Virus record (IMG/VR): IMGVR_UViG_3300010373_000058
Location: 1-54,277 of that record
Source: a virus
DNA: 54,277 nucleotides
Reading direction: 5' to 3' (one strand)
Below are positions 1 through 54,277 of the stretch, piece after piece (the stretch's first letter is position 1; the number at the start of each line of letters is the position of its first letter). Under the pieces are notes generated by a model, which worked only from the letters and a program-made list of their open reading frames with translations, was not told the DNA's origin and did no database searches. Position numbers and translations under genes: made by a program.

Positions 1-74
1 CCATCAAGCTGGACAATCTTCAGGCGTTCAAGGATATGTTCAGCCAGATCGCACCTCTTTTACCCGGAACCTGA
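1..74 (+). CDS. 3' end of a gene that continues from the right end of the window (partial)
   Basis: The frame beginning at base 3 reads IKLDNLQAFKDMFSQIAPLL and stops at 72-74. The gene at the right edge (54118) ends in GTIKLDNL, so the two pieces read as one short protein of about 70 residues if the sequence is circular. Six bases separate it from the next gene. The function is not recognised. Confidence 0.7.
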   Translation, partial: IKLDNLQAFKDMFSQIAPLLPGT

Positions 75-79
75 CCTTT

Positions 80-295
80 ATGTTCAAAACCCTTGCAGCC
101 AATCCCCGGACCTCGCTGGCGGGCCTGTTGATGATGGGCACCGGCATCACCCACATCATCTTCGCCATCTCGAAACACACGGCCACCGAGACGGACATCA
201 GCGCCACGGTCACATCCATCCTGACCGGGCTGGGACTCATGGCCGCCGGTGACGCCGCCAGGCCTGACAAACCCGCAACCCCACCCACGACATGA
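80..295 (+). CDS. small two-helix membrane protein, possible holin-like
   Basis: This 71-residue protein has two hydrophobic stretches, about residues 13-30 (LAGLLMMGTGITHIIFAI) and 41-57 (ATVTSILTGLGLMAAGD), after a short start of the NP-x-TSLAG kind seen in small phage membrane proteins of holin type. Its stop overlaps the start of the next gene by four bases (ATGA), so the two are probably translated together. The holin role is an inference from size, topology and a lipoprotein neighbour. No endolysin was recognised next to it. Confidence 0.6.
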   Translation: MFKTLAANPRTSLAGLLMMGTGITHIIFAISKHTATETDISATVTSILTGLGLMAAGDAARPDKPATPPTT

Positions 296-663
296 ACTAC
301 ATCAAACTGTTGATTGCGGCTGTTCTCATTGGATTCCTTCCTCTGGCCGAAGGCTGCAAGAGCGCACCGAAGAACGCCTACGTAACGGCCAACACCGCCA
401 GCATCACGGTCGAGGCTGCCATGAAGCTGTGGGACACCTACGTTGCCCAGCAACACCCTTCCGTGGCCACCGAGTTAAAGGTGAAGGCCGCCTATGACGC
501 CTACCGGGCGGCTGACGTGGCCCTGCTCAAGGCAGGCAAGGCGATGCTGGTGGAACAATCCGACGCCAACACAACCTCGTGGAAACAGGCGGAAGCGGTC
601 CTGACCGCATCGGCCAATGACGTGTACAACCTGCTCAAGAGTTTGGGCGTTAAACTACCCTGA
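292..663 (+). CDS. small lipoprotein
   Basis: The 123-residue product begins with a typical lipoprotein signal: a short charged start, the hydrophobic run LLIAAVLIGFLPL and a lipobox LAEGC with the acylation cysteine at about residue 22. The mature part is helical and rich in Ala and Lys. It is coupled by ATGA to the upstream membrane protein. An outer-membrane spanin would fit its place beside a holin-like gene, but it is longer than typical Rz1 proteins, so the role is open. Confidence 0.65.
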   Translation: MNYIKLLIAAVLIGFLPLAEGCKSAPKNAYVTANTASITVEAAMKLWDTYVAQQHPSVATELKVKAAYDAYRAADVALLKAGKAMLVEQSDANTTSWKQAEAVLTASANDVYNLLKSLGVKLP

Positions 664-666
664 TTT

Positions 667-963
667 ATGGCTCTATCACAAACCACTGCCGACGCCATCG
701 CCGAAGGGCTTGGCACCATCGAACCCTTTGTCGCGCCTCTCAACCCACTGATACCTTTCGTGTTCTCAGTGGTTCAGCAGGGGATACAGGCCGAGCCAAA
801 GCTGGAAGCGGCTCTCAAAGCTCTGTTCGGTCAGACGACCCTCACGCCGGCTGATTTCGACGCGGCCATTGCCCACATCCAGCAGACCACCTACGAATCT
901 CTGGTGCCGCATACGGCCATTCCTCAGCCCATCCCCGGCCCTGTCCCACAACCTCCAGGTTGA
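667..963 (+). CDS. hypothetical protein with proline-rich tail
   Basis: The product has 98 residues and starts three bases after the previous stop. It has a helical, moderately hydrophobic middle (FVAPLNPLIPFVFSVVQQGI) and ends in a proline-rich tail (IPQPIPGPVPQPPG). It belongs to the same tight cluster as the membrane protein and lipoprotein before it. No family is recognised. Confidence 0.6.
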   Translation: MALSQTTADAIAEGLGTIEPFVAPLNPLIPFVFSVVQQGIQAEPKLEAALKALFGQTTLTPADFDAAIAHIQQTTYESLVPHTAIPQPIPGPVPQPPG

Positions 964-968
964 ATCTT

Positions 969-1145
969 ATGAAAGACAAACTTGTAATTTTCCCAAAGGA
1001 AATTGCCAGACTCCAGTTCTGTGAAATGGTCGAAACAATCAATGGGGAGATGAAATTGAGAATGCGAAATCATCTCAAGAGGGCTGCTAAAAAGCTTTAC
1101 AATAAGAACTGGCCTGGATTGTTAAAAACCGGTAAAAGAGTTTGA
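969..1145 (+). CDS. small basic hypothetical protein
   Basis: The 58-residue basic product starts at the ATG at 969, five bases after the previous stop. A TTG six bases further on the 5' side of the frame (960) is a less likely start. The gene is more AT-rich than its neighbours. Lys/Arg-rich stretches such as RNHLKRAAKKLYNK suggest nucleic-acid binding, but nothing specific is recognised. Confidence 0.5.
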   Translation: MKDKLVIFPKEIARLQFCEMVETINGEMKLRMRNHLKRAAKKLYNKNWPGLLKTGKRV

Positions 1146-1175
1146 TCCCCGGTTGTTACCTGTTTCTGAGCCATC

Positions 1176-1643
1176 ATGGAGAAACCCTCTATGTCATGGT
1201 GGACGAGAACAGGTATTGCCTTTTCTTCAACGTTAAAGGACATCCCCTGGTACTCGAGAATTCGCCCATTCAGATTAGCGTTAAAGTCGCCTCTCAGTTT
1301 GGGTGTTTTCACCCTATGCTGGCTGTCATTGGTGGGATGCAGTTCGACACCAAAATCGGTCCCACAGATTCAACGGCCCGCAGCGGGTGGAGGACCGCCT
1401 CCCATTCCCCCTATAAAACGCGCAGGAACGGCTCAGAGAAGCGTTTTCACACCGACCAGCATAAAGACGCAGTACCTCGTTTTGAGCCTTGGGGAACAGA
1501 CCACGCGAACGGAATTGGGGGTTTCAGCGGTCCCAACGGGATTTACGCCGTTATTGACCCTGCCACCGGGAACCATCATCGTCCATGACTATGACTACAC
1601 GAATACCTCTGCTCGTTTTTATCGGTGTCGCCCTTTGCCTTAG
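1176..1643 (+). CDS. putative lipoprotein, start uncertain, overlaps a second open frame
   Basis: In this frame a lysine and the hydrophobic run LGVFTLCWLSLVGC form a convincing lipobox near residue 55, followed by a Pro/Gly linker and a Thr-rich domain. That puts the true start well after 1176, perhaps at the TTG near 1300. A second frame (1142-1588) is also open, reads protein-like in its first half and ends ATGA-coupled to the next gene. Either two genes overlap here or an indel has fused their frames. The 59-base overlap with the next gene is unusually long. Confidence 0.4.
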   Translation: MEKPSMSWWTRTGIAFSSTLKDIPWYSRIRPFRLALKSPLSLGVFTLCWLSLVGCSSTPKSVPQIQRPAAGGGPPPIPPIKRAGTAQRSVFTPTSIKTQYLVLSLGEQTTRTELGVSAVPTGFTPLLTLPPGTIIVHDYDYTNTSARFYRCRPLP

Positions 1644-1956
1644 CGCACTGGCGGACAGTGTGTGGGTGGTCTGGCAGGCGGGAGACGCCTCGACCACAGG
1701 CTACCTGGTCACGTACGGGTCGGGAGGAACCAGCAACACGGTGTCGGTGGGCACGAACTCAGTTTCGATCACCAACGGCGTAACAGGTCAGGTTTTCACC
1801 GGACCCGCCGTGAAGCTCACCGGCATCGTGGCCGGTTCGCCCTACGCCTACTTTGTGCGGGCAACGAACGCCGATGGTCTGGTAAGTGTTCCCTCACCTG
1901 TGCTGGTCAAGACTGTGCCGGTGGCACCGCAGGGCACGGCGGTAGTGAGTCCTTGA
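1585..1956 (+). CDS. secreted fibronectin type III-like protein
   Basis: The 123-residue protein starts with a signal peptide (IPLLVFIGVALCLSALA) and then consists of one beta-rich domain with the Fn3 pattern: a conserved W in VVWQAGD, a Y in TGYLVTYG, and the late strand YAYFVRATNADG followed by S-x-PS. Such domains are common on phage virion surfaces and in secreted proteins of Verrucomicrobiota and Planctomycetes. It closes the first plus-strand cluster and faces the convergent HNH gene six bases on. Confidence 0.65.
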   Translation: MTMTTRIPLLVFIGVALCLSALADSVWVVWQAGDASTTGYLVTYGSGGTSNTVSVGTNSVSITNGVTGQVFTGPAVKLTGIVAGSPYAYFVRATNADGLVSVPSPVLVKTVPVAPQGTAVVSP

Positions 1957-1962
1957 CAAAGT

Positions 1963-2268
1963 TTACGAAGTTGAATCCACCATCATTATTAGTCTTACGA
2001 GCCACTTCATCCCTCTTCTTCGTTTATTCATCCTTCGTTCCTTTGACTTCCTCTTATGTAATCTCTCGTGGCAGGAATTACACAGGGTTTGAATGTCATC
2101 AATCGTACAGTCCGAAATGTGTTTTCTGTAATGCAAGTGATGTCCTCTTAGGTTTTTGGAAGACCCACAAATAGTGCATTGGAAATTGTCTCTACTGAAA
2201 GCTGACTTCCTGAGTTTTCTCCAATGTGAAGATTCGAGGTATTTGTAATATTCTGTTCTTCTGCTCAT
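1963..2268 (-). CDS. HNH homing endonuclease, free-standing
   Basis: The 101-residue protein carries a compact zinc-binding HNH module: CTIC at about residues 31-34, the GHHLHYRK core with the catalytic His, and CNSCHERLH. The basic tail may bind DNA. It is encoded opposite to the first gene cluster and downstream of two small membrane-protein genes. Its low GC compared with the neighbours fits a separately mobile gene. Activity is not shown. Confidence 0.85.
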   Translation of the reverse strand: MSRRTEYYKYLESSHWRKLRKSAFSRDNFQCTICGSSKNLRGHHLHYRKHISDCTIDDIQTLCNSCHERLHKRKSKERRMNKRRRGMKWLVRLIMMVDSTS

Positions 2269-2319
2269 GCCATCACGTTAGGGGAGAGTTCTGCTCGGAA
2301 TAGGATTCTTGCAGTGATT

Positions 2320-2727
2320 TTATTCACTAAAAGTCCTGAAAAACCGCATCGGTTCTTCTGCTGCCTGAATGTTGGTTGAGACGGTGTTATCCGCCTCTGC
2401 CGGGTCATCAGTCTGCAACAGTGGTTCCCAGTCCACAAGGTTGGTCGAGGTTTCAACAATCCAGGTGGTCGCCAGCCCAACGTTCTGAGTGGCCATAGTT
2501 ATCGAAGTGACCACGAAACTGCCCGGTGGATTGCTCGACAGGATTGACGCCGAAAAGTTGTTGATTTCGTTGGTGAGTTCCTTGAGCCGCGCATTGTTAA
2601 TCTCGTTCACCCTCCGTTGCATCTTGTAAACCATGTAACCACCGACGACAACGACCGTGAGTGTCGCCACGATGATGACCATTGCCAGAGTAAGTGAACC
2701 CCGAGAGGTTGAGAATCGGATTTTCAT
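2320..2727 (-). CDS. membrane-anchored protein with a Verrucomicrobiota-type C-terminal motif
   Basis: The 135-residue protein has one N-terminal membrane helix (LTLAMVIIVATLTVVVVGGY), then a charged helical stretch (residues 35-55), then a beta-type domain with VETSTNLVDWEPLLQT and an ending RFFRTF. Phrases of the form STNLxxWxPL ... FFR recur in exported proteins of Verrucomicrobiota, which is the main hint of host in this window. The gene is coupled by ATGA to the upstream membrane gene. Confidence 0.65.
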   Translation of the reverse strand: MKIRFSTSRGSLTLAMVIIVATLTVVVVGGYMVYKMQRRVNEINNARLKELTNEINNFSASILSSNPPGSFVVTSITMATQNVGLATTWIVETSTNLVDWEPLLQTDDPAEADNTVSTNIQAAEEPMRFFRTFSE

Positions 2728-2948
2728 TTACCAGCCTTTCGGTCGAGGACGTGAAAGATTGAGGTGAGCAGCATCCCCGCCAGAAGGCCACTGACAAAGC
2801 TGGCCACGCCCTGACGCGCCATGACTGTTTCAAGCTCGAAACAGAGTATCATTCCCGTGGTGCAGAGCACGGCGATGACCAGCAGCCCGGCTAGGGGCTG
2901 TCGATCAGTCCAGTGATTGAGCCGTTGGAACCAGGTGGTTATTTTCAT
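2724..2948 (-). CDS. small two-helix membrane protein, possible holin-like
   Basis: The 74-residue protein has two membrane helices, about residues 18-37 (PLAGLLVIAVLCTTGMILCF) and 49-66 (SFVSGLLAGMLLTSIFHV), and a short basic C terminus. A GAGAAAGG stretch lies upstream of the ATG as a ribosome binding site. With the partner gene at 2320 it forms a two-gene membrane module. A second holin or holin regulator is possible but not shown. Confidence 0.6.
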   Translation of the reverse strand: MKITTWFQRLNHWTDRQPLAGLLVIAVLCTTGMILCFELETVMARQGVASFVSGLLAGMLLTSIFHVLDRKAGK

Positions 2949-2965
2949 GTGACCTTTCTCGTTGG

Positions 2966-3049
2966 TTAAACTCGCCCCCGACCTGCCGGTGAGTATGCCA
3001 TCAGATTGCGAACTGGCGGCAGGTCCGACAAGTCAGGGACGATATACAT
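2966..3049 (-). CDS. possible 27-residue peptide
   Basis: A short frame starts at the ATG that abuts the 3' end of the tRNA-Leu-like element and ends 17 bases before the next gene. It reads MYIVPDLSDLPPVRN and has no recognisable feature. It is listed because its start matches the pattern at 7228, where the equivalent repeat end also provides a gene start. Confidence 0.25.
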   Translation of the reverse strand: MYIVPDLSDLPPVRNLMAYSPAGRGRV

Positions 3050-3053
3050 AAAT

Positions 3054-3223
3054 TGGTGAGCGCGGCAGACAATTTCAGTCTGCACTTTACCAGACGGGCA
3101 GATATGCTTAACTATTCTGGCACGTATTTGTGGAGCTTACTGCGTTCCGCCAGTTGCTTTCGCATTGCTGACCTTCGCATACCACCAATCACTGCCCGCT
3201 GCGTCTTATTCCGCCACGCGCTC
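3054..3223 (-). other. tRNA-Leu-like element 2 (about 170 nt, ends in CCA)
   Basis: Read on the minus strand, the element opens with GAGCGCG, TG and the D-arm-like GCGGAATAAGACGC. It closes with a hairpin (GCAGAC, seven-base loop, GTCTGC), then CGCGCTC and ACCA. The two 7-mers pair perfectly, as in a tRNA acceptor stem with CCA. Inside, GCGGGCAG can pair with CTGCCCGT. The anticodon region is replaced by about 80 extra bases. Its first 20 and last 22 bases recur almost unchanged in the element at 7056. It is not a standard tRNA. Confidence 0.45.
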
Positions 3224-3225
3224 AT
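3112..3225 (-). CDS. possible 37-residue basic peptide within the tRNA-like element
   Basis: An ATG inside the repeat end starts a frame reading MSAWRNKTQRAVIGG and continuing basic to a TAG. The frame in the sister element at 7064 also begins MSAWRN, but that follows from the shared DNA repeat. Coding is doubtful, because RNA structure may be the constraint here. Confidence 0.2.
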   Translation of the reverse strand: MSAWRNKTQRAVIGGMRRSAMRKQLAERSKLHKYVPE

Positions 3226-3295
3226 AAATCAATTCTGTCGCACCCACCGTTTCCTCACCCGGAGGCTGACCAGTAACCAGGATTGCGATGGTCAT
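3206..3295 (-). CDS. possible 29-residue peptide
   Basis: A short frame reads MTIAILVTGQPPGEETVG and ends LIYERVAE just inside the tRNA-like element. It overlaps the end of the 59-residue frame at 3255. It has no recognisable domain. If real, its last eight codons come from the repeat. Confidence 0.2.
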   Translation of the reverse strand: MTIAILVTGQPPGEETVGATELIYERVAE

Positions 3296-3434
3296 TTAAT
3301 GGATCACCCGGCACGACCGGGCATATTTCGACGCAGAGCTCGTTGGGACACTGCACCGGGCTGTTGCCGGGTGCGACAGAAAGTAATACCCCGTCCCATC
3401 TCCCCGCGACATGGCCAAATGAAAGAAAAGCCAT
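3255..3434 (-). CDS. small cysteine-containing hypothetical protein
   Basis: The 59-residue frame starts at an ATG that lies in a CATGGC/GCCATG hairpin. It reads GRWDGVLLSVAPG, then CPNELCVEICPVVPGDP with three cysteines, and ends NPGYWSASG. Its composition looks like a real protein and it follows the gene at 3468 in the same direction, so it may be the next gene of that operon. No family is recognised. Confidence 0.35.
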   Translation of the reverse strand: MAFLSFGHVAGRWDGVLLSVAPGNSPVQCPNELCVEICPVVPGDPLNDHRNPGYWSASG

Positions 3435-3463
3435 GCAACGGGCGCACGAAGACAGGACGGGGT
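3388..3463. repeat. nested inverted repeats (stem-loop)
   Basis: ACCCCGTCC at 3388-3396 is the exact reverse complement of GGACGGGGT at 3455-3463, and inside it CATGGC (3410-3415) pairs with GCCATG (3430-3435). On the minus strand this follows the stop of the gene at 3468 and contains the start of the 59-residue frame. It could be a structured leader or a processing or termination structure. No U-tract follows. Confidence 0.5.
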
Positions 3464-3467
3464 AAAA

Positions 3468-3662
3468 TCATTTTTCGTAATTTTTTTCAGGGGGCAAGGT
3501 AAGACAGTCCCATTTCAATTCTGAATCGGGAGCGTAACTTTCCCCGGATGCAGTTCTGACACGAATCATTCCTTCGCAGCTTGGATGGGTGTACAGGAAT
3601 TGGAAATCCGCCGACAAACCGTGCGATGTCCATACCCCGTCTCTGGTAACAGTTGAGTTCAT
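3468..3662 (-). CDS. hypothetical protein
   Basis: The 64-residue protein starts three bases after the previous stop and is the last confident gene of the left minus-strand operon. It contains the stretch WTSHGLSADFQFLYTHPSCEGMI and ends basic (PPEKNYEK). No domain is recognised. Tight packing with its neighbours supports it as a gene. Confidence 0.55.
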   Translation of the reverse strand: MNSTVTRDGVWTSHGLSADFQFLYTHPSCEGMIRVRTASGESYAPDSELKWDCLTLPPEKNYEK

Positions 3663-3665
3663 TTG

Positions 3666-3974
3666 TTAAAAGTTCTCGTACTCCGTAAGGTCTATTTCAT
3701 CTCCGGTTGTAGCATCCCTGGCTTTCACTACATTCCCGATTGCAGTCTCGGTGAACGACACGGTTATCCTTCCTCCAACCGGACCCTGTCCAGTTCTACC
3801 CTTGGACCAGGCAGACAACTGTTCTGTTTGTTCCTCTGTTAGATGGAAAGTCATTCGGATGCCTTCCAGTGCGTTATTACCCCGTTCCACATCCCTCCCC
3901 CTGACCAGAATCCACCCGATGCGCTTTTCAATAATTTCGTATGAAATCCAGTCGATGAATTGATTGTGTCGCAC
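3666..3974 (-). CDS. hypothetical protein, GTG start
   Basis: The frame starts at a GTG preceded by GAAGGA nine bases upstream and gives 102 residues. The C-terminal two thirds look protein-like (MTFHLTEEQTEQLSAW, then a beta-rich part ending DEIDLTEYENF). The frame overlaps the 3' 124 bases of the upstream gene in another frame. The upstream gene's last 40 residues look like a shadow, so an indel may have split one original gene or shifted its end. Confidence 0.55.
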   Translation of the reverse strand: MRHNQFIDWISYEIIEKRIGWILVRGRDVERGNNALEGIRMTFHLTEEQTEQLSAWSKGRTGQGPVGGRITVSFTETAIGNVVKARDATTGDEIDLTEYENF

Positions 3975-4219
3975 ACGGTTCCATCCTTCGGGGATTCTTC
4001 ATCAAGAGAAATCCACGGTCGTGGTAGATCGGGAACTTCAACATAGGAAATCTTATTGTGATAACCAGAACCAATTCCGTGGTACGTGTGTCCAGGGTAA
4101 TGCTTGTAATGCCCACGGTCCCAAAACTTCCACCACCTACGGTTTGTACATGACGATAAGTTCAATTCCGATTGGCATTTAGCGCAATAAAATACAGTGG
4201 TTACAACTTGTATCTTCAT
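3851..4219 (-). CDS. zinc-ribbon-like hypothetical protein
   Basis: The gene has the strong ribosome binding site AAGGAGG seven bases before its ATG. The 122-residue product has an N-terminal CAKC ... C motif of zinc-ribbon type and a His/Tyr-rich middle (GHYKHYPGHTYHGIGSGYH). Its last 40 residues, Ser- and Gly-rich, overlap the next gene and may be a frameshift product. Function unknown. Confidence 0.55.
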   Translation of the reverse strand: MKIQVVTTVFYCAKCQSELNLSSCTNRRWWKFWDRGHYKHYPGHTYHGIGSGYHNKISYVEVPDLPRPWISLDEESPKDGTVCDTINSSTGFHTKLLKSASGGFWSGGGMWNGVITHWKASE

Positions 4220-4474
4220 TCATCCTCCTTGGTCGTTAGGGCGCTTATGTTTGAGAATCCATTTAGCGATCCCATTCATCGCGCTCTTGGTTCTTGGATC
4301 AATTTTGCGATAGTCGTTTACACCGTCGTCGTAGCCCTCGTCTTTCCTGACTTCTTCGAGCGCAGCACGCCAGATGGTTTTGGCCAGCGCCCTAACCACG
4401 CGCTGCATTGAACCGCCGCTTCGCTTGCGGTTCAGTTTGCGCCGGTCAATTCGGTGAGATGATTTCTTTTTCAT
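4220..4474 (-). CDS. small basic hypothetical protein
   Basis: The 84-residue basic protein (MKKKSSHRIDRRKLNRKRSG at its start) is linked to the upstream gene by a four-base ATGA overlap. The middle is helical with mixed charge. The basic N terminus suggests nucleic-acid contact, but no family is recognised. Confidence 0.55.
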   Translation of the reverse strand: MKKKSSHRIDRRKLNRKRSGGSMQRVVRALAKTIWRAALEEVRKDEGYDDGVNDYRKIDPRTKSAMNGIAKWILKHKRPNDQGG

Positions 4475-4755
4475 AGTTCCTTACAGCGTCGGTCAGTGTG
4501 CTTGTCGTTAGCCACCATTGGCCATGTAGGTTGTTTCGCCGCCCATTCCATGAGCTTCCACACTGCATCGCACCGTATGGATTCAGGTACATCTTCGTGT
4601 TCATGGGCTAGTGATGCCAGCAGGTCGAACCTTGAGTTTGCTATAGCGGGCCCATTCGGATGCGCCACTAGATACCAGCCGTTTTGTTCGTCCAGTATGG
4701 CGATGATTGGGTGGTTTTCTCCGAAAGTGGATAACAGGTCAGATGGATCGCTCAT
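4471..4755 (-). CDS. hypothetical protein
   Basis: The ATG at 4755 overlaps the upstream stop as ATGA, which fixes the start although the frame is open further upstream. The 94-residue product has a compact alpha/beta composition with the stretch IIAILDEQNGWYLVAHPNGP. It is one of the small coupled genes of the left minus-strand operon. No family is recognised. Confidence 0.55.
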   Translation of the reverse strand: MSDPSDLLSTFGENHPIIAILDEQNGWYLVAHPNGPAIANSRFDLLASLAHEHEDVPESIRCDAVWKLMEWAAKQPTWPMVANDKHTDRRCKEL

Positions 4756-4937
4756 AGATGTTCTTTCCCGGCCATAGGCCAAAACCTTCGATTCCCGCAA
4801 TAGTAGGTCATGTGTCTGCCGACATGCCCGGCCTTTCGTTCGCACACGCGATATTTTCCTGGGTCGCGTTCATCGCTTCTCATTACCGTTGCCGACAGGC
4901 ATTTGCACGACCCGTCATCAGACCGTGAACGTGACAC
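4752..4937 (-). CDS. small cysteine/histidine protein
   Basis: The 61-residue frame begins at a GTG at 4937 that overlaps the upstream gene by 20 bases. An in-frame ATG at 4883 is an alternative start. It contains C-x-C and C ... GHVGRHMTYYC, a small Cys/His pattern recurrent in phage zinc-binding miniproteins. It is ATGA-coupled to the next gene. Confidence 0.5.
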   Translation of the reverse strand: MSRSRSDDGSCKCLSATVMRSDERDPGKYRVCERKAGHVGRHMTYYCGNRRFWPMAGKEHL

Positions 4938-5100
4938 TGTAACCCCCTTCTTCTCTCGCCTTGGTCTGGAGCTTCACGGGGACATAGGCCGCATAGATTA
5001 AAACGTCATGCCGTTCGTCATTGGTGGCAACCTTGAATGATTTTCGGCGCTCTATGAGCTTCCTGATTTGAGGCTTTGAAAGCGTTCTGCCGTTTTGCAT
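4918..5100 (-). CDS. first gene of the left minus-strand operon, hypothetical
   Basis: The 60-residue protein is basic at its start (KPQIRKLIERRKSFKVA) and beta-like at its end. It is the promoter-proximal gene of the leftward operon that runs to about 3468. A candidate TTGACA box at 5130-5135 on the minus strand with a 17-base gap to CAAATT would place transcription start almost at the ATG. Confidence 0.55.
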   Translation of the reverse strand: MQNGRTLSKPQIRKLIERRKSFKVATNDERHDVLIYAAYVPVKLQTKAREEGGYSVTFTV

Positions 5101-5199
5101 GGTCGCAATTTGCGGCAGATTAACAGGCTTGTCAAAGGAATTTTAATTTTGTTTGAAAAAGTTCTTGCGCGGGGTCGCGGGACTGATAAATTGCAACCC
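5101..5199. promoter_or_regulatory. divergent promoter region between left and right early operons
   Basis: This AT-rich gap separates two divergent operons. On the minus strand TTGACA (5135-5130) and CAAATT (5112-5107) are 17 bases apart. On the plus strand TTGCGC (5165-5170) and TAAATT (5187-5192) are 16 bases apart. The boxes match consensus only partly and the assignments are by eye. Confidence 0.3.
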
Positions 5200-5466
5200 A
5201 TGAACCCGACCAACGGAGAAATCAAGATTGAGAAGAAAGTTCCACTGCCATCCAAGGGTGCGTATTCAAATTTGGGTGGTCGGAACAAAGGCAAAGGTAA
5301 GTGGCAAACGATTCTGTCTAAACTTCAAGTTGGAGATTCCTTTTTCGTTGGCAACCGTACTACGTCTCAGTTAAGCAGTTCGATTGCAAAGTCCAAAAAA
5401 CATTTTGATATAATACTGACAATGAGAACCGTCGAGGGCGGCGTGCGGATCTGGCGTGTCAAGTAG
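5200..5466 (+). CDS. hypothetical protein, first of the rightward early operon
   Basis: The ATG at 5200 follows the divergent promoter region. The open frame extends further upstream, but that part overlaps the promoter. The 88-residue product is basic with the stretch GRNKGKGKWQTILSKLQVGD and ends in beta-like TVEGGVRIWRVK. This resembles small phage proteins that carry a short DNA-binding or adaptor fold, but no family is assigned. Confidence 0.55.
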   Translation: MNPTNGEIKIEKKVPLPSKGAYSNLGGRNKGKGKWQTILSKLQVGDSFFVGNRTTSQLSSSIAKSKKHFDIILTMRTVEGGVRIWRVK

Positions 5467-5473
5467 AACGAAC

Positions 5474-5662
5474 ATGAAACCGACCAGGGCACAAAGAAGG
5501 AAGCAATTGGACGACCAGCTTTTGAGGGCCGGATTCGAGCTTCAATGTGCCATCCGCGAAATGCGGTCGATACTAATTCAACTGGAAGATAAACAGCAAG
5601 TATGGACCCGTGCGGCAGATGCTCTTCGAGCGGCGCGAGAAGAACTCAAATCTAAGGCTTAA
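5474..5662 (+). CDS. small coiled-coil protein
   Basis: The 62-residue product starts at an ATG seven bases after the previous stop. It is helical throughout with a heptad-like pattern (LLRAGFELQCAIREMRSILI) and charged ends. It lies in the early operon. Function unknown. Confidence 0.55.
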   Translation: MKPTRAQRRKQLDDQLLRAGFELQCAIREMRSILIQLEDKQQVWTRAADALRAAREELKSKA

Positions 5663-5674
5663 TCTGTCAGCAAC

Positions 5675-5863
5675 ATGAGCGACGAAAATCAATTTGCATC
5701 AGGAGTAATTAGTATGGCGAGGAATTGTATCTCAGCCGTTCAGCTTATGCGTACAGGTAAATGGGATTTGAATGATGTGGAAAGATGGCTCAATGCCGTA
5801 ATCTCAAACGACTCGAATTATCTCCGGCAAGTTCTAATAGAACTCAAGCAAAGGAAGAAATGA
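5675..5863 (+). CDS. small helical hypothetical protein
   Basis: The 62-residue acidic-to-basic helical protein contains LMRTGKWDLNDVERWLNAVI. It starts 12 bases after the previous stop and is ATGA-coupled to the next gene. No domain is recognised. Confidence 0.55.
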   Translation: MSDENQFASGVISMARNCISAVQLMRTGKWDLNDVERWLNAVISNDSNYLRQVLIELKQRKK

Positions 5864-6114
5864 ACGACCTTGTAATCAGCGATGCCGCGATAAAGGCCGT
5901 CGAGAAATGTCGCGAGGTTTCATTTCATGTCCCGCTCATGCAGAAAGCCGTGCAACTGGCGATAAACGCGGAAGTGTCCCGAATAGCTGGGCCCGTCAAG
6001 GAGGCTGCTCAAATTGCATGGCTGGCACTGGACAGTCGTAATGAGAAAGAACTGGTTATCGCAAAATCAGTAATAGAAATCTGTCTTGAATATTGGAACT
6101 CGAATTGCAAATGA
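5860..6114 (+). CDS. helical hypothetical protein
   Basis: The start is fixed by the ATGA overlap at 5860-5863. The 84-residue product is alpha-helical (SDAAIKAVEKCREVSFHVPL). It is part of the chain of overlapping early genes. Function unknown. Confidence 0.55.
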   Translation: MNDLVISDAAIKAVEKCREVSFHVPLMQKAVQLAINAEVSRIAGPVKEAAQIAWLALDSRNEKELVIAKSVIEICLEYWNSNCK

Positions 6115-6323
6115 AAACAACAGACGATGGAGGGCCAGCTTATCCTTGTGAGCACAGAAATAGTCCGGCGATAGAACTGTACCAAGGGATGTCTCTCCGA
6201 GACGCCTTTGCAATGGCGGTATTGCAGGCTTCCCATTGGCCAAGTTTAACCTCCTTTCCGGACATGGTAGCCAAAGAATGTTACCGGATGGCCGACGCCA
6301 TGATTGCCGAAAGAAAGAAATGA
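6111..6323 (+). CDS. phage small protein with GMSLRDAFA motif
   Basis: The 70-residue protein starts at the ATG of an ATGA overlap and carries DGGPAYPCE followed by YQGMSLRDAFAMAVLQA and a late YRMADAMIAERK. This order (DGGPAFP, GMSLRDYFA, ADAML-x-R) is widespread in short phage proteins of unknown function. The motif match makes the gene secure, but the role is unknown. Confidence 0.75.
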   Translation: MKTTDDGGPAYPCEHRNSPAIELYQGMSLRDAFAMAVLQASHWPSLTSFPDMVAKECYRMADAMIAERKK

Positions 6324-6589
6324 AACAACCCGATTGGGCCGAGCCAATGGGCGAGAGTCAGGTGCATCCGTATGAGCGGGATGGAACCCATCCACGCATC
6401 ATTGACGATTCATCGGGGCGATGTGGACGACGATTCAGCGGACTGGGCTGGTTGAATCAGGGAATGACCGATGATGATGTTGAGGCAGAGAAGAAAGAGA
6501 GCGAGCAATGGTTCAAAGATCATGGCTGCGGAACAACGCCAGAAGAGATTGACCAATGGCTTGAACGAAATGGGTGGAGGAAACCATGA
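6320..6589 (+). CDS. hypothetical protein
   Basis: The ATGA overlap fixes the start. The 89-residue acidic protein has a disordered first half and a helical second half (DDDVEAEKKESEQWFKDHG). It is an early gene without a recognisable domain. Confidence 0.55.
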   Translation: MKQPDWAEPMGESQVHPYERDGTHPRIIDDSSGRCGRRFSGLGWLNQGMTDDDVEAEKKESEQWFKDHGCGTTPEEIDQWLERNGWRKP

Positions 6590-6867
6590 AACAAGATTAC
6601 GCAAAACAGTACCTTCCGCACGTCGACGCATTCGGTGATGGGGAGTTGCAAAGTAAGAGCATGGATGGACGTTGGATTGATTGGCCAGAAGGATTGCGCT
6701 GCGATTTTTCTGACCCTCCGGATTTCTACCGCCGACGACCGAAGAAGATTGAGTGTTGGGCGGTGGTGTCTCCCAATGGTGCTCAATACTTATTTAGTAT
6801 AGAAGACCACGCAAAGCAATGGGCAATCAACAACGGTCGCATCGTCCACTTGAAGGAGGTTGAATGA
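6586..6867 (+). CDS. hypothetical protein
   Basis: The 93-residue product starts at an ATGA overlap. It is rich in Asp and aromatics (GRWIDWPEGLRCDFSDPPDF) and ends in an alpha/beta part (WAVVSPNGAQYLFSIEDHAK). It is coupled to the following gene by ATGA. No family is assigned. Confidence 0.55.
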   Translation: MKQDYAKQYLPHVDAFGDGELQSKSMDGRWIDWPEGLRCDFSDPPDFYRRRPKKIECWAVVSPNGAQYLFSIEDHAKQWAINNGRIVHLKEVE

Positions 6868-7067
6868 CCGTTTACGACAATCTTCCTTCGCCTCAACTTT
6901 CGCCTGATGCACTGGCCGAGTTTCGTAAGATTGTGAACGGAGACAGCAACATCGACGGTGAAGAGCTTGGCCGCGAGGGATTGGTTTATCGGCTGAGTTG
7001 GACGGAAAACAAATGGTCACTGACAAATTACGGGGTTCATCTGGCCAGGAGAATGACTGATTTATGA
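6864..7067 (+). CDS. small hypothetical protein upstream of the tRNA-like element
   Basis: The 67-residue protein ends MTDL with its TGA inside the 12-base direct repeat that flanks the tRNA-Leu-like element. Removing the element would place this TGA over the ATG of the gene at 7228, restoring the usual ATGA junction. A short hydrophilic alpha/beta protein of unknown role. Confidence 0.55.
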   Translation: MTVYDNLPSPQLSPDALAEFRKIVNGDSNIDGEELGREGLVYRLSWTENKWSLTNYGVHLARRMTDL

Positions 7068-7231
7068 GCGCGTGGCGAAATGTAAAGACGCTAGGACACG
7101 TAGAGACGGAACGGGACGTGTCAATCCTCCGTGGGGGTTTCTCGCACGGGAGTAACGCAAGGCGAAAGCCGGAAACTCTGGTTGCACCGACTCTTGCAGG
7201 TTCCAATCCTGCCGCGCTCACTGATTTATGA
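7056..7231 (+). other. tRNA-Leu-like element 1, flanked by a 12-base direct repeat
   Basis: ACTGATTTATGA occurs at 7056-7067 and 7220-7231. Between them, GAGCGCG (7066-7072) pairs with CGCGCTC (7213-7219). It is followed by TG and GCG AAATGTAAAGA CGC, like a tRNA-Leu D arm, and preceded on the 3' side by GCAGG-TTCCAAT-CCTGC, a five-base stem with a seven-base loop as in a T arm. About 100 unrelated bases replace the anticodon arm. Ends are shared with the element at 3054-3223, and the T-like stem differs by paired changes. Confidence 0.45.
7064..7231 (+). CDS. possible 55-residue basic protein spanning the tRNA-like element
   Basis: A frame from the ATG at 7064 to the TGA at 7229 overlaps both neighbours as ATGA, which would suit this operon. 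But both overlaps lie in the direct repeats, so an insertion produces the same pattern. The product (MSAWRNVKTLGHVETERD at the start) resembles nothing known. RNA structure is the likelier constraint. Confidence 0.3.
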   Translation: MSAWRNVKTLGHVETERDVSILRGGFSHGSNARRKPETLVAPTLAGSNPAALTDL

Positions 7232-7581
7232 AAGCAATCACCTGCGATGCCATTATCACTGGAATCAGCAGCCGGTCAGATCGCAGCTTGTCTCTACGAT
7301 TGGCTACTCCTGAATTGTCCGCAGAGGAATGCACCGCTTTTCACCAGATCAAGGGATTGAATTTGAAAGCCCTGTTTCAACCTTCTGATTCTGTTCCGCA
7401 GGAACTTGTCACCGTTCACAATGACCTGGATATTAAAACTCCATCTCAACGGCTGCGTTCGGTCATTTATATTCTTTGGAAACAAATCAAGCCGGATGAA
7501 ACCAATTTTGAACTGTTTTACCTCGATCAGATGAACGAGGTAATAGAACGATTTAAGGCCCAACTTGAACCACGGCCTTGA
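7228..7581 (+). CDS. phage protein next to the SSB-like gene
   Basis: The 117-residue protein reads AIITGISSRSDRSLSLRLAT near the start and has a KTPSQRLRSVIYILWKQ block at about residues 73-90, then an acidic helical end. I associate the two motifs ('...RLATPEL...' and '...KTPSQRLR...') with small phage proteins encoded beside single-stranded-DNA-binding or recombination genes, which fits the next gene. A direct DNA-metabolism role is inferred from position only. Confidence 0.65.
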   Translation: MKAITCDAIITGISSRSDRSLSLRLATPELSAEECTAFHQIKGLNLKALFQPSDSVPQELVTVHNDLDIKTPSQRLRSVIYILWKQIKPDETNFELFYLDQMNEVIERFKAQLEPRP

Positions 7582-7600
7582 AAGAAAGAACCAAAATACC

Positions 7601-8206
7601 ATGCACTGGAAAGAAAGCGGTCAATACGAAAACCCACCAGCAGGATCACATCTCGCTCGTTGCATTCATGTCATTGACATGGGCACTCAAAAACACACTT
7701 TCGGAGGGGAGGAATGGACAAGCCGGGACGTTAGAATTACCTGGGAATTGCCCACTGAACTAATGGAAGGCAAGTATAACCCGGAAGTAAAAGGTAAACC
7801 ATTCGCAGTCAGCAAAACATTCAAACAGTCGTTGCATAACGCTTCTTCGCTTAGAGGATTTCTTGAAAGCTGGCGCGGACGAAAGTTCACCAAGGAAGAA
7901 TTGTCCAGTTACGATCCTCGCAAGCTGCCAGGCGTTCCTTGCCGCATTACATTGATTGAGAACGGAGATTACATCAACGTGGATGGCATCGCCCCGATAG
8001 GCAGGAATGAGAAGTGTCCGGATCAGGTGAATCCATCTGTTTACTTCTCACTTGAACCTGACCAGTACAACCCCGGAGTCATGGCCGCTCTGACAGATAA
8101 GACAAGGGAAAAGATTCAGAACTCACCGGAGTTTGCTGCATTGATGAGATCAACCGAACCTGCCACAGAAAAGCCAAATGATACGGAAGACGATGTGGCA
8201 TTCTGA
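7601..8206 (+). CDS. single-stranded DNA-binding-like protein
   Basis: The ATG at 7601 starts MHWKESGQYENPPAGSHLAR, which begins a 201-residue protein with the order typical of phage SSB/DUF669-like replication proteins: PPAGxHLARC, TWELPTELM, KPFAVSKTFKQSL, LESWRGRKFTKEEL, a GVPCRITLI strand and an acidic tail (EKPNDTEDDVAF). A beta-barrel core and acidic C-terminal tail suit an SSB that recruits partners. The upstream in-frame start at 7565 overlaps the previous gene and is less likely. Probably acts with the helicase and resolvase encoded further right. Confidence 0.7.
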   Translation: MHWKESGQYENPPAGSHLARCIHVIDMGTQKHTFGGEEWTSRDVRITWELPTELMEGKYNPEVKGKPFAVSKTFKQSLHNASSLRGFLESWRGRKFTKEELSSYDPRKLPGVPCRITLIENGDYINVDGIAPIGRNEKCPDQVNPSVYFSLEPDQYNPGVMAALTDKTREKIQNSPEFAALMRSTEPATEKPNDTEDDVAF

Positions 8207-8208
8207 AC

Positions 8209-8490
8209 ATGAACGAAACCTGGTACCATTGGATAATCGAATTCGTGCCGGAAGATTCCCACAATCCACGGAAACAAATCACGTTCGTTGGCACGATGGA
8301 AGAGGCTGAAAAGGAATCTGAGAGGAGTATGCCGGACTTCGAGGTTAACGAGGTGGTGTTCCAAAGACGCTGGAGTTACGCTGATTGTTGCGAACGATGC
8401 GGTGAGAGAATCAGGGGAAGGATAATCGTTATCGGTGGATACAGGCTGTGCGGATTGTGTTTCACGGAAAGTATGTTGACAGTCAGTTAA
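8209..8490 (+). CDS. zinc-ribbon protein
   Basis: The 93-residue protein starts two bases after the SSB-like stop. Its C-terminal half has CERCGERIRG ... LCGLC, a four-cysteine zinc ribbon. The N-terminal half is an alpha/beta segment (YHWIIEFVPE). It may be an accessory to the replication protein upstream. Function unknown. Confidence 0.6.
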   Translation: MNETWYHWIIEFVPEDSHNPRKQITFVGTMEEAEKESERSMPDFEVNEVVFQRRWSYADCCERCGERIRGRIIVIGGYRLCGLCFTESMLTVS

Positions 8491-8497
8491 ACGCAAA

Positions 8498-8686
8498 ATG
8501 AACGAAACTGATGAGCACTGCAAAGACATCGCATGGGAGATGTTCTGCGCCGCGCACCCGGTAGAAGCGAACCAGCATAATCCAGATGGCTTCTGGAAAT
8601 ACTTTCATGCTCGCGCCCCGAACGTAACCCGAAGTAAAATGGTCGAGATGCTGAAACAGTGCGAAGAACCTCCAGCGAATGATTGA
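8498..8686 (+). CDS. small hypothetical protein
   Basis: The 62-residue acidic helical protein contains HPVEANQHNPDGFWKYFHAR. It starts seven bases after the previous stop in the same early operon. No domain recognised. Confidence 0.5.
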   Translation: MNETDEHCKDIAWEMFCAAHPVEANQHNPDGFWKYFHARAPNVTRSKMVEMLKQCEEPPAND

Positions 8687-8689
8687 GAT

Positions 8690-9040
8690 ATGCAAATGAA
8701 CCCGCTCGCACGACAGGCCGCTGAGGATTGGTTTAAAGACCCACCTGGGAATCCAGACTGGTCTCCAAGCATTAGCCGGAAGGAATACATAGAAGACATG
8801 GTGAACCGTCTCGCCGGTCATTTGGAACCGTATTTGCGCAGGGAAGTATCGCATCTGGTGGAAGCGTTGGGCGTCATTATAGAGGAATACGAAGACAGGA
8901 AAATTCATTTTGGAGATGAATACCTTTGGAAGAAGAACGAAGATTCAGCGCAAGTAACAGTCGTGAAAGCCCTGCACGATTTCTACAATAACGCTGCCGG
9001 TGAGCCACTGCCGCCGACAGCGAACGTGAACGACAAATAG
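8690..9040 (+). CDS. hypothetical protein whose 3' end runs into the first attC-like site
   Basis: The 116-residue helical protein (MVNRLAGHLEPYLRREVSHL region) is the last clear phage gene before the cassette array. Its final codons (AAGEPLPPTANVNDK) are encoded by the 5' arm of the attC-like site at 8986. Genes that end inside attC are usual for integron cassettes. The original C terminus may have been replaced. Confidence 0.55.
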   Translation: MQMNPLARQAAEDWFKDPPGNPDWSPSISRKEYIEDMVNRLAGHLEPYLRREVSHLVEALGVIIEEYEDRKIHFGDEYLWKKNEDSAQVTVVKALHDFYNNAAGEPLPPTANVNDK

Positions 9041-9112
9041 AACCTATGAAAATCAAGCAAGCATCGAAACGGAAACGCGGGCGGCAGTTGCGCTCCACTG
9101 GCATTGTTAGCC
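8986..9112 (+). other. attC-like recombination site 1 (start of the plus-strand array)
   Basis: The 5' box CAATAAC (8986-8992) is followed by arm GTG-AGCCA-CTGCCGCC (9000-9015). The 3' arm (9080-9098) pairs with it but has extra bases T88 and C95, and leads over TGGCATT to GTTAGCC (9106-9112). This is the order of an integron attC site: R'', L'', loop, L', R'. The inner pairing is slightly irregular (AGCCA against TGCGCT). Confidence 0.6.
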
Positions 9113-9321
9113 TGCGTCGAAAAAGAAAGAACTGGCATAGCTGCCCGACGTGCCGCCAAGACATGCGTGAAGAACCGCACGACGGACTTAACGGCAAAGA
9201 CTGCCCGCAATGCGGACAGGGAATGTCATGGAGACGCGCAAAACGCAAGCAGCTAACGACCAAGCTCACCCCACTGCCGCTGGCGGGACGGGTGGAGCGC
9301 AGAAAGGACTTTGAAATATGA
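9046..9321 (+). CDS. zinc-ribbon protein in a gene cassette
   Basis: The 91-residue frame has a very basic start that reads across the 3' arm of attC-like site 1 (KRKRGRQLRSTGIVSLRRKR), then a four-cysteine ribbon CPTCRQDM ... CPQCGQGM at about residues 43-66. Its end lies in attC-like site 2. The functional part is probably the ribbon domain. The flanking residues come from recombination-site sequence. Start uncertain. Confidence 0.5.
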   Translation: MKIKQASKRKRGRQLRSTGIVSLRRKRKNWHSCPTCRQDMREEPHDGLNGKDCPQCGQGMSWRRAKRKQLTTKLTPLPLAGRVERRKDFEI

Positions 9322-9379
9322 GCAAAACTTTGAACGTGAAAAGCGCGGCGGCAGTTGCGGGTGCAGCGCCTTGTACGGC
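9251..9379 (+). other. attC-like recombination site 2
   Basis: R'' AGCTAAC (9251-9257), spacer GACCAA, arm GCT-CACCC-CA-CTGCCGC (9264-9280). The 3' arm (9348-9367) pairs with it except for three extra bases (T55, C58, C64), then spacer GCCTT and GTACGGC, one T short of the GTTRRRY box. The cassette begins TTAGCCTGC (9107) and its R'' region reads GCAGCTAAC, almost its complement. Degenerate at R' but otherwise typical. Confidence 0.6.
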
Positions 9380-9731
9380 GATTCCGCGTGAGCATCTGCT
9401 GGCAATGCTGAAAGATGCCGCGTGGTATTCCGGCGGGCGCAGAGAATACGGCGACCATCAAGGCTACAGCTACGACGTGAACGAAGAAACGTCCCTGCGT
9501 GATGTGCTCTATCGTGACGAACCGTCGAACGCTCTAAAAAAATCTTCAACTATTTTTGACCGCATAAACATTGGTCGGAAATGGTGTCGGTGTCTGAAAA
9601 TCACAAACCCGACCCGCATGAACACGATGCGAAATCGTGTCAAGCCCCCGACTAAACATCAAGAATCATCAAGCGGGCGTGGACGGAACTGCTCAAAATC
9701 TCAAACGCAGAAAACCCATCTGGTAAAATAG
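9318..9731 (+). CDS. cassette ORF, 3' part uncertain
   Basis: The 137-residue frame overlaps the previous one as ATGA and starts inside attC-like site 2 (SAAAVAGAAPCTAIP is attC-encoded). Residues 25-70 look real (HLLAMLKDAAWYSGGRREYG ... DVNEETSLRDVLYRDE). The basic second half after about residue 72 does not, and another frame is open there, so a frameshift near 9540 is possible. No family is recognised. Confidence 0.4.
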   Translation: MSKTLNVKSAAAVAGAAPCTAIPREHLLAMLKDAAWYSGGRREYGDHQGYSYDVNEETSLRDVLYRDEPSNALKKSSTIFDRINIGRKWCRCLKITNPTRMNTMRNRVKPPTKHQESSSGRGRNCSKSQTQKTHLVK

Positions 9732-9737
9732 TAGCGT

Positions 9738-10142
9738 ATGAAACACATATACAACGACGGCGGCAGCGGGACGAAGAAGCAGCGCGACTGTGTTGTGCGT
9801 GCAATCGCAATCGCTACCGGAAAACCATACGCGGAAGTCCGCGACACCATCAACCATCTGGCCGATGAAGTCTATTTCGACGGCTCGGATGCGTCAGCCG
9901 GAGTCCACAAGCAACTCTACAAAGACTATCTCAAGTCCTTGGGCTGGGTGTGGACTGCAACCATGAGCATCGGCAGCGGATGCAAAGTCCACCTGCGCGA
10001 CGGAGAACTGCCGATGGGAACTCTCATCGTGTCAGTGTCGCGGCATCTGGTTGCCGTGATTGATGGCGTGATACACGACACCCACGACTGCTCACGCGAA
10101 GGAACAAGGTGCGTCTATGGCTACTGGCGCAAGGCGGCATAA
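9738..10142 (+). CDS. papain-like cysteine-protease-fold protein in a gene cassette
   Basis: The 134-residue protein reads YNDGGSGTKKQRDCVVRAIA, with a candidate catalytic Cys at about residue 18, followed by ATGKPYAEVRDTI, and later SRHLVAVIDGVIHDTHD with a candidate His near residue 103, ending RCVYGYW. This arrangement (DCVVRAIAIATG ... HLxAVIDGVIHDTxD) is common in short phage and bacterial proteins of the papain-like fold. Substrate unknown. The stop TAA lies in the R'' box of attC-like site 3. Confidence 0.65.
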   Translation: MKHIYNDGGSGTKKQRDCVVRAIAIATGKPYAEVRDTINHLADEVYFDGSDASAGVHKQLYKDYLKSLGWVWTATMSIGSGCKVHLRDGELPMGTLIVSVSRHLVAVIDGVIHDTHDCSREGTRCVYGYWRKAA

Positions 10143-10247
10143 CGGCGGGAACTGAGACACCGCCGAACTGCGGTGTCCGAACTCTAAAAAATCTTATGGC
10201 AAAAAAGAAAGCGATAACGGCGGTTGTCTCCAGTGACCCTGTTAGGC
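10137..10247 (+). other. attC-like recombination site 3
   Basis: R'' GCATAAC (10137-10143), arm ACTG-AGACA-CCGCCG (10151-10165), 3' arm CGGCGG-T-TGTCT-C-CAGT (10218-10234) with two extra bases, spacer GACCCT, R' GTTAGGC (10241-10247). The R' box matches GTTRRRY exactly. The loop also holds a GACACCGC/GCGGTGTC hairpin (10157-10178). Confidence 0.75.
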
Positions 10248-10423
10248 CGCTGGGCATCCTGTCTGTAATAGGAGCAAGAAACCGCTCCGATAAACTCAGC
10301 GAACACGCTGTATGGGCGGAAGTCATAGTGACTGACGAGCAAGGCAAAGAATGGATATTTGATGTCTCTGCGTTCAACTATGCAATGCGGCCTAACGACC
10401 AGATCAGGCGCGTGGCCGATTAA
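10196..10423 (+). CDS. small hypothetical protein in a gene cassette
   Basis: The ATG at 10196 lies in the loop of attC-like site 3 and gives 75 residues. The first 15 (AKKKAITAVVSSDPVRPLG) are attC-encoded, and the rest is a small alpha/beta protein (WAEVIVTDEQGKEWIFDVSA). The cassette runs from 10242 to about 10492: it starts TTAGGCCGC and its R'' region at 10387 is the exact complement GCGGCCTAA. Function unknown. Confidence 0.5.
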   Translation: MAKKKAITAVVSSDPVRPLGILSVIGARNRSDKLSEHAVWAEVIVTDEQGKEWIFDVSAFNYAMRPNDQIRRVAD

Positions 10424-10498
10424 CCCGCGCCTCCAAATTTATGAGCAAACATCGAACTGCTAAAGCCCCGCCACGTCGCCTGCATCGGATGGTTGGGC
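10390..10498 (+). other. attC-like recombination site 4
   Basis: R'' GCCTAAC (10390-10396, exact RYYYAAC), spacer GACCA, arm GAT-CAGGCG-CGTGG (10402-10415). The 3' arm CCACG-T-CGCCTG-C-ATC (10471-10486) has two extra bases, then spacer GGATG and R' GTTGGGC (10492-10498, exact GTTRRRY). This is one of the cleanest sites of the array. The stop codon of the upstream frame and the start of the next lie in its loop. Confidence 0.8.
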
Positions 10499-10755
10499 CT
10501 ATCCGTCGTGACTGCGCCGTGCGCAAATACTCGACGTGTGGAAGTGCTGACCTCCACGAACTCGACTGGAGCAACTGGTTTCAAGACAACGGCTACATCC
10601 ATGTGCGCCGATTCCGTGCTGATGAAGGCGAAACGTGGCATCGAGTGTATCCGAAAAACATCAAAGGCCGAATCTGTAAACGTGTCGCCTGCGTAGATGG
10701 CTCGCCACACTGGTTGCACGATAGGCCCAACGAGAAAGCTGACCTACCCGGATGA
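10441..10755 (+). CDS. hypothetical protein in a gene cassette
   Basis: The 104-residue frame starts at 10441 in the loop of attC-like site 4. An ATG at 10489, at the cassette edge, may be the real start. The protein has DLHELDWSNWFQDNGYIHVR, further Trp/His residues and no known domain. The cassette begins TTGGGCCTATC (10493), and GATAGGCCCAA near its end is the exact complement, as in an excisable integron cassette. Confidence 0.5.
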   Translation: MSKHRTAKAPPRRLHRMVGPIRRDCAVRKYSTCGSADLHELDWSNWFQDNGYIHVRRFRADEGETWHRVYPKNIKGRICKRVACVDGSPHWLHDRPNEKADLPG

Positions 10756-10831
10756 GCGCCGCCGAAACCATTCTATCGCCAGAGGACGTAGCCCGGCGCT
10801 CATCCGGGTTAGGTCCAGCGCCTTGTTACGC
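10725..10831 (+). other. attC-like recombination site 5
   Basis: R'' GCCCAAC (10725-10731), spacer GAGAAA, a long arm that starts GCTG-ACCTA-CCCGG (10738 to 10761). The 3' arm from 10794 ends CCGGG-T-TAGGT-C-CAGC (10819) with two extra bases at the same places as in the other sites, then spacer GCCTT and R' GTTACGC (10825-10831). The perfect part of the stem is about 24 pairs long, longer than usual. Confidence 0.85.
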
Positions 10832-10853
10832 CTCATTGTCGAGGGTGCGGGAC

Positions 10854-11363
10854 ATGCCAAACTCTGACACCTTCGATGTGCCATCCATCGCGGGCTTCGT
10901 GAAGAAGTATCTGATGAAATCACAAATCTCGGTGGACTGCTTCTCGCGCAACAAACGCTGGACAACCTACACCAACGACCTGAACCCGAACACGGCGGCG
11001 GAACACCACATGGACGCCGAGGACTTCCTGACGATGATCGCAGACAAGGGCATCGTGGCCGACCTGGTAATCTGTGACCCGCCATACTCGCCGCGCCAGG
11101 TAAAGGAGTGCTACGACTCCATCGGGCTGCCGATGAAGCAAACGGACGCGCTACTCGGCATGACGCGCAAACGGCTCAAGCGGCAAATCAACCGCCTCGT
11201 GCCAGTCGGCGGCGTGGTGCTGCACTTCGGATGGAACACGGTCGGCATGGGTAAAGGATGGGACATCGAAGAAATCATGCTCGTCTGCCACGGCAGCGAC
11301 CACAACGACACAATCTGTATGGCCGAAAGGAAAACGCCCGAATTACAGGAGACGTTCCTATGA
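10854..11363 (+). CDS. DNA N-methyltransferase-like protein in a gene cassette
   Basis: The 169-residue protein contains DLVICDPPYSPRQVKECY, the DPPY catalytic motif of amino-group DNA methyltransferases (about residues 75-92), after a short acidic pre-motif NDLNPN. It is shorter than full adenine methyltransferases and no target domain is visible. The cassette starts GTTACGCCTCAT (10825) and its end ATGAGGCGTAAC (11360-11371) is the exact 12-base complement. A methyltransferase could protect phage DNA or mark it. Confidence 0.6.
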   Translation: MPNSDTFDVPSIAGFVKKYLMKSQISVDCFSRNKRWTTYTNDLNPNTAAEHHMDAEDFLTMIADKGIVADLVICDPPYSPRQVKECYDSIGLPMKQTDALLGMTRKRLKRQINRLVPVGGVVLHFGWNTVGMGKGWDIEEIMLVCHGSDHNDTICMAERKTPELQETFL

Positions 11364-11370
11364 GGCGTAA

Positions 11371-11556
11371 CATAGCAATAGGCCAAACCGGGGAAACAAA
11401 CTCCAAATTAAAAGGCGCTCAAAGGAATCTCGCAAGCGTTGGTCTGACAATTCACTTCGCAAACGTGAGAAGTTGAGGGTTGAACGGTCGATTGCCAGAG
11501 AGCAGGATTTGGAAGATGAAATGAGGCTGTTGTATGCCAACCTGGACAAGCGATGA
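11371..11556 (+). pseudogene. gene that lost its start next to the array end
   Basis: The frame is open from the last base of the terminal R'' box (11365-11371) to a TGA that overlaps the RusA start as ATGA. It encodes a basic, coiled-coil-like segment (KREKLRVERSIAREQDLEDE) with no ATG or GTG at its 5' end. A TTG at 11474 is the first possible start. The likely reading is a phage gene whose 5' end was cut off when the cassettes entered. Confidence 0.4.
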
Positions 11557-11896
11557 TCTCAGAGCCTATCAAGCTCGTGTTAAGAGGGTACGTTCCACCG
11601 AGCCAGAATGCCCTGAGAGGCGTTCACTGGTCGGTCCTGCACAGAGAGAAGCTAAGGGCTGGACTGGCGCTCAGAAGGGCACTGGAGAGCGAATGCGGGT
11701 CATTTTCACCGTCTATGCCCAGCGACCAAACGACTGGGACAACTACCGGCTCAAAGACGCTCAGGATTGCCTTGTCGAAGCTGGATTATTGGTTGACGAC
11801 AATTGGCGCGTTCTCGAAGGATTCGTCAGGTCTGAAAAGGCACACTCAAAAGAGGAGGAAAGGACCGAAATAGAGATTATCGGGCCAGTTTCCTGA
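11553..11896 (+). pseudogene. rusA: RusA-like Holliday junction resolvase, split by a frameshift
   Basis: The first frame (from ATG 11553) reads VPPSQNALRGVHWSVLHREK, the RusA N terminus. From about 11690 homology continues in another frame: VIFTVYAQRPNDWDNYRLKD with the acidic DWDN, and LLVDDNWRVLEG with a further Asp pair. The junction GAATGCGG would become in-frame with one more A. RusA cuts four-way junctions in phage recombination. Either a one-base deletion (natural or assembly error) or a short recoding event explains the break. Confidence 0.65.
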
Positions 11897-12098
11897 GTAT
11901 GTCTTTCAATGATTCACACATCTTGGCGTCCTCAAATGAGAAGCAACATATCCGTTCGGCCTGTGAAAGTGCCAGTTCAGCCTCGTTCCGCATCGCTAGC
12001 AGCTTGTTTTTCAGGTCTTCGTTTTGACGCCTGAGCATCTCAACGCCGTTTGATTCCCAAGAGGACAGGTCTTTACCTTCTGGAGACAGGATTTTCAT
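11877..12098 (-). CDS. small coiled-coil protein, last of the long minus operon
   Basis: The start at 12098 is set by the ATGA overlap with the tiny membrane gene. The 73-residue product is helical with heptad spacing (MLRRQNEDLKNKLLAMRNEA) and three cysteines near the end. It converges with the RusA gene, overlapping it by 20 bases. Confidence 0.55.
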   Translation of the reverse strand: MKILSPEGKDLSSWESNGVEMLRRQNEDLKNKLLAMRNEAELALSQAERICCFSFEDAKMCESLKDILRKLAR

Positions 12099-12220
12099 TT
12101 TGTAGCCGAGTAGTAAAGGACAATTGCGATACCGAACAGGCACAGGACCAGGAGCCAGATGGTGATTGCCTCGGCGTCAAAGGACGCTTTCAGGCAGCGC
12201 AGGAATTCAGTTAGTTTCAT
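12095..12220 (-). CDS. tiny single-helix membrane protein
   Basis: The 41-residue product has one membrane helix (AITIWLLVLCLFGIAIVLYY) after a short amphipathic start and ends in Lys. The start codon is formed by the end of the 33-base repeat at 12219. It is ATGA-coupled to the downstream gene and is one of three tiny membrane genes in this operon. Confidence 0.5.
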   Translation of the reverse strand: MKLTEFLRCLKASFDAEAITIWLLVLCLFGIAIVLYYSATK

Positions 12221-12251
12221 ATACGAACAAATGTCGCCTAATCCTTGTTAG
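12219..12251 (-). repeat. 33-base direct repeat, copy A (collapsed attC-like)
   Basis: Read on the minus strand this is CTAACAAGGATTAGGCGACA followed by TTTGTTCGTATAT. The copy at 13478 differs at two of 33 positions. CTAAC next to GATTAG resembles R'' and R' boxes of an attC site with the stem between them deleted. It lies directly after the stop of the acyl-carrier-like gene. Confidence 0.55.
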
Positions 12252-12535
12252 CTGCTTGCGTGTTTTGCCACTTCCGCCGCCCATTCCTTGAGCGTGCTTT
12301 TCTCGTTGAGCCGTTCGATCCATTCTTCCGGGATGTCACGGCAGATTTGCTCCTCGACGTGCATGGCGATTTCCACATGGTCGAGACTGTCCAGGCCGAG
12401 CGTTTCAGTCGTATCGTTCTCGGTGGCACTTTCGCTGTGATTTTCATGTATCCATTCGAGCACCGCAGTTAACAATTCAGTGCAGGACAACTCGGTCGGC
12501 ATCTTTGGATTAGGCGTTGCGTCTTGGTTTTTCAT
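12248..12535 (-). CDS. acyl carrier protein-like
   Basis: The 95-residue acidic protein has LGLDSLDHVEIAMHVEEQI, the phosphopantetheine attachment motif with the modifiable Ser at residue 50, and the following helix IPEEWIERLNEKSTLKEW as in acyl carrier proteins. Normal ACPs have about 78 residues, and this one has a longer, disordered N terminus. ACP carries acyl chains on a prosthetic arm. A role in a phage is unknown. The start is set by an ATGA overlap at 12532-12535. Confidence 0.75.
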   Translation of the reverse strand: MKNQDATPNPKMPTELSCTELLTAVLEWIHENHSESATENDTTETLGLDSLDHVEIAMHVEEQICRDIPEEWIERLNEKSTLKEWAAEVAKHASS

Positions 12536-12828
12536 AGGTCTTTTTGCTTTTGATAGCACTCGGTTTTACCCGCCGAGTGCCTGACTTCACCGTTCGGCGA
12601 TTCGCCCGTCCAGTTCCACGGCACGGTCAGGTTGCCCATGTCGTCACACGGAATTGTTGCATCTATTTCCGAGTTGTATGGCTGACACCATTCATCGCAT
12701 CGCGGGCAGTTCTCACCGCTTGGCGGTAGCGGGTCATGGCCCGGCGACTTCCACCGATGCTCACATTCCGGGCAGTGAAAGAAACGCCAACCAATCCGAA
12801 CAACGGGATTCGTCTCAGGGGATTTCAT
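12532..12828 (-). CDS. zinc-ribbon protein
   Basis: The 98-residue protein carries CPECEHRWKSPGHDP ... CPRCDEWCQPY, a four-cysteine ribbon at about residues 19-49, then an acidic and aromatic tail. It overlaps the upstream gene by 14 bases and the ACP-like gene by ATGA. Such ribbons are frequent in phage accessory proteins. Function unknown. Confidence 0.6.
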   Translation of the reverse strand: MKSPETNPVVRIGWRFFHCPECEHRWKSPGHDPLPPSGENCPRCDEWCQPYNSEIDATIPCDDMGNLTVPWNWTGESPNGEVRHSAGKTECYQKQKDL

Positions 12829-13105
12829 CCAACGCCTTTCTCAGGGCTTCACATTGCGAAGCTATAAAGAGGTAAAAATTCAATGCTTGCAGACCATCAA
12901 TTCTGTCCAATAACTCTTTTGCCGCCCGTTTCAAATCCAATTGCGCCTCGCTCCTGGCCCTGATCTGAGCCTTGAGCGATTCGATTTCGTCCTGTTCGTC
13001 CATGATGGGTGAGGCTATCTGTTCGATAAACTTCTCCATCGGTTCGTTTCTCAGGAACTCGGTGTCACCGGCCCTGAGTGCTGCTGCGGTTTTCATTGGT
13101 TTCAT
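12815..13105 (-). CDS. helical coiled-coil protein
   Basis: The 96-residue product is almost wholly helical with a coiled-coil stretch (QDEIESLKAQIRARSEAQLD). It is ATGA-coupled to the gene upstream; a second Met four codons in is an alternative start. No family is recognised. Confidence 0.55.
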   Translation of the reverse strand: MKPMKTAAALRAGDTEFLRNEPMEKFIEQIASPIMDEQDEIESLKAQIRARSEAQLDLKRAAKELLDRIDGLQALNFYLFIASQCEALRKALDEIP

Positions 13106-13344
13106 TTTGGTGATGGAAGTTTGCTGCCATAGTAAACGAATCGTTCAGAATCGTGTGCGTATCTTTTCACGATCTTCTCCAAGAAGCTGCGCTTGCTTTT
13201 CAGTCCATCCGGCAGGAACATTCGGAAGCCGCACTTGCGGACTGCTGAGCACACGGCATGGACATCATCAGCACCAGGTCCACGTCGGTCAGGGTTTGTC
13301 CACTCGAATCGGATTGGCGCTCGTTCACATTTAGGACATTTCAT
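13102..13344 (-). CDS. small zinc-binding protein
   Basis: The 80-residue protein starts MKCPKCERAPIRFEW and has two more cysteines (AVCSAVRKCGF), forming a split zinc site, then a basic end. ATGA overlaps link it to both neighbours. Unknown function. Confidence 0.55.
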   Translation of the reverse strand: MKCPKCERAPIRFEWTNPDRRGPGADDVHAVCSAVRKCGFRMFLPDGLKSKRSFLEKIVKRYAHDSERFVYYGSKLPSPK

Positions 13345-13466
13345 AATCGTGATTCCATGAGATCAGCGGCCAGATTGGCTATATCATCCCTCGTGGCAGC
13401 GTCCGGGTGAATGGACAGGGTTGGCACGAGCAAGAGCCAGTCGGCATTTCTCCAATCAGGTTTCAT
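13341..13466 (-). CDS. tiny hypothetical protein
   Basis: The 41-residue product (MKPDWRNADWLLLVPTLSIH at the start, then an acidic helix) is ATGA-coupled to the downstream gene and starts 11 bases after the 33-base repeat copy B. Coupling is the main support. Unknown function. Confidence 0.45.
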   Translation of the reverse strand: MKPDWRNADWLLLVPTLSIHPDAATRDDIANLAADLMESRL

Positions 13467-13477
13467 TTTGGTTGGTG

Positions 13478-13510
13478 ATATACGAACAAGTGTCGTCTAA
13501 TCCTTGTTAG
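13478..13510 (-). repeat. 33-base direct repeat, copy B (collapsed attC-like)
   Basis: This copy matches 12219-12251 at 31 of 33 bases. With the bases before it, the minus strand reads GTCGCCTAAC AAGGA TTAGACGAC, a short inverted repeat of an RYYYAAC-type box and a degenerate R'-like box. It contains the stop codon of the gene at 13507. It may be a remnant attC in which the L arms were lost. Confidence 0.55.
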
Positions 13511-13737
13511 GCGACTTTGCACTCATCGCATGTGTCCTCACCGTTCATCACGTCCACCCAGGCGGTTTTACAGACGGTGCATTTCGCCTCTCGGACAGCT
13601 TTCGATTCTTTCGCCTGTTGCTCTGCGATGTAGTCGTCCATCTCGCAGTCGCGGGCAAACTCTTGGTCTTCGATTGATGGGCCATTTGGATTGCGCATAT
13701 TCGTCGCCGAAGCATGCGCTCCAGCGAACCACGCCAT
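13507..13737 (-). CDS. small zinc-binding protein in a cassette-like unit
   Basis: The 76-residue frame starts in the 3' arm of attC-like site 6 and ends in repeat copy B. The C-terminal half has CTVCKTAW ... CDEC, a four-cysteine site, and the middle is acidic (EDQEFARDCEMDDYIAEQQA). The first ten or so residues are encoded by recombination-site sequence. Unknown function. Confidence 0.5.
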   Translation of the reverse strand: MAWFAGAHASATNMRNPNGPSIEDQEFARDCEMDDYIAEQQAKESKAVREAKCTVCKTAWVDVMNGEDTCDECKVA

Positions 13738-13798
13738 CGCGCTCTTGTTGCATTGTTACGGTTTGCTCGGCGTGGTCGCTGAGCTTGGGTCGTTATGC
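13706..13798 (-). other. attC-like recombination site 6 (minus strand)
   Basis: On the minus strand: R'' GCATAAC (13798-13792), arm GCTC-AGCGA-CCACGCC (13784-13769), 3' arm GGCGTGG-T-TCGCT-G-GAGC (13735-13718) with two extra bases, then a degenerate R' CTTCGGC. The cassette's first bases GTTATGCCGACA (minus strand from 13937) are the exact complement of TGTCGGCATAAC at this R''. That self-complementarity is expected of an excisable cassette. Confidence 0.7.
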
Positions 13799-14031
13799 CG
13801 ACAGGCCATGCGAAAGAGTTCCGTTGAGATACCCCACACATTGGAAGCAGTTCCGGCGTCACCTTTTTTCTCTAGCGCCTTTGAGATTTCGAGCAGCTTT
13901 TCGGAGAGTTTGAACAGCTCATCATTGTCGGCATAACCCGGCGCTGGAGGCAGCGGCTTGCCGCCCGGTGCGTTCAGCCATTCCTCTACTTCGGGAGACT
14001 CGTTGTAGTATTTTTCGATTTCAGGATTCAT
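13756..14031 (-). CDS. hypothetical protein in a minus-strand cassette
   Basis: The 91-residue frame begins in the loop of attC-like site 7, runs through its 3' arm (APGGKPLPPAPGYADND) and has a helical core (LFKLSEKLLEISKALEKKGD). Its stop lies in the loop of attC-like site 6. The cassette proper is 13936 down to about 13713, so the N-terminal 30 residues belong to the preceding site. Unknown function. Confidence 0.5.
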   Translation of the reverse strand: MNPEIEKYYNESPEVEEWLNAPGGKPLPPAPGYADNDELFKLSEKLLEISKALEKKGDAGTASNVWGISTELFRMACRHNDPSSATTPSKP

Positions 14032-14054
14032 CGCCGTGCCTCAGCTTGTTAGTT
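13931..14054 (-). other. attC-like recombination site 7 (minus strand)
   Basis: On the minus strand: R'' AACTAAC (14054-14048), arm GCTG-AGGCA-CGGCG (14045-14032), 3' arm GCCG-C-TGCCT-C-CAGC (13957-13943) with extra bases at the usual two places, spacer GCCGG, R' GTTATGC (13937-13931). The R''-L'' spacer is only two bases, shorter than in the other sites. Confidence 0.75.
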
Positions 14055-14303
14055 CTGTGGCTTCACCCACGAGAGTCTTGCGTGCTCTACGCAGGCGATT
14101 TCGCAGATTTGATTTATCACGAGGTCGCACGCTTCGGCTGTATCTTCCGGGTCTTGCCCTTCGATGTCTTGGTTCTGGTATGCCTCGCAGAGCGTGAAGA
14201 TTCGCTCCAACGCCGCCACAGAATCACACACAGCAGCCAACAGCGCCTCACTTGTTGGCTGGCCAACGCCGTTGGCGTTGGCGGATGTCGCTTTGTCAAT
14301 CAT
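14049..14303 (-). CDS. hypothetical protein ending in attC-like site 7
   Basis: The 84-residue acidic helical protein (ATGA-coupled to the upstream gene) has a core around LAAVCDSVAALERIFTLCEA. Its stop TAA is in the R'' box of attC-like site 7, so it may be the first cassette gene of the minus block. Near its start, GCCAACGCC/GGCGTTGGC form an inverted repeat. Unknown function. Confidence 0.55.
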   Translation of the reverse strand: MIDKATSANANGVGQPTSEALLAAVCDSVAALERIFTLCEAYQNQDIEGQDPEDTAEACDLVINQICEIACVEHARLSWVKPQN

Positions 14304-14629
14304 GGCTTGTAACTTTCGATTTCATCGGCCCGGCGGAACAGTTCACGGCCCTGATGCCGCAACCAGGCCGCCGCATGTTTTCTTTCTTCAAGGCTGGCAT
14401 CGCCGTTGTAAAGATACCCGAGTTGGCCGGAGATGATAGCCCCTTTGCTTTCGCTGGCAATCGCCCTGAGCCGGCGCTTGAAGTTTTCACCAGGATCACA
14501 TTCGCAAATCGCGGCTATGTCCACGGCAGTTTTCCAGCCGCCACTGTTCCGGAGCAATCTACGCAACCATTGGACATCATCATCCGAAACAACCGGAGCC
14601 TTGCCCGTCAGCAGGTCAAGCTGTGTCAT
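14300..14629 (-). CDS. winged-helix-like hypothetical protein
   Basis: The 109-residue protein has a helical layout with VQWLRRLLRNSGGWKTAVDI, a small conserved loop (CECDPGENFKRRLRAIASES) and a beta-wing-like GAIISGQLGYLYNG, which together resemble a DNA-binding winged helix. Coupled by ATGA on both sides. A regulatory role is possible. Confidence 0.55.
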   Translation of the reverse strand: MTQLDLLTGKAPVVSDDDVQWLRRLLRNSGGWKTAVDIAAICECDPGENFKRRLRAIASESKGAIISGQLGYLYNGDASLEERKHAAAWLRHQGRELFRRADEIESYKP

Positions 14630-14823
14630 AGACTGTCCTCGAATTCAGGAACTGGCTTGTCCAGCAATGCGACGGCATCAAGCAGGCAATCGCGGCATAG
14701 CCAAAGAGAATGAGCTATCTTTCCCAACTTGGACGACACTACAATTCCAAATTCCACTACTGGAGTTGGCTTTTTGCATCGGTCGCAGAGTGCGCCCGGA
14801 CATTCGCAAACAAACATTTTCAT
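14626..14823 (-). CDS. small zinc-ribbon protein
   Basis: The ATG at 14823 overlaps the tiny upstream gene's stop, fixing the start. The 65-residue product has CPGALCDRCKKPTPV ... LCRDC, a zinc ribbon, and an acidic end (PVPEFEDSL). Unknown function. Confidence 0.55.
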   Translation of the reverse strand: MKMFVCECPGALCDRCKKPTPVVEFGIVVSSKLGKIAHSLWLCRDCLLDAVALLDKPVPEFEDSL

Positions 14824-14885
14824 CGCGCAACCTTTCCGGCGAGGATGATGAGTGCGCCCCACCAGAGGCAGAGGATTATTGTCAT
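14820..14885 (-). CDS. tiny membrane peptide (21 residues)
   Basis: The frame reads MTIILCLWWGALIILAGKVA plus one Arg: a single hydrophobic helix with a basic end. Both ends overlap neighbouring genes as ATGA. That double coupling, and two similar peptides at 12095 and 15228, support it as a real gene. Confidence 0.5.
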   Translation of the reverse strand: MTIILCLWWGALIILAGKVAR

Positions 14886-15061
14886 GGCTTCACCTTTGAT
14901 TCGTGGAACCTGGCAGCGATCCTCACTTGTTCGTTCCTCAATTCTTGCAGCAGTTCCAGCACCTTGTCCCCGGCGTCCCTGGCAATCAGAGTTTGCGCGT
15001 GAATCTGAGTCTGGATTGACCTGATTGTTTTAATGTCTTGCTCGGTATATTCGATGTTCAT
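14882..15061 (-). CDS. small coiled-coil protein
   Basis: The 59-residue helical protein (MNIEYTEQDIKTIRSIQTQI at the start) is ATGA-coupled at both ends. Its heptad-like pattern suggests a coiled coil. Function unknown. Confidence 0.55.
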   Translation of the reverse strand: MNIEYTEQDIKTIRSIQTQIHAQTLIARDAGDKVLELLQELRNEQVRIAARFHESKVKP

Positions 15062-15231
15062 GGCTGGCGTTTCTTATTTTTCCTAGGTGTAAGTTTGGCC
15101 TTTATGCGATCACTTCGAGACCAATACTGATACTGCGGATCGGTATAGGTGCCTTCTCGTTCGTTGGAGTCTATCAGGCCGAGCAGATGGTTTACCTCGG
15201 CTTGCGTCAATTGGCAGGAGACAAGTTTCAT
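15058..15231 (-). CDS. small hypothetical protein
   Basis: The start at 15231 is set by ATGA coupling. The 57-residue product reads SCQLTQAEVNHLLGLIDSNE and ends very basic (KLTPRKNKKRQP). The pattern 'L-T-x-x-E-x-x-x-L-x-x-L-I-D' recurs in short phage proteins. Function unknown. Confidence 0.55.
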   Translation of the reverse strand: MKLVSCQLTQAEVNHLLGLIDSNEREGTYTDPQYQYWSRSDRIKAKLTPRKNKKRQP

Positions 15232-15311
15232 TTTGTCTTTTTCCTGTGCCTGGCCGCGCCCCACAGAATGAGCATGGCGATCCAGAGCAGGATTGAGTCG
15301 GGGAGGTTCAC
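15228..15311 (-). CDS. tiny membrane peptide (27 residues)
   Basis: A GTG start in a GTGA overlap with the upstream gene yields MNLPDSILLWIAMLILWGAA followed by RHRKKTK: one membrane helix with a basic cytoplasmic-type tail. The stop overlaps the next ATG. The design matches the 21-residue peptide at 14820. Confidence 0.5.
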   Translation of the reverse strand: MNLPDSILLWIAMLILWGAARHRKKTK

Positions 15312-15682
15312 TTCACAGACTGGTCAAGGGCGGATCGGGCTTTGCAAATAGGACATGAACAACCCATTTCAACTCCGTCGGTAATGTAATTGAAACAGCC
15401 TTCCTTGTAGCCTCTGGATTGTTTTGGAATGTAATTTGAAAAGCAATCGATTGCGTTTTCCAGGGCTTCCCGCAACCGTTTGTTTTCGGCCAGCATGGAG
15501 GGGGCGGCTTCGATCAGCCTGGCATTGGCCCATGCTTGCTCGATGCTGTCAGGGCGATTAAGCAATTCAAATTTGGTGTAACCACCGTCAACAATCTTAA
15601 TCTTCCACGGTCCTGGCGTATGCTGTGCTTTGCTCACACTCCCTTGCTCGTCTCCCGTTTGTTGTTTGTTGGTGGTTGTCAT
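15308..15682 (-). CDS. phage protein with HTPGPWK and NARLIEAAP motifs
   Basis: The 124-residue protein has AQHTPGPWKIKIVDG and ANARLIEAAPSMLAENKRLR, the paired signature of a very common phage small-protein family of unknown function. It also carries C-terminal CSCPICKARS cysteines. Family membership is clear, the role is not. Confidence 0.75.
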   Translation of the reverse strand: MTTTNKQQTGDEQGSVSKAQHTPGPWKIKIVDGGYTKFELLNRPDSIEQAWANARLIEAAPSMLAENKRLREALENAIDCFSNYIPKQSRGYKEGCFNYITDGVEMGCSCPICKARSALDQSVK

Positions 15683-15687
15683 GGGGG

Positions 15688-16287
15688 TTAAGTTAGTTTC
15701 TCATACCTGTTCACATATTCCTCGCGGTCGAAAATGAATAATGAGTATTGATCTGCAAAAGCTTCGGCGATCCCCGGTAAAGTGCGGCTTCTGTTTTTCC
15801 AACGATCAGGACCGGGTGATTCAAAGTGGATTCGCGGCTTTCTTCCATCGACAATGTTTGTTGGTTGTAGCCCCGGCAGGTTTTTGAGCCACAAACAGGT
15901 TGCCTTGGTTTCGCCATGACCGAACTGCCAGGGATGGATGATCTGGTCAGGCTTGCGAATGCGAGTGGACAAAACGCCAATCGGGTTTTCAAGTGCGATG
16001 TGGGGTATTGGCGCATTCAACAACGCCTTCACGAATTCAAAAGCTAAATCCTGTTCAGTCCTTCGGTCCTTGAACCATCTGGCACCGGATGACGCCAGAT
16101 AGGTGCAAGGCGGATGCGCAATCATCAAATCCCAGTGATCCTGATAGACGGTCAATACATCGCACTGAAAATGTTTGCCCGGCCTCTCACTTGGCAGCAG
16201 GTCACACGACCAAGCGTCATGGCCGCGAGCGGCAAAGGCGTCTCGGACGATTCCTGAAAATTCACACCCGATTAAAATTCTGGCCAT
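15688..16287 (-). CDS. cytosine DNA methyltransferase-like protein
   Basis: The 199-residue product (ATG at 16287) opens ILIGCEFSGIVRDAFAARGH, the SAM-binding start, and has DLMIAHPPCTYLASSGA with the PPC catalytic motif IV of C5-methyltransferases, followed by a conserved ENP (IALENPIGVLST). It is shorter than full Dcm-type enzymes but typical of the compact phage version. It may modify phage DNA against host restriction. Confidence 0.75.
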   Translation of the reverse strand: MARILIGCEFSGIVRDAFAARGHDAWSCDLLPSERPGKHFQCDVLTVYQDHWDLMIAHPPCTYLASSGARWFKDRRTEQDLAFEFVKALLNAPIPHIALENPIGVLSTRIRKPDQIIHPWQFGHGETKATCLWLKNLPGLQPTNIVDGRKPRIHFESPGPDRWKNRSRTLPGIAEAFADQYSLFIFDREEYVNRYEKLT

Positions 16288-16289
16288 AT

Positions 16290-16490
16290 TCAAATCCATC
16301 GGGGTTGAAACTCACGACGCAACACAGCAGACCAGAAAGCACGTTTGATTTCGGGATTGTCGCGCTCGTCATACACTGGCGTGTTGTCCTTGTCACTCGT
16401 CACGGTCGCAAGCAGCCCGTTGCCGATTGCGGGAAACACTTCGACGCCGTGAAGGTTGGATACGAGAATGAATTGTTTGCTGGTAGTCAT
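16290..16490 (-). CDS. small hypothetical protein
   Basis: The 66-residue protein starts at an ATGA overlap (16490) and reads QFILVSNLHGVEVFPAIGNG, then an acidic turn and a basic end. It precedes the methyltransferase by two bases. No family recognised. Confidence 0.55.
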   Translation of the reverse strand: MTTSKQFILVSNLHGVEVFPAIGNGLLATVTSDKDNTPVYDERDNPEIKRAFWSAVLRREFQPRWI

Positions 16491-16684
16491 GGGATTTGAA
16501 GTCCGGTAATCAACTGCCGCAACTGCTCCGCCGTGTAACCATTGACCTTGCGTCCGGTCTTCAATGCCTTGACGCGCATCTCGGTCAATTGCTCGCGATT
16601 CTTTGCCTTGAGTGCGTTGCACTGCTCAACGGTCACGCCAAAGAGCTTGGCGAATTGTTCAATTGTGGGTTTGTTCGTTGTCAT
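16487..16684 (-). CDS. small HTH-like protein
   Basis: The 65-residue helical protein reads IEQFAKLFGVTVEQCNALKA, which looks like a helix-turn-helix, and ends in AEQLRQLITGL. An in-frame ATG two codons further upstream (16690) is an alternative start. It could be a small DNA-binding regulator. Confidence 0.5.
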   Translation of the reverse strand: MTTNKPTIEQFAKLFGVTVEQCNALKAKNREQLTEMRVKALKTGRKVNGYTAEQLRQLITGLQIP

Positions 16685-16698
16685 ATTCATACAGAGGT

Positions 16699-17046
16699 TT
16701 AGTTGCCGTGAAGTTCGATCAAGTTGTGAATTACTAATTTCCGGCAATCATCTGGCAACTCGAAAAAAGAAACTCGCTTTCCAAGATGATTTTTGCGTCC
16801 AATCGGAGGAGCAAATCCCCATTTGTTTACGTCAATCTGTCTGTCTCTTTCGCCATGCTGCCCGAAACCTTGCGGATGATAAGGTTCCGCATTCATCCCC
16901 AGGTGCCAAAAGACACCGCCTGTTTTGTGTCTATATCGTCCGGTAAAAACCACAGTGTAACGGTCAACAGTTTCTCCGCCATCGTCATAGCAACGAACAA
17001 ACTTTTCAGCTTGTCCTGCTTCCAATTCTGATTTATCCAGAGTCAT
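16699..17046 (-). CDS. phage protein with GGETVDRYTVVFTG motif
   Basis: The 115-residue protein contains CYDDGGETVDRYTVVFTG, then YHPQGFGQHGE and a late FFELPDDCRKLVI. This is the signature of a widespread phage protein of unknown function (DGGxSxDRYTVVF ... HPQGFGQHG ... DLPxxC). The ATG at 17046 is chosen because homology-like sequence begins there. Confidence 0.75.
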   Translation of the reverse strand: MTLDKSELEAGQAEKFVRCYDDGGETVDRYTVVFTGRYRHKTGGVFWHLGMNAEPYHPQGFGQHGERDRQIDVNKWGFAPPIGRKNHLGKRVSFFELPDDCRKLVIHNLIELHGN

Positions 17047-17077
17047 ATTTTGCCTGTTTGTTGTTTGGTGGGGGTTG

Positions 17078-17236
17078 TCATGGTTGTTTTGTTGGTTGAC
17101 TGTTAAGTTTGCGCTGCAAATTCCAAGATCGCATCCGATCAGACCGCCGCTTTCGCTCCTCATCGCTCAACGTCTTCGGACGACCCTTGCAGGCCAGACC
17201 GCCGAGACGACCTAGTGCTTGTGCGTTCTTATTCAT
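17078..17236 (-). CDS. small basic GRLGG protein
   Basis: The 52-residue basic protein reads NKNAQALGRLGGLACKGRPK and then TLSDEERKRRSDRMRSW. Short phage proteins of the form 'NxNAxALGRLGGxxxGxxKSKLSxEE' are common. The start is ATGA-coupled to the gene upstream. It may bind nucleic acid. Confidence 0.6.
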   Translation of the reverse strand: MNKNAQALGRLGGLACKGRPKTLSDEERKRRSDRMRSWNLQRKLNSQPTKQP

Positions 17237-17448
17237 AGGATCACTCGCACGTCAGCGTCCAGCGGGAGGATTGTCGTCACATGGCTATCCCACCGGACTG
17301 TGGCCTTGTCTCCAGAGATGCTGTCCACCGTGCCGGTGTCATAGTCTTCGCCTGACCCGGCGGCCACGCGGTTTCCCGGCGACAGGATGCTTCCAGTGGC
17401 GTTGATTTCGTAGTGGCCTCCGATGGTCTTAGTGATTTGTGATGTCAT
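17233..17448 (-). CDS. small beta-barrel-like hypothetical protein
   Basis: The 71-residue product from the ATG at 17448 is beta-rich (GNRVAAGSGEDYDTGTVDSI, then KATVRWDSHVTTILPLDAD), like a small SH3-type barrel. It overlaps the next gene as ATGA. The in-frame extension upstream overlaps another gene and is not used. Confidence 0.55.
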   Translation of the reverse strand: MTSQITKTIGGHYEINATGSILSPGNRVAAGSGEDYDTGTVDSISGDKATVRWDSHVTTILPLDADVRVIL

Positions 17449-17471
17449 ATCAGTCCTTTGCTTGTGCGGGG

Positions 17472-17627
17472 TTAACAGCCGAATTCTCGCTCCACCTGCT
17501 CGCAAATCCATGTGTTGTCGAAACTCTCGACCCCGTAGCTCTTACGTCCCATCCTGCGCGACCGGCGAAGCCAGCGAATCAAGCACGCCGCCGAATGCCT
17601 CTGGTCAATCCTGATTTTCAATTTCAT
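17472..17627 (-). CDS. first gene of the long minus-strand operon, hypothetical
   Basis: The 51-residue basic protein starts MKLKIRIDQRHSAACLIRWL and ends with WICEQVEREFGC. It lies directly after the divergent control region and 24 bases before the next gene. Composition and position support it. No family is recognised. Confidence 0.45.
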   Translation of the reverse strand: MKLKIRIDQRHSAACLIRWLRRSRRMGRKSYGVESFDNTWICEQVEREFGC

Positions 17628-17917
17628 GCTTCTACACTAAGCCGCTTTTATGCCAATCTAAAAACCGCTATTCCGTTAACCGTTATCGTTCACTTGATAA
17701 TCCTCAAGACACTTGGACACATTACACTCGCATTGCATCCAGTCGGACATTGCTCTGTCCAAGTAAAGGTTGCTTGACCAGTTACCAACAGCGCCAGTCC
17801 CCGCCTAAATCGCGCTACGTTGCCCTATAAACGACTTTTACACCCATTCCGCTACTCTGACATGCTACTCGTCCTTACTCACTTGCCTTGCGTAACTCCC
17901 AAGTGTAAAACTACCAC
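17628..17917. promoter_or_regulatory. divergent control region
   Basis: These 290 bases separate the long minus operon from the rightward replication operon and hold no convincing gene. Several TGTAAA/TTTTAC-type boxes and a GGACA ... TGTCC pair (about 17743-17760) are present. Promoters for both directions should lie here, but I cannot choose specific ones. Confidence 0.35.
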
Positions 17918-18286
17918 ATGGCCAATGCTAATCTCGACAAGCTCACCGAAAATAAGTCCGGAGGTCGTAAATACTACCACCAACTGCTTGCTCTCCAAGA
18001 CGATCTGTTCCTTAGAGCAATGAAAGAGCAGGAAGACAATGGCAAAGCAGCAAGTTGTGCGCGTGCTTGGGAGGTTCTTGAGGAGCGTAAGCGCATAATG
18101 CGTGGCAAGCTCAAGCCAGGCTCAATTAACGCCAGGGACGATTCAGCGGCTGGGCCACGCAAACGCCAGCAGCGCGACAAGTCGCCAGCACCAGCTCAAC
18201 CCATCGTTTACCCGCCGCCGGGCGAAGATTCGGCCCCGAGCGTGATGAACGAAGGACCAGCCATCGATCCTCCTGACACGACATAA
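17918..18286 (+). CDS. hypothetical protein with disordered proline-rich tail
   Basis: The 122-residue product has a helical N-terminal half (KYYHQLLALQDDLFLRAMKE, AWEVLEERKRIMRGKLKPG) and a disordered, basic then acidic Pro-rich tail (RKRQQRDKSPAPAQPIVYPP). It is the first gene rightward of the control region. A small terminase-like or regulatory role cannot be judged from sequence alone. Confidence 0.55.
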   Translation: MANANLDKLTENKSGGRKYYHQLLALQDDLFLRAMKEQEDNGKAASCARAWEVLEERKRIMRGKLKPGSINARDDSAAGPRKRQQRDKSPAPAQPIVYPPPGEDSAPSVMNEGPAIDPPDTT

Positions 18287-18904
18287 TCGATATTGTGCGA
18301 AAGAAGTTTTGTTGAGTTGCAACGTGTTGCGTTGAGTTGGTCCGAAACAAGGTGCTAGTACTCTGCCAGTTGTGGGTCAGACACAAGAATTGTCTTGACT
18401 CAGTAACGTTAAACCCCCTTACAATCCCCCAGTCTTTCCGAAGCATTCGCGTGTGGCAAGGAATCTCTTTGCACGGCCAGACCGTCCCCACGGGTGGCAC
18501 CGGGGAGGGGCTATCGGACTGACGCCATGCGTATTACTCCCCCACGCCTAAAGGACTACTTGGTATTTTGGATAAGTTTATATTCGATCTAACGCACAGG
18601 TCTTTTCAAGTACCTGATTTCTAAGATACTTCAATGGGCTGATTTTACTTTGATTTATTGATGGGCAAAGGTTTTCTATGGACTCTTTCGAAACAGAACC
18701 AACACCAACACCATCCCCAGAGGAGTCACGGTGAGTAACAAAGGTTGTGACCAGGTAACGGGAGGTAGTTACGGTCCCCCTTAACAATCCCCCTATCGTA
18801 CAGAATCAGAATCATACACAGAAGCAGAGTCAAGGTTTGTCAATAGTCGTCAATTGTCAAATTTGACGCTTGACATCAATAGGAGTTTTAGGAAGTGTGT
18901 GGTT
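18287..18904. promoter_or_regulatory. non-coding region before the replication genes, candidate origin
   Basis: No convincing gene lies in these 618 bases. It contains GTTGAGTTG twice, 20 bases apart (18312, 18332), the 17-mer CCCCCTTACAATCCCCC (18414) and near copy CCCCCTTAACAATCCCCC (18776), and the 12-base palindrome GTCAAATTTGAC (18856) within a cluster of GTCAA/TTGAC words. Repeats just upstream of an initiator-like gene and a DnaB gene suit an origin and operator. This is inference. Confidence 0.4.
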
Positions 18905-19558
18905 ATGTTTGGGAAACATTTTGAGAGGATGTATCAGGGGTCTATGAGGGGAGCAGGGGCGGACGTATTTGCGGTGTGGGGGTATGCGATTTCACATGCC
19001 AGGCCGGATTCGTTGGTGGAGATGAATTCGGAGATCGTGGCTTTTTTGATTGGGATGCCTCAGCAGAGGGTTGAGAAGGCGCTTGAATTTTTGCAGTCAC
19101 CTGACCCCAAGAGCAGGAACAAGGAGTATGAAGGGAGAAGGATGGTTAAGAGGGGGGAGTTCGAGTATTTTCTTCCCAGCCTTGCTTATTACCGGGGGGT
19201 AAAGTCGTTGGAAGATTTGAGGGAATACAACCGTGTTAAGCAGCGGGAGAGCCGGGAACGGAGGAAGGGATTTGTGGAGACTGAGGAATCGGAGACGGAG
19301 GTTGAACCCCATGACGGTTTTCCAAGGACGAAGGAGGATGCGGTGGCGCACAGCGATTTTGTGGGGTGCACCAAAGAGTTTGCGGAGACGACCTGGAACA
19401 AGGCGATGAGCAGGAGTGGTCGGGATTCCAAGGGTCAGGTCATCAGGAGTTGGAGACACTTTCTGGCTTCGGAACACGCCTATCACAAGGGAAGGCCGGA
19501 CATTAACGGAAACCAAAAAAGGAGTCCGGAATGGGACAAGACAATTCGAGAGCCTTAG
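18905..19558 (+). CDS. phage replication initiator-like protein
   Basis: The ATG at 18905 follows an AGGAAG site nine bases upstream and gives 217 residues. The protein opens MFGKHFERMYQGSMRGAGAD, then ALEFLQSPDPKSRNKEYEGR and RMVKRGEFEYFLPSLAYYRG. The order (MFxxxFExMYxGS, SPDPxSR, EGRR) is that of phage helix-turn-helix replication proteins that load DnaB. The C terminus has W-rich helices (SWRHFLASEHAYHKGRPD). It overlaps the helicase gene by 28 bases. Confidence 0.7.
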   Translation: MFGKHFERMYQGSMRGAGADVFAVWGYAISHARPDSLVEMNSEIVAFLIGMPQQRVEKALEFLQSPDPKSRNKEYEGRRMVKRGEFEYFLPSLAYYRGVKSLEDLREYNRVKQRESRERRKGFVETEESETEVEPHDGFPRTKEDAVAHSDFVGCTKEFAETTWNKAMSRSGRDSKGQVIRSWRHFLASEHAYHKGRPDINGNQKRSPEWDKTIREP

Positions 19559-20820
19559 AGGAACTTCCCCCGCACGACCCCGTTGCGGAGTGGTTTTTGT
19601 TGTGTTGCCTGGTCCACCGACCGCAACTCATCAAGGGGATCAAACCCATCCTGTTCTATATCGAGGAATGTCGCAGGGTGATTTTGAAGATGCAACAGTT
19701 TCTACTTGAAGGAAGGGAATGCGTTGCCGACCCGGCCTTGTTCCTTCACGAGTTGGGAAGGGCGCTGGACACGCATTATCACGAGCCGTTGACCAGGGCG
19801 TTCGTGCAGCTTCCTTCCCCGGAAAACTGGACCTACTGGCTGGATATTCTGGTCGCTCACTGGAAGGCCCGACGGTTGTTGCAGATTTCACCCCGAATTT
19901 CAGATGCCTCCTACCAGCTTCAACAGGGAAATTCCTCGCCGGTCGAGAGTATTCGCAAGGAACTCCATGAGATAGACACCGAATCGGCGGGAATGTCGTC
20001 CGGTAAAAAGGTGGGGGAAATGGTCAGGCCGGTCATCGATGAACTGGAAAAACAGTTCTCGAATCAGGGTGTGTTTCCCGGTCTGACCACCGGATTGTCG
20101 AATCTGGACCGGGCAACGGCGGGACTTCAAAAGGGAAGGTTCTACATCATCGCCGGAAGACCCGGTGAAGGCAAAAGTTCGATGCTGTTGTCGCTCGCCG
20201 CCCATGTCGCTTCCCTGGGTAAAAAGGTGGTCTATTACAGCCTCGAAATGCCGGGGGAAGAACTTACCGGTAGATTGATTTCGTCCATGTCAAGGGTGGT
20301 CCTGGGAAAGTTCTCCAGGGGAACGGCCACCCAGGAGGATTTTGAAAGGGTCAGCCGGGCTTCGCTGGAGGTGAAGAAACTTGACCTGTGCATCGTGGAT
20401 TCCATGTCCGGTCTGCAACAGATTATTCATCACGCAGGTGTCGAGTCGGCTCGTGGATTGTGCGATTTGATCGTGGTCGATTACCTGCAACGAATCAGGA
20501 TTCCTGGGTTCAGGGGGAACCGGAATGATCTGGTGACGGAAATCAGCAACGCCATCAAGGACATTGCCATGAGCGCCAATGTTCCCGTCCTCTCCGCCGC
20601 CCAGTTGAATCGGAGTGTCACCAGGGAGGACCGGCACCCGAACCTTTCAGATTTGAGGGACAGCGGCTCTCTGGAACAGGATGCCGATTTCGTTGGGCTA
20701 TTGCATTCGGAGAATCAGAATGAAACCAGGATGCTCGTCGCCAAGAACCGCAGCGGCGATACCGGAGTGATAACGTTCACCTTCCGAAGGGAAATCACCC
20801 GGTTCGATTCACCGGTATGA
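19531..20820 (+). CDS. dnaB: DnaB-type replicative helicase
   Basis: The 429-residue protein has an N-terminal helical domain and a RecA-type core: Walker A GRPGEGKSS near residue 210, SLEMPGEEL, Walker B LIVVDYLQ near residue 315, and the conserved SAAQLNR and LRDSGSLEQDAD blocks near residues 350-390. These are all DnaB-family motifs. It unwinds DNA at the phage fork, probably loaded by the upstream protein. No primase or polymerase gene is visible, so host enzymes are presumably recruited. Confidence 0.95.
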   Translation: MGQDNSRALEELPPHDPVAEWFLLCCLVHRPQLIKGIKPILFYIEECRRVILKMQQFLLEGRECVADPALFLHELGRALDTHYHEPLTRAFVQLPSPENWTYWLDILVAHWKARRLLQISPRISDASYQLQQGNSSPVESIRKELHEIDTESAGMSSGKKVGEMVRPVIDELEKQFSNQGVFPGLTTGLSNLDRATAGLQKGRFYIIAGRPGEGKSSMLLSLAAHVASLGKKVVYYSLEMPGEELTGRLISSMSRVVLGKFSRGTATQEDFERVSRASLEVKKLDLCIVDSMSGLQQIIHHAGVESARGLCDLIVVDYLQRIRIPGFRGNRNDLVTEISNAIKDIAMSANVPVLSAAQLNRSVTREDRHPNLSDLRDSGSLEQDADFVGLLHSENQNETRMLVAKNRSGDTGVITFTFRREITRFDSPV

Positions 20821-21011
20821 ACTCCCTCTACTCAATGGTCAAACACTGGCACGACCTCCATCCCGACATCAGCAATGATACCATGTGGGAACTGGTCCGA
20901 CCAGAGTTCACCGGGGATAATCCACAGTGGTTGAGAAAAACCATGTGCGCCTATTTGAACCGGTTCAGAAGAGAGTTCAACAGAAGGTTTGAACACCTGA
21001 CACTGCAATGA
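20817..21011 (+). CDS. small hypothetical protein
   Basis: The 64-residue basic helical protein (WELVRPEFTGDNPQWLRKTM) is ATGA-coupled to the helicase and to the GroES gene, so it is probably co-translated with them. No domain is recognised. Confidence 0.55.
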   Translation: MNSLYSMVKHWHDLHPDISNDTMWELVRPEFTGDNPQWLRKTMCAYLNRFRREFNRRFEHLTLQ

Positions 21012-21265
21012 TACGACCACTCAACAAAAAAATACTCGTCCTGGATGAACCGGACCCGTTGAAGTCCACTGGTGGAATCCATCTGACCAGGCAGTGGGAA
21101 CATCCTTCCGGAACCGCCAGGGTGATTTCTGTGTCGGAAGGAACCGTGGACTTGAAACCAGGCGACCGGGTGTTGACCCGTCCCTACGCAGGTAAAGAGG
21201 TCGAGCACGACGGGAAAACTTACCGGTTGCTGGAAGCATCGGAGATTATAGGTGTGCAGTTATGA
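21008..21265 (+). CDS. groES: GroES-like co-chaperonin
   Basis: The 85-residue protein follows the Cpn10 pattern: IRPLNKKILVLDE, a glycine-containing mobile loop (KSTGGIHL), GTARVISVSEG, LKPGDRVLTRPYAGKEV and EASEIIGVQL at the end. Cpn10 caps the host GroEL cage, and phages such as T4 encode their own for capsid folding. No GroEL gene is present, so it would work with the host chaperonin. Confidence 0.85.
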   Translation: MIRPLNKKILVLDEPDPLKSTGGIHLTRQWEHPSGTARVISVSEGTVDLKPGDRVLTRPYAGKEVEHDGKTYRLLEASEIIGVQL

Positions 21266-21405
21266 GTCAGAGGAATCTTGAAAAATATCTGAGGGAACAT
21301 CCTGTTTTCGGTCCGGAGGTGTACCTGCCGCACTTCGGGGTGTGGGCGCTGAAGAACCGGCGGGGTGAAACTGACCTCGTACTGACGTTGACTCTACCGG
21401 ACTGA
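21262..21405 (+). CDS. small hypothetical protein
   Basis: The 47-residue product (SQRNLEKYLREHPVFGPEVY, then beta-like LVLTLTLPD) overlaps the GroES stop as ATGA and ends 18 bases before the structural gene cluster. Coupling supports it. Unknown function. Confidence 0.5.
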   Translation: MSQRNLEKYLREHPVFGPEVYLPHFGVWALKNRRGETDLVLTLTLPD

Positions 21406-21423
21406 GAGACTACCGTCCTGCCC

Positions 21424-23301
21424 ATGCCCGTACGACTGGTGGATGGTCAGTTCGATTTCTCTCAGGGGGTGGACAGCAACGCGCCCCGCACCAAGGCGTC
21501 CCGGTTCGTTCCGCACGGAGTCAATCCCTCGCAGGTGGCGTGGTGCGTCAACGGGAACATGCGCGGCGGTCCCATAGGACAAAGACCCACCCTGCAACCC
21601 CTCGTAGGAGACGCGCCCTGGTCGGGGATATTCCAGGGAGGATGGCTTTATCAACCGGATGTCACCGACCCGATTCTGATTCTGGTCATCGGCGGAAGGG
21701 TGTACCGGGTCCGGGTGGATACCGACAACTCAGTTACCGACCTCTCGGCACTCTACGCCACCGGTTCGGACGACCTCACCATGCCACTGGTCGAGCAATG
21801 TCATTTCACGCAGTCGGAAATGTTTCTCATCATCCAGGCCGGGGATTTTGTCACGCTGCCATTGTTCTACGATTTCGGAGAGGAAGGGGTCAGGCCGGAA
21901 AGTTTAAGGCGAAGCAACGGACTGGCGTTCCCCGGTGTGTCCAGTTCACAGAACGAAATACCCGCCGCGGGTCCGATGGATTATTACGCGCAACGGACGT
22001 GGTACGCGTTTGGGCGTGGTTACGTGGGGTCGGACATCGTGGACAACACTTCGAGCGGGTCGTCCGCCTTCGATTTCAGGGATTCGGTGTTGAAACTCAC
22101 CGAGAACCCCGTGGCCTACGGCGGGGATGCCTTCGGGGTTCCTACTCTGGCCGGGAACATCCGGGCGCTGGCGCACGCCAGCAACATTGATTCCGCATTG
22201 GGTGACGCGCAGTTGTTCGTGTTTACAAGAAGGGCGGTTTATTCCTGTGTGGCTCCGATCACCCGTAATGACTGGACCTCTACCACGATCAACAACATGC
22301 CCCTGCAAAAGCTGGTGTTGAACAAGGGCGGTTCCTACGGGGACAGGTGCATCGTTCCGGTCAATGGAGATTTGTTCTTTCCCTCGCCACCGGACGGTAA
22401 CATCCGTTCCATTCAGGCCACGCTAAGGTATCAGCAACAGTGGGGTTATGTGCCACTGTCAAACAACATCAACCGCGCCCTGAACTTCAACAACCGGTCG
22501 TTGCTGCATGCCAGCACCGGAATCCAGTTCGACAACCGTTTGTTGATGAGTGAACTTCCCATCCTGACACCCGCAGGGGTGGCGAATCAGGCGGTTGCCC
22601 CTCTTGATTTCGACATCATCAGCACACTCGAAGAGAGGCTTCCTCCTGCCTGGGAAGGGGTGTACGACTTTTCCGGTGGACCGTTGATACTCCAGATGTG
22701 GGAAGGGGATTTTGGCGGAAGGGAAAGAGCTTTCACCGCCGCATGGTCGGAACTCAACAACCGGATTGAAGTTTGGGAAATACGCGGGGACGTGAGATTC
22801 GACAACGTGGCCGGTGGAGGTGGCGGAACCCGTGTCACTCGGGTAATCGAGTTTCCCGCCTACACCTTCGATTTGCCGATGGCCCTCAAGGAACTGGACA
22901 GCGCCGAATTCTGGTTCGACAAGATTTTGGGCACGGTCGATTGCGAGGCGTTCTACCGTCCGGACATGACCTCATGCTGGAATCCCTGGTCGGCCTTCAA
23001 GCTGTGCGCCGCCAGGGATTGCACCGAAGACCCGGACGATCCGTGCCCCGACAACGGGTATCCCAAGGAACCGTGGTGCGAACAGGACGCCGTGCCGGTG
23101 GTGATTGGGAAACCTCCCATTCCAAAATGTATTCCCAACGCGGCTTCAAAACCAAGACCGTCGATTCATGGCTACCAGTTTCAGGTGAAGCTGGTGACTA
23201 AGGGCTGGTGCCGGTTGAGAGGGATGCTGCTCTACGCCCAGCACCGGGAGAAGGCTCCCTATCAGGGAATCGCTTGCACCCCCGTTGACTCGACATTATA
23301 G
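21424..23301 (+). CDS. virion structural protein, tail-associated, beta-rich
   Basis: The 625-residue protein opens VDGQFDFSQGVDSNAPRTKA and continues beta-rich throughout, with repeated short strands and Asn/Gly turns like a propeller (IFQGGWLYQPD, VIGGRVYRVRV). A Cys-rich segment near residues 530-570 may be cross-linked. The start pattern (F-D-F-S-x-GVDS ... N ... RGGxIxxRP) is that of large structural proteins of short-tailed phages. It is the first of the tail or adaptor cluster. Confidence 0.65.
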   Translation: MPVRLVDGQFDFSQGVDSNAPRTKASRFVPHGVNPSQVAWCVNGNMRGGPIGQRPTLQPLVGDAPWSGIFQGGWLYQPDVTDPILILVIGGRVYRVRVDTDNSVTDLSALYATGSDDLTMPLVEQCHFTQSEMFLIIQAGDFVTLPLFYDFGEEGVRPESLRRSNGLAFPGVSSSQNEIPAAGPMDYYAQRTWYAFGRGYVGSDIVDNTSSGSSAFDFRDSVLKLTENPVAYGGDAFGVPTLAGNIRALAHASNIDSALGDAQLFVFTRRAVYSCVAPITRNDWTSTTINNMPLQKLVLNKGGSYGDRCIVPVNGDLFFPSPPDGNIRSIQATLRYQQQWGYVPLSNNINRALNFNNRSLLHASTGIQFDNRLLMSELPILTPAGVANQAVAPLDFDIISTLEERLPPAWEGVYDFSGGPLILQMWEGDFGGRERAFTAAWSELNNRIEVWEIRGDVRFDNVAGGGGGTRVTRVIEFPAYTFDLPMALKELDSAEFWFDKILGTVDCEAFYRPDMTSCWNPWSAFKLCAARDCTEDPDDPCPDNGYPKEPWCEQDAVPVVIGKPPIPKCIPNAASKPRPSIHGYQFQVKLVTKGWCRLRGMLLYAQHREKAPYQGIACTPVDSTL

Positions 23302-23308
23302 GTGAATC

Positions 23309-24271
23309 ATGCCGACCATACCGTGCAATAACATCCAGAATTCATGTCTCCCATGCTTGGAGTCGCCTATCGAGAATTTGTCGGCGGAATTGCCCGATCC
23401 ACCGACTTTTCTTTCTGTGTTCGATTATCCCGGCCCTCCTCCCTTGGGTAATCTGTTCGCCACACCCGGATGTCTCTCGTGGTGTTTCTCCACCGTAAGC
23501 CAGCAGGACGCCGATGATTGTTCGAGGAACTCGGCCATCAATTGCGCCGTGACGGACGGGGGTTCGGGAGATTCCGGATGCCGCACCGGATGGTGCGCTC
23601 CTGTCCGTGGAGACGGGTATTCTCCAAGAAATGTGTTCCACAGCGGGCCACAGTCCTGCACCGTGTTCTGTCCGGATGGAACCCCGTTCGTGTTCGACCT
23701 TCCTGCCGGAGTTGTGGTGAGCCCAATATCACAGGCCGACGCCGATGAACGGGCGGCGGCCATCTGCCGGAAACGTTCGGAGGGACACATCCTTTGCCTG
23801 ACCGATGCCACCGTGCCGGAAACTTGCGTGAACGAATTCTACTTCTTCGCGTTCATCGCCGACGGCGGACCTCAAGTAAGGGAACCGTTCACGTTCGCCC
23901 TTCTCGCGGGAACACTTCCAGATGGAATGACCATCACCAGTGACGGGTTCCTGACCGGCACACCGAGTTCCAGCGGGTCGTTCACCTTCACGGTTCAGGT
24001 CGTGGCTGACAGCGGTGAATCGGCTCAGAAATCTTTCACCATGCAGGTCGTGGAAATAACCACATCGACACTTCCAGACGGTACACAGGGAACTTCCTAC
24101 TCGCAGGCATTGTCCGAGAACGGGGGTATCGCTCCGTTCTCATGGCAGGTCACAACCGGAAGTCTTCCCACCGGACTGACTCTGGACGAAACCACGGGTG
24201 TTATTTCAGGAACTCCCACCGTGGGCGGGGACTACAACTTCACGGTGACTTTACAGGACGAGGCGACATGA
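23309..24271 (+). CDS. virion surface protein with two Ig-like (He_PIG) repeats
   Basis: The 320-residue protein has a Cys-rich N-terminal half and two C-terminal repeats, each with the signature LPxGMTI/LPTGLTL ... GTP ... F.VTVQ/FTVTLQD (about residues 200-245 and 255-318). These are putative Ig domains usual in secreted proteins and phage decorations. Probably a fibre or head decoration that binds the cell surface. It overlaps the next gene as ATGA. Confidence 0.7.
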   Translation: MPTIPCNNIQNSCLPCLESPIENLSAELPDPPTFLSVFDYPGPPPLGNLFATPGCLSWCFSTVSQQDADDCSRNSAINCAVTDGGSGDSGCRTGWCAPVRGDGYSPRNVFHSGPQSCTVFCPDGTPFVFDLPAGVVVSPISQADADERAAAICRKRSEGHILCLTDATVPETCVNEFYFFAFIADGGPQVREPFTFALLAGTLPDGMTITSDGFLTGTPSSSGSFTFTVQVVADSGESAQKSFTMQVVEITTSTLPDGTQGTSYSQALSENGGIAPFSWQVTTGSLPTGLTLDETTGVISGTPTVGGDYNFTVTLQDEAT

Positions 24272-24471
24272 TTCCCTGCCACAGAGACCTTGAATTCGCG
24301 CAGGTAACGGCCCTCGCCTGGGTGATGAACTTCGACAATTACCGGGTTCGCTGGACCGACCACACCGAGGTCAGGGACCGGAACAGCGGACGGGCAGTAA
24401 GGATTCAGCGGGGCAAAGACTGGGCGCATCAGGGATTCGACCACATCAACTTCGTCAAGGTGAACGCATGA
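24268..24471 (+). CDS. small hypothetical protein
   Basis: The 67-residue product starts at the ATGA overlap and reads LAWVMNFDNYRVRWTDHTEV, aromatic and charged. It lies between structural genes. Function unknown. Confidence 0.55.
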   Translation: MIPCHRDLEFAQVTALAWVMNFDNYRVRWTDHTEVRDRNSGRAVRIQRGKDWAHQGFDHINFVKVNA

Positions 24472-24647
24472 ACGCATGGCACTTCATGGAACGTGTAAAT
24501 GGATTCGTCGTGCTGGTCCGTTTCAAGAACCGTTCGATGTCGGTGGGAAACGGGGAATTGCACCTGAGCATTTTGAACTCCGGAAATCAGCGTCCGGTCT
24601 GCAAACGCTGGTGGAGAATCGAACTCTGGTGGAGCGGGAGGAAATAA
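24468..24647 (+). CDS. small basic hypothetical protein
   Basis: An ATG four bases before the previous stop starts a 59-residue frame (MNAWHFMERVNGFVVLVRFK at the start, ending RWWRIELWWSGRK) that stops at a TAATG junction with the next gene. Coupling at both ends and the Trp-rich end support it as coding. Function unknown. Confidence 0.5.
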   Translation: MNAWHFMERVNGFVVLVRFKNRSMSVGNGELHLSILNSGNQRPVCKRWWRIELWWSGRK

Positions 24648-25219
24648 TGGCCATCGCCTGCACAAAAGATTTGAGCATCCACATCGGGGGAGGGTACTGG
24701 ACATTCTTCGATTTGAACGGATTTCCCGGTGTTGGAACCAACACCCAATGTACATCGGTAAAGAACGTCACCTCGAACACACAGGCCAATCTCAATTTCA
24801 CCCTGGACACGGGATCGAATGACCGCCAAGGACCGGTGGTTTGCTGGGACTGCGATTTTCCGGGTGGCAACATGCAGTTGACAACAGCCTTCTTTGGACC
24901 GTTCGGAGTGGATACACTTGTCACCATTACCGGAGCTTTGACACTTGCCTGCGCCTCCACGGTTCTGCTGGACGGAGCCTGTAATCCAAATCCGGATACA
25001 ACATCATCACAGTTCATACTCGAGTACACCGACGGGATAGGAGTAGGCGTTCTACAAGTGGAGACCTGCACCCCGGCAGAGGCCAGCAAGCTGGTGGCTA
25101 TCAATGCTAGTTTCACGCAGCATGTAGCCGATCCGCCATTGTTCCTGAGAATCATACTCGCGTCGCACGGCGCGGGCATGTTCAATCAGGTCAATTGCGG
25201 AGTCACCTTCACGCCCTGA
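24647..25219 (+). CDS. virion structural protein, hypothetical
   Basis: The start is the ATG in TAATG at 24647, which gives 190 residues. The protein is beta-rich with CTKDLSIHIGGGYWTFFDLN near its start and regular hydrophobic strands. It sits between tail-type genes and is probably part of the virion. No family is assigned. Confidence 0.55.
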   Translation: MAIACTKDLSIHIGGGYWTFFDLNGFPGVGTNTQCTSVKNVTSNTQANLNFTLDTGSNDRQGPVVCWDCDFPGGNMQLTTAFFGPFGVDTLVTITGALTLACASTVLLDGACNPNPDTTSSQFILEYTDGIGVGVLQVETCTPAEASKLVAINASFTQHVADPPLFLRIILASHGAGMFNQVNCGVTFTP

Positions 25220-25265
25220 ATGTAATGCGCTTGCAATCCAAACGCTAAAGTGGCATTGGTCAGAT

Positions 25266-25925
25266 ATGTTCGCCTCACGATACATAGACCTTACAGGAAA
25301 GCGATTTGGGAAGCTTTGTGTAATTCGATTTAATGGATTGAACAAGCACAGCAGCGCAACATGGTTGTGTCGGTGTGATTGCGGTGTTGAGAAAGTGATT
25401 GATGGTAATCCACTCAGGAGGGGTGTGGTGAAGTCGTGTAATTGCTCGATTGGTGGAAAGACCCACGGAATAGGACACACGGCTTTCTATTCAGCGTGGT
25501 TTTCCATGATTTCAAGATGCTACAATCCTAAACGCAATGATTATCGTAACTATGGCGGAAGGGGGATCAGGGTGTGTGAGTTTTTGAGAGCCAGCCCGAT
25601 CAACCTCCTTCAAACGGTTGGGGAAAAGCCAAACCGTGGAATGAGTTTGGACCGGAGAAACAATGAAGGGCATTATTCTTGCGGCGCGTGCTCGGAATGT
25701 TTTAGATGTGGATACCCGTTGAACATAAGGTGGGCAACGGCGCAACAACAATGCAGGAATACCAGATTTAACAGGATGCTTACTGTTGGGACAGAGACAA
25801 GATGCTGTAAAGAGTGGGCAGAGATTTCCGGAATAAAGTACCATACGTTTTATGCGCGTTTACGTCGCGGTCGTGATCCGTTCATAAACAGGAAGGAACA
25901 AAATCGTGCCAGCAAGCAGGCTTAG
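25266..25925 (+). CDS. homing-endonuclease-like protein (GKRFG / NYGGRGI family)
   Basis: The 219-residue protein carries DLTGKRFGKLCVIRF, then WLCRCDCGVEKVI, then MISRCYNPKRNDYRNYGGRG and MSLDRRNNEGHYS followed by NIRWAT. This layout (GxxFGxLTV, CxCDCG, RCxNP...YYGGRGI, DRxxNxGxY...NxRW) marks HNH/AP2-type mobile endonucleases of phages. It is a paralogue of the gene at 39477. It stands alone between two structural genes and overlaps the next start by 20 bases. Confidence 0.85.
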   Translation: MFASRYIDLTGKRFGKLCVIRFNGLNKHSSATWLCRCDCGVEKVIDGNPLRRGVVKSCNCSIGGKTHGIGHTAFYSAWFSMISRCYNPKRNDYRNYGGRGIRVCEFLRASPINLLQTVGEKPNRGMSLDRRNNEGHYSCGACSECFRCGYPLNIRWATAQQQCRNTRFNRMLTVGTETRCCKEWAEISGIKYHTFYARLRRGRDPFINRKEQNRASKQA

Positions 25926-26994
25926 ACTTTACGACCTGATTACAGATAGATTCTATGCGGAAGCTGTGGGCTATTGTGGTGGGGACATTGCCGCAATAGC
26001 GGACGTAACCAACCGTGTACAGGAAAGATTGATGACGTGCAGAGAAGCTGGAAACGATGGGTGGTTCGGAGGCTATGCGGAGATGGCCTTCAATGTTTCC
26101 CAAACCAATCCGTTCATTACCATGCCCCGTGGTGTGGCTCGGGCCATACGGTTCGACATGTGCCAGCGTCCGTTGCGGATTCAGAACCAGTTTTACGAGT
26201 ATCTTCAATTCGGTTCCGGCAAATGGCCCAAGCTGAACTGCAATTCAACCTCGACCATCTGCCACACCGGACCACGCGAGGCGTTCAGGAGAAATACCGC
26301 CGTAACTTTCACGGACCTGACCACGCCCGGTTACGGACTCAGGTTTTATCCCGGTGACGCCGCCGATGCGGGTCTTCGGGTTCTGGTCGGTTGCACCGAT
26401 GCCAATGCTCAAACGGTGTACACCCTGGACGGACCGGTTCAGGTGAACGGGGTGTTCACATCCCTGGGACTGCCATTCGTTGACCTGGCGCTTCCGGGCA
26501 CATCGGTGCCCCTGGAACTGGGGTCCATCACGGCCATTCAAAAGGACATCACACTCGGTCCCTTGAGCATCTATCAGGTGAACCTGACGACGGGCGATCA
26601 AACGTTGTTGTCCATCATGGAACCCGGTGAGACCGTTGCCTTCTACACCCGGTATTATCTCAACTCCGTCCCCACCAATTGCTGCCCCTCCCCGGTGGCT
26701 GGACAGGTGCAGGTGACGGCGATGGTGAAGCTGGACCTTGTTCCGGCGAGGGTGCCCACCGATTATCTTCTGATACAAAGCAAGGAAGCCATCATCAACG
26801 AGGCAGAGAGCGCAAGACTGGGAAGCAGCGACAGCGCCGATGGAAAATCACAGGCAGCAGAGCGGCACCGTGCCGCCGTGCGCTATTTGCAGGGGATGTT
26901 GGTTCACCATGAGGGCAAGGAATTTCCGGCAATCAACTTCGCACCTTTCGGCAACCAGAGATTGAGCAATCAACGCATCGGTTTGATGACCTGA
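25906..26994 (+). CDS. virion structural protein (head-tail or tail adaptor-like)
   Basis: The GTG at 25906 has AGGAAGGA nine bases upstream and yields 362 residues. The N-terminal third is helical (DLITDRFYAEAVGYCGGDIA, NRVQERLM), the centre is beta-rich and the C terminus ends in helices around AVRYLQGMLVHHEG. This layout suits a head-tail connector or tail tubular protein, but I cannot name the family. Its start is embedded in the endonuclease gene's end. Confidence 0.6.
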   Translation: MPASRLRLYDLITDRFYAEAVGYCGGDIAAIADVTNRVQERLMTCREAGNDGWFGGYAEMAFNVSQTNPFITMPRGVARAIRFDMCQRPLRIQNQFYEYLQFGSGKWPKLNCNSTSTICHTGPREAFRRNTAVTFTDLTTPGYGLRFYPGDAADAGLRVLVGCTDANAQTVYTLDGPVQVNGVFTSLGLPFVDLALPGTSVPLELGSITAIQKDITLGPLSIYQVNLTTGDQTLLSIMEPGETVAFYTRYYLNSVPTNCCPSPVAGQVQVTAMVKLDLVPARVPTDYLLIQSKEAIINEAESARLGSSDSADGKSQAAERHRAAVRYLQGMLVHHEGKEFPAINFAPFGNQRLSNQRIGLMT

Positions 26995-26998
26995 TATT

Positions 26999-27898
26999 AT
27001 GCCTACCAGCGCAGGAATAGCAGCCGGTTCGGTTCCGGGTTGGAACAGTGACTTCACACAGTTCACTCCCTACTACCAGCCTATTCCTACCAGACCTAAC
27101 TCCGTTTCAGGTTCTTCGGGTGGGGGAGCATCCGGAGTAACCACCATTTCATCAGGCTCATCCACGGGAGTTCCCTATACAGTGGGCGGAGGAGTGGTTC
27201 CCAATGCCGGGGCTTTGGAAGCTCAGAGTTCGATGGACATAGGGCAATTGCTCAATCCGGGGAATAACTTTCCTGACGTAAACCGTCAGGCGGCGGAACT
27301 GTCTGCTGGACGTGGAATTCCCGGAAGCGCGGCGGCTTACGGAACCGGACTTAGGATGACCGATGAAGAGCGACTGAAAAGAATCGCCCTTGGAGAAAAC
27401 CTTTTGTCGGGGGCTTATGCCAGAAACCAGCCGAACGTCATCACGCCCTATCAACAATCCCAAATCGACATTCAACGTGGATACCTTGACCTCGCCCGGC
27501 AGAGGGGACAAATCAGCCAGAGCGAGTATGATAATCAATTGCGAAGATTGAACCAGCCCAACATCACCTATTCAGGAACACCCGGAGTGGGAGCATCAAG
27601 CCCGGTTCAAGGAGGGGGATTCACAGGCTACCCGGCAGTGGGCGCTACTTCCGGAACTCTTCCGTATGATAATAGCAGTCCCTACATACTTCCCAATCCT
27701 GGAATGACCTATCCTAATCCTTCCGGTGGGATTCTTCCTCTTTATCCTGGGGGTCCTGTGGGTGATGGTGGTGAGTTCGACTGGAACTCCGCTCTGGACC
27801 AGTTGGGACTAGGCGACAACACTGATTTAGGTTCCGGTGAAGGCGATTTCGGTTTGGGAGATTTCAGTGGAGGAGAAGATTATGGCGGATACGCCTGA
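26999..27898 (+). CDS. glycine/proline-rich virion protein
   Basis: The 299-residue protein is of low complexity: Gly, Ser, Pro and Tyr-rich segments surround one helical block (residues 115-180, QQSQIDIQRGYLDLARQRGQ). The acidic Gly/Asp-rich C terminus (LGLGDNTDLGSGEGDFGLGD) is probably disordered. It precedes the internal virion proteins and may be packaged inside the capsid. Confidence 0.55.
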   Translation: MPTSAGIAAGSVPGWNSDFTQFTPYYQPIPTRPNSVSGSSGGGASGVTTISSGSSTGVPYTVGGGVVPNAGALEAQSSMDIGQLLNPGNNFPDVNRQAAELSAGRGIPGSAAAYGTGLRMTDEERLKRIALGENLLSGAYARNQPNVITPYQQSQIDIQRGYLDLARQRGQISQSEYDNQLRRLNQPNITYSGTPGVGASSPVQGGGFTGYPAVGATSGTLPYDNSSPYILPNPGMTYPNPSGGILPLYPGGPVGDGGEFDWNSALDQLGLGDNTDLGSGEGDFGLGDFSGGEDYGGYA

Positions 27899-28802
27899 CG
27901 ATACCGAGGTGATGGACGAGAGACAAGGGATTCCAGCACGAACCCCTGACGAAAACTATTCCTCTTCTACGGTAATGTCTCCAGTGATTCCCCCTCAGTA
28001 TTCTGACCCATACCTTAACGACCCGTCTCTAAAACAGTTTGTTCCTCCGGGATTCACAGGGGACAGGTTCGACCTTGTTCAAAAGAACCCATTGTCGGCA
28101 TCGGCCATGCAGAGTTTCGTTCAGAGACAGTCCGAACAAAACGCCGTCGAGGAAAATAATTACCGGAAGATTATAGACCAGTCCAGGAGAACTGAAGATT
28201 CCCTGAAAGCCATAGCCGCCGCCCGAAAATTCATCGCCACCCGTAAACTGGGAAACGACCTTCAAGCCGCCATGAAATCAGGGCTTCCGGCTGAACAGGC
28301 TCTGGTCCACAGTTTGATGGCAAATCCCGAAGCGTGGTACGACCACCCGCAGGTGTTGACCTCGGCCATGAAAGCCGTGCGTCCGGTCACTCCACCGATG
28401 AGTCTTCCCAATGTTGCGGTTCCGATCACCGATGAATCAGGCCGGGTTCTGGGTCATGCGGTTCAGTCCTCTCCCAACGCCCGACATATCCAGTGGGAAC
28501 GACCTCCGGCACCGGAAGGGAGACTGACCGACATCGAGAAACAGACCTTGCTGGAACTCAACCGGCAGGAGACTCAAATCCGGAAGAACGATCCGCCAGT
28601 TGGTAAAAAGTTCCAGAAGGAACGCGACGAATACAATTCCAGACTGGCCGACATAGAGGCACAGAGACAGAGGATTCTTAAGAAGGACACTGCTACGGTA
28701 AAAACTCTGACAAGGGACATCGCGGCGGCATTGTTGAAGCAGGCAGGGGGAGACAAGGCAAAAGCCCGTCAACTGGCCAAGGACGCCGGATACCAGTTCT
28801 AA
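27882..28802 (+). CDS. helical internal virion-type protein
   Basis: The ATG at 27882 gives 306 residues and overlaps the previous gene by 17 bases. The N-terminal 60 residues are Pro-rich, and most of the rest is helical and basic with coiled-coil stretches (RLADIEAQRQRILKKDTATV). It sits immediately before the 1549-residue protein and may form part of the ejected internal core. Confidence 0.55.
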   Translation: MADTPDDTEVMDERQGIPARTPDENYSSSTVMSPVIPPQYSDPYLNDPSLKQFVPPGFTGDRFDLVQKNPLSASAMQSFVQRQSEQNAVEENNYRKIIDQSRRTEDSLKAIAAARKFIATRKLGNDLQAAMKSGLPAEQALVHSLMANPEAWYDHPQVLTSAMKAVRPVTPPMSLPNVAVPITDESGRVLGHAVQSSPNARHIQWERPPAPEGRLTDIEKQTLLELNRQETQIRKNDPPVGKKFQKERDEYNSRLADIEAQRQRILKKDTATVKTLTRDIAAALLKQAGGDKAKARQLAKDAGYQF

Positions 28803-28806
28803 AGGT

Positions 28807-31800
28807 ATGGCTGATATTTTTGACACGCTGGAAGAACCGGCAGCGTCAGGAGACATATTTGACGAGATAGTTCCCGATGAAAGGGAACAGAAGGGCAAGG
28901 AGCTTCGTGCTCAGATGGTCGGTGTTCGTGGCGAGGTGATTCCTAAACTGGCCCGTGGATTCAGCGCCACGGTTGAAGCTCCGGGGAAGTTACTCCGTTC
29001 GATGGATGAAGACTTCAATACCCCAGCCGAAAACGTAATCCCATACAGCCATCTTGCACAGGGCGCAGATCAATTCGGAACAGTTCCACAAATCATACCT
29101 CCGGGACACATGGAAACCCCGGAGGTGCCAATCAGTCCCAAGGCACAGGAAATGTCCGACATAAACGCGCTAAGACAGGACATACAGGAAAAGGAACACC
29201 CTGCCAGAACAGCAGCCATACGAACCGCAGAGGGTCTAAGGCAGGGTTTAATCAGGCCATCCGGAGCCATACCGTTACTGGCAACCGCCGTAGCTCCGGA
29301 GGTGTTGGCACCATTCTGGATGATTCAGGGGTCTCAGGGAGTCCATGATGCCGTGGAAAAAATAAGGGAATCAAGGAAGGAAGGGAACAGTGAGAAATAC
29401 TGGGAAGGAGTGTACGAACTGGGGGTAAACCTTCCCGTGGCAATGGGTGGAACAAAGGGAACTCTCAACACCATACCAGGACGAATTGCACTTCCACGAT
29501 CACTCGCCGCCGTAGCCGAAACCCAACCCGAAATCACAACCGCAAAGGAACCCAATGCCCTACAAAAGCAATCAACAGAGGAAGTTCTTCGAGATGTGCC
29601 GAAACAGCCCTCAGAAAGCGCACGGGAAGTGTCCGCCGAAAAAGGTACTCGAGGAGTTCCACAACGCGATGTATCACAAGAAACAACGGGGGGAACCGAA
29701 GTACCACTGAGCGAACCAACGCTTGAGTCGTCCACCAAGGAATTGAGAGCCGATCAGGAACTGTTCAACAGGTTGTCAACGGAAGGGAATAAAAAGTATA
29801 TCGAACACATGAAGGCGGGAGGAGAAGAACCCACTCCGGAAATAAGGGAGATGCTTGAATCCGCCGAAGACATAAAGAACAAGTACCAGGGAAAGCAGCC
29901 TTCTCAAATAACGCCAGAACAGGCACTCATCTATGCCCGTCATCGGGCTAAAACAGGATCACAATTCGTTCATGCCAATGAAAAGGTTCCGGGAATAAAT
30001 GCTCCAGAAGTTGAAACCGCCGAACCCGAAAAGGAGGTGACGGACAGTGAAAAAGAAACGCAAGGGAAAGAGGAAGGGGTACTGACCCCACCCACTGAAA
30101 AGCCCGCCGAGCCGGTAAAGCCGGAGGCGGCACATCTTCCTGTGCGAGATGTTCTATCCAAGACCCACAATGGAACTGGTGATTTAGCAATCGGAGGGGT
30201 TTATGAATGGACTCATCCCGATCCTAAGTTTCAAGAGTTCAATAGACGGGTTATTGTCGCTGGAAAACAAGTTGGAGATAAAGTTCCCACATACTCATTT
30301 ACAGGACCGGAAGGACTCATGGGGCTGCCCCCAAAATCGGCATTGCCAGAATTGACATCAATAAAAGAACTGTCGCTAGTAAAAGAGTCCACTCATAAAC
30401 CGGAGTCGGCACAACCCACCCCCGTCAAGCCGGAGACGAGTGGGAAGCAGCCGTGGGAGATGACGAAATCGGAGTTCGGAGATGATTCAACAATAAAACC
30501 GTCTGGTAAGGACGCATATCTAATCGATCCCAATGGTCAAAGGTGGCTATCTGCTGGCACAAGATCAAAGGCTAGGGCGGTCGAAGTTACACACAGGGCA
30601 ATCGTTCAACGCGCTATAAATGAAGGCAAACCAGTTCCACCCGAAGTGCTAGAGGATTATCCTGACCTGAAACCATCCCCCGAATCCGTTCCTCAATCAG
30701 TTGAACCTTCGATACCGGAAAAAATAGTCACCGCGATAGAGTCTGAGGCTCAGAAGGCACGTGAACGATTGTCTAAGCGTGGCACCATTTTCGGGTCCGG
30801 TCCTATGCATGAACTTCCCAACATCCGGGACCACGCCATTATTCTGGCCTCGAAGATTGCCAGAGGAACGTTCGAGGTGGGGAAATGGACGGCTGAGATG
30901 GTTGCCAAGTACGGTGAAGCAATCCGACCTCATTTACAGGCCATCATCACCGAGGCGCACAAGGTCATACGGGAATGGGCCAATCCCAAAGAGGCGGCCT
31001 TAACCGACCCCACGACACCGATTCAAAAAATCCAGTCCGTGTTCACCCCCGGACTTGAGGCCGGTCGTAACATCAAGGAAGGCATCCAATCGTTGTTGCT
31101 GCCTTCGGCCAAGGGACCGGCACAACTCGAAGCTGCTGAAATGCTAGGGGCAAGACTGGGCGAGATGCACCATTCACAGGAAGCGTCGGCGTCTGCACTT
31201 GTAAAACCTTCAAAGGAATTCGACAGGTTGGGAGTCCACAACCCAAACATTGAACTGACCGAAAATCCCGGCATTCGGTTCATGTCCGATGTGTCTCAGG
31301 GACGCGACCTTGGTAAATTCAAAAAGACCGGGGAACTTGTAAGGAAGGAATTCGACAAACGACTGGAGCAACTGGAAGAAGTCGGCGCCGAGGTTCAGAA
31401 TGTGCGCGAGAACTATTTCCCCGGCATGTGGACTCGGGATTCAAGGCTGGCGTTCAACGCCGCGATGGAATCGGCCATCAAAGAGGGAATCATCCCTGAG
31501 ACTTTCGACATCAATGACGCTACACCTGAACAAAAAAGCTGGATACGGGGCGCGTCGGAAAAGATGCAGGCGGAAGGAAAAGGTTCCGACCGTGACATGC
31601 TATCCTACTTCACCCGGAAACCCCTCAAGGGACGGGAAAGTTTCAGGAAACAGAAGGTGTTCGACGACATAATGACCGGGGTCGAGTTCGGACTGAAACC
31701 CATTTCCAACAACCCGATTGATCTGGTGATTGGAAAACTCGCTGAGATGGACAAATCGGTGATGGCCAACCGGTTTTTCCGTCAAGTGGACGACGCCGGT

Positions 31801-33456
31801 AAACTGAGGATCATACGTCCGGGTCAGGAGGTTCCAGAAGGATGGGTGAAACTCGACGACCGTTACGGAACGATTTACGGACCACGATCACCTTCCGGTG
31901 AATTCGGACATCGCATCATGGGTTACAGGATAGTTCCAGAACCCGTTGGAGAAGTGGTCAACAACTACCTGTCATCCAGCCTCTACAACAACCGGTATGT
32001 TGGCACACTGTACAAGGCATGGATGGCTTCTGCCAACGCTTTGAATCAATCCCAGTTGGGTGTGGGAAGCGCGTTTCACGCCGGGTTCACCACGGCGGAT
32101 GTTCAGGTTTCAGCCGGGGCAAGTTTACTAAAGGATATTTACGGACTCGTTCGAGGGAACCGGTATCTGTCGGACCTCGAATCCACTTTCGGTAAATGGA
32201 CAGTTTCATCGGTTAGAACCGCCATTACAGGGGACAAGGTGTTGAACGCATGGCGGAATCCCGATGGGGTTATTGACCCAAGGATAAGGGAAGTGGTACG
32301 AGCCACGGAACTGGCCGGGGGAGGGTACCGTCTGGAAAAGGGACTGGCCACGGAACAGACCGCACAACTCCGTCGGGACTGGTTTTCTGGAAAAAGGTTG
32401 AAGGCCGCCCTACGGTCTCCGGTGGCATTCACGGAACTGATGGCCAAACCCATCATGCAATTCCTCGTGCCACGCCAAAAGGCGGGCGTGTTCTCAGAAC
32501 TGGCGTGGCGCATCATAGACCAAAATCCCGGAAAATCATTGGAGGAACTCACCCCACAATTCCGCCAGGCATGGAACCGTGTTGATTCAAGATTGGGACA
32601 GGTGTTGTACGACCGTTTGTTCATCAACAACACGGCCAAGAACATTGTTCAAGGATTGGTTCGTGCTCCCGGTTGGACGGGGGGAACCATCGCTGAAATC
32701 GGCGGAGCCTTTCCCGACGCTTACAAGTTCCTCAAAGAATGGAAAGACACCGGAAAACCTCCGGAGAACATTCCCGACCGGGTGGCCTATACCGCCTCTC
32801 TGCTCCTCACCGTGGGTGCGTTGAACGCAATCCTTACCCGATTGTTCACAGGTTCAAATCCACAGGGACTGGATTACGTCGCGTTCCGAACCGGAAACAA
32901 GGACGAGCAGGGGAACGAAGAAAGGTTTCTGTTGCCGACCTACGTGAAGGATTTGCTGGCCTACTCACGGGATTTCAGAAGAACCGTCGAGCACAAGACA
33001 CACCCGTTGCTGGGAATGTTCGAGGAAATTTCCAATAACCGTGATTATTACGGGTACGAGATACGAAACCCGCACGCGGGACTACCTGAGCAGGGCAAGG
33101 AGATTGCCGAGTATGTCATCAAATCGTTCGAGCCGTTCTGGACCCGTGGGGCGCGCAAGGAGATTCAGAGGGATTCATCGCTTGGCAAGGTGGCGCTTCC
33201 CTACGTAGGCGTCATGCCCGCCCCGGCCAACATCAATCGAACCCGAATTCAGAACAAGATATCCGAACTGTATCACATTAGAACCGGAGACAGAACCAAA
33301 CCCTACGGTTCACAGGAACAGGACGCAGAAAAACGATCTGCAAGGAACCGTTCCAATCTGGATGTGTACATGTTCCAACGCCTTCCCCGAACCGATCAGT
33401 TGGAGCTTAGGAATTCAATGACACCGGAAGAACGCGCCCGTTACCTTCTGAGATGA
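28807..33456 (+). CDS. large internal virion protein (DNA-ejection-type)
   Basis: The 1549-residue protein has a disordered acidic N terminus, a membrane-like helical part (residues 148-180, AIPLLATAVAPEVLAPFWMI), long Pro/Glu-rich linkers and a helical C-terminal half with a further hydrophobic segment (SLLLTVGALNAIL). Huge multidomain proteins next to the terminase, in genomes without a tape measure, are typical ejected internal proteins of short-tailed phages. It overlaps the terminase start by four bases. No enzymatic domain was recognised. Confidence 0.65.
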   Translation: MADIFDTLEEPAASGDIFDEIVPDEREQKGKELRAQMVGVRGEVIPKLARGFSATVEAPGKLLRSMDEDFNTPAENVIPYSHLAQGADQFGTVPQIIPPGHMETPEVPISPKAQEMSDINALRQDIQEKEHPARTAAIRTAEGLRQGLIRPSGAIPLLATAVAPEVLAPFWMIQGSQGVHDAVEKIRESRKEGNSEKYWEGVYELGVNLPVAMGGTKGTLNTIPGRIALPRSLAAVAETQPEITTAKEPNALQKQSTEEVLRDVPKQPSESAREVSAEKGTRGVPQRDVSQETTGGTEVPLSEPTLESSTKELRADQELFNRLSTEGNKKYIEHMKAGGEEPTPEIREMLESAEDIKNKYQGKQPSQITPEQALIYARHRAKTGSQFVHANEKVPGINAPEVETAEPEKEVTDSEKETQGKEEGVLTPPTEKPAEPVKPEAAHLPVRDVLSKTHNGTGDLAIGGVYEWTHPDPKFQEFNRRVIVAGKQVGDKVPTYSFTGPEGLMGLPPKSALPELTSIKELSLVKESTHKPESAQPTPVKPETSGKQPWEMTKSEFGDDSTIKPSGKDAYLIDPNGQRWLSAGTRSKARAVEVTHRAIVQRAINEGKPVPPEVLEDYPDLKPSPESVPQSVEPSIPEKIVTAIESEAQKARERLSKRGTIFGSGPMHELPNIRDHAIILASKIARGTFEVGKWTAEMVAKYGEAIRPHLQAIITEAHKVIREWANPKEAALTDPTTPIQKIQSVFTPGLEAGRNIKEGIQSLLLPSAKGPAQLEAAEMLGARLGEMHHSQEASASALVKPSKEFDRLGVHNPNIELTENPGIRFMSDVSQGRDLGKFKKTGELVRKEFDKRLEQLEEVGAEVQNVRENYFPGMWTRDSRLAFNAAMESAIKEGIIPETFDINDATPEQKSWIRGASEKMQAEGKGSDRDMLSYFTRKPLKGRESFRKQKVFDDIMTGVEFGLKPISNNPIDLVIGKLAEMDKSVMANRFFRQVDDAGKLRIIRPGQEVPEGWVKLDDRYGTIYGPRSPSGEFGHRIMGYRIVPEPVGEVVNNYLSSSLYNNRYVGTLYKAWMASANALNQSQLGVGSAFHAGFTTADVQVSAGASLLKDIYGLVRGNRYLSDLESTFGKWTVSSVRTAITGDKVLNAWRNPDGVIDPRIREVVRATELAGGGYRLEKGLATEQTAQLRRDWFSGKRLKAALRSPVAFTELMAKPIMQFLVPRQKAGVFSELAWRIIDQNPGKSLEELTPQFRQAWNRVDSRLGQVLYDRLFINNTAKNIVQGLVRAPGWTGGTIAEIGGAFPDAYKFLKEWKDTGKPPENIPDRVAYTASLLLTVGALNAILTRLFTGSNPQGLDYVAFRTGNKDEQGNEERFLLPTYVKDLLAYSRDFRRTVEHKTHPLLGMFEEISNNRDYYGYEIRNPHAGLPEQGKEIAEYVIKSFEPFWTRGARKEIQRDSSLGKVALPYVGVMPAPANINRTRIQNKISELYHIRTGDRTKPYGSQEQDAEKRSARNRSNLDVYMFQRLPRTDQLELRNSMTPEERARYLLR

Positions 33457-35690
33457 CGGTCAAACCAAAGTCGTTTTCCGCCTACGGACTGGAGTGGCCC
33501 AACGGCACCACGTCCATCGCCATTCACGTCTATTGCATCCGTAACGGGGGACTGTTCAAGGACGCCAACGGAAAGAATGTGGGCGCACCCCTGTTCAACC
33601 TGTACCGGGAGATGCAAACCTTGTTGTGGGGAGAAAGATGCGAGCACCATGACTGGAGCGATTTGATGTTGAAGACCATTTTGGAGAACAGAATCACTAC
33701 AGTTCAGGGGCCGCATGACAGTGGAAAAACGCATGTCATGGCCAGGTATGCGCTGGTGGATTATTTCTGTTTCCCAAAGGAAACACTGATTCTGATGTCT
33801 TCCACCGACCTGCGGGGATTGGAATTGAGGGTGTGGGGAGAAGTGAAGGAGCTTTTTAATCTCGCAAGGGAATCATGGCCGGAAGCTCCGGGAACCGCCG
33901 TGGATTCAATGCACGGGATATTCACGGACGAAATAGGAGACAACGGCGATGCAAGGGACATCCGACGCGGACTTATTTGCATTCCCGTACTCGACAGTGA
34001 CAATCAGTGGAAGGGAATCCAAAAATGGGTGGGAGTAAAACAAAAGAGAAGAAGAATGCTGGCCGACGAGACCCAATTTTATGCTTCTCCGTTCCTGGAC
34101 ACACTGGCAAACATCAACAAACAAAGGTCTGATTTCAAGGGGGTGTTCGTTGGTAATCCAATCGGAGACGGAGACCCTCTCGACAAACTGGCCGAGCCAA
34201 TGGACGGTTGGAGCAATCTTCCTGAAATAAATGCCACGACCACATGGAAAAACAGGATGGGTGGAATCACCATACAGTTGCTAGGTTCGGATTCTCCCGC
34301 CATACGGTTCCCCGGAAAGTACGGGTATCTGATAGACCAGTCGGACATTGATTATGTGGAGTCCTACTGGGGAAGGGAGAGTTCAAAGTGGTGGAATCAA
34401 GTGCTAGGAATGCGTCCCCCTTCGATAGATGCCAGAAGAGTGATAACTCGCGATCTGGTGGACAAATTCGGAGCACAAAAAGAAGTGATATGGGGTGTTG
34501 GAGAAATCATCACGGTGTACGCGGTGGATGCCGGTTATGGTGGAGACCGTTGTATCGGTGGAGAAGCAAGGTTCGGAAAGGACATCAACGGTAAGCTCGT
34601 CATATCCCTAGGAAAACCAAGGTCTATTCCTGTCAGAATGTATCCCAAGAGCACGCCTGCGGAAGACAGGATTCCTCCCGAAGACCAGATTGCGGAATAC
34701 GTGAAGGCAGATTGTGAACGTCTTGGAATCCCATCCGCCAATGTGTTCCATGATTCCACGGGCAGGGGTTCTCTGGGTTCGGCGTTCGCAAGACTTTGGA
34801 GGCATGACACAAACCCGGTGGAATTCGGAGGTTCTCCGACTCCCAGGCCGGTCTTGGCCGACCTGTTCATCTACGACGAAAAGTTGAAGAAAAAGAGGTT
34901 GCAACGGTGTGACGAGCACTACGTTAAAAGGGTCAGCGAACTTCATTACAGCGTCAGATACGTAATCGAAGGCAAGCAGATGCGAGACCTTCCCAATGAC
35001 GTAAGGGACGAACTCTGCATCCGTAACTGGGATCGAGTAAAAGGTGACAAAATAGAAGTCGAGGGAAAGGAGGAAACCAAGGACAGATTTGGAAGAAGCC
35101 CGGACCTCGCAGATTGGTGTTTTTCGGGAGACACAAAAATTTTAACTCCCTATGGAAATATATCAATACGCACTCTTTTGCCAGGAGACATTGTTGTAAC
35201 CCCGATGGGACACCGAAGGATAAACAAAGTGTCTGTAAACTTCGTTGAAACGATCACGGAAACGACATTCTCTAATGGCTCGATGCTCAGTGGACGCGGG
35301 GAGCATCCGGTGTACACCTGGGATTCCGGGTGGGTAAGACTGGCAGACTTGTCGTTGACAAATGAGGTCGAATCCGCCATACATCTTCCTCTATGGGAAA
35401 TGCAGAGAAGATTATCTACAAACGAAGAACCTACCGGATTCAGAGCAGCGGAAGATACTATCAGGACGACAACCGGTCGGGTGCGAAGGAGCGACTTCTT
35501 CACAGACGAATTTGGTCAGATAAACACGGACCCATTCCACCTGGTTTCTGCGTTCATCACCGAAATGGGAACTGGCGTGATAATCGCCTTGAGAACTTGG
35601 AACTCATGGGTCGGTCGGCTCACGCCTCAATGCACCTTCGTAAACGCTGGAAGAAGCCCAAAGAACGAAGGTTTCTCCTCCGGGAGCTGA
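33453..35690 (+). CDS. terL: terminase large subunit, N-terminal part fused to the N-terminal half of a split intein
   Basis: Residues 1-555 are the terminase: Walker A GPHDSGKT at about 86-93, the Walker B-like RRMLADETQ, and RNase H-type nuclease motifs AVDAGYGGD, FHDSTGRG and SPDLAD. Directly after DLADW, at base 35118, an intein begins: CFSGDTKILTPYGN (block A) and GRGEHPVYTWDSGWVRLADL (block B). The frame continues without homology to 35690 beneath an HNH gene in another frame. TerL packages DNA into procapsids, but here needs protein splicing with the piece encoded at 35940-36233. Confidence 0.9.
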   Translation: MTVKPKSFSAYGLEWPNGTTSIAIHVYCIRNGGLFKDANGKNVGAPLFNLYREMQTLLWGERCEHHDWSDLMLKTILENRITTVQGPHDSGKTHVMARYALVDYFCFPKETLILMSSTDLRGLELRVWGEVKELFNLARESWPEAPGTAVDSMHGIFTDEIGDNGDARDIRRGLICIPVLDSDNQWKGIQKWVGVKQKRRRMLADETQFYASPFLDTLANINKQRSDFKGVFVGNPIGDGDPLDKLAEPMDGWSNLPEINATTTWKNRMGGITIQLLGSDSPAIRFPGKYGYLIDQSDIDYVESYWGRESSKWWNQVLGMRPPSIDARRVITRDLVDKFGAQKEVIWGVGEIITVYAVDAGYGGDRCIGGEARFGKDINGKLVISLGKPRSIPVRMYPKSTPAEDRIPPEDQIAEYVKADCERLGIPSANVFHDSTGRGSLGSAFARLWRHDTNPVEFGGSPTPRPVLADLFIYDEKLKKKRLQRCDEHYVKRVSELHYSVRYVIEGKQMRDLPNDVRDELCIRNWDRVKGDKIEVEGKEETKDRFGRSPDLADWCFSGDTKILTPYGNISIRTLLPGDIVVTPMGHRRINKVSVNFVETITETTFSNGSMLSGRGEHPVYTWDSGWVRLADLSLTNEVESAIHLPLWEMQRRLSTNEEPTGFRAAEDTIRTTTGRVRRSDFFTDEFGQINTDPFHLVSAFITEMGTGVIIALRTWNSWVGRLTPQCTFVNAGRSPKNEGFSSGS

Positions 35691-36034
35691 AAAAAGCATC
35701 TTCCCTTGCCGCTGCATGGCATAGATCACCAGAGGGATTCAGGTGGCACAGTCAAAACACGCGGAATCAATGGTCAAACAAGAAACCGGTTGGATGCAGT
35801 TGCGTGGAGTGTGGCAGAGCGTTTACGTCGATTCACCCCAGGGTGGCTCTGGTCTGCTCTATTCGATGTGCCAACCTGCGAGCTATACGAAAGGCTGGAT
35901 TTGTTAAGCGCGTTTGCAAGGTGTGTAACAAGGAATTCAGTGCCAGAAAACACGCAAGGAGCTGCCACTGTTCCCGTCATTGTGCGGCAATTACAATTGC
36001 CAGAATCAAAGCCGGTTTACAATCTTTCGATTGA
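35393..36034 (+). CDS. HNH homing endonuclease between the two intein halves
   Basis: The 213-residue protein in a different frame contains RLLHRRIWSDKHGPIPPGFC, then VHHRNGNWRDNRLENLELM, a textbook HNH core, and two C-terminal zinc fingers (CVECGRAF ... CANLR and CKVCNKEF ... CSRHC). It starts near the end of the N-intein homology and ends at 36034, overlapping the C-intein coding sequence by at least 60 bases in another frame. It probably promotes homing of this locus into intein-less terminase genes. Confidence 0.9.
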   Translation: MGNAEKIIYKRRTYRIQSSGRYYQDDNRSGAKERLLHRRIWSDKHGPIPPGFCVHHRNGNWRDNRLENLELMGRSAHASMHLRKRWKKPKERRFLLRELKKASSLAAAWHRSPEGFRWHSQNTRNQWSNKKPVGCSCVECGRAFTSIHPRVALVCSIRCANLRAIRKAGFVKRVCKVCNKEFSARKHARSCHCSRHCAAITIARIKAGLQSFD

Positions 36035-36233
36035 ACGGGACCACGTTTATTATGCCAACGGAATTCTCGTTTCAAACTGCGCCATAGCTGTTGAAGGAGC
36101 CAGACAAAGAGGATTTCTAATTGCAAGGATGGAACCCGACCACAAGGTAAACCTTCCCGACGAACGTTGGAAGGAAGAACTCCGTGAACGCGCCCGTAAA
36201 GCGAAACAATCCTACGCCTTGACTTACAAGTAA
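35940..36233 (+). CDS. terL: C-terminal half of the split intein plus C-terminal part of the terminase
   Basis: In the terminase frame, LPESKPVYNLSIERDHVYYA and NGILVSN|C form intein blocks F and G, with Asn at 36075 and Cys+1 at 36078. The remaining 51 residues (CAIAVEGARQRGFLIARMEP onward) complete the terminase nuclease domain. A GTG at 35940 with AAGGA five bases upstream is the best start, giving 46 intein residues. The frame is open from 35691 and a TTG at 35706 is possible. Spliced TerL would have 606 residues. Confidence 0.8.
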   Translation: MPENTQGAATVPVIVRQLQLPESKPVYNLSIERDHVYYANGILVSNCAIAVEGARQRGFLIARMEPDHKVNLPDERWKEELRERARKAKQSYALTYK

Positions 36234-36258
36234 GTGAACACTAACCTTACACACGACC

Positions 36259-36960
36259 ATGAGACTTAAATCAAGAAGCATGTTTCCACCGGGAGAATTT
36301 CAAGTGCTCCACGCGGAGGCGGGAATGAAGGAGCCGTTCAAGGGATCGTTCAACGAAGCTGTCATGTTTGAGAGGGCTTTCAGGCGAAAGAACCCGGCAC
36401 TCGCTCAAAAGCTGGGCCTTCCCGATGACCAGACCTCCGTGGAGAACTGGGTAGATGAATATAATTCGATCCGTTGTGTGGCCCACGGATGGACGCAGTT
36501 CGTCAATCTGGAAAGCTCGGTATCGGCATCCGAATTCACCATTCCTGACAGTGGCTCAAAAAAAAACTGGCCAAGGGCTGCTGTGGGCGGGGCTAAGGCG
36601 GCTGCTGATGCGTATGCGTCTCTGTTCAAGGATGGCCCGGTTGAACGTTCACTGGCCGAGGACCGAGCGGCGATTTGCAGTCAATGTCCGCAGAACAACA
36701 CCAATACCTCTCTTGCCTCCATCTTTACAACTGCTGCTGCGTCGGCTGTCACGTCGTTGATTGGCATGGTTCGGGACATGAGCCTGACCACCTCTCTGGA
36801 TAATCACCTTGGAATTTGTGACGCCTGCCTGTGCCCGATGAAGGCCAAGGTGCATGTGAAGATTGGAACCCTTACCGGATCGATTCCAAACGACGTGTGG
36901 CCAAAGCTGGAAAGAACCAAGGTGAAGTGCTGGATGTTATCAGAATCAGGGCGCAATTAA
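36259..36960 (+). CDS. cysteine-motif protein downstream of the terminase
   Basis: The 233-residue protein has two cysteine clusters, CSQCPQN at about residue 138 and CDACLCPMKAKVHV near 190, likely binding metal, and a hydrophobic helix between them. The arrangement 'ICSxCP ... ICDACxCPLKxKVH' is recurrent in phage proteins of unknown function near virion genes. Alternatively it is a cargo or maturation factor, but the role is unknown. Confidence 0.6.
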   Translation: MRLKSRSMFPPGEFQVLHAEAGMKEPFKGSFNEAVMFERAFRRKNPALAQKLGLPDDQTSVENWVDEYNSIRCVAHGWTQFVNLESSVSASEFTIPDSGSKKNWPRAAVGGAKAAADAYASLFKDGPVERSLAEDRAAICSQCPQNNTNTSLASIFTTAAASAVTSLIGMVRDMSLTTSLDNHLGICDACLCPMKAKVHVKIGTLTGSIPNDVWPKLERTKVKCWMLSESGRN

Positions 36961-36961
36961 A

Positions 36962-37870
36962 ATGGCCTGCTGGATGATACCCACTGCTTCACCCTGCTTC
37001 ATAATACTGGGCCGGTTCGGGGATGTAATACAACTTTTGCCGTCTTTCATGGAGATTCACCGTCGAACCGGCCACAAACCAGTTGTCATCACCTCAACGG
37101 AATACGGCAGTGTTTACGATGGGGTAAGCTATGTTCAACCCTATCTGTTGAGGGAACACTGGTGGTCGGGTATCCCCAAGGCAAAGAGAATCGCTCAGGA
37201 ACTTTTCGGTCATGGAATTGTCTGCCAGTTCTGGCATGAACCACCGAAGCATGACGACACCATAGGACACGGGGGAAGGAACTGGACCACGCTGCAAAGC
37301 CACGGTCAGAGTCATGGGGTGAATCTCGACTACGACCCCGACTACGGAACTTCAATGGCCAGACGATGCGGTTTCTCAAGAGACGAATGGGTGAATCTTC
37401 CACTGATATTCGACCGAAGGAGTGCCGCACGGGAGGAAATGCTGTTGAGGAATGTTCGTGGAACGGACCCGAGGCCGATGTTGCTGTTCAACTTTCAGGG
37501 AATCAGTTCACCGTTCGCTTTTGCGCCGGAAATACTCAATCCACTGATGCAGAGGTATGGGAAACATTTCAAGCTGGTTGACCTTGGACAAATCAACGCG
37601 CACCGAATCTACGACATGCTGGTGCTGTACGATCACGCGGCGGGGTTGATAACCAGCGACACGGCCACGGCGCATCTGGCACCGGGTTCAAACATTCCCT
37701 GGGTCATGTGTCACGTTGACGGTTGGACTCAATCTGTGCCCAAGGGAAACTGTCAGTTGTCCATAGGTTACAACGAGACGCCACGCAGGATAAATGATGT
37801 GATGAACGTTGTAGAAGGCTGGAAGAAAAATGCCCATATTCCATCTGTACAGTCTCTACAACCCGCCTGA
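36962..37870 (+). CDS. glycosyltransferase family 9-like protein
   Basis: The 302-residue protein opens CFIILGRFGDVIQLLPSF and later has LVLYDHAAGLITSDTATAHL, the N-terminal and acceptor-domain marks of heptosyltransferase-like GT9 enzymes. Such enzymes use nucleotide sugars, and a phage could glycosylate virion proteins or host surface sugars. It is first of three possible sugar-related genes and overlaps the next by 41 bases. Confidence 0.65.
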   Translation: MACWMIPTASPCFIILGRFGDVIQLLPSFMEIHRRTGHKPVVITSTEYGSVYDGVSYVQPYLLREHWWSGIPKAKRIAQELFGHGIVCQFWHEPPKHDDTIGHGGRNWTTLQSHGQSHGVNLDYDPDYGTSMARRCGFSRDEWVNLPLIFDRRSAAREEMLLRNVRGTDPRPMLLFNFQGISSPFAFAPEILNPLMQRYGKHFKLVDLGQINAHRIYDMLVLYDHAAGLITSDTATAHLAPGSNIPWVMCHVDGWTQSVPKGNCQLSIGYNETPRRINDVMNVVEGWKKNAHIPSVQSLQPA

Positions 37871-38507
37871 CCCGGAAACTCAAAGGCGGCATCGGGTGGC
37901 GCAGTTGACCTGGACCCGGCAACCGTGGGAACCTATGGGGGTTTCCAACGACCAGCTTCAACGACAGTGGCAGGAGGAAATGCGGTCCTTCCCTTACATC
38001 CGGGATTTGTTCGATTACTCAATCAGTGGTCAAGACCCGGAAACCATCATCTGTTACACCAACTCGGACATCATGGTTCGGGGGGATTGCTGCCTGTTGT
38101 TGAGCGCGGTGATGCAGGGCACGGACGCCTGTTACTCGTACCGTAGAGACTTTCAACATAGCATCGAAAAACCGATTGAAGACGGCGATTACGAGAAGGG
38201 ACTTCCCTACGCCGGAAGCGATTTGTTCGCGTTCAGGGTAATTTGGTGGAGGACTCATCGGGGACTCATGCCGGACATGATACTGGGATTCGAGGCATAC
38301 GACCCCGTGTTGAGATTACTGGCCGAACGCACCAATCCAAAAGCGCAGGTGCATCTTCCGGATGTCATCTGTCACGAACGGCACGGCACACTTTGGGAGA
38401 ATCACAGGAACAGATACCGTCTGAGGGCGCAACTGCACAATCTCGCTCTGGCAAAGACGTTCTTTCGTTCCAACGGAGTTGACCCGGCAGTACATGGTAT
38501 AAGATGA
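37830..38507 (+). CDS. glycosyltransferase-like protein
   Basis: The 225-residue protein contains IICYTNSDIMVRGDCCLLLS with a DxD-like acidic site and AYSGSD-type GLPYAGSDLFAFR, as in GT-A enzymes acting on nucleotide sugars. The first 30 residues overlap the upstream gene. It is smaller than typical GT2 enzymes. Acceptor unknown. Confidence 0.55.
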   Translation: MPIFHLYSLYNPPDPETQRRHRVAQLTWTRQPWEPMGVSNDQLQRQWQEEMRSFPYIRDLFDYSISGQDPETIICYTNSDIMVRGDCCLLLSAVMQGTDACYSYRRDFQHSIEKPIEDGDYEKGLPYAGSDLFAFRVIWWRTHRGLMPDMILGFEAYDPVLRLLAERTNPKAQVHLPDVICHERHGTLWENHRNRYRLRAQLHNLALAKTFFRSNGVDPAVHGIR

Positions 38508-38716
38508 AGACGGACAAGGAACTTTGGGATGCCGGTTACGAGTACGCTCAAGGCCACATGACCATTGCACTGGGCGTCTGTGGGGATTGCGGAGGAACGG
38601 TAATGCGAGGAACTTCACAAAACAGCATGGCATGGCAGGAAGGAAGATGCGTTGAGTGCGGAAAACGTCCAGACCCGATTCTGCCTGTTTTGAAAATGAA
38701 CAAGGTGGACACCTGA
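38504..38716 (+). CDS. small zinc-ribbon protein
   Basis: The 70-residue protein has CGDCGGTVM ... CVECGKRPDP, a zinc ribbon, and is ATGA-coupled to the glycosyltransferase-like gene. Function unknown. Confidence 0.55.
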   Translation: MKTDKELWDAGYEYAQGHMTIALGVCGDCGGTVMRGTSQNSMAWQEGRCVECGKRPDPILPVLKMNKVDT

Positions 38717-39466
38717 ATGAAAATAATCTGTTTCACCATGAGCTACTGGGATGACGAGGTGCAGGCTCAAAAGGCCGGGGAACTGTTGATGCCGTGGAAA
38801 CAGACCGTGGACAAATGGTTTAAACCCGTTCACAGGTTTGTGTCCTGTGGAACATGGTCGGAACCTTCGTTGTCACAGTTGGGTGCAGACGTTCCCATCA
38901 TCAACGCCGGGGCTGTGAAGGACCGGCCCTACGATGTAATCTGGCACAATTATTCCGGGTGCGCCTATGGGGCGGCGTTTCACTACGCGCTGACCATGAA
39001 CTACTGGGATTTGATAGCCATACTCGACACCGAAACACTGATCGGGAACGTGGATTTCGATGCTGTGCTGAACGAATTTCTAAAACGACCTGAAATCCAT
39101 TTGAATCAGGACTGGCACGGAAGACCGGGGGGACCGTTGCAGGTCTGGAAACGAGAGGGATTATCGAGATGGTTGAACTATCGTCAAAGGGCAAACTTCA
39201 TTCCCAAGCCCGAAACCGTGGAAGGAGTGGAGCCTGAACCACCGATGTTGTTGGAAGATGAAATGGGAATCATCTACAAAGACCTGTGGTGGAATCCGTG
39301 GCCGGAATTCCCAACCTTGAGGCAGGATTGCGGTGAAGACTCGGAAAAGTACGTCACCCCGGAAGAAACCCTGAAATGGCCGTTCATCCGTAAACCTCAC
39401 CCATCAATCGTGGAACGGTATCTGGCCGAACAGACGCCCCTTGCCAGACCCGTAAAAGACGCGTAG
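38717..39466 (+). CDS. glycosyltransferase-like protein
   Basis: The 249-residue protein starts MKIICFTMSYWDDEVQAQKA, has DLIAILDTETLIGNVDFDAV with a DxE-type metal site at about residue 113, and FHYALTMNYWD before it, as in GT-A-fold glycosyltransferases. It follows the zinc-ribbon gene without a gap. With its neighbours it may build a modification of capsid or cell surface. Confidence 0.55.
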   Translation: MKIICFTMSYWDDEVQAQKAGELLMPWKQTVDKWFKPVHRFVSCGTWSEPSLSQLGADVPIINAGAVKDRPYDVIWHNYSGCAYGAAFHYALTMNYWDLIAILDTETLIGNVDFDAVLNEFLKRPEIHLNQDWHGRPGGPLQVWKREGLSRWLNYRQRANFIPKPETVEGVEPEPPMLLEDEMGIIYKDLWWNPWPEFPTLRQDCGEDSEKYVTPEETLKWPFIRKPHPSIVERYLAEQTPLARPVKDA

Positions 39467-39476
39467 AAGTGACACC

Positions 39477-40124
39477 ATGAATTTCAAGAATCCCATCCCG
39501 ATTGGACACAAGTTCGGACGGCTTACCATCCTGTCGTTGGCTGGAATTAAAAAGTATCCCTCTGGGGCCAAGCATACCCTAGTCAGGTGTATGTGCGATT
39601 GCGGGAAAAAATCTACCGTACATCTAAATTTTCTAAAACGAGGTCACACCAATTCCTGCGGATGTTACCAGAGGCAGCGAATAACTGAGTCCCACACAAA
39701 GCATGGAGAGGCTAGAAAGGGAAATGAATCGCCGCTTTACAAAGTGTGGAAGTCAATGAATCAACGCTGTAACGATCCAAACAGTAACACCTATCGGTAC
39801 TATGGGAAAAGGGGCATAAAAGTTGTTTGGAACTCTTTTGAGGATTTCCGAAGGGATATGTCCAAAGACTATCGAATGGGACTGACCATCGACAGAAAAG
39901 ACAACGAAGGTAATTACTCCAAGCAAAATTGCAGATGGGTCACCCAAAAAGAACAAAATCGCAACTACGGAAGAAACCGAATTTTAACCTACAAAGGAGA
40001 AAGTCTTCCAATGGTGGTTTGGGCGGAGAGGTGTGGAATTACACAAGGCACGTTCGGGAATAGAATCCGTTCTGGTTGGTCAATTAACAGGGCAATCAAC
40101 ACACCAATCAGAGGTTCACTATGA
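39477..40124 (+). CDS. homing-endonuclease-like protein (GKRFG / NYGGRGI family)
   Basis: The 215-residue protein matches the gene at 25266 in layout: IGHKFGRLTILSLAG, VRCMCDCGKKSTVH, MNQRCNDPNSNTYRYYGKRG, LTIDRKDNEGNYS and NCRWVT. The second half is basic and presumably binds DNA. It lies between the glycosyltransferase genes and the portal gene, overlapping the portal start by four bases. Lower GC than its neighbours supports separate mobility. Confidence 0.85.
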   Translation: MNFKNPIPIGHKFGRLTILSLAGIKKYPSGAKHTLVRCMCDCGKKSTVHLNFLKRGHTNSCGCYQRQRITESHTKHGEARKGNESPLYKVWKSMNQRCNDPNSNTYRYYGKRGIKVVWNSFEDFRRDMSKDYRMGLTIDRKDNEGNYSKQNCRWVTQKEQNRNYGRNRILTYKGESLPMVVWAERCGITQGTFGNRIRSGWSINRAINTPIRGSL

Positions 40125-42466
40125 ACTTTACTAATGCAAGAGCCATAGAACAATTAGTTTGGCAAATGAGACTAGCAGATTACCCCCGTTCCAAGGACCG
40201 GGCGAGAATCAATGGTCTTGCCAATGGCGACCCTCCCTACGGACTGAACGCTCAACCGGAACGTGAAATCAACGTCAACGACCTTTCTCTCACCCGATTG
40301 TCACATGACGCAAGATTGCAGCTTTATCAGGCGTTCAACAAACCGGGTAACTTCTTCACCGCCAGAACCGATATGTCGGCGCAAAGCAAGAGGGCTGAAC
40401 GAGGCAATCTGGTGACGGGGTTCATCAACCGGAAGATGAAACGGAACGATTTCTATTTTGAGACCATGCGTTCCAAGTTCGCCTTGCAGGTGATTCACGG
40501 CATCGGCCCTTCCAACTGGGACACAACCGACCGATGGTGTCCTGTTCCGGTGGGAATTGAGGACGTGATGATTCCAAGCCGGACACTGTTGACCTTCCAA
40601 AACCTTCCATTCTTTGCCGTGTGGCGCGGTTTTACAGGGGTGGAACTGAAACGGTTGACCCGTCATCCGGAATCTAATCCCGGCTGGAACATGCCGGTGG
40701 TTGAACGGGCCATCAAATGGATTGACGAACAAACAGCCAAACTTTGGGGAGGGACAACGTGGGCGGAATACTGGGTGCCAGAGAAGTGGACCGAACGGTT
40801 CAAGGAAGATTCCGGTGTGTACGCCAGCGACCTTGTTCCGACCATTGATTGCTGGGATTTCTATTACTGGGACGACGACGGACAACACGAAGGATGGAGA
40901 AGGAGAATCGTGTTCGATGCCGAGGGAGGATACGGCGCATGGGGAGGAGATACCGGGTACGGCGAACAGGAGAAGATGCCGGACAAAAACCTGCTCGGAG
41001 ACAAGGGACTGTTTCTTTACGACTCAGGAAATCGTGTGGTGGCCGACAAGCTCAGTGAGATTATGCACTTCCAGTTTGCCGACCTTAGCGCCGTGGCTCC
41101 GTTCAGGTATCACTCGGTGCGTTCCCTTGGATTTCTTCTCTACGCGGCCTGCCACCTTCAAAACCGTTTGAGGTGCTCTTTTTCGGAAGCTGTGTTTGAG
41201 AACCTGATGATGTACATGCGGGTCAGTTCTCTGGATGACGCCGAACGCGCCCTAAAGATCGAACTGGCCAATCGCGGAATCATAGATGAGACGGTTCATT
41301 TCCTGAATCCCACGGAACGCTGGAACCCGAACGCGCAACTGGCCGAGGCTGGGATGAACGAGTTCAAGCAAATCATCGCTGACAACAGCAGCAGTTACGT
41401 TCAGAACAACAACCTTTCAAGGGACAGGGTGGAGAAGACCAAGTTTCAGGTCATGGCCGAAGTAAACGCCATGCAGACGCTCGTGGGTGCCGCGCTTCAA
41501 CAATCCTATCGGTATGCCGCCAGTGAATACCGGGAGATATTCAGGCGGTTTATGAAGCGGGATTCCACCGACCCGGATGTGATTGAGTTTCGTGGGTTCT
41601 GCAAAAAGAACGGGATACCGGACACTCTGCTTGTCCCTGACGCATGGGACATCGAACCGGAACGCATCATGGGCAGCGGGAACAAGACCCTCGAAATGGC
41701 CATTGCCCAGCAACTGATGGAATGGCGTTCAGCCTACGGTCCACAGGCGCAGCAGCAGATTCTACGCATGGCGACACTGGCCACCGTGGACGATGCAGCC
41801 GTTACCAAGGCGCTCGTGCCAGAAGAACCGGGAGTAAGCAATGCCAAGAAGGACGCCACTCTGGCGGTGGGTTCACTCATGGCCGGTGGAAAGGTGGAGT
41901 TTACCGAAGACCAGAACCGGATTGAACTTGCCCAAACATTGCTGGTGGAACTCTCGTTGCTGGTCAATCAGGTAAAGGCCACCGGTGGAATGGTGAGTGA
42001 CGCCGGTCAGTTGATTGGTTTCCAGAACTTCCTGAAACATGTCAGCGAATTGATTGCTGAGATTTCACAGGACAAGGCGCAGGGCGAACTGGCCAAGAAA
42101 ATGGCTCAGGCGAGTGGAAATCTTGCCAATGAAATCAAGGGATTCGCTCAACGATTCCAGCAGAAACAAAAGGCCGAGGCATCCAAGAACGGGAACGGTG
42201 GACTGGACGATCAGACTCGGGCCAAGGTCGCCGCCACACTGCTCACGGCCAAGGTCAAGGCGGCCAACACCCGTGAGAGTCACGCACAAAGGACGGCTCA
42301 GAGACAGGCCGAGTCTGAATTGGCAATGCAACAGCGTGAACGAGAGAACAAGCAACAATTACGGCACGAGGCTCAAAGACAAGCATTGGACGTGGCCGCT
42401 CAGGACTTGAAGACGGCTGCGGAGATACGAAGGGCGAGAAAGGTAAAACCGGATGCCGGAGGGTGA
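40121..42466 (+). CDS. portal protein
   Basis: The 781-residue protein has a helical and beta N-terminal body (residues 1-300, RADYPRSKDRARINGLANGD region), a long central wing and a strongly charged, Gln-rich coiled-coil C terminus (ESHAQRTAQRQAESELAMQQ). Size and position between terminase and scaffold fit the portal of a short-tailed phage. It makes the dodecameric ring through which TerL pumps DNA. No family signature is unmistakable, so context carries weight. Confidence 0.7.
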   Translation: MNFTNARAIEQLVWQMRLADYPRSKDRARINGLANGDPPYGLNAQPEREINVNDLSLTRLSHDARLQLYQAFNKPGNFFTARTDMSAQSKRAERGNLVTGFINRKMKRNDFYFETMRSKFALQVIHGIGPSNWDTTDRWCPVPVGIEDVMIPSRTLLTFQNLPFFAVWRGFTGVELKRLTRHPESNPGWNMPVVERAIKWIDEQTAKLWGGTTWAEYWVPEKWTERFKEDSGVYASDLVPTIDCWDFYYWDDDGQHEGWRRRIVFDAEGGYGAWGGDTGYGEQEKMPDKNLLGDKGLFLYDSGNRVVADKLSEIMHFQFADLSAVAPFRYHSVRSLGFLLYAACHLQNRLRCSFSEAVFENLMMYMRVSSLDDAERALKIELANRGIIDETVHFLNPTERWNPNAQLAEAGMNEFKQIIADNSSSYVQNNNLSRDRVEKTKFQVMAEVNAMQTLVGAALQQSYRYAASEYREIFRRFMKRDSTDPDVIEFRGFCKKNGIPDTLLVPDAWDIEPERIMGSGNKTLEMAIAQQLMEWRSAYGPQAQQQILRMATLATVDDAAVTKALVPEEPGVSNAKKDATLAVGSLMAGGKVEFTEDQNRIELAQTLLVELSLLVNQVKATGGMVSDAGQLIGFQNFLKHVSELIAEISQDKAQGELAKKMAQASGNLANEIKGFAQRFQQKQKAEASKNGNGGLDDQTRAKVAATLLTAKVKAANTRESHAQRTAQRQAESELAMQQRERENKQQLRHEAQRQALDVAAQDLKTAAEIRRARKVKPDAGG

Positions 42467-42542
42467 CGCTGAACTTGCAGACGATGGACTTCCAGAAGAC
42501 ATAAAGGAAGACGAACCCGGAGACGAAGGCGAAGATGAGTGA
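42453..42542 (+). CDS. tiny acidic protein
   Basis: A 29-residue frame (MPEGDAELADDGLPEDIKED at the start) starts in the last codons of the portal gene and overlaps the next gene by eight bases. It is extremely acidic. It may be a real small gene or a chance frame in codons rich in GAC and GAA. Confidence 0.35.
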   Translation: MPEGDAELADDGLPEDIKEDEPGDEGEDE

Positions 42543-44883
42543 CCTCAGTGAAAAAACAATTCTCGTGGTGGACAGTGGGATGTTCCTTCCGTTCGCTCTT
42601 AGGATGTCCGATTCATTCGGGCGTGTGTTGTTCTGGAATCCTGTGGAACAGGCGTCCCCAAGGGTTCACGAGGCGCAGATAGGAGAAGGATTCGATGAAA
42701 TCATCGTGGTTGAATCAATCTTCTCAGAACTGGACGATGTGGATGTGTTCGCTTTTCCCGACTGCATCCATCCTGCGTTGCAGAACTGGTTGAGGGAACA
42801 GGGAAAGGCTGTGTGGGGAAGCGGTGTGGCGGTCAATCTCGAATGGAACCGGGAACTGTTCCGCATTCACATGGAAGACCTGGGCCTTCCGGTTCACCCC
42901 TACCACATCGCCCACGGGCTGTCCGACCTGACCGATTATCTCAAGGACAAGAAAGACCAGTACATCCGCATCAGCCGGTATCGAGGCAACGGAGAGACAT
43001 GGCGCTGGATTGACTCCGAACTGTCCTCGAATCGCCTGGACGAACTCGCCATCGAATACGGACCTATTCAAGAGACGATAGATTTCCTGGTTGAATCGGC
43101 ATTCGACGCGAAGGAGGTTGGCTATGACGGGTTCTTTTACGGTGGAAGATTTCCCGGTTCGGCTTTTCATGGAATTGAGAGAAAGGACAAAAGCTACTTC
43201 GGAGCACTGTGCGATTACGATGACCTTCCAAAACCACTAAAGACCGTCACCGATTCAATCGGACCGCTTCTGGAAAAGATGGGATACGCAAACAACTTTC
43301 ACGCGGAAGTCAGGGTGACGCCGGACGGTACTCCCTACTTCACGGACCCTACCTGTTTCAGCGAAGATACAGAGATTTTAACGGACTCTGGATGGAAGTT
43401 CTTCAAAGAGTTAAGTGGTGATGAACGTGTTTGTACTCTTGAGCCAAACACCAACCATATTGAGTACCACAAACCTTCCCGGCATGTCAGATATTGGTAC
43501 TCGGGTCAAATGTTGGAAATTGCAAACAGAAAACGAGATTTGGAGCTTTTAGTGACTCCCGGTCATTCTGTATGGGGAAGGACGAAACCGCACAAGCCAT
43601 TGTCAGAATTCAGAGCGGATTCGCTTCCTCCACAATTGTCAATTCCAAGAACTGGTATTTGGAACGGGGTGGAAGTGTCTGATTTTGTACTTCCCGCTTA
43701 CTCTAACAGATGGAGTAGCGGAAAAGGAAAACACATCGAAAAAACGATTTACCTTCCAGCCGTGACCATTCCAATGGATTCCTGGATCAGGTTCCTCGGG
43801 GTTTTCTTATCAGAGGGTCACACCAGCAGGTGGCAGGTTGTAATTACCCAAACAAAATATCGTGAAAAGATATGGGAGATACTGAAGACCCTCCCATTCG
43901 ACTGGAGGCCGTATCCGAAGGGATTCAGAACAAGCAGTATTCAATTGTCTTCGTTCCTTGCAAGTACGGGATTAAGGCACGAGAGGGGGATACATCCGTT
44001 TTTAAAGATGCTGAGCAGCCGTCAAATAAACTTGTTTCTTGATTCCTATTGTCTTGGTGATGGTTCAAATCGTAGAGGCAACAGACTGATAAGTACCACT
44101 TCCAAAAACACTGCTAATGACATTCAGGAGTTGTTTCTAAAGGCTGGGAGTGTTGCGTCCATTAGGACTATTACAAAGGCCGGTTCGGAGGTGGCCATAT
44201 CAAACGGTAAATACATCACCAAGCATGATTCACTTCTTGTTCGGGAGCGAATCAGATTCAAGGATTTCTGGTTGGAGGGTGGAAATCGAAAACATCTCTA
44301 CATAAATCCAGTTTCTTACCAAGGAATGGTGTACGACGTAACAGTAAATAATCATATTTTGTACGTCAGGAGAAACGGAAAGCCCTGTTGGTCTGGAAAC
44401 TGTCGCCACGCAAGCCCAGCAGGAGAACCCTTGCTTGAAGCGTGCTCAAATCTTCCCGAAGTCGTGTTGGCTGCGGCGCATGGTGAATACATCGAACCGG
44501 AGTGGGAATCGAAGTTCGTGGCTCAGGTGTTGATTGACCACAAGGACGACGGCAAGGAACACTGGCGAACGGTCAGAGTGCCCGACCTGCGATGGGTTAA
44601 ACTTTACAACGCATCCAAGGTTGGAAACGACCTTTACGCAATCCCGCCACTGCCACATTCCTGCGCGTCCATAGGATCGGTGCTGGGTCAGGGGAACACA
44701 CCGGAAGAAGCCGTTGAAGAACTCAAGAAACACGCGGCTGAACTTGAAGGACAGGACGTTGTCGTGGACACCGCATCGCTGGCTGCGGCCATTGCTGAGA
44801 GTGATTCTGATGAACCCGGTTCGGTCGAAATGGGCGGGGCAGACTCTCAGGAAGCCGTGGAACTGGCAAGAGACGAAGATTAA
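42535..44883 (+). CDS. ATP-grasp-like protein interrupted by an intein
   Basis: Without the intein the host protein has 433 residues: residues 1-273 read like the N-terminal and ATP-binding parts of an ATP-grasp enzyme (WGSGVAVNLEWNRELFRIHM, YIRISRYRGNGETW), and the sequence resumes CRHASPAGEPLLEACSNLPE. Splicing gives YFTDPT-CRHASPAGE, the D-x-T-C-R-x-x-S-P metal site. ATP-grasp enzymes ligate carboxylates to amines or thiols. Such genes near the portal are unusual; a role in capsid peptide modification is only a guess. Confidence 0.75.
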   Translation: MSDLSEKTILVVDSGMFLPFALRMSDSFGRVLFWNPVEQASPRVHEAQIGEGFDEIIVVESIFSELDDVDVFAFPDCIHPALQNWLREQGKAVWGSGVAVNLEWNRELFRIHMEDLGLPVHPYHIAHGLSDLTDYLKDKKDQYIRISRYRGNGETWRWIDSELSSNRLDELAIEYGPIQETIDFLVESAFDAKEVGYDGFFYGGRFPGSAFHGIERKDKSYFGALCDYDDLPKPLKTVTDSIGPLLEKMGYANNFHAEVRVTPDGTPYFTDPTCFSEDTEILTDSGWKFFKELSGDERVCTLEPNTNHIEYHKPSRHVRYWYSGQMLEIANRKRDLELLVTPGHSVWGRTKPHKPLSEFRADSLPPQLSIPRTGIWNGVEVSDFVLPAYSNRWSSGKGKHIEKTIYLPAVTIPMDSWIRFLGVFLSEGHTSRWQVVITQTKYREKIWEILKTLPFDWRPYPKGFRTSSIQLSSFLASTGLRHERGIHPFLKMLSSRQINLFLDSYCLGDGSNRRGNRLISTTSKNTANDIQELFLKAGSVASIRTITKAGSEVAISNGKYITKHDSLLVRERIRFKDFWLEGGNRKHLYINPVSYQGMVYDVTVNNHILYVRRNGKPCWSGNCRHASPAGEPLLEACSNLPEVVLAAAHGEYIEPEWESKFVAQVLIDHKDDGKEHWRTVRVPDLRWVKLYNASKVGNDLYAIPPLPHSCASIGSVLGQGNTPEEAVEELKKHAAELEGQDVVVDTASLAAAIAESDSDEPGSVEMGGADSQEAVELARDED
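43354..44400 (+). other. intein with LAGLIDADG endonuclease inside the ATP-grasp protein
   Basis: The intein (349 residues) starts CFSEDTEILTDSGWKFFKEL with Cys1 and block B LLVTPGHSVWGRT, and ends VYDVTVNNHILYVRRNG, then KPCWSGN before Cys+1. Two LAGLIDADG-type blocks lie in the centre (RFLGVFLSEGH, NLFLDSYCLGDGS), so a dodecapeptide-type endonuclease is embedded. The penultimate residue is Gly rather than His. It is inserted at a predicted active-site motif. Confidence 0.9.
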
Positions 44884-44886
44884 ACT

Positions 44887-44918
44887 TGCGTAAGTCAGAC
44901 CCGTTTGTAAGTTACGCA
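44887..44918 (+). other. short inverted repeat, possible remnant recombination site
   Basis: TGCGTAA (44887-44893) and TTACGCA (44912-44918) are exact complements separated by 18 bases, directly after the ATP-grasp stop. The right copy reads GTTACGC, similar to an attC R' box, and the following gene starts two bases later at a GTG. It lacks the internal stem of a full attC. Confidence 0.35.
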
Positions 44919-44919
44919 T

Positions 44920-45141
44920 GTGACCGACAACCCCTGCGAGCTTCCAGTTTACGCCCGACCCCCCGGATGCGGTCCTACTCCAAAGGGGATACCGATTGTC
45001 GAGAAACCGCACAAGATGGCGAAGGGCATCGTCAAGGTATCTAAGTTGATGAAGGGCTTGAGCAAGACCATGCCGCTCAAGAGAAGCCTTGTGAAACGAA
45101 TCAAGGCGTACCCGAAGACCAACAAGAAGCGGTATTTCTAA
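44920..45141 (+). CDS. small basic Pro/Lys-rich protein
   Basis: The GTG start follows the inverted repeat. The 73-residue product opens with Pro-rich CELPVYARPPGCGPTPKGIP and continues very basic (KMAKGIVKVSKLMKGLSKTM ...). Its stop TAA lies in the R'' box TTCTAAC of attC-like site 8. Strong positive charge suggests DNA or RNA binding. Confidence 0.5.
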   Translation: MTDNPCELPVYARPPGCGPTPKGIPIVEKPHKMAKGIVKVSKLMKGLSKTMPLKRSLVKRIKAYPKTNKKRYF

Positions 45142-45223
45142 CAACGAAGTCAGGCACGGCGGACCTGACGCACCGAATTAACCCGCAGCGCAACCCGCCG
45201 CTGCCTGCACTGACTGGTTAGGA
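45136..45223 (+). other. attC-like recombination site 8
   Basis: R'' TTCTAAC (45136-45142), spacer AACGA, arm AGTC-AGGCA-CGGCGG (45148-45162), 3' arm CCGCCG-C-TGCCT-G-CACT (45195-45211) with two extra bases and one mismatch, spacer GACTG, R' GTTAGGA (45217-45223). The original partner of this R'' appears to be GTTAGAA at 45709, now separated from it by an inserted cassette. Confidence 0.75.
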
Positions 45224-45230
45224 GTCCTTT

Positions 45231-45713
45231 ATGAGTAGAAGTGGATATAGCGACGAATGTGAAAATCTCGAACTGTATCGAGCATCTGTGGATCGTGCGC
45301 TGCACGGAAAACGCGGACAAGCGTTCCTGCGTGAACTCGCCGCCGCGATGGACGCAATGCCTGAGAAAGTGCTCATCGCTGGAGAACTGGTGAGCGAAAA
45401 AGGCGAGTGCTGCACCATCGGCGTGGTGTGCAAAACTCGCCAACTGGATGTCAGCCGCGTGGACTACTACGATCCTGATTCCGTCGCCAAGGCAATCGGC
45501 GTAGCGCGTTCGATGGCTGCCGAAATCGAACACATGAACGACGAGTGGGGAACGGCAAGTGAACTGCCGAACGAGCGATGGAATCGGATGCGTAAATGGG
45601 TGTCCGACAACCTCGCGGCTCAGACTCCTAAAGACGAGATCAGGCACACCGGAACAGAGACTCACAGTGAACAAGAAAACAAAGGGCCGGTGTTGCCTGA
45701 ATCGAAGCGTTAG
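45231..45713 (+). CDS. cassette gene, MSRSGYSDECE family protein
   Basis: The 160-residue protein opens SRSGYSDECENLELYRASVD, has RGKRGQAFLRE-type KRGQAFLRELAAAMDAMPEK and ends with TASELPNERWNRMRKWVSDN before an attC-encoded tail. The pattern is that of a small conserved protein seen in many phages and bacteria. The gene fills one complete cassette (45218-45709): the start TTAGGAGT and the end ACTCCTAA are complementary, and the TAG stop lies in the next R' box. Confidence 0.7.
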   Translation: MSRSGYSDECENLELYRASVDRALHGKRGQAFLRELAAAMDAMPEKVLIAGELVSEKGECCTIGVVCKTRQLDVSRVDYYDPDSVAKAIGVARSMAAEIEHMNDEWGTASELPNERWNRMRKWVSDNLAAQTPKDEIRHTGTETHSEQENKGPVLPESKR

Positions 45714-45715
45714 AA
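45626..45715 (+). other. attC-like recombination site 9
   Basis: R'' region TCCTAAA (45626-45632), spacer GACGA, arm GAT-CAGGCA-CACCGG (45638-45652), 3' arm CCGGTG-T-TGCCTG-A-ATC (45687-45703) with two extra bases, spacer GAAGC, R' GTTAGAA (45709-45715). The R'' box differs from RYYYAAC at the last position but is the exact complement of the cassette start. The site is read through by the cassette gene. Confidence 0.8.
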
Positions 45716-45719
45716 GCAC

Positions 45720-46031
45720 ATGCCACTTCAGCCCAAGACACGGTTTCTGGAACAAGACCCCAAGGTGCTTGAAGCCTACCTTTCCACACTCGGTTCGGAC
45801 CAGTTCCTCAAGGCGGCTGAGGCATCCCTGTTGCAACTGGTGGTCAACACCAAGCCGGTCTCGGCAGACATTCATTCGTCTGCTGCCGCATGGAACCAGA
45901 TTGAAGGGGCCAGAAGGTTTCTGGACACGTTGCTGTCCATTGCCGAGAAGACCGCTCCGGTGAGCCGTGAAAAGCCAGGATACGAACTCAGTTACACGCC
46001 AGTCAAGCCTCCGTTACCAAAACAAAAATGA
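45720..46031 (+). CDS. hypothetical protein before the scaffold genes
   Basis: The 103-residue protein has the helical stretch AYLSTLGSDQFLKAAEASLL, then AAWNQIEGARRFLDTLLSIA, and a Pro-rich end. Helical pairs of this sort occur in small proteins beside scaffold and capsid genes. Its start lies five bases after attC-like site 9. Function unknown. Confidence 0.55.
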   Translation: MPLQPKTRFLEQDPKVLEAYLSTLGSDQFLKAAEASLLQLVVNTKPVSADIHSSAAAWNQIEGARRFLDTLLSIAEKTAPVSREKPGYELSYTPVKPPLPKQK

Positions 46032-46339
46032 GCGAAGCAAGGTACATCTTGAAAACGATTGTCCTGTCCAAGAGTGACGCTGAAAAGTTTCGCAAGCAGG
46101 AGATTGAAGTGGCAACGGCAGCCGTGAGGAACCTTTATTCGGAAGCATCCGACGCGGCCAGGAAGTTGAAGGAATTGATTGATTCACCGTTGAGAACCGA
46201 GCGAACGGATTATGTGCGAATCGGACCCGGACACCCGGACTGGGACAAGGCCGAGCATGAAATGACAACAGGCCAGATGGCGTACGATATTTTACACGGA
46301 TTCAAAGTGGACGAGACATCAAAAGAACTACTAATCTAA
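46028..46339 (+). CDS. hypothetical helical protein
   Basis: The 103-residue protein (KSDAEKFRKQEIEVATAAVR, then LKELIDSPLRTERTDYVRIG) is linked to its neighbour by a four-base overlap. The N-terminal half is helical with charged repeats. It precedes the scaffold-like gene by four bases. Unknown function. Confidence 0.55.
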   Translation: MSEARYILKTIVLSKSDAEKFRKQEIEVATAAVRNLYSEASDAARKLKELIDSPLRTERTDYVRIGPGHPDWDKAEHEMTTGQMAYDILHGFKVDETSKELLI

Positions 46340-46343
46340 ACCT

Positions 46344-47642
46344 ATGTCTGAAACACTCACCGCACCACCACCGCCCACTCCAGCACCATCCGCTCCAGCC
46401 AAGGCAGCCCCGGCACCGGCAAAACCTTCTGCACCTGCCAGAGACCCCAAGGAAGGGTTCATGTCAGGTCTCAAAGCTGCGGCGGAAAAGGGGCCGAACC
46501 TCAAGAACGTTGAACCACAGGTAAAGAAGGCGTTTGAGGCTGATTTGTCGAAACCCACCCAACCCTCGACGGAACCACCCAAGGCACCAGAAAAGGCACC
46601 CCAAACGCCCGCAGAGCCACCCAAAACTCAAGGTGAACAAACACCTCCTGCACAGGAACAGAAGGCTCCTGTGGAAGCCAAGGGCGAAAAGAAGCCCGGC
46701 GCGTGGCAACTCAAGGAACGATACGAGAAACTCGCCCGTGAATACGAGAAAAGGGCCGTGGAAGCCGAATCCAAGCTGGCGCAGATGGGGGATGCGGACA
46801 AACTTCGTCAACGGGCTGAACAGGCCGAGACAAGGCTCAAGGAACTGGATGAACACATCCGATACGTGGACTATTCCAAGAGCGAGGAATTCAAGACCAA
46901 GTACCAGCAACCCTACGAAGAGGCGTGGACCCATGCGGTTAATGATTTGAAGGAATTGCAGGTCTCATTACCGGACGGAAACCAGAGGACGGGAACTGTG
47001 CAAGACCTTCTGGCGCTGGCCAACCTTCCACTTGGGGAAGCCCGAAGGCGGGCCAATGATATGTTCGGAGAAGCGGCGGATGATGTCATGGCCCATTACC
47101 GGAAGGTTCGAGAACTCAGTTCGGCTCAAACGAGAGCCTTGGAAGAGGCCAGGAAGAACGGTGCAGAACGACAGACACAGCAGACCACGGCGCAAAAGAC
47201 CGCGATGGAACAGACAGCAAAATTGTTTCACCAATTCCGTGAGGAAGACTCGGCGAAGTACGACTTCCTGAAACCCAAAGAGGGCGACGAGCAATGGAAC
47301 TCGAAGCTCAAACAGGCCACCGATTACGTGGACAGCGCGTTTTCCAGCAGTTCAAGTGACCCGCGACTTACACCCGAACAAAGGGCGGAAATCGTGAGGA
47401 AACACGCCAGCGTACGGGGACGGGCCATTGGATTCACCACGTTGAAGATGGAGAACACCCGGTTGAAGAACGAACTGGCGGAACGCGACAAGATCATCGC
47501 CCAGTACAAGGGTGGTGAACCCAACAACGGTCAGCCGCACGGGGGCGAAGCTGCCAGCACCGCACCTATTGACGCTATGGAACGGTTCAGGCAGAAGGCA
47601 TTCAGCATCGCCGGTAAGAACCCTAAACGTATGACGCCATGA
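46344..47642 (+). CDS. scaffolding protein-like
   Basis: The 432-residue protein has a Pro/Ala-rich N terminus (APPPPTPAPSAPAKAAPAPA), an extended Gln/Glu/Lys/Pro region and a long coiled-coil-rich centre (YEKLAREYEKRAVEAESKLA), and ends basic. This unstructured plus coiled-coil build and its position just before the capsid gene are characteristic of scaffolding proteins, which guide procapsid assembly. No sequence family is directly visible. Confidence 0.7.
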   Translation: MSETLTAPPPPTPAPSAPAKAAPAPAKPSAPARDPKEGFMSGLKAAAEKGPNLKNVEPQVKKAFEADLSKPTQPSTEPPKAPEKAPQTPAEPPKTQGEQTPPAQEQKAPVEAKGEKKPGAWQLKERYEKLAREYEKRAVEAESKLAQMGDADKLRQRAEQAETRLKELDEHIRYVDYSKSEEFKTKYQQPYEEAWTHAVNDLKELQVSLPDGNQRTGTVQDLLALANLPLGEARRRANDMFGEAADDVMAHYRKVRELSSAQTRALEEARKNGAERQTQQTTAQKTAMEQTAKLFHQFREEDSAKYDFLKPKEGDEQWNSKLKQATDYVDSAFSSSSSDPRLTPEQRAEIVRKHASVRGRAIGFTTLKMENTRLKNELAERDKIIAQYKGGEPNNGQPHGGEAASTAPIDAMERFRQKAFSIAGKNPKRMTP

Positions 47643-47869
47643 CCCCCGAAGAGCTTGGAATTAAAACCCCCTCTGGTGCCATCGGTGTTCACAAAGGCCG
47701 GGTAATCTTTCAACATGGTGAAACGGTCCTTGGATTCGATCCACCGCAGGCCATCCTGCTTGCCTCGTTGCTGCTTCAAAACGCGGTCAAGGCGATGAAC
47801 CCTGCAAGTGAAGTGGTAAAGGAAGCCGTGGACAAGGCTTTCGGGGAAGAACCTGCCAAACAAAATTGA
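47639..47869 (+). CDS. small hypothetical protein between scaffold and capsid
   Basis: The 76-residue protein (IKTPSGAIGVHKGRVIFQHG, then QAILLASLLLQNAVKAM) overlaps the scaffold stop as ATGA. It is beta then helical and acidic at its end. Position suggests an accessory of head assembly. Confidence 0.55.
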   Translation: MTPEELGIKTPSGAIGVHKGRVIFQHGETVLGFDPPQAILLASLLLQNAVKAMNPASEVVKEAVDKAFGEEPAKQN

Positions 47870-47979
47870 ACCTTCGATTTCAAAGATTCGACCGGGTGTT
47901 GAAAACCCGGTTCCGTAATCACACCAGACCATTGCCAACCGGGTTGCACCTGTTACCAACGGTTAGGGTCAACAACTGG

Positions 47980-48090
47980 ATGCCCAAATACCCGTTCTAT
48001 CATGTGTCCTTCGTGTGGCTGTGCTGGACATGGGACGTATGGTGGTTGACCGGCCTTGCTGGAATGGGTTCCCGTAATTCTGTCTCTTGA
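47980..48090 (+). CDS. possible Trp-rich peptide
   Basis: A 36-residue frame (MPKYPFYHVSFVWLCWTWDV, then WWLTGLAGMG) starts at an ATG downstream of the previous gene. The tryptophans are more frequent than chance would give. The frame also runs 38 codons further upstream from a TTG, but that part is basic and less convincing. Confidence 0.25.
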   Translation: MPKYPFYHVSFVWLCWTWDVWWLTGLAGMGSRNSVS

Positions 48091-48313
48091 CAGATTCAAC
48101 TCCTTCGCGTAGTAGTCCCCTCAAGCAAGCATCCGCTTTGTGATGTCGAGCGGGAGTTAGACCCGCAAAAAGTCCGGTGGCACTTTCAAAGCCGCCTCAG
48201 CTTAGCAGTCTGAAGTACGCTGACTTCAAAGAATCCCCGCCAGAACTGTCCGCGCATGTGCGCTTTGTCAGGGTCTGACGGAAACCAATTAACTTTGAAA
48301 GTCAGACAAGCGT
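48087..48313 (+). promoter_or_regulatory. leader and candidate promoter of the major capsid gene
   Basis: TTGACA (48087) is 17 bases from TAGTAG (48110), a plausible promoter. The leader holds GCGGG-AGTTAGA-CCCGC (48150-48166), a compact hairpin, and ACTTTCAAAG (48182-48191) that pairs with CTTTGAAAGT (48293-48302), just upstream of the capsid ATG. A structured leader could raise or time capsid synthesis. Confidence 0.4.
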
Positions 48314-49699
48314 ATGGCAGACATCATCAGTTGCGACCAATTTACACAACTCCTTGTAGATCAACAACCTGTCTACGACGAGTTGATTCTGAGAGACATC
48401 ACCCCCGTCGATTCCTGGATTGGCAACGTCGCCACCGGGACATTCCCCAACCACGAAGGCGTGGAACGGCGTCTGGATCGTTTCCGTGACGTGTGGCCCA
48501 ACACCACGAAGGTATGGACCCGCACCCAGTATGCCTCCTGTCTTGGGACGCCCTGCGACAAGACCGAGTACAACATCGGTTGGGGTTCGGAACGAATCAC
48601 CTACTTTCTGGAGGAACAAAGCTGGCAGACACCACTGCTGTGCTTCGACCAGTTGATGCACGTCACGCATTCGGTGGAACAATTCGAGCAGATTATCACC
48701 GACATCCTGCGTCCGTCCACCTCGGCAATCATGTCCATGTTCCTTCGCAAAAGGGCTTTGGACCATGCCAGCAAGCGTTTCTTCACCAGTTCAGCGGGCA
48801 GCCTGAGTGAGTTCACCTTCCAATGGACGACCGTTGGTGACGAGGAAATCTACTTTGATTGCTCGGTCAATCCAAACGACTGCGGAAAACTGACTCCCCA
48901 GGCGTTGCAGGTCCGGTTTAATCCGCTCATGCGGGTGGGTTACGCCGGCAAGAATCCTTTCAAGGACACGGCACCGTTCATCGAACTGGTAACGGACATC
49001 GAGACCTGCTGGGAACTGGACCGACTTGGCGGTTCCACAGGGGTAGGCGGCACGCCATCCATCGCCGGTAACTGGAGGTTCACGGAATGGGGCGCTCAGG
49101 AAGCCTACTGGCGCTACGGGTTCAGCGGTCAGATTGGAAATTTCATGGTTCGCACCGACTGGGCCGGTCTTCGGTTCAACTTCGTGGGCGACCTTGGCGC
49201 ATCGGCCAACGGCGGCAACGGGAATCGTTACCGTTACCAGTTGGTGTTGCCCTACAAGAACGACACCACGGGCGGCGCGGGTGGAGACCCCGGCCTGGGA
49301 CGCATCGACAACCCGGACTTCGACAAGGCGCATTTCCGAATCGCCTACATCATGCACAAGAAGGCGTTGACCGCCCTGGTTAGCGACTCGACCCCCATCA
49401 ATCCTGAAATGCCGTTCTCAGCCCGCGACTTTGCCGGGCGATGGCAGTTCGTGATGGACAACCTTGGCGCGGATGTGAACGGGTGCGTCATTGAGAACAA
49501 ACGGCGCAACAAGGGCCAGTTCATCGGCGACTTCAAACTGGCCATCCGACCCGAGTACACGGAGTTCCTGAACGTGTTCTTCTACAAGGGCGAACCGCTC
49601 TGCGTGCCCTACATCAACACCTGCTCGCCTGATCCCGGATACCCGGTTCAGTCCTATCAGTCTGCAAATGAGGCTTGTGATGGTTCAATTCCAGACTAA
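48314..49699 (+). CDS. major capsid protein-like
   Basis: The 461-residue protein lies after the scaffold gene, with an acidic, aromatic composition (DVWPNTTKVWTRTQYASCLG, DRLGGSTGVGGTPSIAGNWR) and seven or more cysteines. The mix of beta and helical segments, size and context fit a HK97-fold capsid subunit, but no direct signature is visible. The gene ends on the TAA at 49697, which overlaps the antisense HNH gene. Confidence 0.7.
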   Translation: MADIISCDQFTQLLVDQQPVYDELILRDITPVDSWIGNVATGTFPNHEGVERRLDRFRDVWPNTTKVWTRTQYASCLGTPCDKTEYNIGWGSERITYFLEEQSWQTPLLCFDQLMHVTHSVEQFEQIITDILRPSTSAIMSMFLRKRALDHASKRFFTSSAGSLSEFTFQWTTVGDEEIYFDCSVNPNDCGKLTPQALQVRFNPLMRVGYAGKNPFKDTAPFIELVTDIETCWELDRLGGSTGVGGTPSIAGNWRFTEWGAQEAYWRYGFSGQIGNFMVRTDWAGLRFNFVGDLGASANGGNGNRYRYQLVLPYKNDTTGGAGGDPGLGRIDNPDFDKAHFRIAYIMHKKALTALVSDSTPINPEMPFSARDFAGRWQFVMDNLGADVNGCVIENKRRNKGQFIGDFKLAIRPEYTEFLNVFFYKGEPLCVPYINTCSPDPGYPVQSYQSANEACDGSIPD

Positions 49700-50217
49700 A
49701 CGGAAGTCCAACTCTTACGATTGATGATACGTTGAGCGACTCCGAAAGAAACCCCAAAACGCTTTCGGAGTCGCTTGTAACCCCAACCTTCTTCGGAATG
49801 AAGACGACGCATTTCGACCACTTGAAAAGCCTTAAGTTTGCTTTGTGGATGAGATTCTCCGCGTCTGGTTTTCCATCGTTCTTTCCAAAGTCGCTTAAGG
49901 GTTTCTGCTTGTGGCTTAAGTCTTCCCTTTTTAAGGGCATCAATCGTGTTTTGTTTTCCGCTTCCGATCCAAAGATGTTCGGGATTAACGCAAGACCTGT
50001 TATCCCCTCTTGGACAATTGTGGCAAACCATCATTCCTTTTGGAATCGGTCCCCGGTGAGCAATCCAGGAAAATCTGTGAGCGTAGATCGTTTTCCCGAA
50101 GTCTCTCAACATTCCGTACCCGGCTGCGGATTTCGCTCTTGTCCAGAGCCAGCATCCGTTTTGGTTAACTTCATAAGCCTTATCAAAGAAGTGCTTTCCA
50201 CTAATAATCGTAGTCAT
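49696..50217 (-). CDS. HNH homing endonuclease, free-standing
   Basis: The 173-residue minus-strand protein has CWLWTRAKSAAGYGMLRDFG, then YAHRFSWIAHRGPIPKGMMV followed by CHNCPRGDNRSCVNPEHL, the HNH core with zinc cysteines, and a C-terminal helix-turn-helix (YKRLRKRFGVSFGVAQRI). It is encoded opposite to all nearby genes, immediately after the capsid gene, as an inserted mobile gene would be. Confidence 0.9.
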   Translation of the reverse strand: MTTIISGKHFFDKAYEVNQNGCWLWTRAKSAAGYGMLRDFGKTIYAHRFSWIAHRGPIPKGMMVCHNCPRGDNRSCVNPEHLWIGSGKQNTIDALKKGRLKPQAETLKRLWKERWKTRRGESHPQSKLKAFQVVEMRRLHSEEGWGYKRLRKRFGVSFGVAQRIINRKSWTSV

Positions 50218-50257
50218 TGGGGTATGGTATCTCAGTGATTACACAAGTCCACCAAAT

Positions 50258-50560
50258 ATGCCAAAATACGATAATTCGGGTTACGACGAAGAGCCGGACG
50301 ACCAGCAGGACGCGGTGCATGGCGAGGACGACGGTTCACCATCGGCAGTGCTTCCCAAGAGCATTCTCATGGGGAAGAAGTTCAATGTGGGCGACGAGGT
50401 GGTGTTGAAAATCACCAGCATTGGCGAGGACGAAATCGGTGTGGAATACGCCCTGTCCAAGGGCGAAGGAGAGAAGAAGGACGACGAATCCTCCGAATCC
50501 ATGCCGGACGATGAAATGGGCGAAGGGGAACCCGCCATGAGCGGTGGCAACTACGACTGA
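50258..50560 (+). CDS. small acidic beta-barrel-like protein after the capsid gene
   Basis: The 100-residue acidic protein (DDQQDAVHGEDDGSPSAVLP at the start) has a compact beta core SILMGKKFNVGDEVVLKITS and acidic ends. Similar small acidic proteins follow the capsid gene in short-tailed phages. A head-stabilising or decoration role is possible. Confidence 0.6.
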   Translation: MPKYDNSGYDEEPDDQQDAVHGEDDGSPSAVLPKSILMGKKFNVGDEVVLKITSIGEDEIGVEYALSKGEGEKKDDESSESMPDDEMGEGEPAMSGGNYD

Positions 50561-50568
50561 CATGAATC

Positions 50569-50946
50569 ATGGCCACCGACGCGAACTCACTTCTGGAAGC
50601 GTCCAAGTGTTACGAAAACTGCACCGCACCGGGTCAGTGGCAGTTGTTGAAACTTGGGTTGTTGCAGCAAATCCTACTCGCCTCAAATCCAATGGCTGAT
50701 ACCAGCGTCAATGCGTTGTTGGAAGACGCCAAGTGTTACGCCTGTCTTTCACCCGGCATCTGGATGCTGCTAGAACTGGCCCTGTTGCAGCAGATAGTCA
50801 ACAACGGCGGTGGTGGTGGAGGAGGTGTGGGATCGGTGTTGTGCGGAACCGTGGACCCAACGACTGCACCCACCGGAACCTGCGCGATTTATTACCGCAC
50901 TGATACGGGAACCATATTCGTCTGGAACGGCGCTGCGTGGTTATAG
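50569..50946 (+). CDS. duplicated-motif virion protein
   Basis: The 125-residue protein holds two copies of NSLLEASKCYENC/NALLEDAKCYACL ... LLxLALLQQI, each about 28 residues with a C-x-x-C pair, then a Gly-run linker and a beta C terminus (GTCAIYYRTDTGTIFVWNGA) of the kind found in phage tail fibres. The duplication is clear. Probably an attachment or fibre-linked protein. Confidence 0.65.
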   Translation: MATDANSLLEASKCYENCTAPGQWQLLKLGLLQQILLASNPMADTSVNALLEDAKCYACLSPGIWMLLELALLQQIVNNGGGGGGGVGSVLCGTVDPTTAPTGTCAIYYRTDTGTIFVWNGAAWL

Positions 50947-50961
50947 ACAATCGCATGAGCC

Positions 50962-51315
50962 ATGACGCCGGAATTCGAGGTTGTAGAGGATGGCGACCGG
51001 CGATTCTACCTGATTAAAGAACCGCCCGAATTCGAGCACAACATCCCGCTTGGCCAGTTGATGCTGGTCAAGGATGTGGTTGTTCAGGAAAAGTGGAAGC
51101 TGGATAATGTCATCGGTCGGAAGCTGGACTGGTTGATAGAGCAGCATGTTAAATTCAACAACCATCTCTACCACCTCGAAACCGAGATCATTCGCGGGAA
51201 ACAATTCCGTAAATTCGTATGGTCCAGGGTGGCCATCTTTGTTGGGATGGGCGTGGCACTGCTGGAATTCCTTGTTCACATTGCCCCGATACTCGCCGCA
51301 CACTGGTTTTCGTGA
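50962..51315 (+). CDS. membrane-associated hypothetical protein
   Basis: The 117-residue protein has an acidic N terminus, a helical middle (QEKWKLDNVIGRKLDWLIEQ) and one C-terminal membrane helix (VAIFVGMGVALLEFLVHIAP). It may sit in the host membrane or in the virion. The upstream ATG at 50955 is in another frame. Confidence 0.55.
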   Translation: MTPEFEVVEDGDRRFYLIKEPPEFEHNIPLGQLMLVKDVVVQEKWKLDNVIGRKLDWLIEQHVKFNNHLYHLETEIIRGKQFRKFVWSRVAIFVGMGVALLEFLVHIAPILAAHWFS

Positions 51316-51316
51316 A

Positions 51317-51778
51317 ATGCCGGAAAGCACCGTAAAGCAAATAGATGACTACTACAAGCTGATGGGTGAAAGGACAGTGAAGGGGGAGGTGTCTCCAAGG
51401 CCGTTGAAGTTTCTGGTGATTGACGACGATGAAAACTTCCAGTTGTTGATGAAGGCCAGCTTCTCCAGAAAGGGATTCGTGCTGGACGGCGCGTTGAACT
51501 CGGAAGAAGGCAGGAACAAGGCGAGGGTTCAGCAACCGCCCTACACGCTCATCATCATGGATATTCAGGGGATAGGCGAACCCGCCTCACAGGCGTTGAT
51601 GAAGTTGAAGGACGCGGCTCCGTCCAGTCCGGTGGCGCTGTGCACGGGATTCCCGATGCACGACCAGGTGCAGGAGTGCATGAAACACGGACCTTTCTGG
51701 CTGTTGGAAAAACCTCTCGACGTTGGCCGGTTATCGGCCATATTCGAGCATTACCGGGACATGCTGTGCCCGACCTGA
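51317..51778 (+). CDS. CheY-like response-regulator receiver domain protein
   Basis: The ATG at 51317 follows the upstream stop and gives 153 residues. A receiver domain covers residues 31-150: FLVIDDDENFQ with acidic residues 36-38, phosphoacceptor Asp82 in LIIMDIQG, Thr110 in ALCTG and Lys132 in LEKPLDV. All conserved receiver residues are present and there is no output domain, so it is like CheY. A phage could use it to receive or titrate host phosphosignals. Very uncommon in a tail-gene block. Confidence 0.85.
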   Translation: MPESTVKQIDDYYKLMGERTVKGEVSPRPLKFLVIDDDENFQLLMKASFSRKGFVLDGALNSEEGRNKARVQQPPYTLIIMDIQGIGEPASQALMKLKDAAPSSPVALCTGFPMHDQVQECMKHGPFWLLEKPLDVGRLSAIFEHYRDMLCPT

Positions 51779-51779
51779 T

Positions 51780-52556
51780 ATGAAGAAACGAAATCTGTGG
51801 CTGTTCATTCTGGTGCTCATCACCCTGCCGATGATCGCCGCCATATTCCAGAACACGTTCACCACCGATTCAGTGGGTAGAACTCCATTGGTGATGACCA
51901 CGACCACCTCTCCAATGGTTCCACTGGCCCACATGGCGGATGATTCGGATGGGATCATTCACATCAACCCGAATGTCACCTATACCCGAACCAATCTTAA
52001 CCTGTCTGGCAACCTGACCAACAACGCCACGAGATCAACCAATGGCATTTTCCCTCTGGATGTTGGAGCTTCAAAGCTGTCCCGAACTGATTCAAATACA
52101 AAGCTGGCCGCAGTAACCGTTGGAACCGGACTGTCCTTCGATGGCACCACACTAAGTGCCACCGGAGGTGTGGCAGGTTCGCAGACAAATACTCCCATCG
52201 TTCTGACACTGGGCGGGACCGGAGGCACGAATGTCAGCGGCGGTGACTGGAGCCTTGGCAGCGCCAGCGGGACGACGTTCAAGTTGATTCTGACGGCGAA
52301 TGCCTATTTCGGGCCAACCTCATTCAGCAATGTTCCCAACACCAATGGACAACAGAACGCCATTTTGTACATCTATCAGGATGGAACCGGCACTCGAACT
52401 GTTACCTGGACCAACAGCGTATTTTCCTTTGTGAATGGTGTAGCCCTGGTACAAACCACCAACGCGGGGGCACTGGACACTTACAGCCTGTTCAACGATT
52501 TGCAGACCAATGGCCAGATAAACGTGGTTCCGGCAAACAATTTACGAAGACCATAA
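51780..52556 (+). CDS. surface or fibre protein with N-terminal signal or anchor
   Basis: The ATG at 51780 (two bases after the stop) yields 258 residues: an N-terminal hydrophobic segment (LWLFILVLITLPMIAAIF), then a Thr/Asn/Gly-rich beta protein with repeats of the TGLSFDGTTLSATGG and NGQQNAILYIYQDGTGTRTV kind found in phage fibres and secreted proteins. The signal is unusual for a virion fibre. Possibly exported to the cell surface. Confidence 0.6.
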   Translation: MKKRNLWLFILVLITLPMIAAIFQNTFTTDSVGRTPLVMTTTTSPMVPLAHMADDSDGIIHINPNVTYTRTNLNLSGNLTNNATRSTNGIFPLDVGASKLSRTDSNTKLAAVTVGTGLSFDGTTLSATGGVAGSQTNTPIVLTLGGTGGTNVSGGDWSLGSASGTTFKLILTANAYFGPTSFSNVPNTNGQQNAILYIYQDGTGTRTVTWTNSVFSFVNGVALVQTTNAGALDTYSLFNDLQTNGQINVVPANNLRRP

Positions 52557-52575
52557 TGACGGGTTAATTCGTACC

Positions 52576-53067
52576 ATGCAAATAAAGCTAGAACGAGGAA
52601 TAGTAAACATTGACGAACCCGATCTTGGACCAATGATGGAGTTTTCAAGAAAATGGAATATCGACAATAACGGATATGTTGCCTGTTTCATCAGTAAGAA
52701 CAAGAAGAACGCAAAGGTATATCTTCACCGATGGATACTGGGTTTGCACCGAAAGGAGGTAAGCCGGTTTATAGTTGTGGACCACATCAATCACGACCGG
52801 TCGGACAACAGAAAGTCGAATTTGAGAGTTTGCAACATGGCTGACAATGCCGCTCATCGCAAATATCAAAAGAAGAAAGGCTCTTCCAGATTTATTGGAG
52901 TTGCGTGGCATAAGAAAAATAAAAGATGGGAGGCGTACGCTTACAGGGACAGAAAGACAATATATCTGGGGCAGTTCGACACGCAGGAAGAAGCAGCCAA
53001 AGCGAGAGATTCATTTGTGCAACATGCTTACCGTGGATTCGCAACTCTTAATGTAGTTGGAAATTGA
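52576..53067 (+). CDS. HNH-AP2 homing endonuclease, free-standing
   Basis: The 163-residue protein contains VYLHRWILGLHRKEVSRFIV and VDHINHDRSDNRKSNLRVCN, the HNH core, followed by SRFIGVAWHKKNKRWEAYAY, an AP2-like DNA-binding domain. That domain order is typical for phage-encoded homing endonucleases. The stop overlaps the next start (TGATG). It is more AT-rich than its neighbours. Confidence 0.9.
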   Translation: MQIKLERGIVNIDEPDLGPMMEFSRKWNIDNNGYVACFISKNKKNAKVYLHRWILGLHRKEVSRFIVVDHINHDRSDNRKSNLRVCNMADNAAHRKYQKKKGSSRFIGVAWHKKNKRWEAYAYRDRKTIYLGQFDTQEEAAKARDSFVQHAYRGFATLNVVGN

Positions 53068-53987
53068 TGAAGACCCTTGCTTCAAAATCATGTCTTCTCT
53101 CTTTTCTGCTTTGTCTATCCGCTCAAGCTGGACGGGCGGTGTTTCCAGGTTACGACGCTCAGGTGATTGACTGGAACAACCGGTCAAGCACGAACAACGG
53201 AGGATTTGCCGGGGCGCAAAATGCGTCCATAAAACCCTCGACCCGTCTGGCGGCAACGGAGTTCATGCGGGCGATTCGCAACGCTGGATTTTATCCTGGT
53301 AAAATTCTTCGTTTGAATCTGTTCGCGGGAAATGATTTCCATACCGGAGCTTCCGATACCGTTCTTGGAGCGGTTCAGACGCCGTTGATTGCAGACAAAG
53401 GAAGCGCGATAGATGTTTCCTCGCAGGCTCAAGGGGGCTGGACATATAAAGAACAAGGCTCTGGAGGGGGATTGTCTGACCCTGGAGCTTCTGGTAATTT
53501 GGATACAGGGGTCATTCCATCAAATGATTTTCCGGCAAATACAAACATTCATTTTTTTGTTTATGTTGTATCTCAAAGCACCGAAGCAACTTGGTCATTT
53601 GGAGGGCAGGATGGTTCTGGACACGAATGGGGTCTTGTTGGGCCTTCATTTACTGCGGTAGGAACAAGGCATGATATTTGTGGCTCAGGGACAGCATATA
53701 CGGATAATAATGGAAGCGGAGGATACTTTTCACAAGTTGAAACGACTTCTCCACAAGCATATAAGAACGGAGTTTTTAAGGCTTCACAGGCTCCGGTTGC
53801 ACAAAGTCTTCCGACAGTTACAACGTTTGTTTTTGCGCTCAATCTTAACGGTGGTCGGTCATCTTCAACAACCAAAACACTCGCTGGATATAGTTTTGGA
53901 ACGAAATTCGATAATAGCGGACTTGCTGCTCCCATTTATTACAACGCCTGGCAAAGATTTGAAACCTGCTTAGGCAGACAACAATGA
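53067..53987 (+). CDS. exported or fibre-type protein
   Basis: The ATG at 53067 yields 306 residues with a signal peptide (CLLSFLLCLSAQAGRA) and a beta-rich, Asn/Gly/Ser-rich body (SSTNNGGFAGAQNASI, GQDGSGHEWGLVGP). It is less GC-rich from 53480 on. The layout resembles receptor-binding or secreted surface proteins. No family is recognised. Confidence 0.55.
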   Translation: MKTLASKSCLLSFLLCLSAQAGRAVFPGYDAQVIDWNNRSSTNNGGFAGAQNASIKPSTRLAATEFMRAIRNAGFYPGKILRLNLFAGNDFHTGASDTVLGAVQTPLIADKGSAIDVSSQAQGGWTYKEQGSGGGLSDPGASGNLDTGVIPSNDFPANTNIHFFVYVVSQSTEATWSFGGQDGSGHEWGLVGPSFTAVGTRHDICGSGTAYTDNNGSGGYFSQVETTSPQAYKNGVFKASQAPVAQSLPTVTTFVFALNLNGGRSSSTTKTLAGYSFGTKFDNSGLAAPIYYNAWQRFETCLGRQQ

Positions 53988-54094
53988 AACTCATTAGATT
54001 CATCGGTGGATGCGTGGCGGTTGTGATCGTTCTGGCCGCCTGTTTTTTCAGTCTGGTGGATTCTGCTCTTGGCAAAGAGACGACCACCGGGTAA
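53984..54094 (+). CDS. small single-helix membrane peptide
   Basis: A 36-residue frame overlaps the previous stop as ATGA and reads MKLIRFIGGCVAVVIVLAAC, then a second hydrophobic part and a polar end. One signal-anchor or lipobox-like segment (VLAAC) is visible. It may belong to the lysis or surface module that continues at base 80. Confidence 0.5.
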   Translation: MKLIRFIGGCVAVVIVLAACFFSLVDSALGKETTTG

Positions 54095-54117
54095 GTTAAC
54101 CCCAACAAACCAAACCT

Positions 54118-54277
54118 ATGCCAAACTCATGGACATTCGACCAGCCCAACACACTGGTCTTCGAGAACCCTTCAGTGGGACAAATCCTGACCATCACCAA
54201 CACCGGTTCGGGTGAATGGCAGGCGGCGCTCACGAAGAGCGGCGCTGACAAGGGAACCATCAAGCTGGACAACTTGC
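54118..54277 (+). CDS. 5' part of a gene that runs off the window (continues at base 3)
   Basis: The frame from the ATG at 54118 reads PNSWTFDQPNTLVFENPSVG, later GEWQAALTKSGADKGTIKLD, and is still open at the window end. The same IKLDNL opens the partial gene at base 3. Joined, the protein would be about 70 residues, if no bases are lost. Beta-rich with no family recognised. Confidence 0.65.
   Translation, partial: MPNSWTFDQPNTLVFENPSVGQILTITNTGSGEWQAALTKSGADKGTIKLDNL

Follow-up and report, generated by a model that had tools for sequence, protein, structure and literature searches.

How does a phage genome come to carry arrays of gene cassettes of the integron type, the bacterial means of gathering antibiotic-resistance genes, with no integron integrase beside them? 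The question is raised by a 54,277-base IMG/VR virus record, here called the window and analysed over its full length, in which a DnaB-type helicase and a weak match to terminase are encoded, which may be incomplete, and whose first 25 kb gave no megablast match among 50,697 phage records. To our knowledge the mechanisms by which phages constantly swap genes are mostly unknown, generalised recombination apart. The window is, with good probability, part of the genome of a phage with several arrays of cassettes, belonging to an integron type adapted to phages. The original prediction, made from the sequence, placed five attC-like sites in a row at 8986-11371.

Two covariance models were used for attC detection, and because the training of the one (R1) partly used window sites a second (R2) was built on 18 attC sites, all outside the window. 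R2 finds ten attC sites in the window (E 8e-15 to 5e-6) while giving no match over 439 kb of control phage DNA, the controls being loci matched by an IMG/VR scan for an attI 16-mer, and an Rfam search of the window gave no match. All five predicted sites are among the ten (E 7.6e-15 to 1.9e-9) and so the attC signal is above background as anticipated, while five more lie beyond that block, at 4.4, 12.5, 13.7 and 14.0 kb on the minus strand and at 45.1 kb on the plus strand. The plus-strand block reads as follows.

8984-9113, plus (bottom strand on plus): attC site 1, R2 E=1.3e-12, DNA fold z=-2.0
9046-9321, plus: cassette ORF with weak zinc-ribbon similarity (below Pfam cut-offs), ATG in the attC 1 loop
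9249-9380, plus: attC site 2, decayed R box TTGTACGG, R2 E=7.6e-15, fold no better than shuffles
9318-9731, plus: cassette ORF, ATG in the attC 2 loop
9738-10142, plus: cassette gene of phage protein family phrog_3754, PHROG E=1.6e-16
10135-10248, plus: attC site 3, R2 E=1.9e-9, fold z=-3.4
10196-10423, plus: cassette ORF, ATG in the attC 3 loop
10388-10499, plus: attC site 4, R2 E=6.8e-12
10441-10755, plus: cassette ORF, ATG in the attC 4 loop
10723-10832, plus: attC site 5, R2 E=5.6e-12, fold z=-6.6
10752-11363, plus: cassette gene, phage-type DNA methyltransferase, phrog_11619 E=2.7e-36
11367-11395, plus: possible degenerate attI closing the array, by eye only (missed by the attI scan)

ORFs start or stop inside the sites, as had been claimed, with ATGs in the loops and stops at the AA|C crossover, where the TAA of the phrog_3754 gene falls precisely. 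The site predicted at 9251 is an attC, but one with a decayed R box, and several window attC sites or R boxes are decayed. Three cassette starts were said to be complementary to their own terminal boxes, and all three pairs are in the sequence (10242-10250 with 10387-10395, 10493-10503 with 10720-10730, and 10825-10836 with 11360-11371). Single complementary pairs of such length are not rare by chance in the window. Across 108 cassette units from the window and related phages, however, the start matches its own terminal box at 5.7 of 8 bases, shuffling giving 3.05 and none of 2000 shuffles reaching the observed value, and so complementary cassette ends (R' with its own R'') are present. The attC stem has 85% of its cells paired against 70% in shuffles, with 14 covarying pairs, and the sites have a conserved fold with extrahelical bases. 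Folding of individual sites is uneven: sites 3, 5 and the 45-kb site are clearly better than shuffles and sites 1 and 4 weakly so, but site 2 and the rest are not.

A leader or terminator conserved between small phage genes, resembling attC only in looks, could also place the start codon of the next gene inside a hairpin, as is seen in most of these. Such a reading is very improbable, given that the unit ends are complementary though hundreds of bases apart, that relatives carry a full IntI and attI, and that in one of them (L073) a unit is duplicated with its boundaries exactly at the crossover.

These are cassette arrays of the integron type in a phage record, and with at least two attC sites and the integrase absent nearby they are CALINs; no integron integrase (TIGR02249) match was found anywhere in the window record, in agreement with the proposed cassette cluster without integrase in a phage. 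An intI in the same element, as a complete integron has, is absent from the window and present in related contigs. Phage CALINs were published earlier for the virulent phages TJE1, P12002L and PH101, with phage attC recombined by IntI1, and were explained by capture from a host chromosomal integron (Qi et al. 2023, PMC9892861). The window resembles them in having integrase-less attC clusters with methyltransferase cassettes. It differs from those of TJE1 and P12002L in attC type, R1 finding none in either, which also means that R1 is not a general attC detector, and from the phage CALINs of that study in that it has several arrays, with attI-like sites and inverted genes, and has relatives whose intI is linked. 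The category, a CALIN in a phage, is therefore already known, and what is new is the IntI clade of the relatives together with the inversion of the cassettes, neither a phage-associated IntI clade nor systematically inverted cassettes being reported in the open-access literature.

By definition it is the R''-L'' arm that bears the extrahelical bases (PMC2727003), and the window has such bases on the 3' arm of the gene-carrying strand, and so the gene strand (plus in the claimed block) is the attC bottom strand. In the original prediction the names R''/L'' and L'/R' had been swapped. With the same model the attCs of the class 1 integron in a P1 record, of Vibrio phage p16 and of Shewanella phage M16-3 fall opposite the cassette-gene strand, the Shewanella match and some of the Vibrio matches being weak. 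A reversal of attC polarity relative to intI was considered and rejected, as bacterial integrons show the same strand; the class 1 and Vibrio records fix the convention and it is therefore the genes, not the attC sites, that are reversed.

Of 110 intervals between attC sites, 88 have their longest ORF on the bottom strand, with clear cases going 41 to 3, whereas the Verrucomicrobiota chromosomal integron L166 gives 1 to 12 by the same count. Confined to sequence strictly between sites the figures are 55 to 21, and 2 to 9 for L166. Intervals within one locus are non-independent; per locus the count is 21 inverted to 2, in a set to which the window and a few loci with no retrieved intI also belong. 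A loop ATG opens a frame of at least 40 codons past the site in 77 of 133 cases, the other strand giving 12 of 136, and a stop codon ends precisely at the crossover in 15 of 107 units, where 0.45% are expected. All window genes with recognisable phage homologues (methyltransferase, phrog_3754 and phrog_25637) are on the bottom strand. The bacterial arrangement, with the gene on the attC top strand and reading away from attI, is not what these cassettes have: their genes are inverted, on the bottom strand and facing attI/intI, with the start usually inside the attC loop. The loop start codon does not, though, set a universal reading phase, a candidate rejected on phases of 29/20/24, and this absence fits gene and attC moving as one unit.

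Integrase-bearing relatives were reached by a search with the window methyltransferase cassette protein, which gave L002 and L003, the latter with an ORF (607-2583) that is terminase-like by eye and has no profile match. In L002 an integrase comes directly after the array and scores 268.3 bits against the TIGR02249 cut-off of 265. Relatives of this IntI, at 52-71% identity, occur in some 20 viral contigs, and about 22 IMG/VR contigs encode the clade. Three of the IntI-bearing contigs have head or tail protein matches (L078, L090 and L082) and another, L073, a helicase match, the viral status of the remainder being the IMG/VR classification. On a tree the clade has support of 100/100, and four rows from MAGs and one viral row on a long branch (L110) also fall within it there. 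Among the best 80 loci from GTDB species genomes the close bacterial matches are five Verrucomicrobiota MAGs only, others being at most 42% identical; of 289 sampled Verrucomicrobiota genomes only a frameshifted copy in G025 and one 47% match pass E 1e-80, and the best INPHARED matches are 38% identical. That Verrucomicrobiota are the hosts is a guess from these few MAG members.

An attI and attC array is directly upstream of nearly all clade intI genes. In nineteen clade loci (17 viral and the MAGs L119 and L116) attC sites occur, in each case upstream of intI, and L002 is additional; L074 has hardly any upstream sequence and no attC match, and in the truncated L091 the attC sites are downstream of intI. 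Upstream of most of the intI genes is a conserved element, AAC..TGATTA.GC.AC..TGTTCGTATAT, taken as attI, which deviates or is without clear match at L075, L116 and L090. Scanning IMG/VR for the attI 16-mer gave 45 matches, with the longer motif only in the L002 contig, and the others look like chance. As a null for the attI scan such loci are biased, the motif being present by construction.

The same kind of element is found outside the plus-strand block of the window, among the following features.

4236-4395, minus: short cassette with the attC at 4389-4515, ends GTTAGGGCGCT/AGCGCCCTAAC
4389-4515, minus: attC site, R2 E=1.8e-10
12219-12251, minus: attI-like site B, CTAACAAGGATTAGGCGACATTTGTTCGTATAT, by consensus match and attI scan
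12248-12535, minus: cassette gene, acyl-carrier-like, stop codon at the AA|C crossover
12464-12600, minus: attC site of minus array B, R2 E=3.9e-7
13478-13510, minus: attI-like site A, CTAACAAGGATTAGACGACACTTGTTCGTATAT, by consensus match and attI scan
13507-13698, minus: cassette ORF of 63 aa with CxxC pairs, stop codon at the AA|C crossover
13705-13800, minus: attC site of minus array A, R2 E=4.7e-10
13756-14031, minus: cassette ORF, start inside the attC at 13930-14060
13930-14060, minus: attC site of minus array A, R2 E=5.4e-6
45134-45224, plus: attC site in the late region, R2 E=3.3e-8, fold z=-4.1
45225-45713, plus: cassette gene, phrog_25637
45623-45716, plus: degenerate attC (AAC to AAA) closing the 45-kb cassette, by eye, no model match

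The acyl-carrier likeness is to PF00550 (E=0.0012, 19.5 bits, under the cut-off of 20.8). Site B agrees with the consensus at 32 of 33 positions, the consensus itself having been written from the window copies, and the L002 sequence immediately upstream of its intI agrees with that window-derived consensus at 29 of 33. Their resemblance to the element that precedes clade intI genes makes these two attI-like sites, each adjoining an array, the putative attI sites of the window. Gene polarity, both attI-like sites, the further attC sites and the integrase-encoding related phages had gone unremarked in the original prediction.

Both attI-like sites end short minus-strand arrays, and next come other genes and not intI. 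Since the window record has no intI, the IntI would be supplied in trans, by a co-infecting phage or by the host, or be encoded in genome sequence beyond the record. The last of these, an intI of the phage's own, is a variant of the main explanation and does not exclude it; it seems possible but doubtful, for although this IMG/VR contig may be incomplete and both attI-like sites are of the kind that precedes intI in relatives, other genes lie past both of them and no integron-integrase match was seen.

Cassette content and sites are shared with other phages. The methyltransferase block, which lies between cassette boundaries, is 90.0% identical to L003 (10813-11371) and 91.5% identical to the IntI-bearing L002 (10804-11366), the 45-kb cassette block (45207-45635) is 94.6% identical to phage L223 and ends at GACTCCTAA, and attC site 4 (10388-10499) is 87% identical to an attC of the IntI-bearing phage L077, all by blastn. 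Gene blocks common to phages are usually without the attC body, and other pairs have the attC body in common with the gene absent, and such gene-only or attC-only sharing is not predicted by bottom-strand recombination alone. As an empty-site comparison the distant relative G001 matches the window in structural genes and is too divergent at 42.5-46.3 kb. Within L073 a unit at 5566-5819 is repeated at 7717-7970, identical at 253 of 254 positions with AA|C on both sides, and the second copy adjoins attI; on sequence grounds a duplicated cassette beside attI suggests recent activity.

The arrays might instead be inert fragments that the phage took by illegitimate recombination from the chromosomal integron of a host bacterium. 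This is the account that Qi et al. give for phage CALINs (PMC9892861), and the lack of intI in the record and the decay of some sites speak for it. It nonetheless seems unlikely here, because the gene polarity is opposite to that of bacterial integrons, the attI-like sites of the window match one that adjoins a phage-contig intI, the methyltransferase cassette is of a phage family and was in 0 of 289 Verrucomicrobiota genomes (a search run without a positive control), and further cassettes or attC bodies of the window are found again in other phage contigs.

The phage-adapted integron may be taken further, and on balance we lean towards a phage-maintained lineage, with its own IntI clade, attI and inverted cassettes, that moves accessory genes between phages not related to one another, those without an integrase joining in trans and the attC serving as donor of a 5' leader and start codon. 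Cassette recombination by IntI is inferred, with the L073 duplication as its indirect sign. Single-stranded DNA exposed at replication would let the attC bottom strand fold, IntI would bind and cut it as in bacterial integrons, and a circular cassette would then go into attI or swap between attC sites. Each attC lies on the 5' side of the gene it belongs to, and its loop commonly gives the start codon. The genes are co-directional with intI and therefore a single phage operon could read the whole array. If true, phages not related to each other would have a site-specific route for trading methyltransferases and further accessory genes, and the attC hairpin would sit in the mRNA leader of each gene and not in its tail.

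Known integrons share some of these features. Temperate-phage integrons (Vibrio p16, Shewanella M16-3 and P1 with class 1) likewise have IntI, attI and attC within a phage record, but are host-type with canonical gene polarity, and their IntI are 31-37% identical to the clade. In Spirochaetota integrons the relation of intI direction to cassette-gene direction is odd too, although there intI itself is reversed according to the literature, whereas here the polarity of attI and attC to intI is canonical and the cassette genes are reversed. The integron L166 has the attC type detected by the model, and attC upstream of intI, yet its IntI is 37% identical to the clade and its genes are canonical in 12 of 13 intervals.

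The methyltransferase cassette that the window shares with two other viral contigs, L002 (which encodes IntI) and L003, occupies these positions:

L002, 5011-5573: shared methyltransferase cassette
L003, 4106-4664: shared methyltransferase cassette
Window, 10804-11371: shared methyltransferase cassette

Its R' and R'' boxes vary among the three phages with complementarity kept within each (box pairs ACGCC/GGCGT, CAGCC/GGCTG and ATGCC/GGCAT), which would be expected if selection acts on the folded site. At least 14 detected attC sites surround a methyltransferase gene in the analysed stretch of another viral contig, L008 (2330-10449).

Viral contigs with an IntI more distant from the clade (34-40%) comprise L093, L096, L101-L104 and L106-L109, several of which also have arrays, and in L106 the gene strand is the same as in the clade. 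L220 (Rctr41k), a virus of an enrichment that oxidises methane anaerobically, has at 4680-8547 an integrase-like gene and, downstream of it on the opposite strand, two attC matches; its layout differs from that of the clade.

Outside the cassettes, the terminase-like gene of the window appears to hold an intein. The features concerned are:

33453-36233: terminase-like gene with apparent intein
35393-36034: ORF in a different frame, HNH endonuclease match (PF13392, E=9.9e-15)

Similarity to L001, a locus outside the window, ends at residue 556, ahead of a Hint-like CFSGDTKILT, and picks up again past ..GILVSN, within the ORF at 35706-36233. A stop codon separates this ORF from the one before it, and given the HNH match in the other-frame ORF the putative intein gene may be split or fractured.

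Both record ends (1-25 and 54257-54277) have CCATCAAGCTGGACAA in common, possibly a repeat where assembly stopped.
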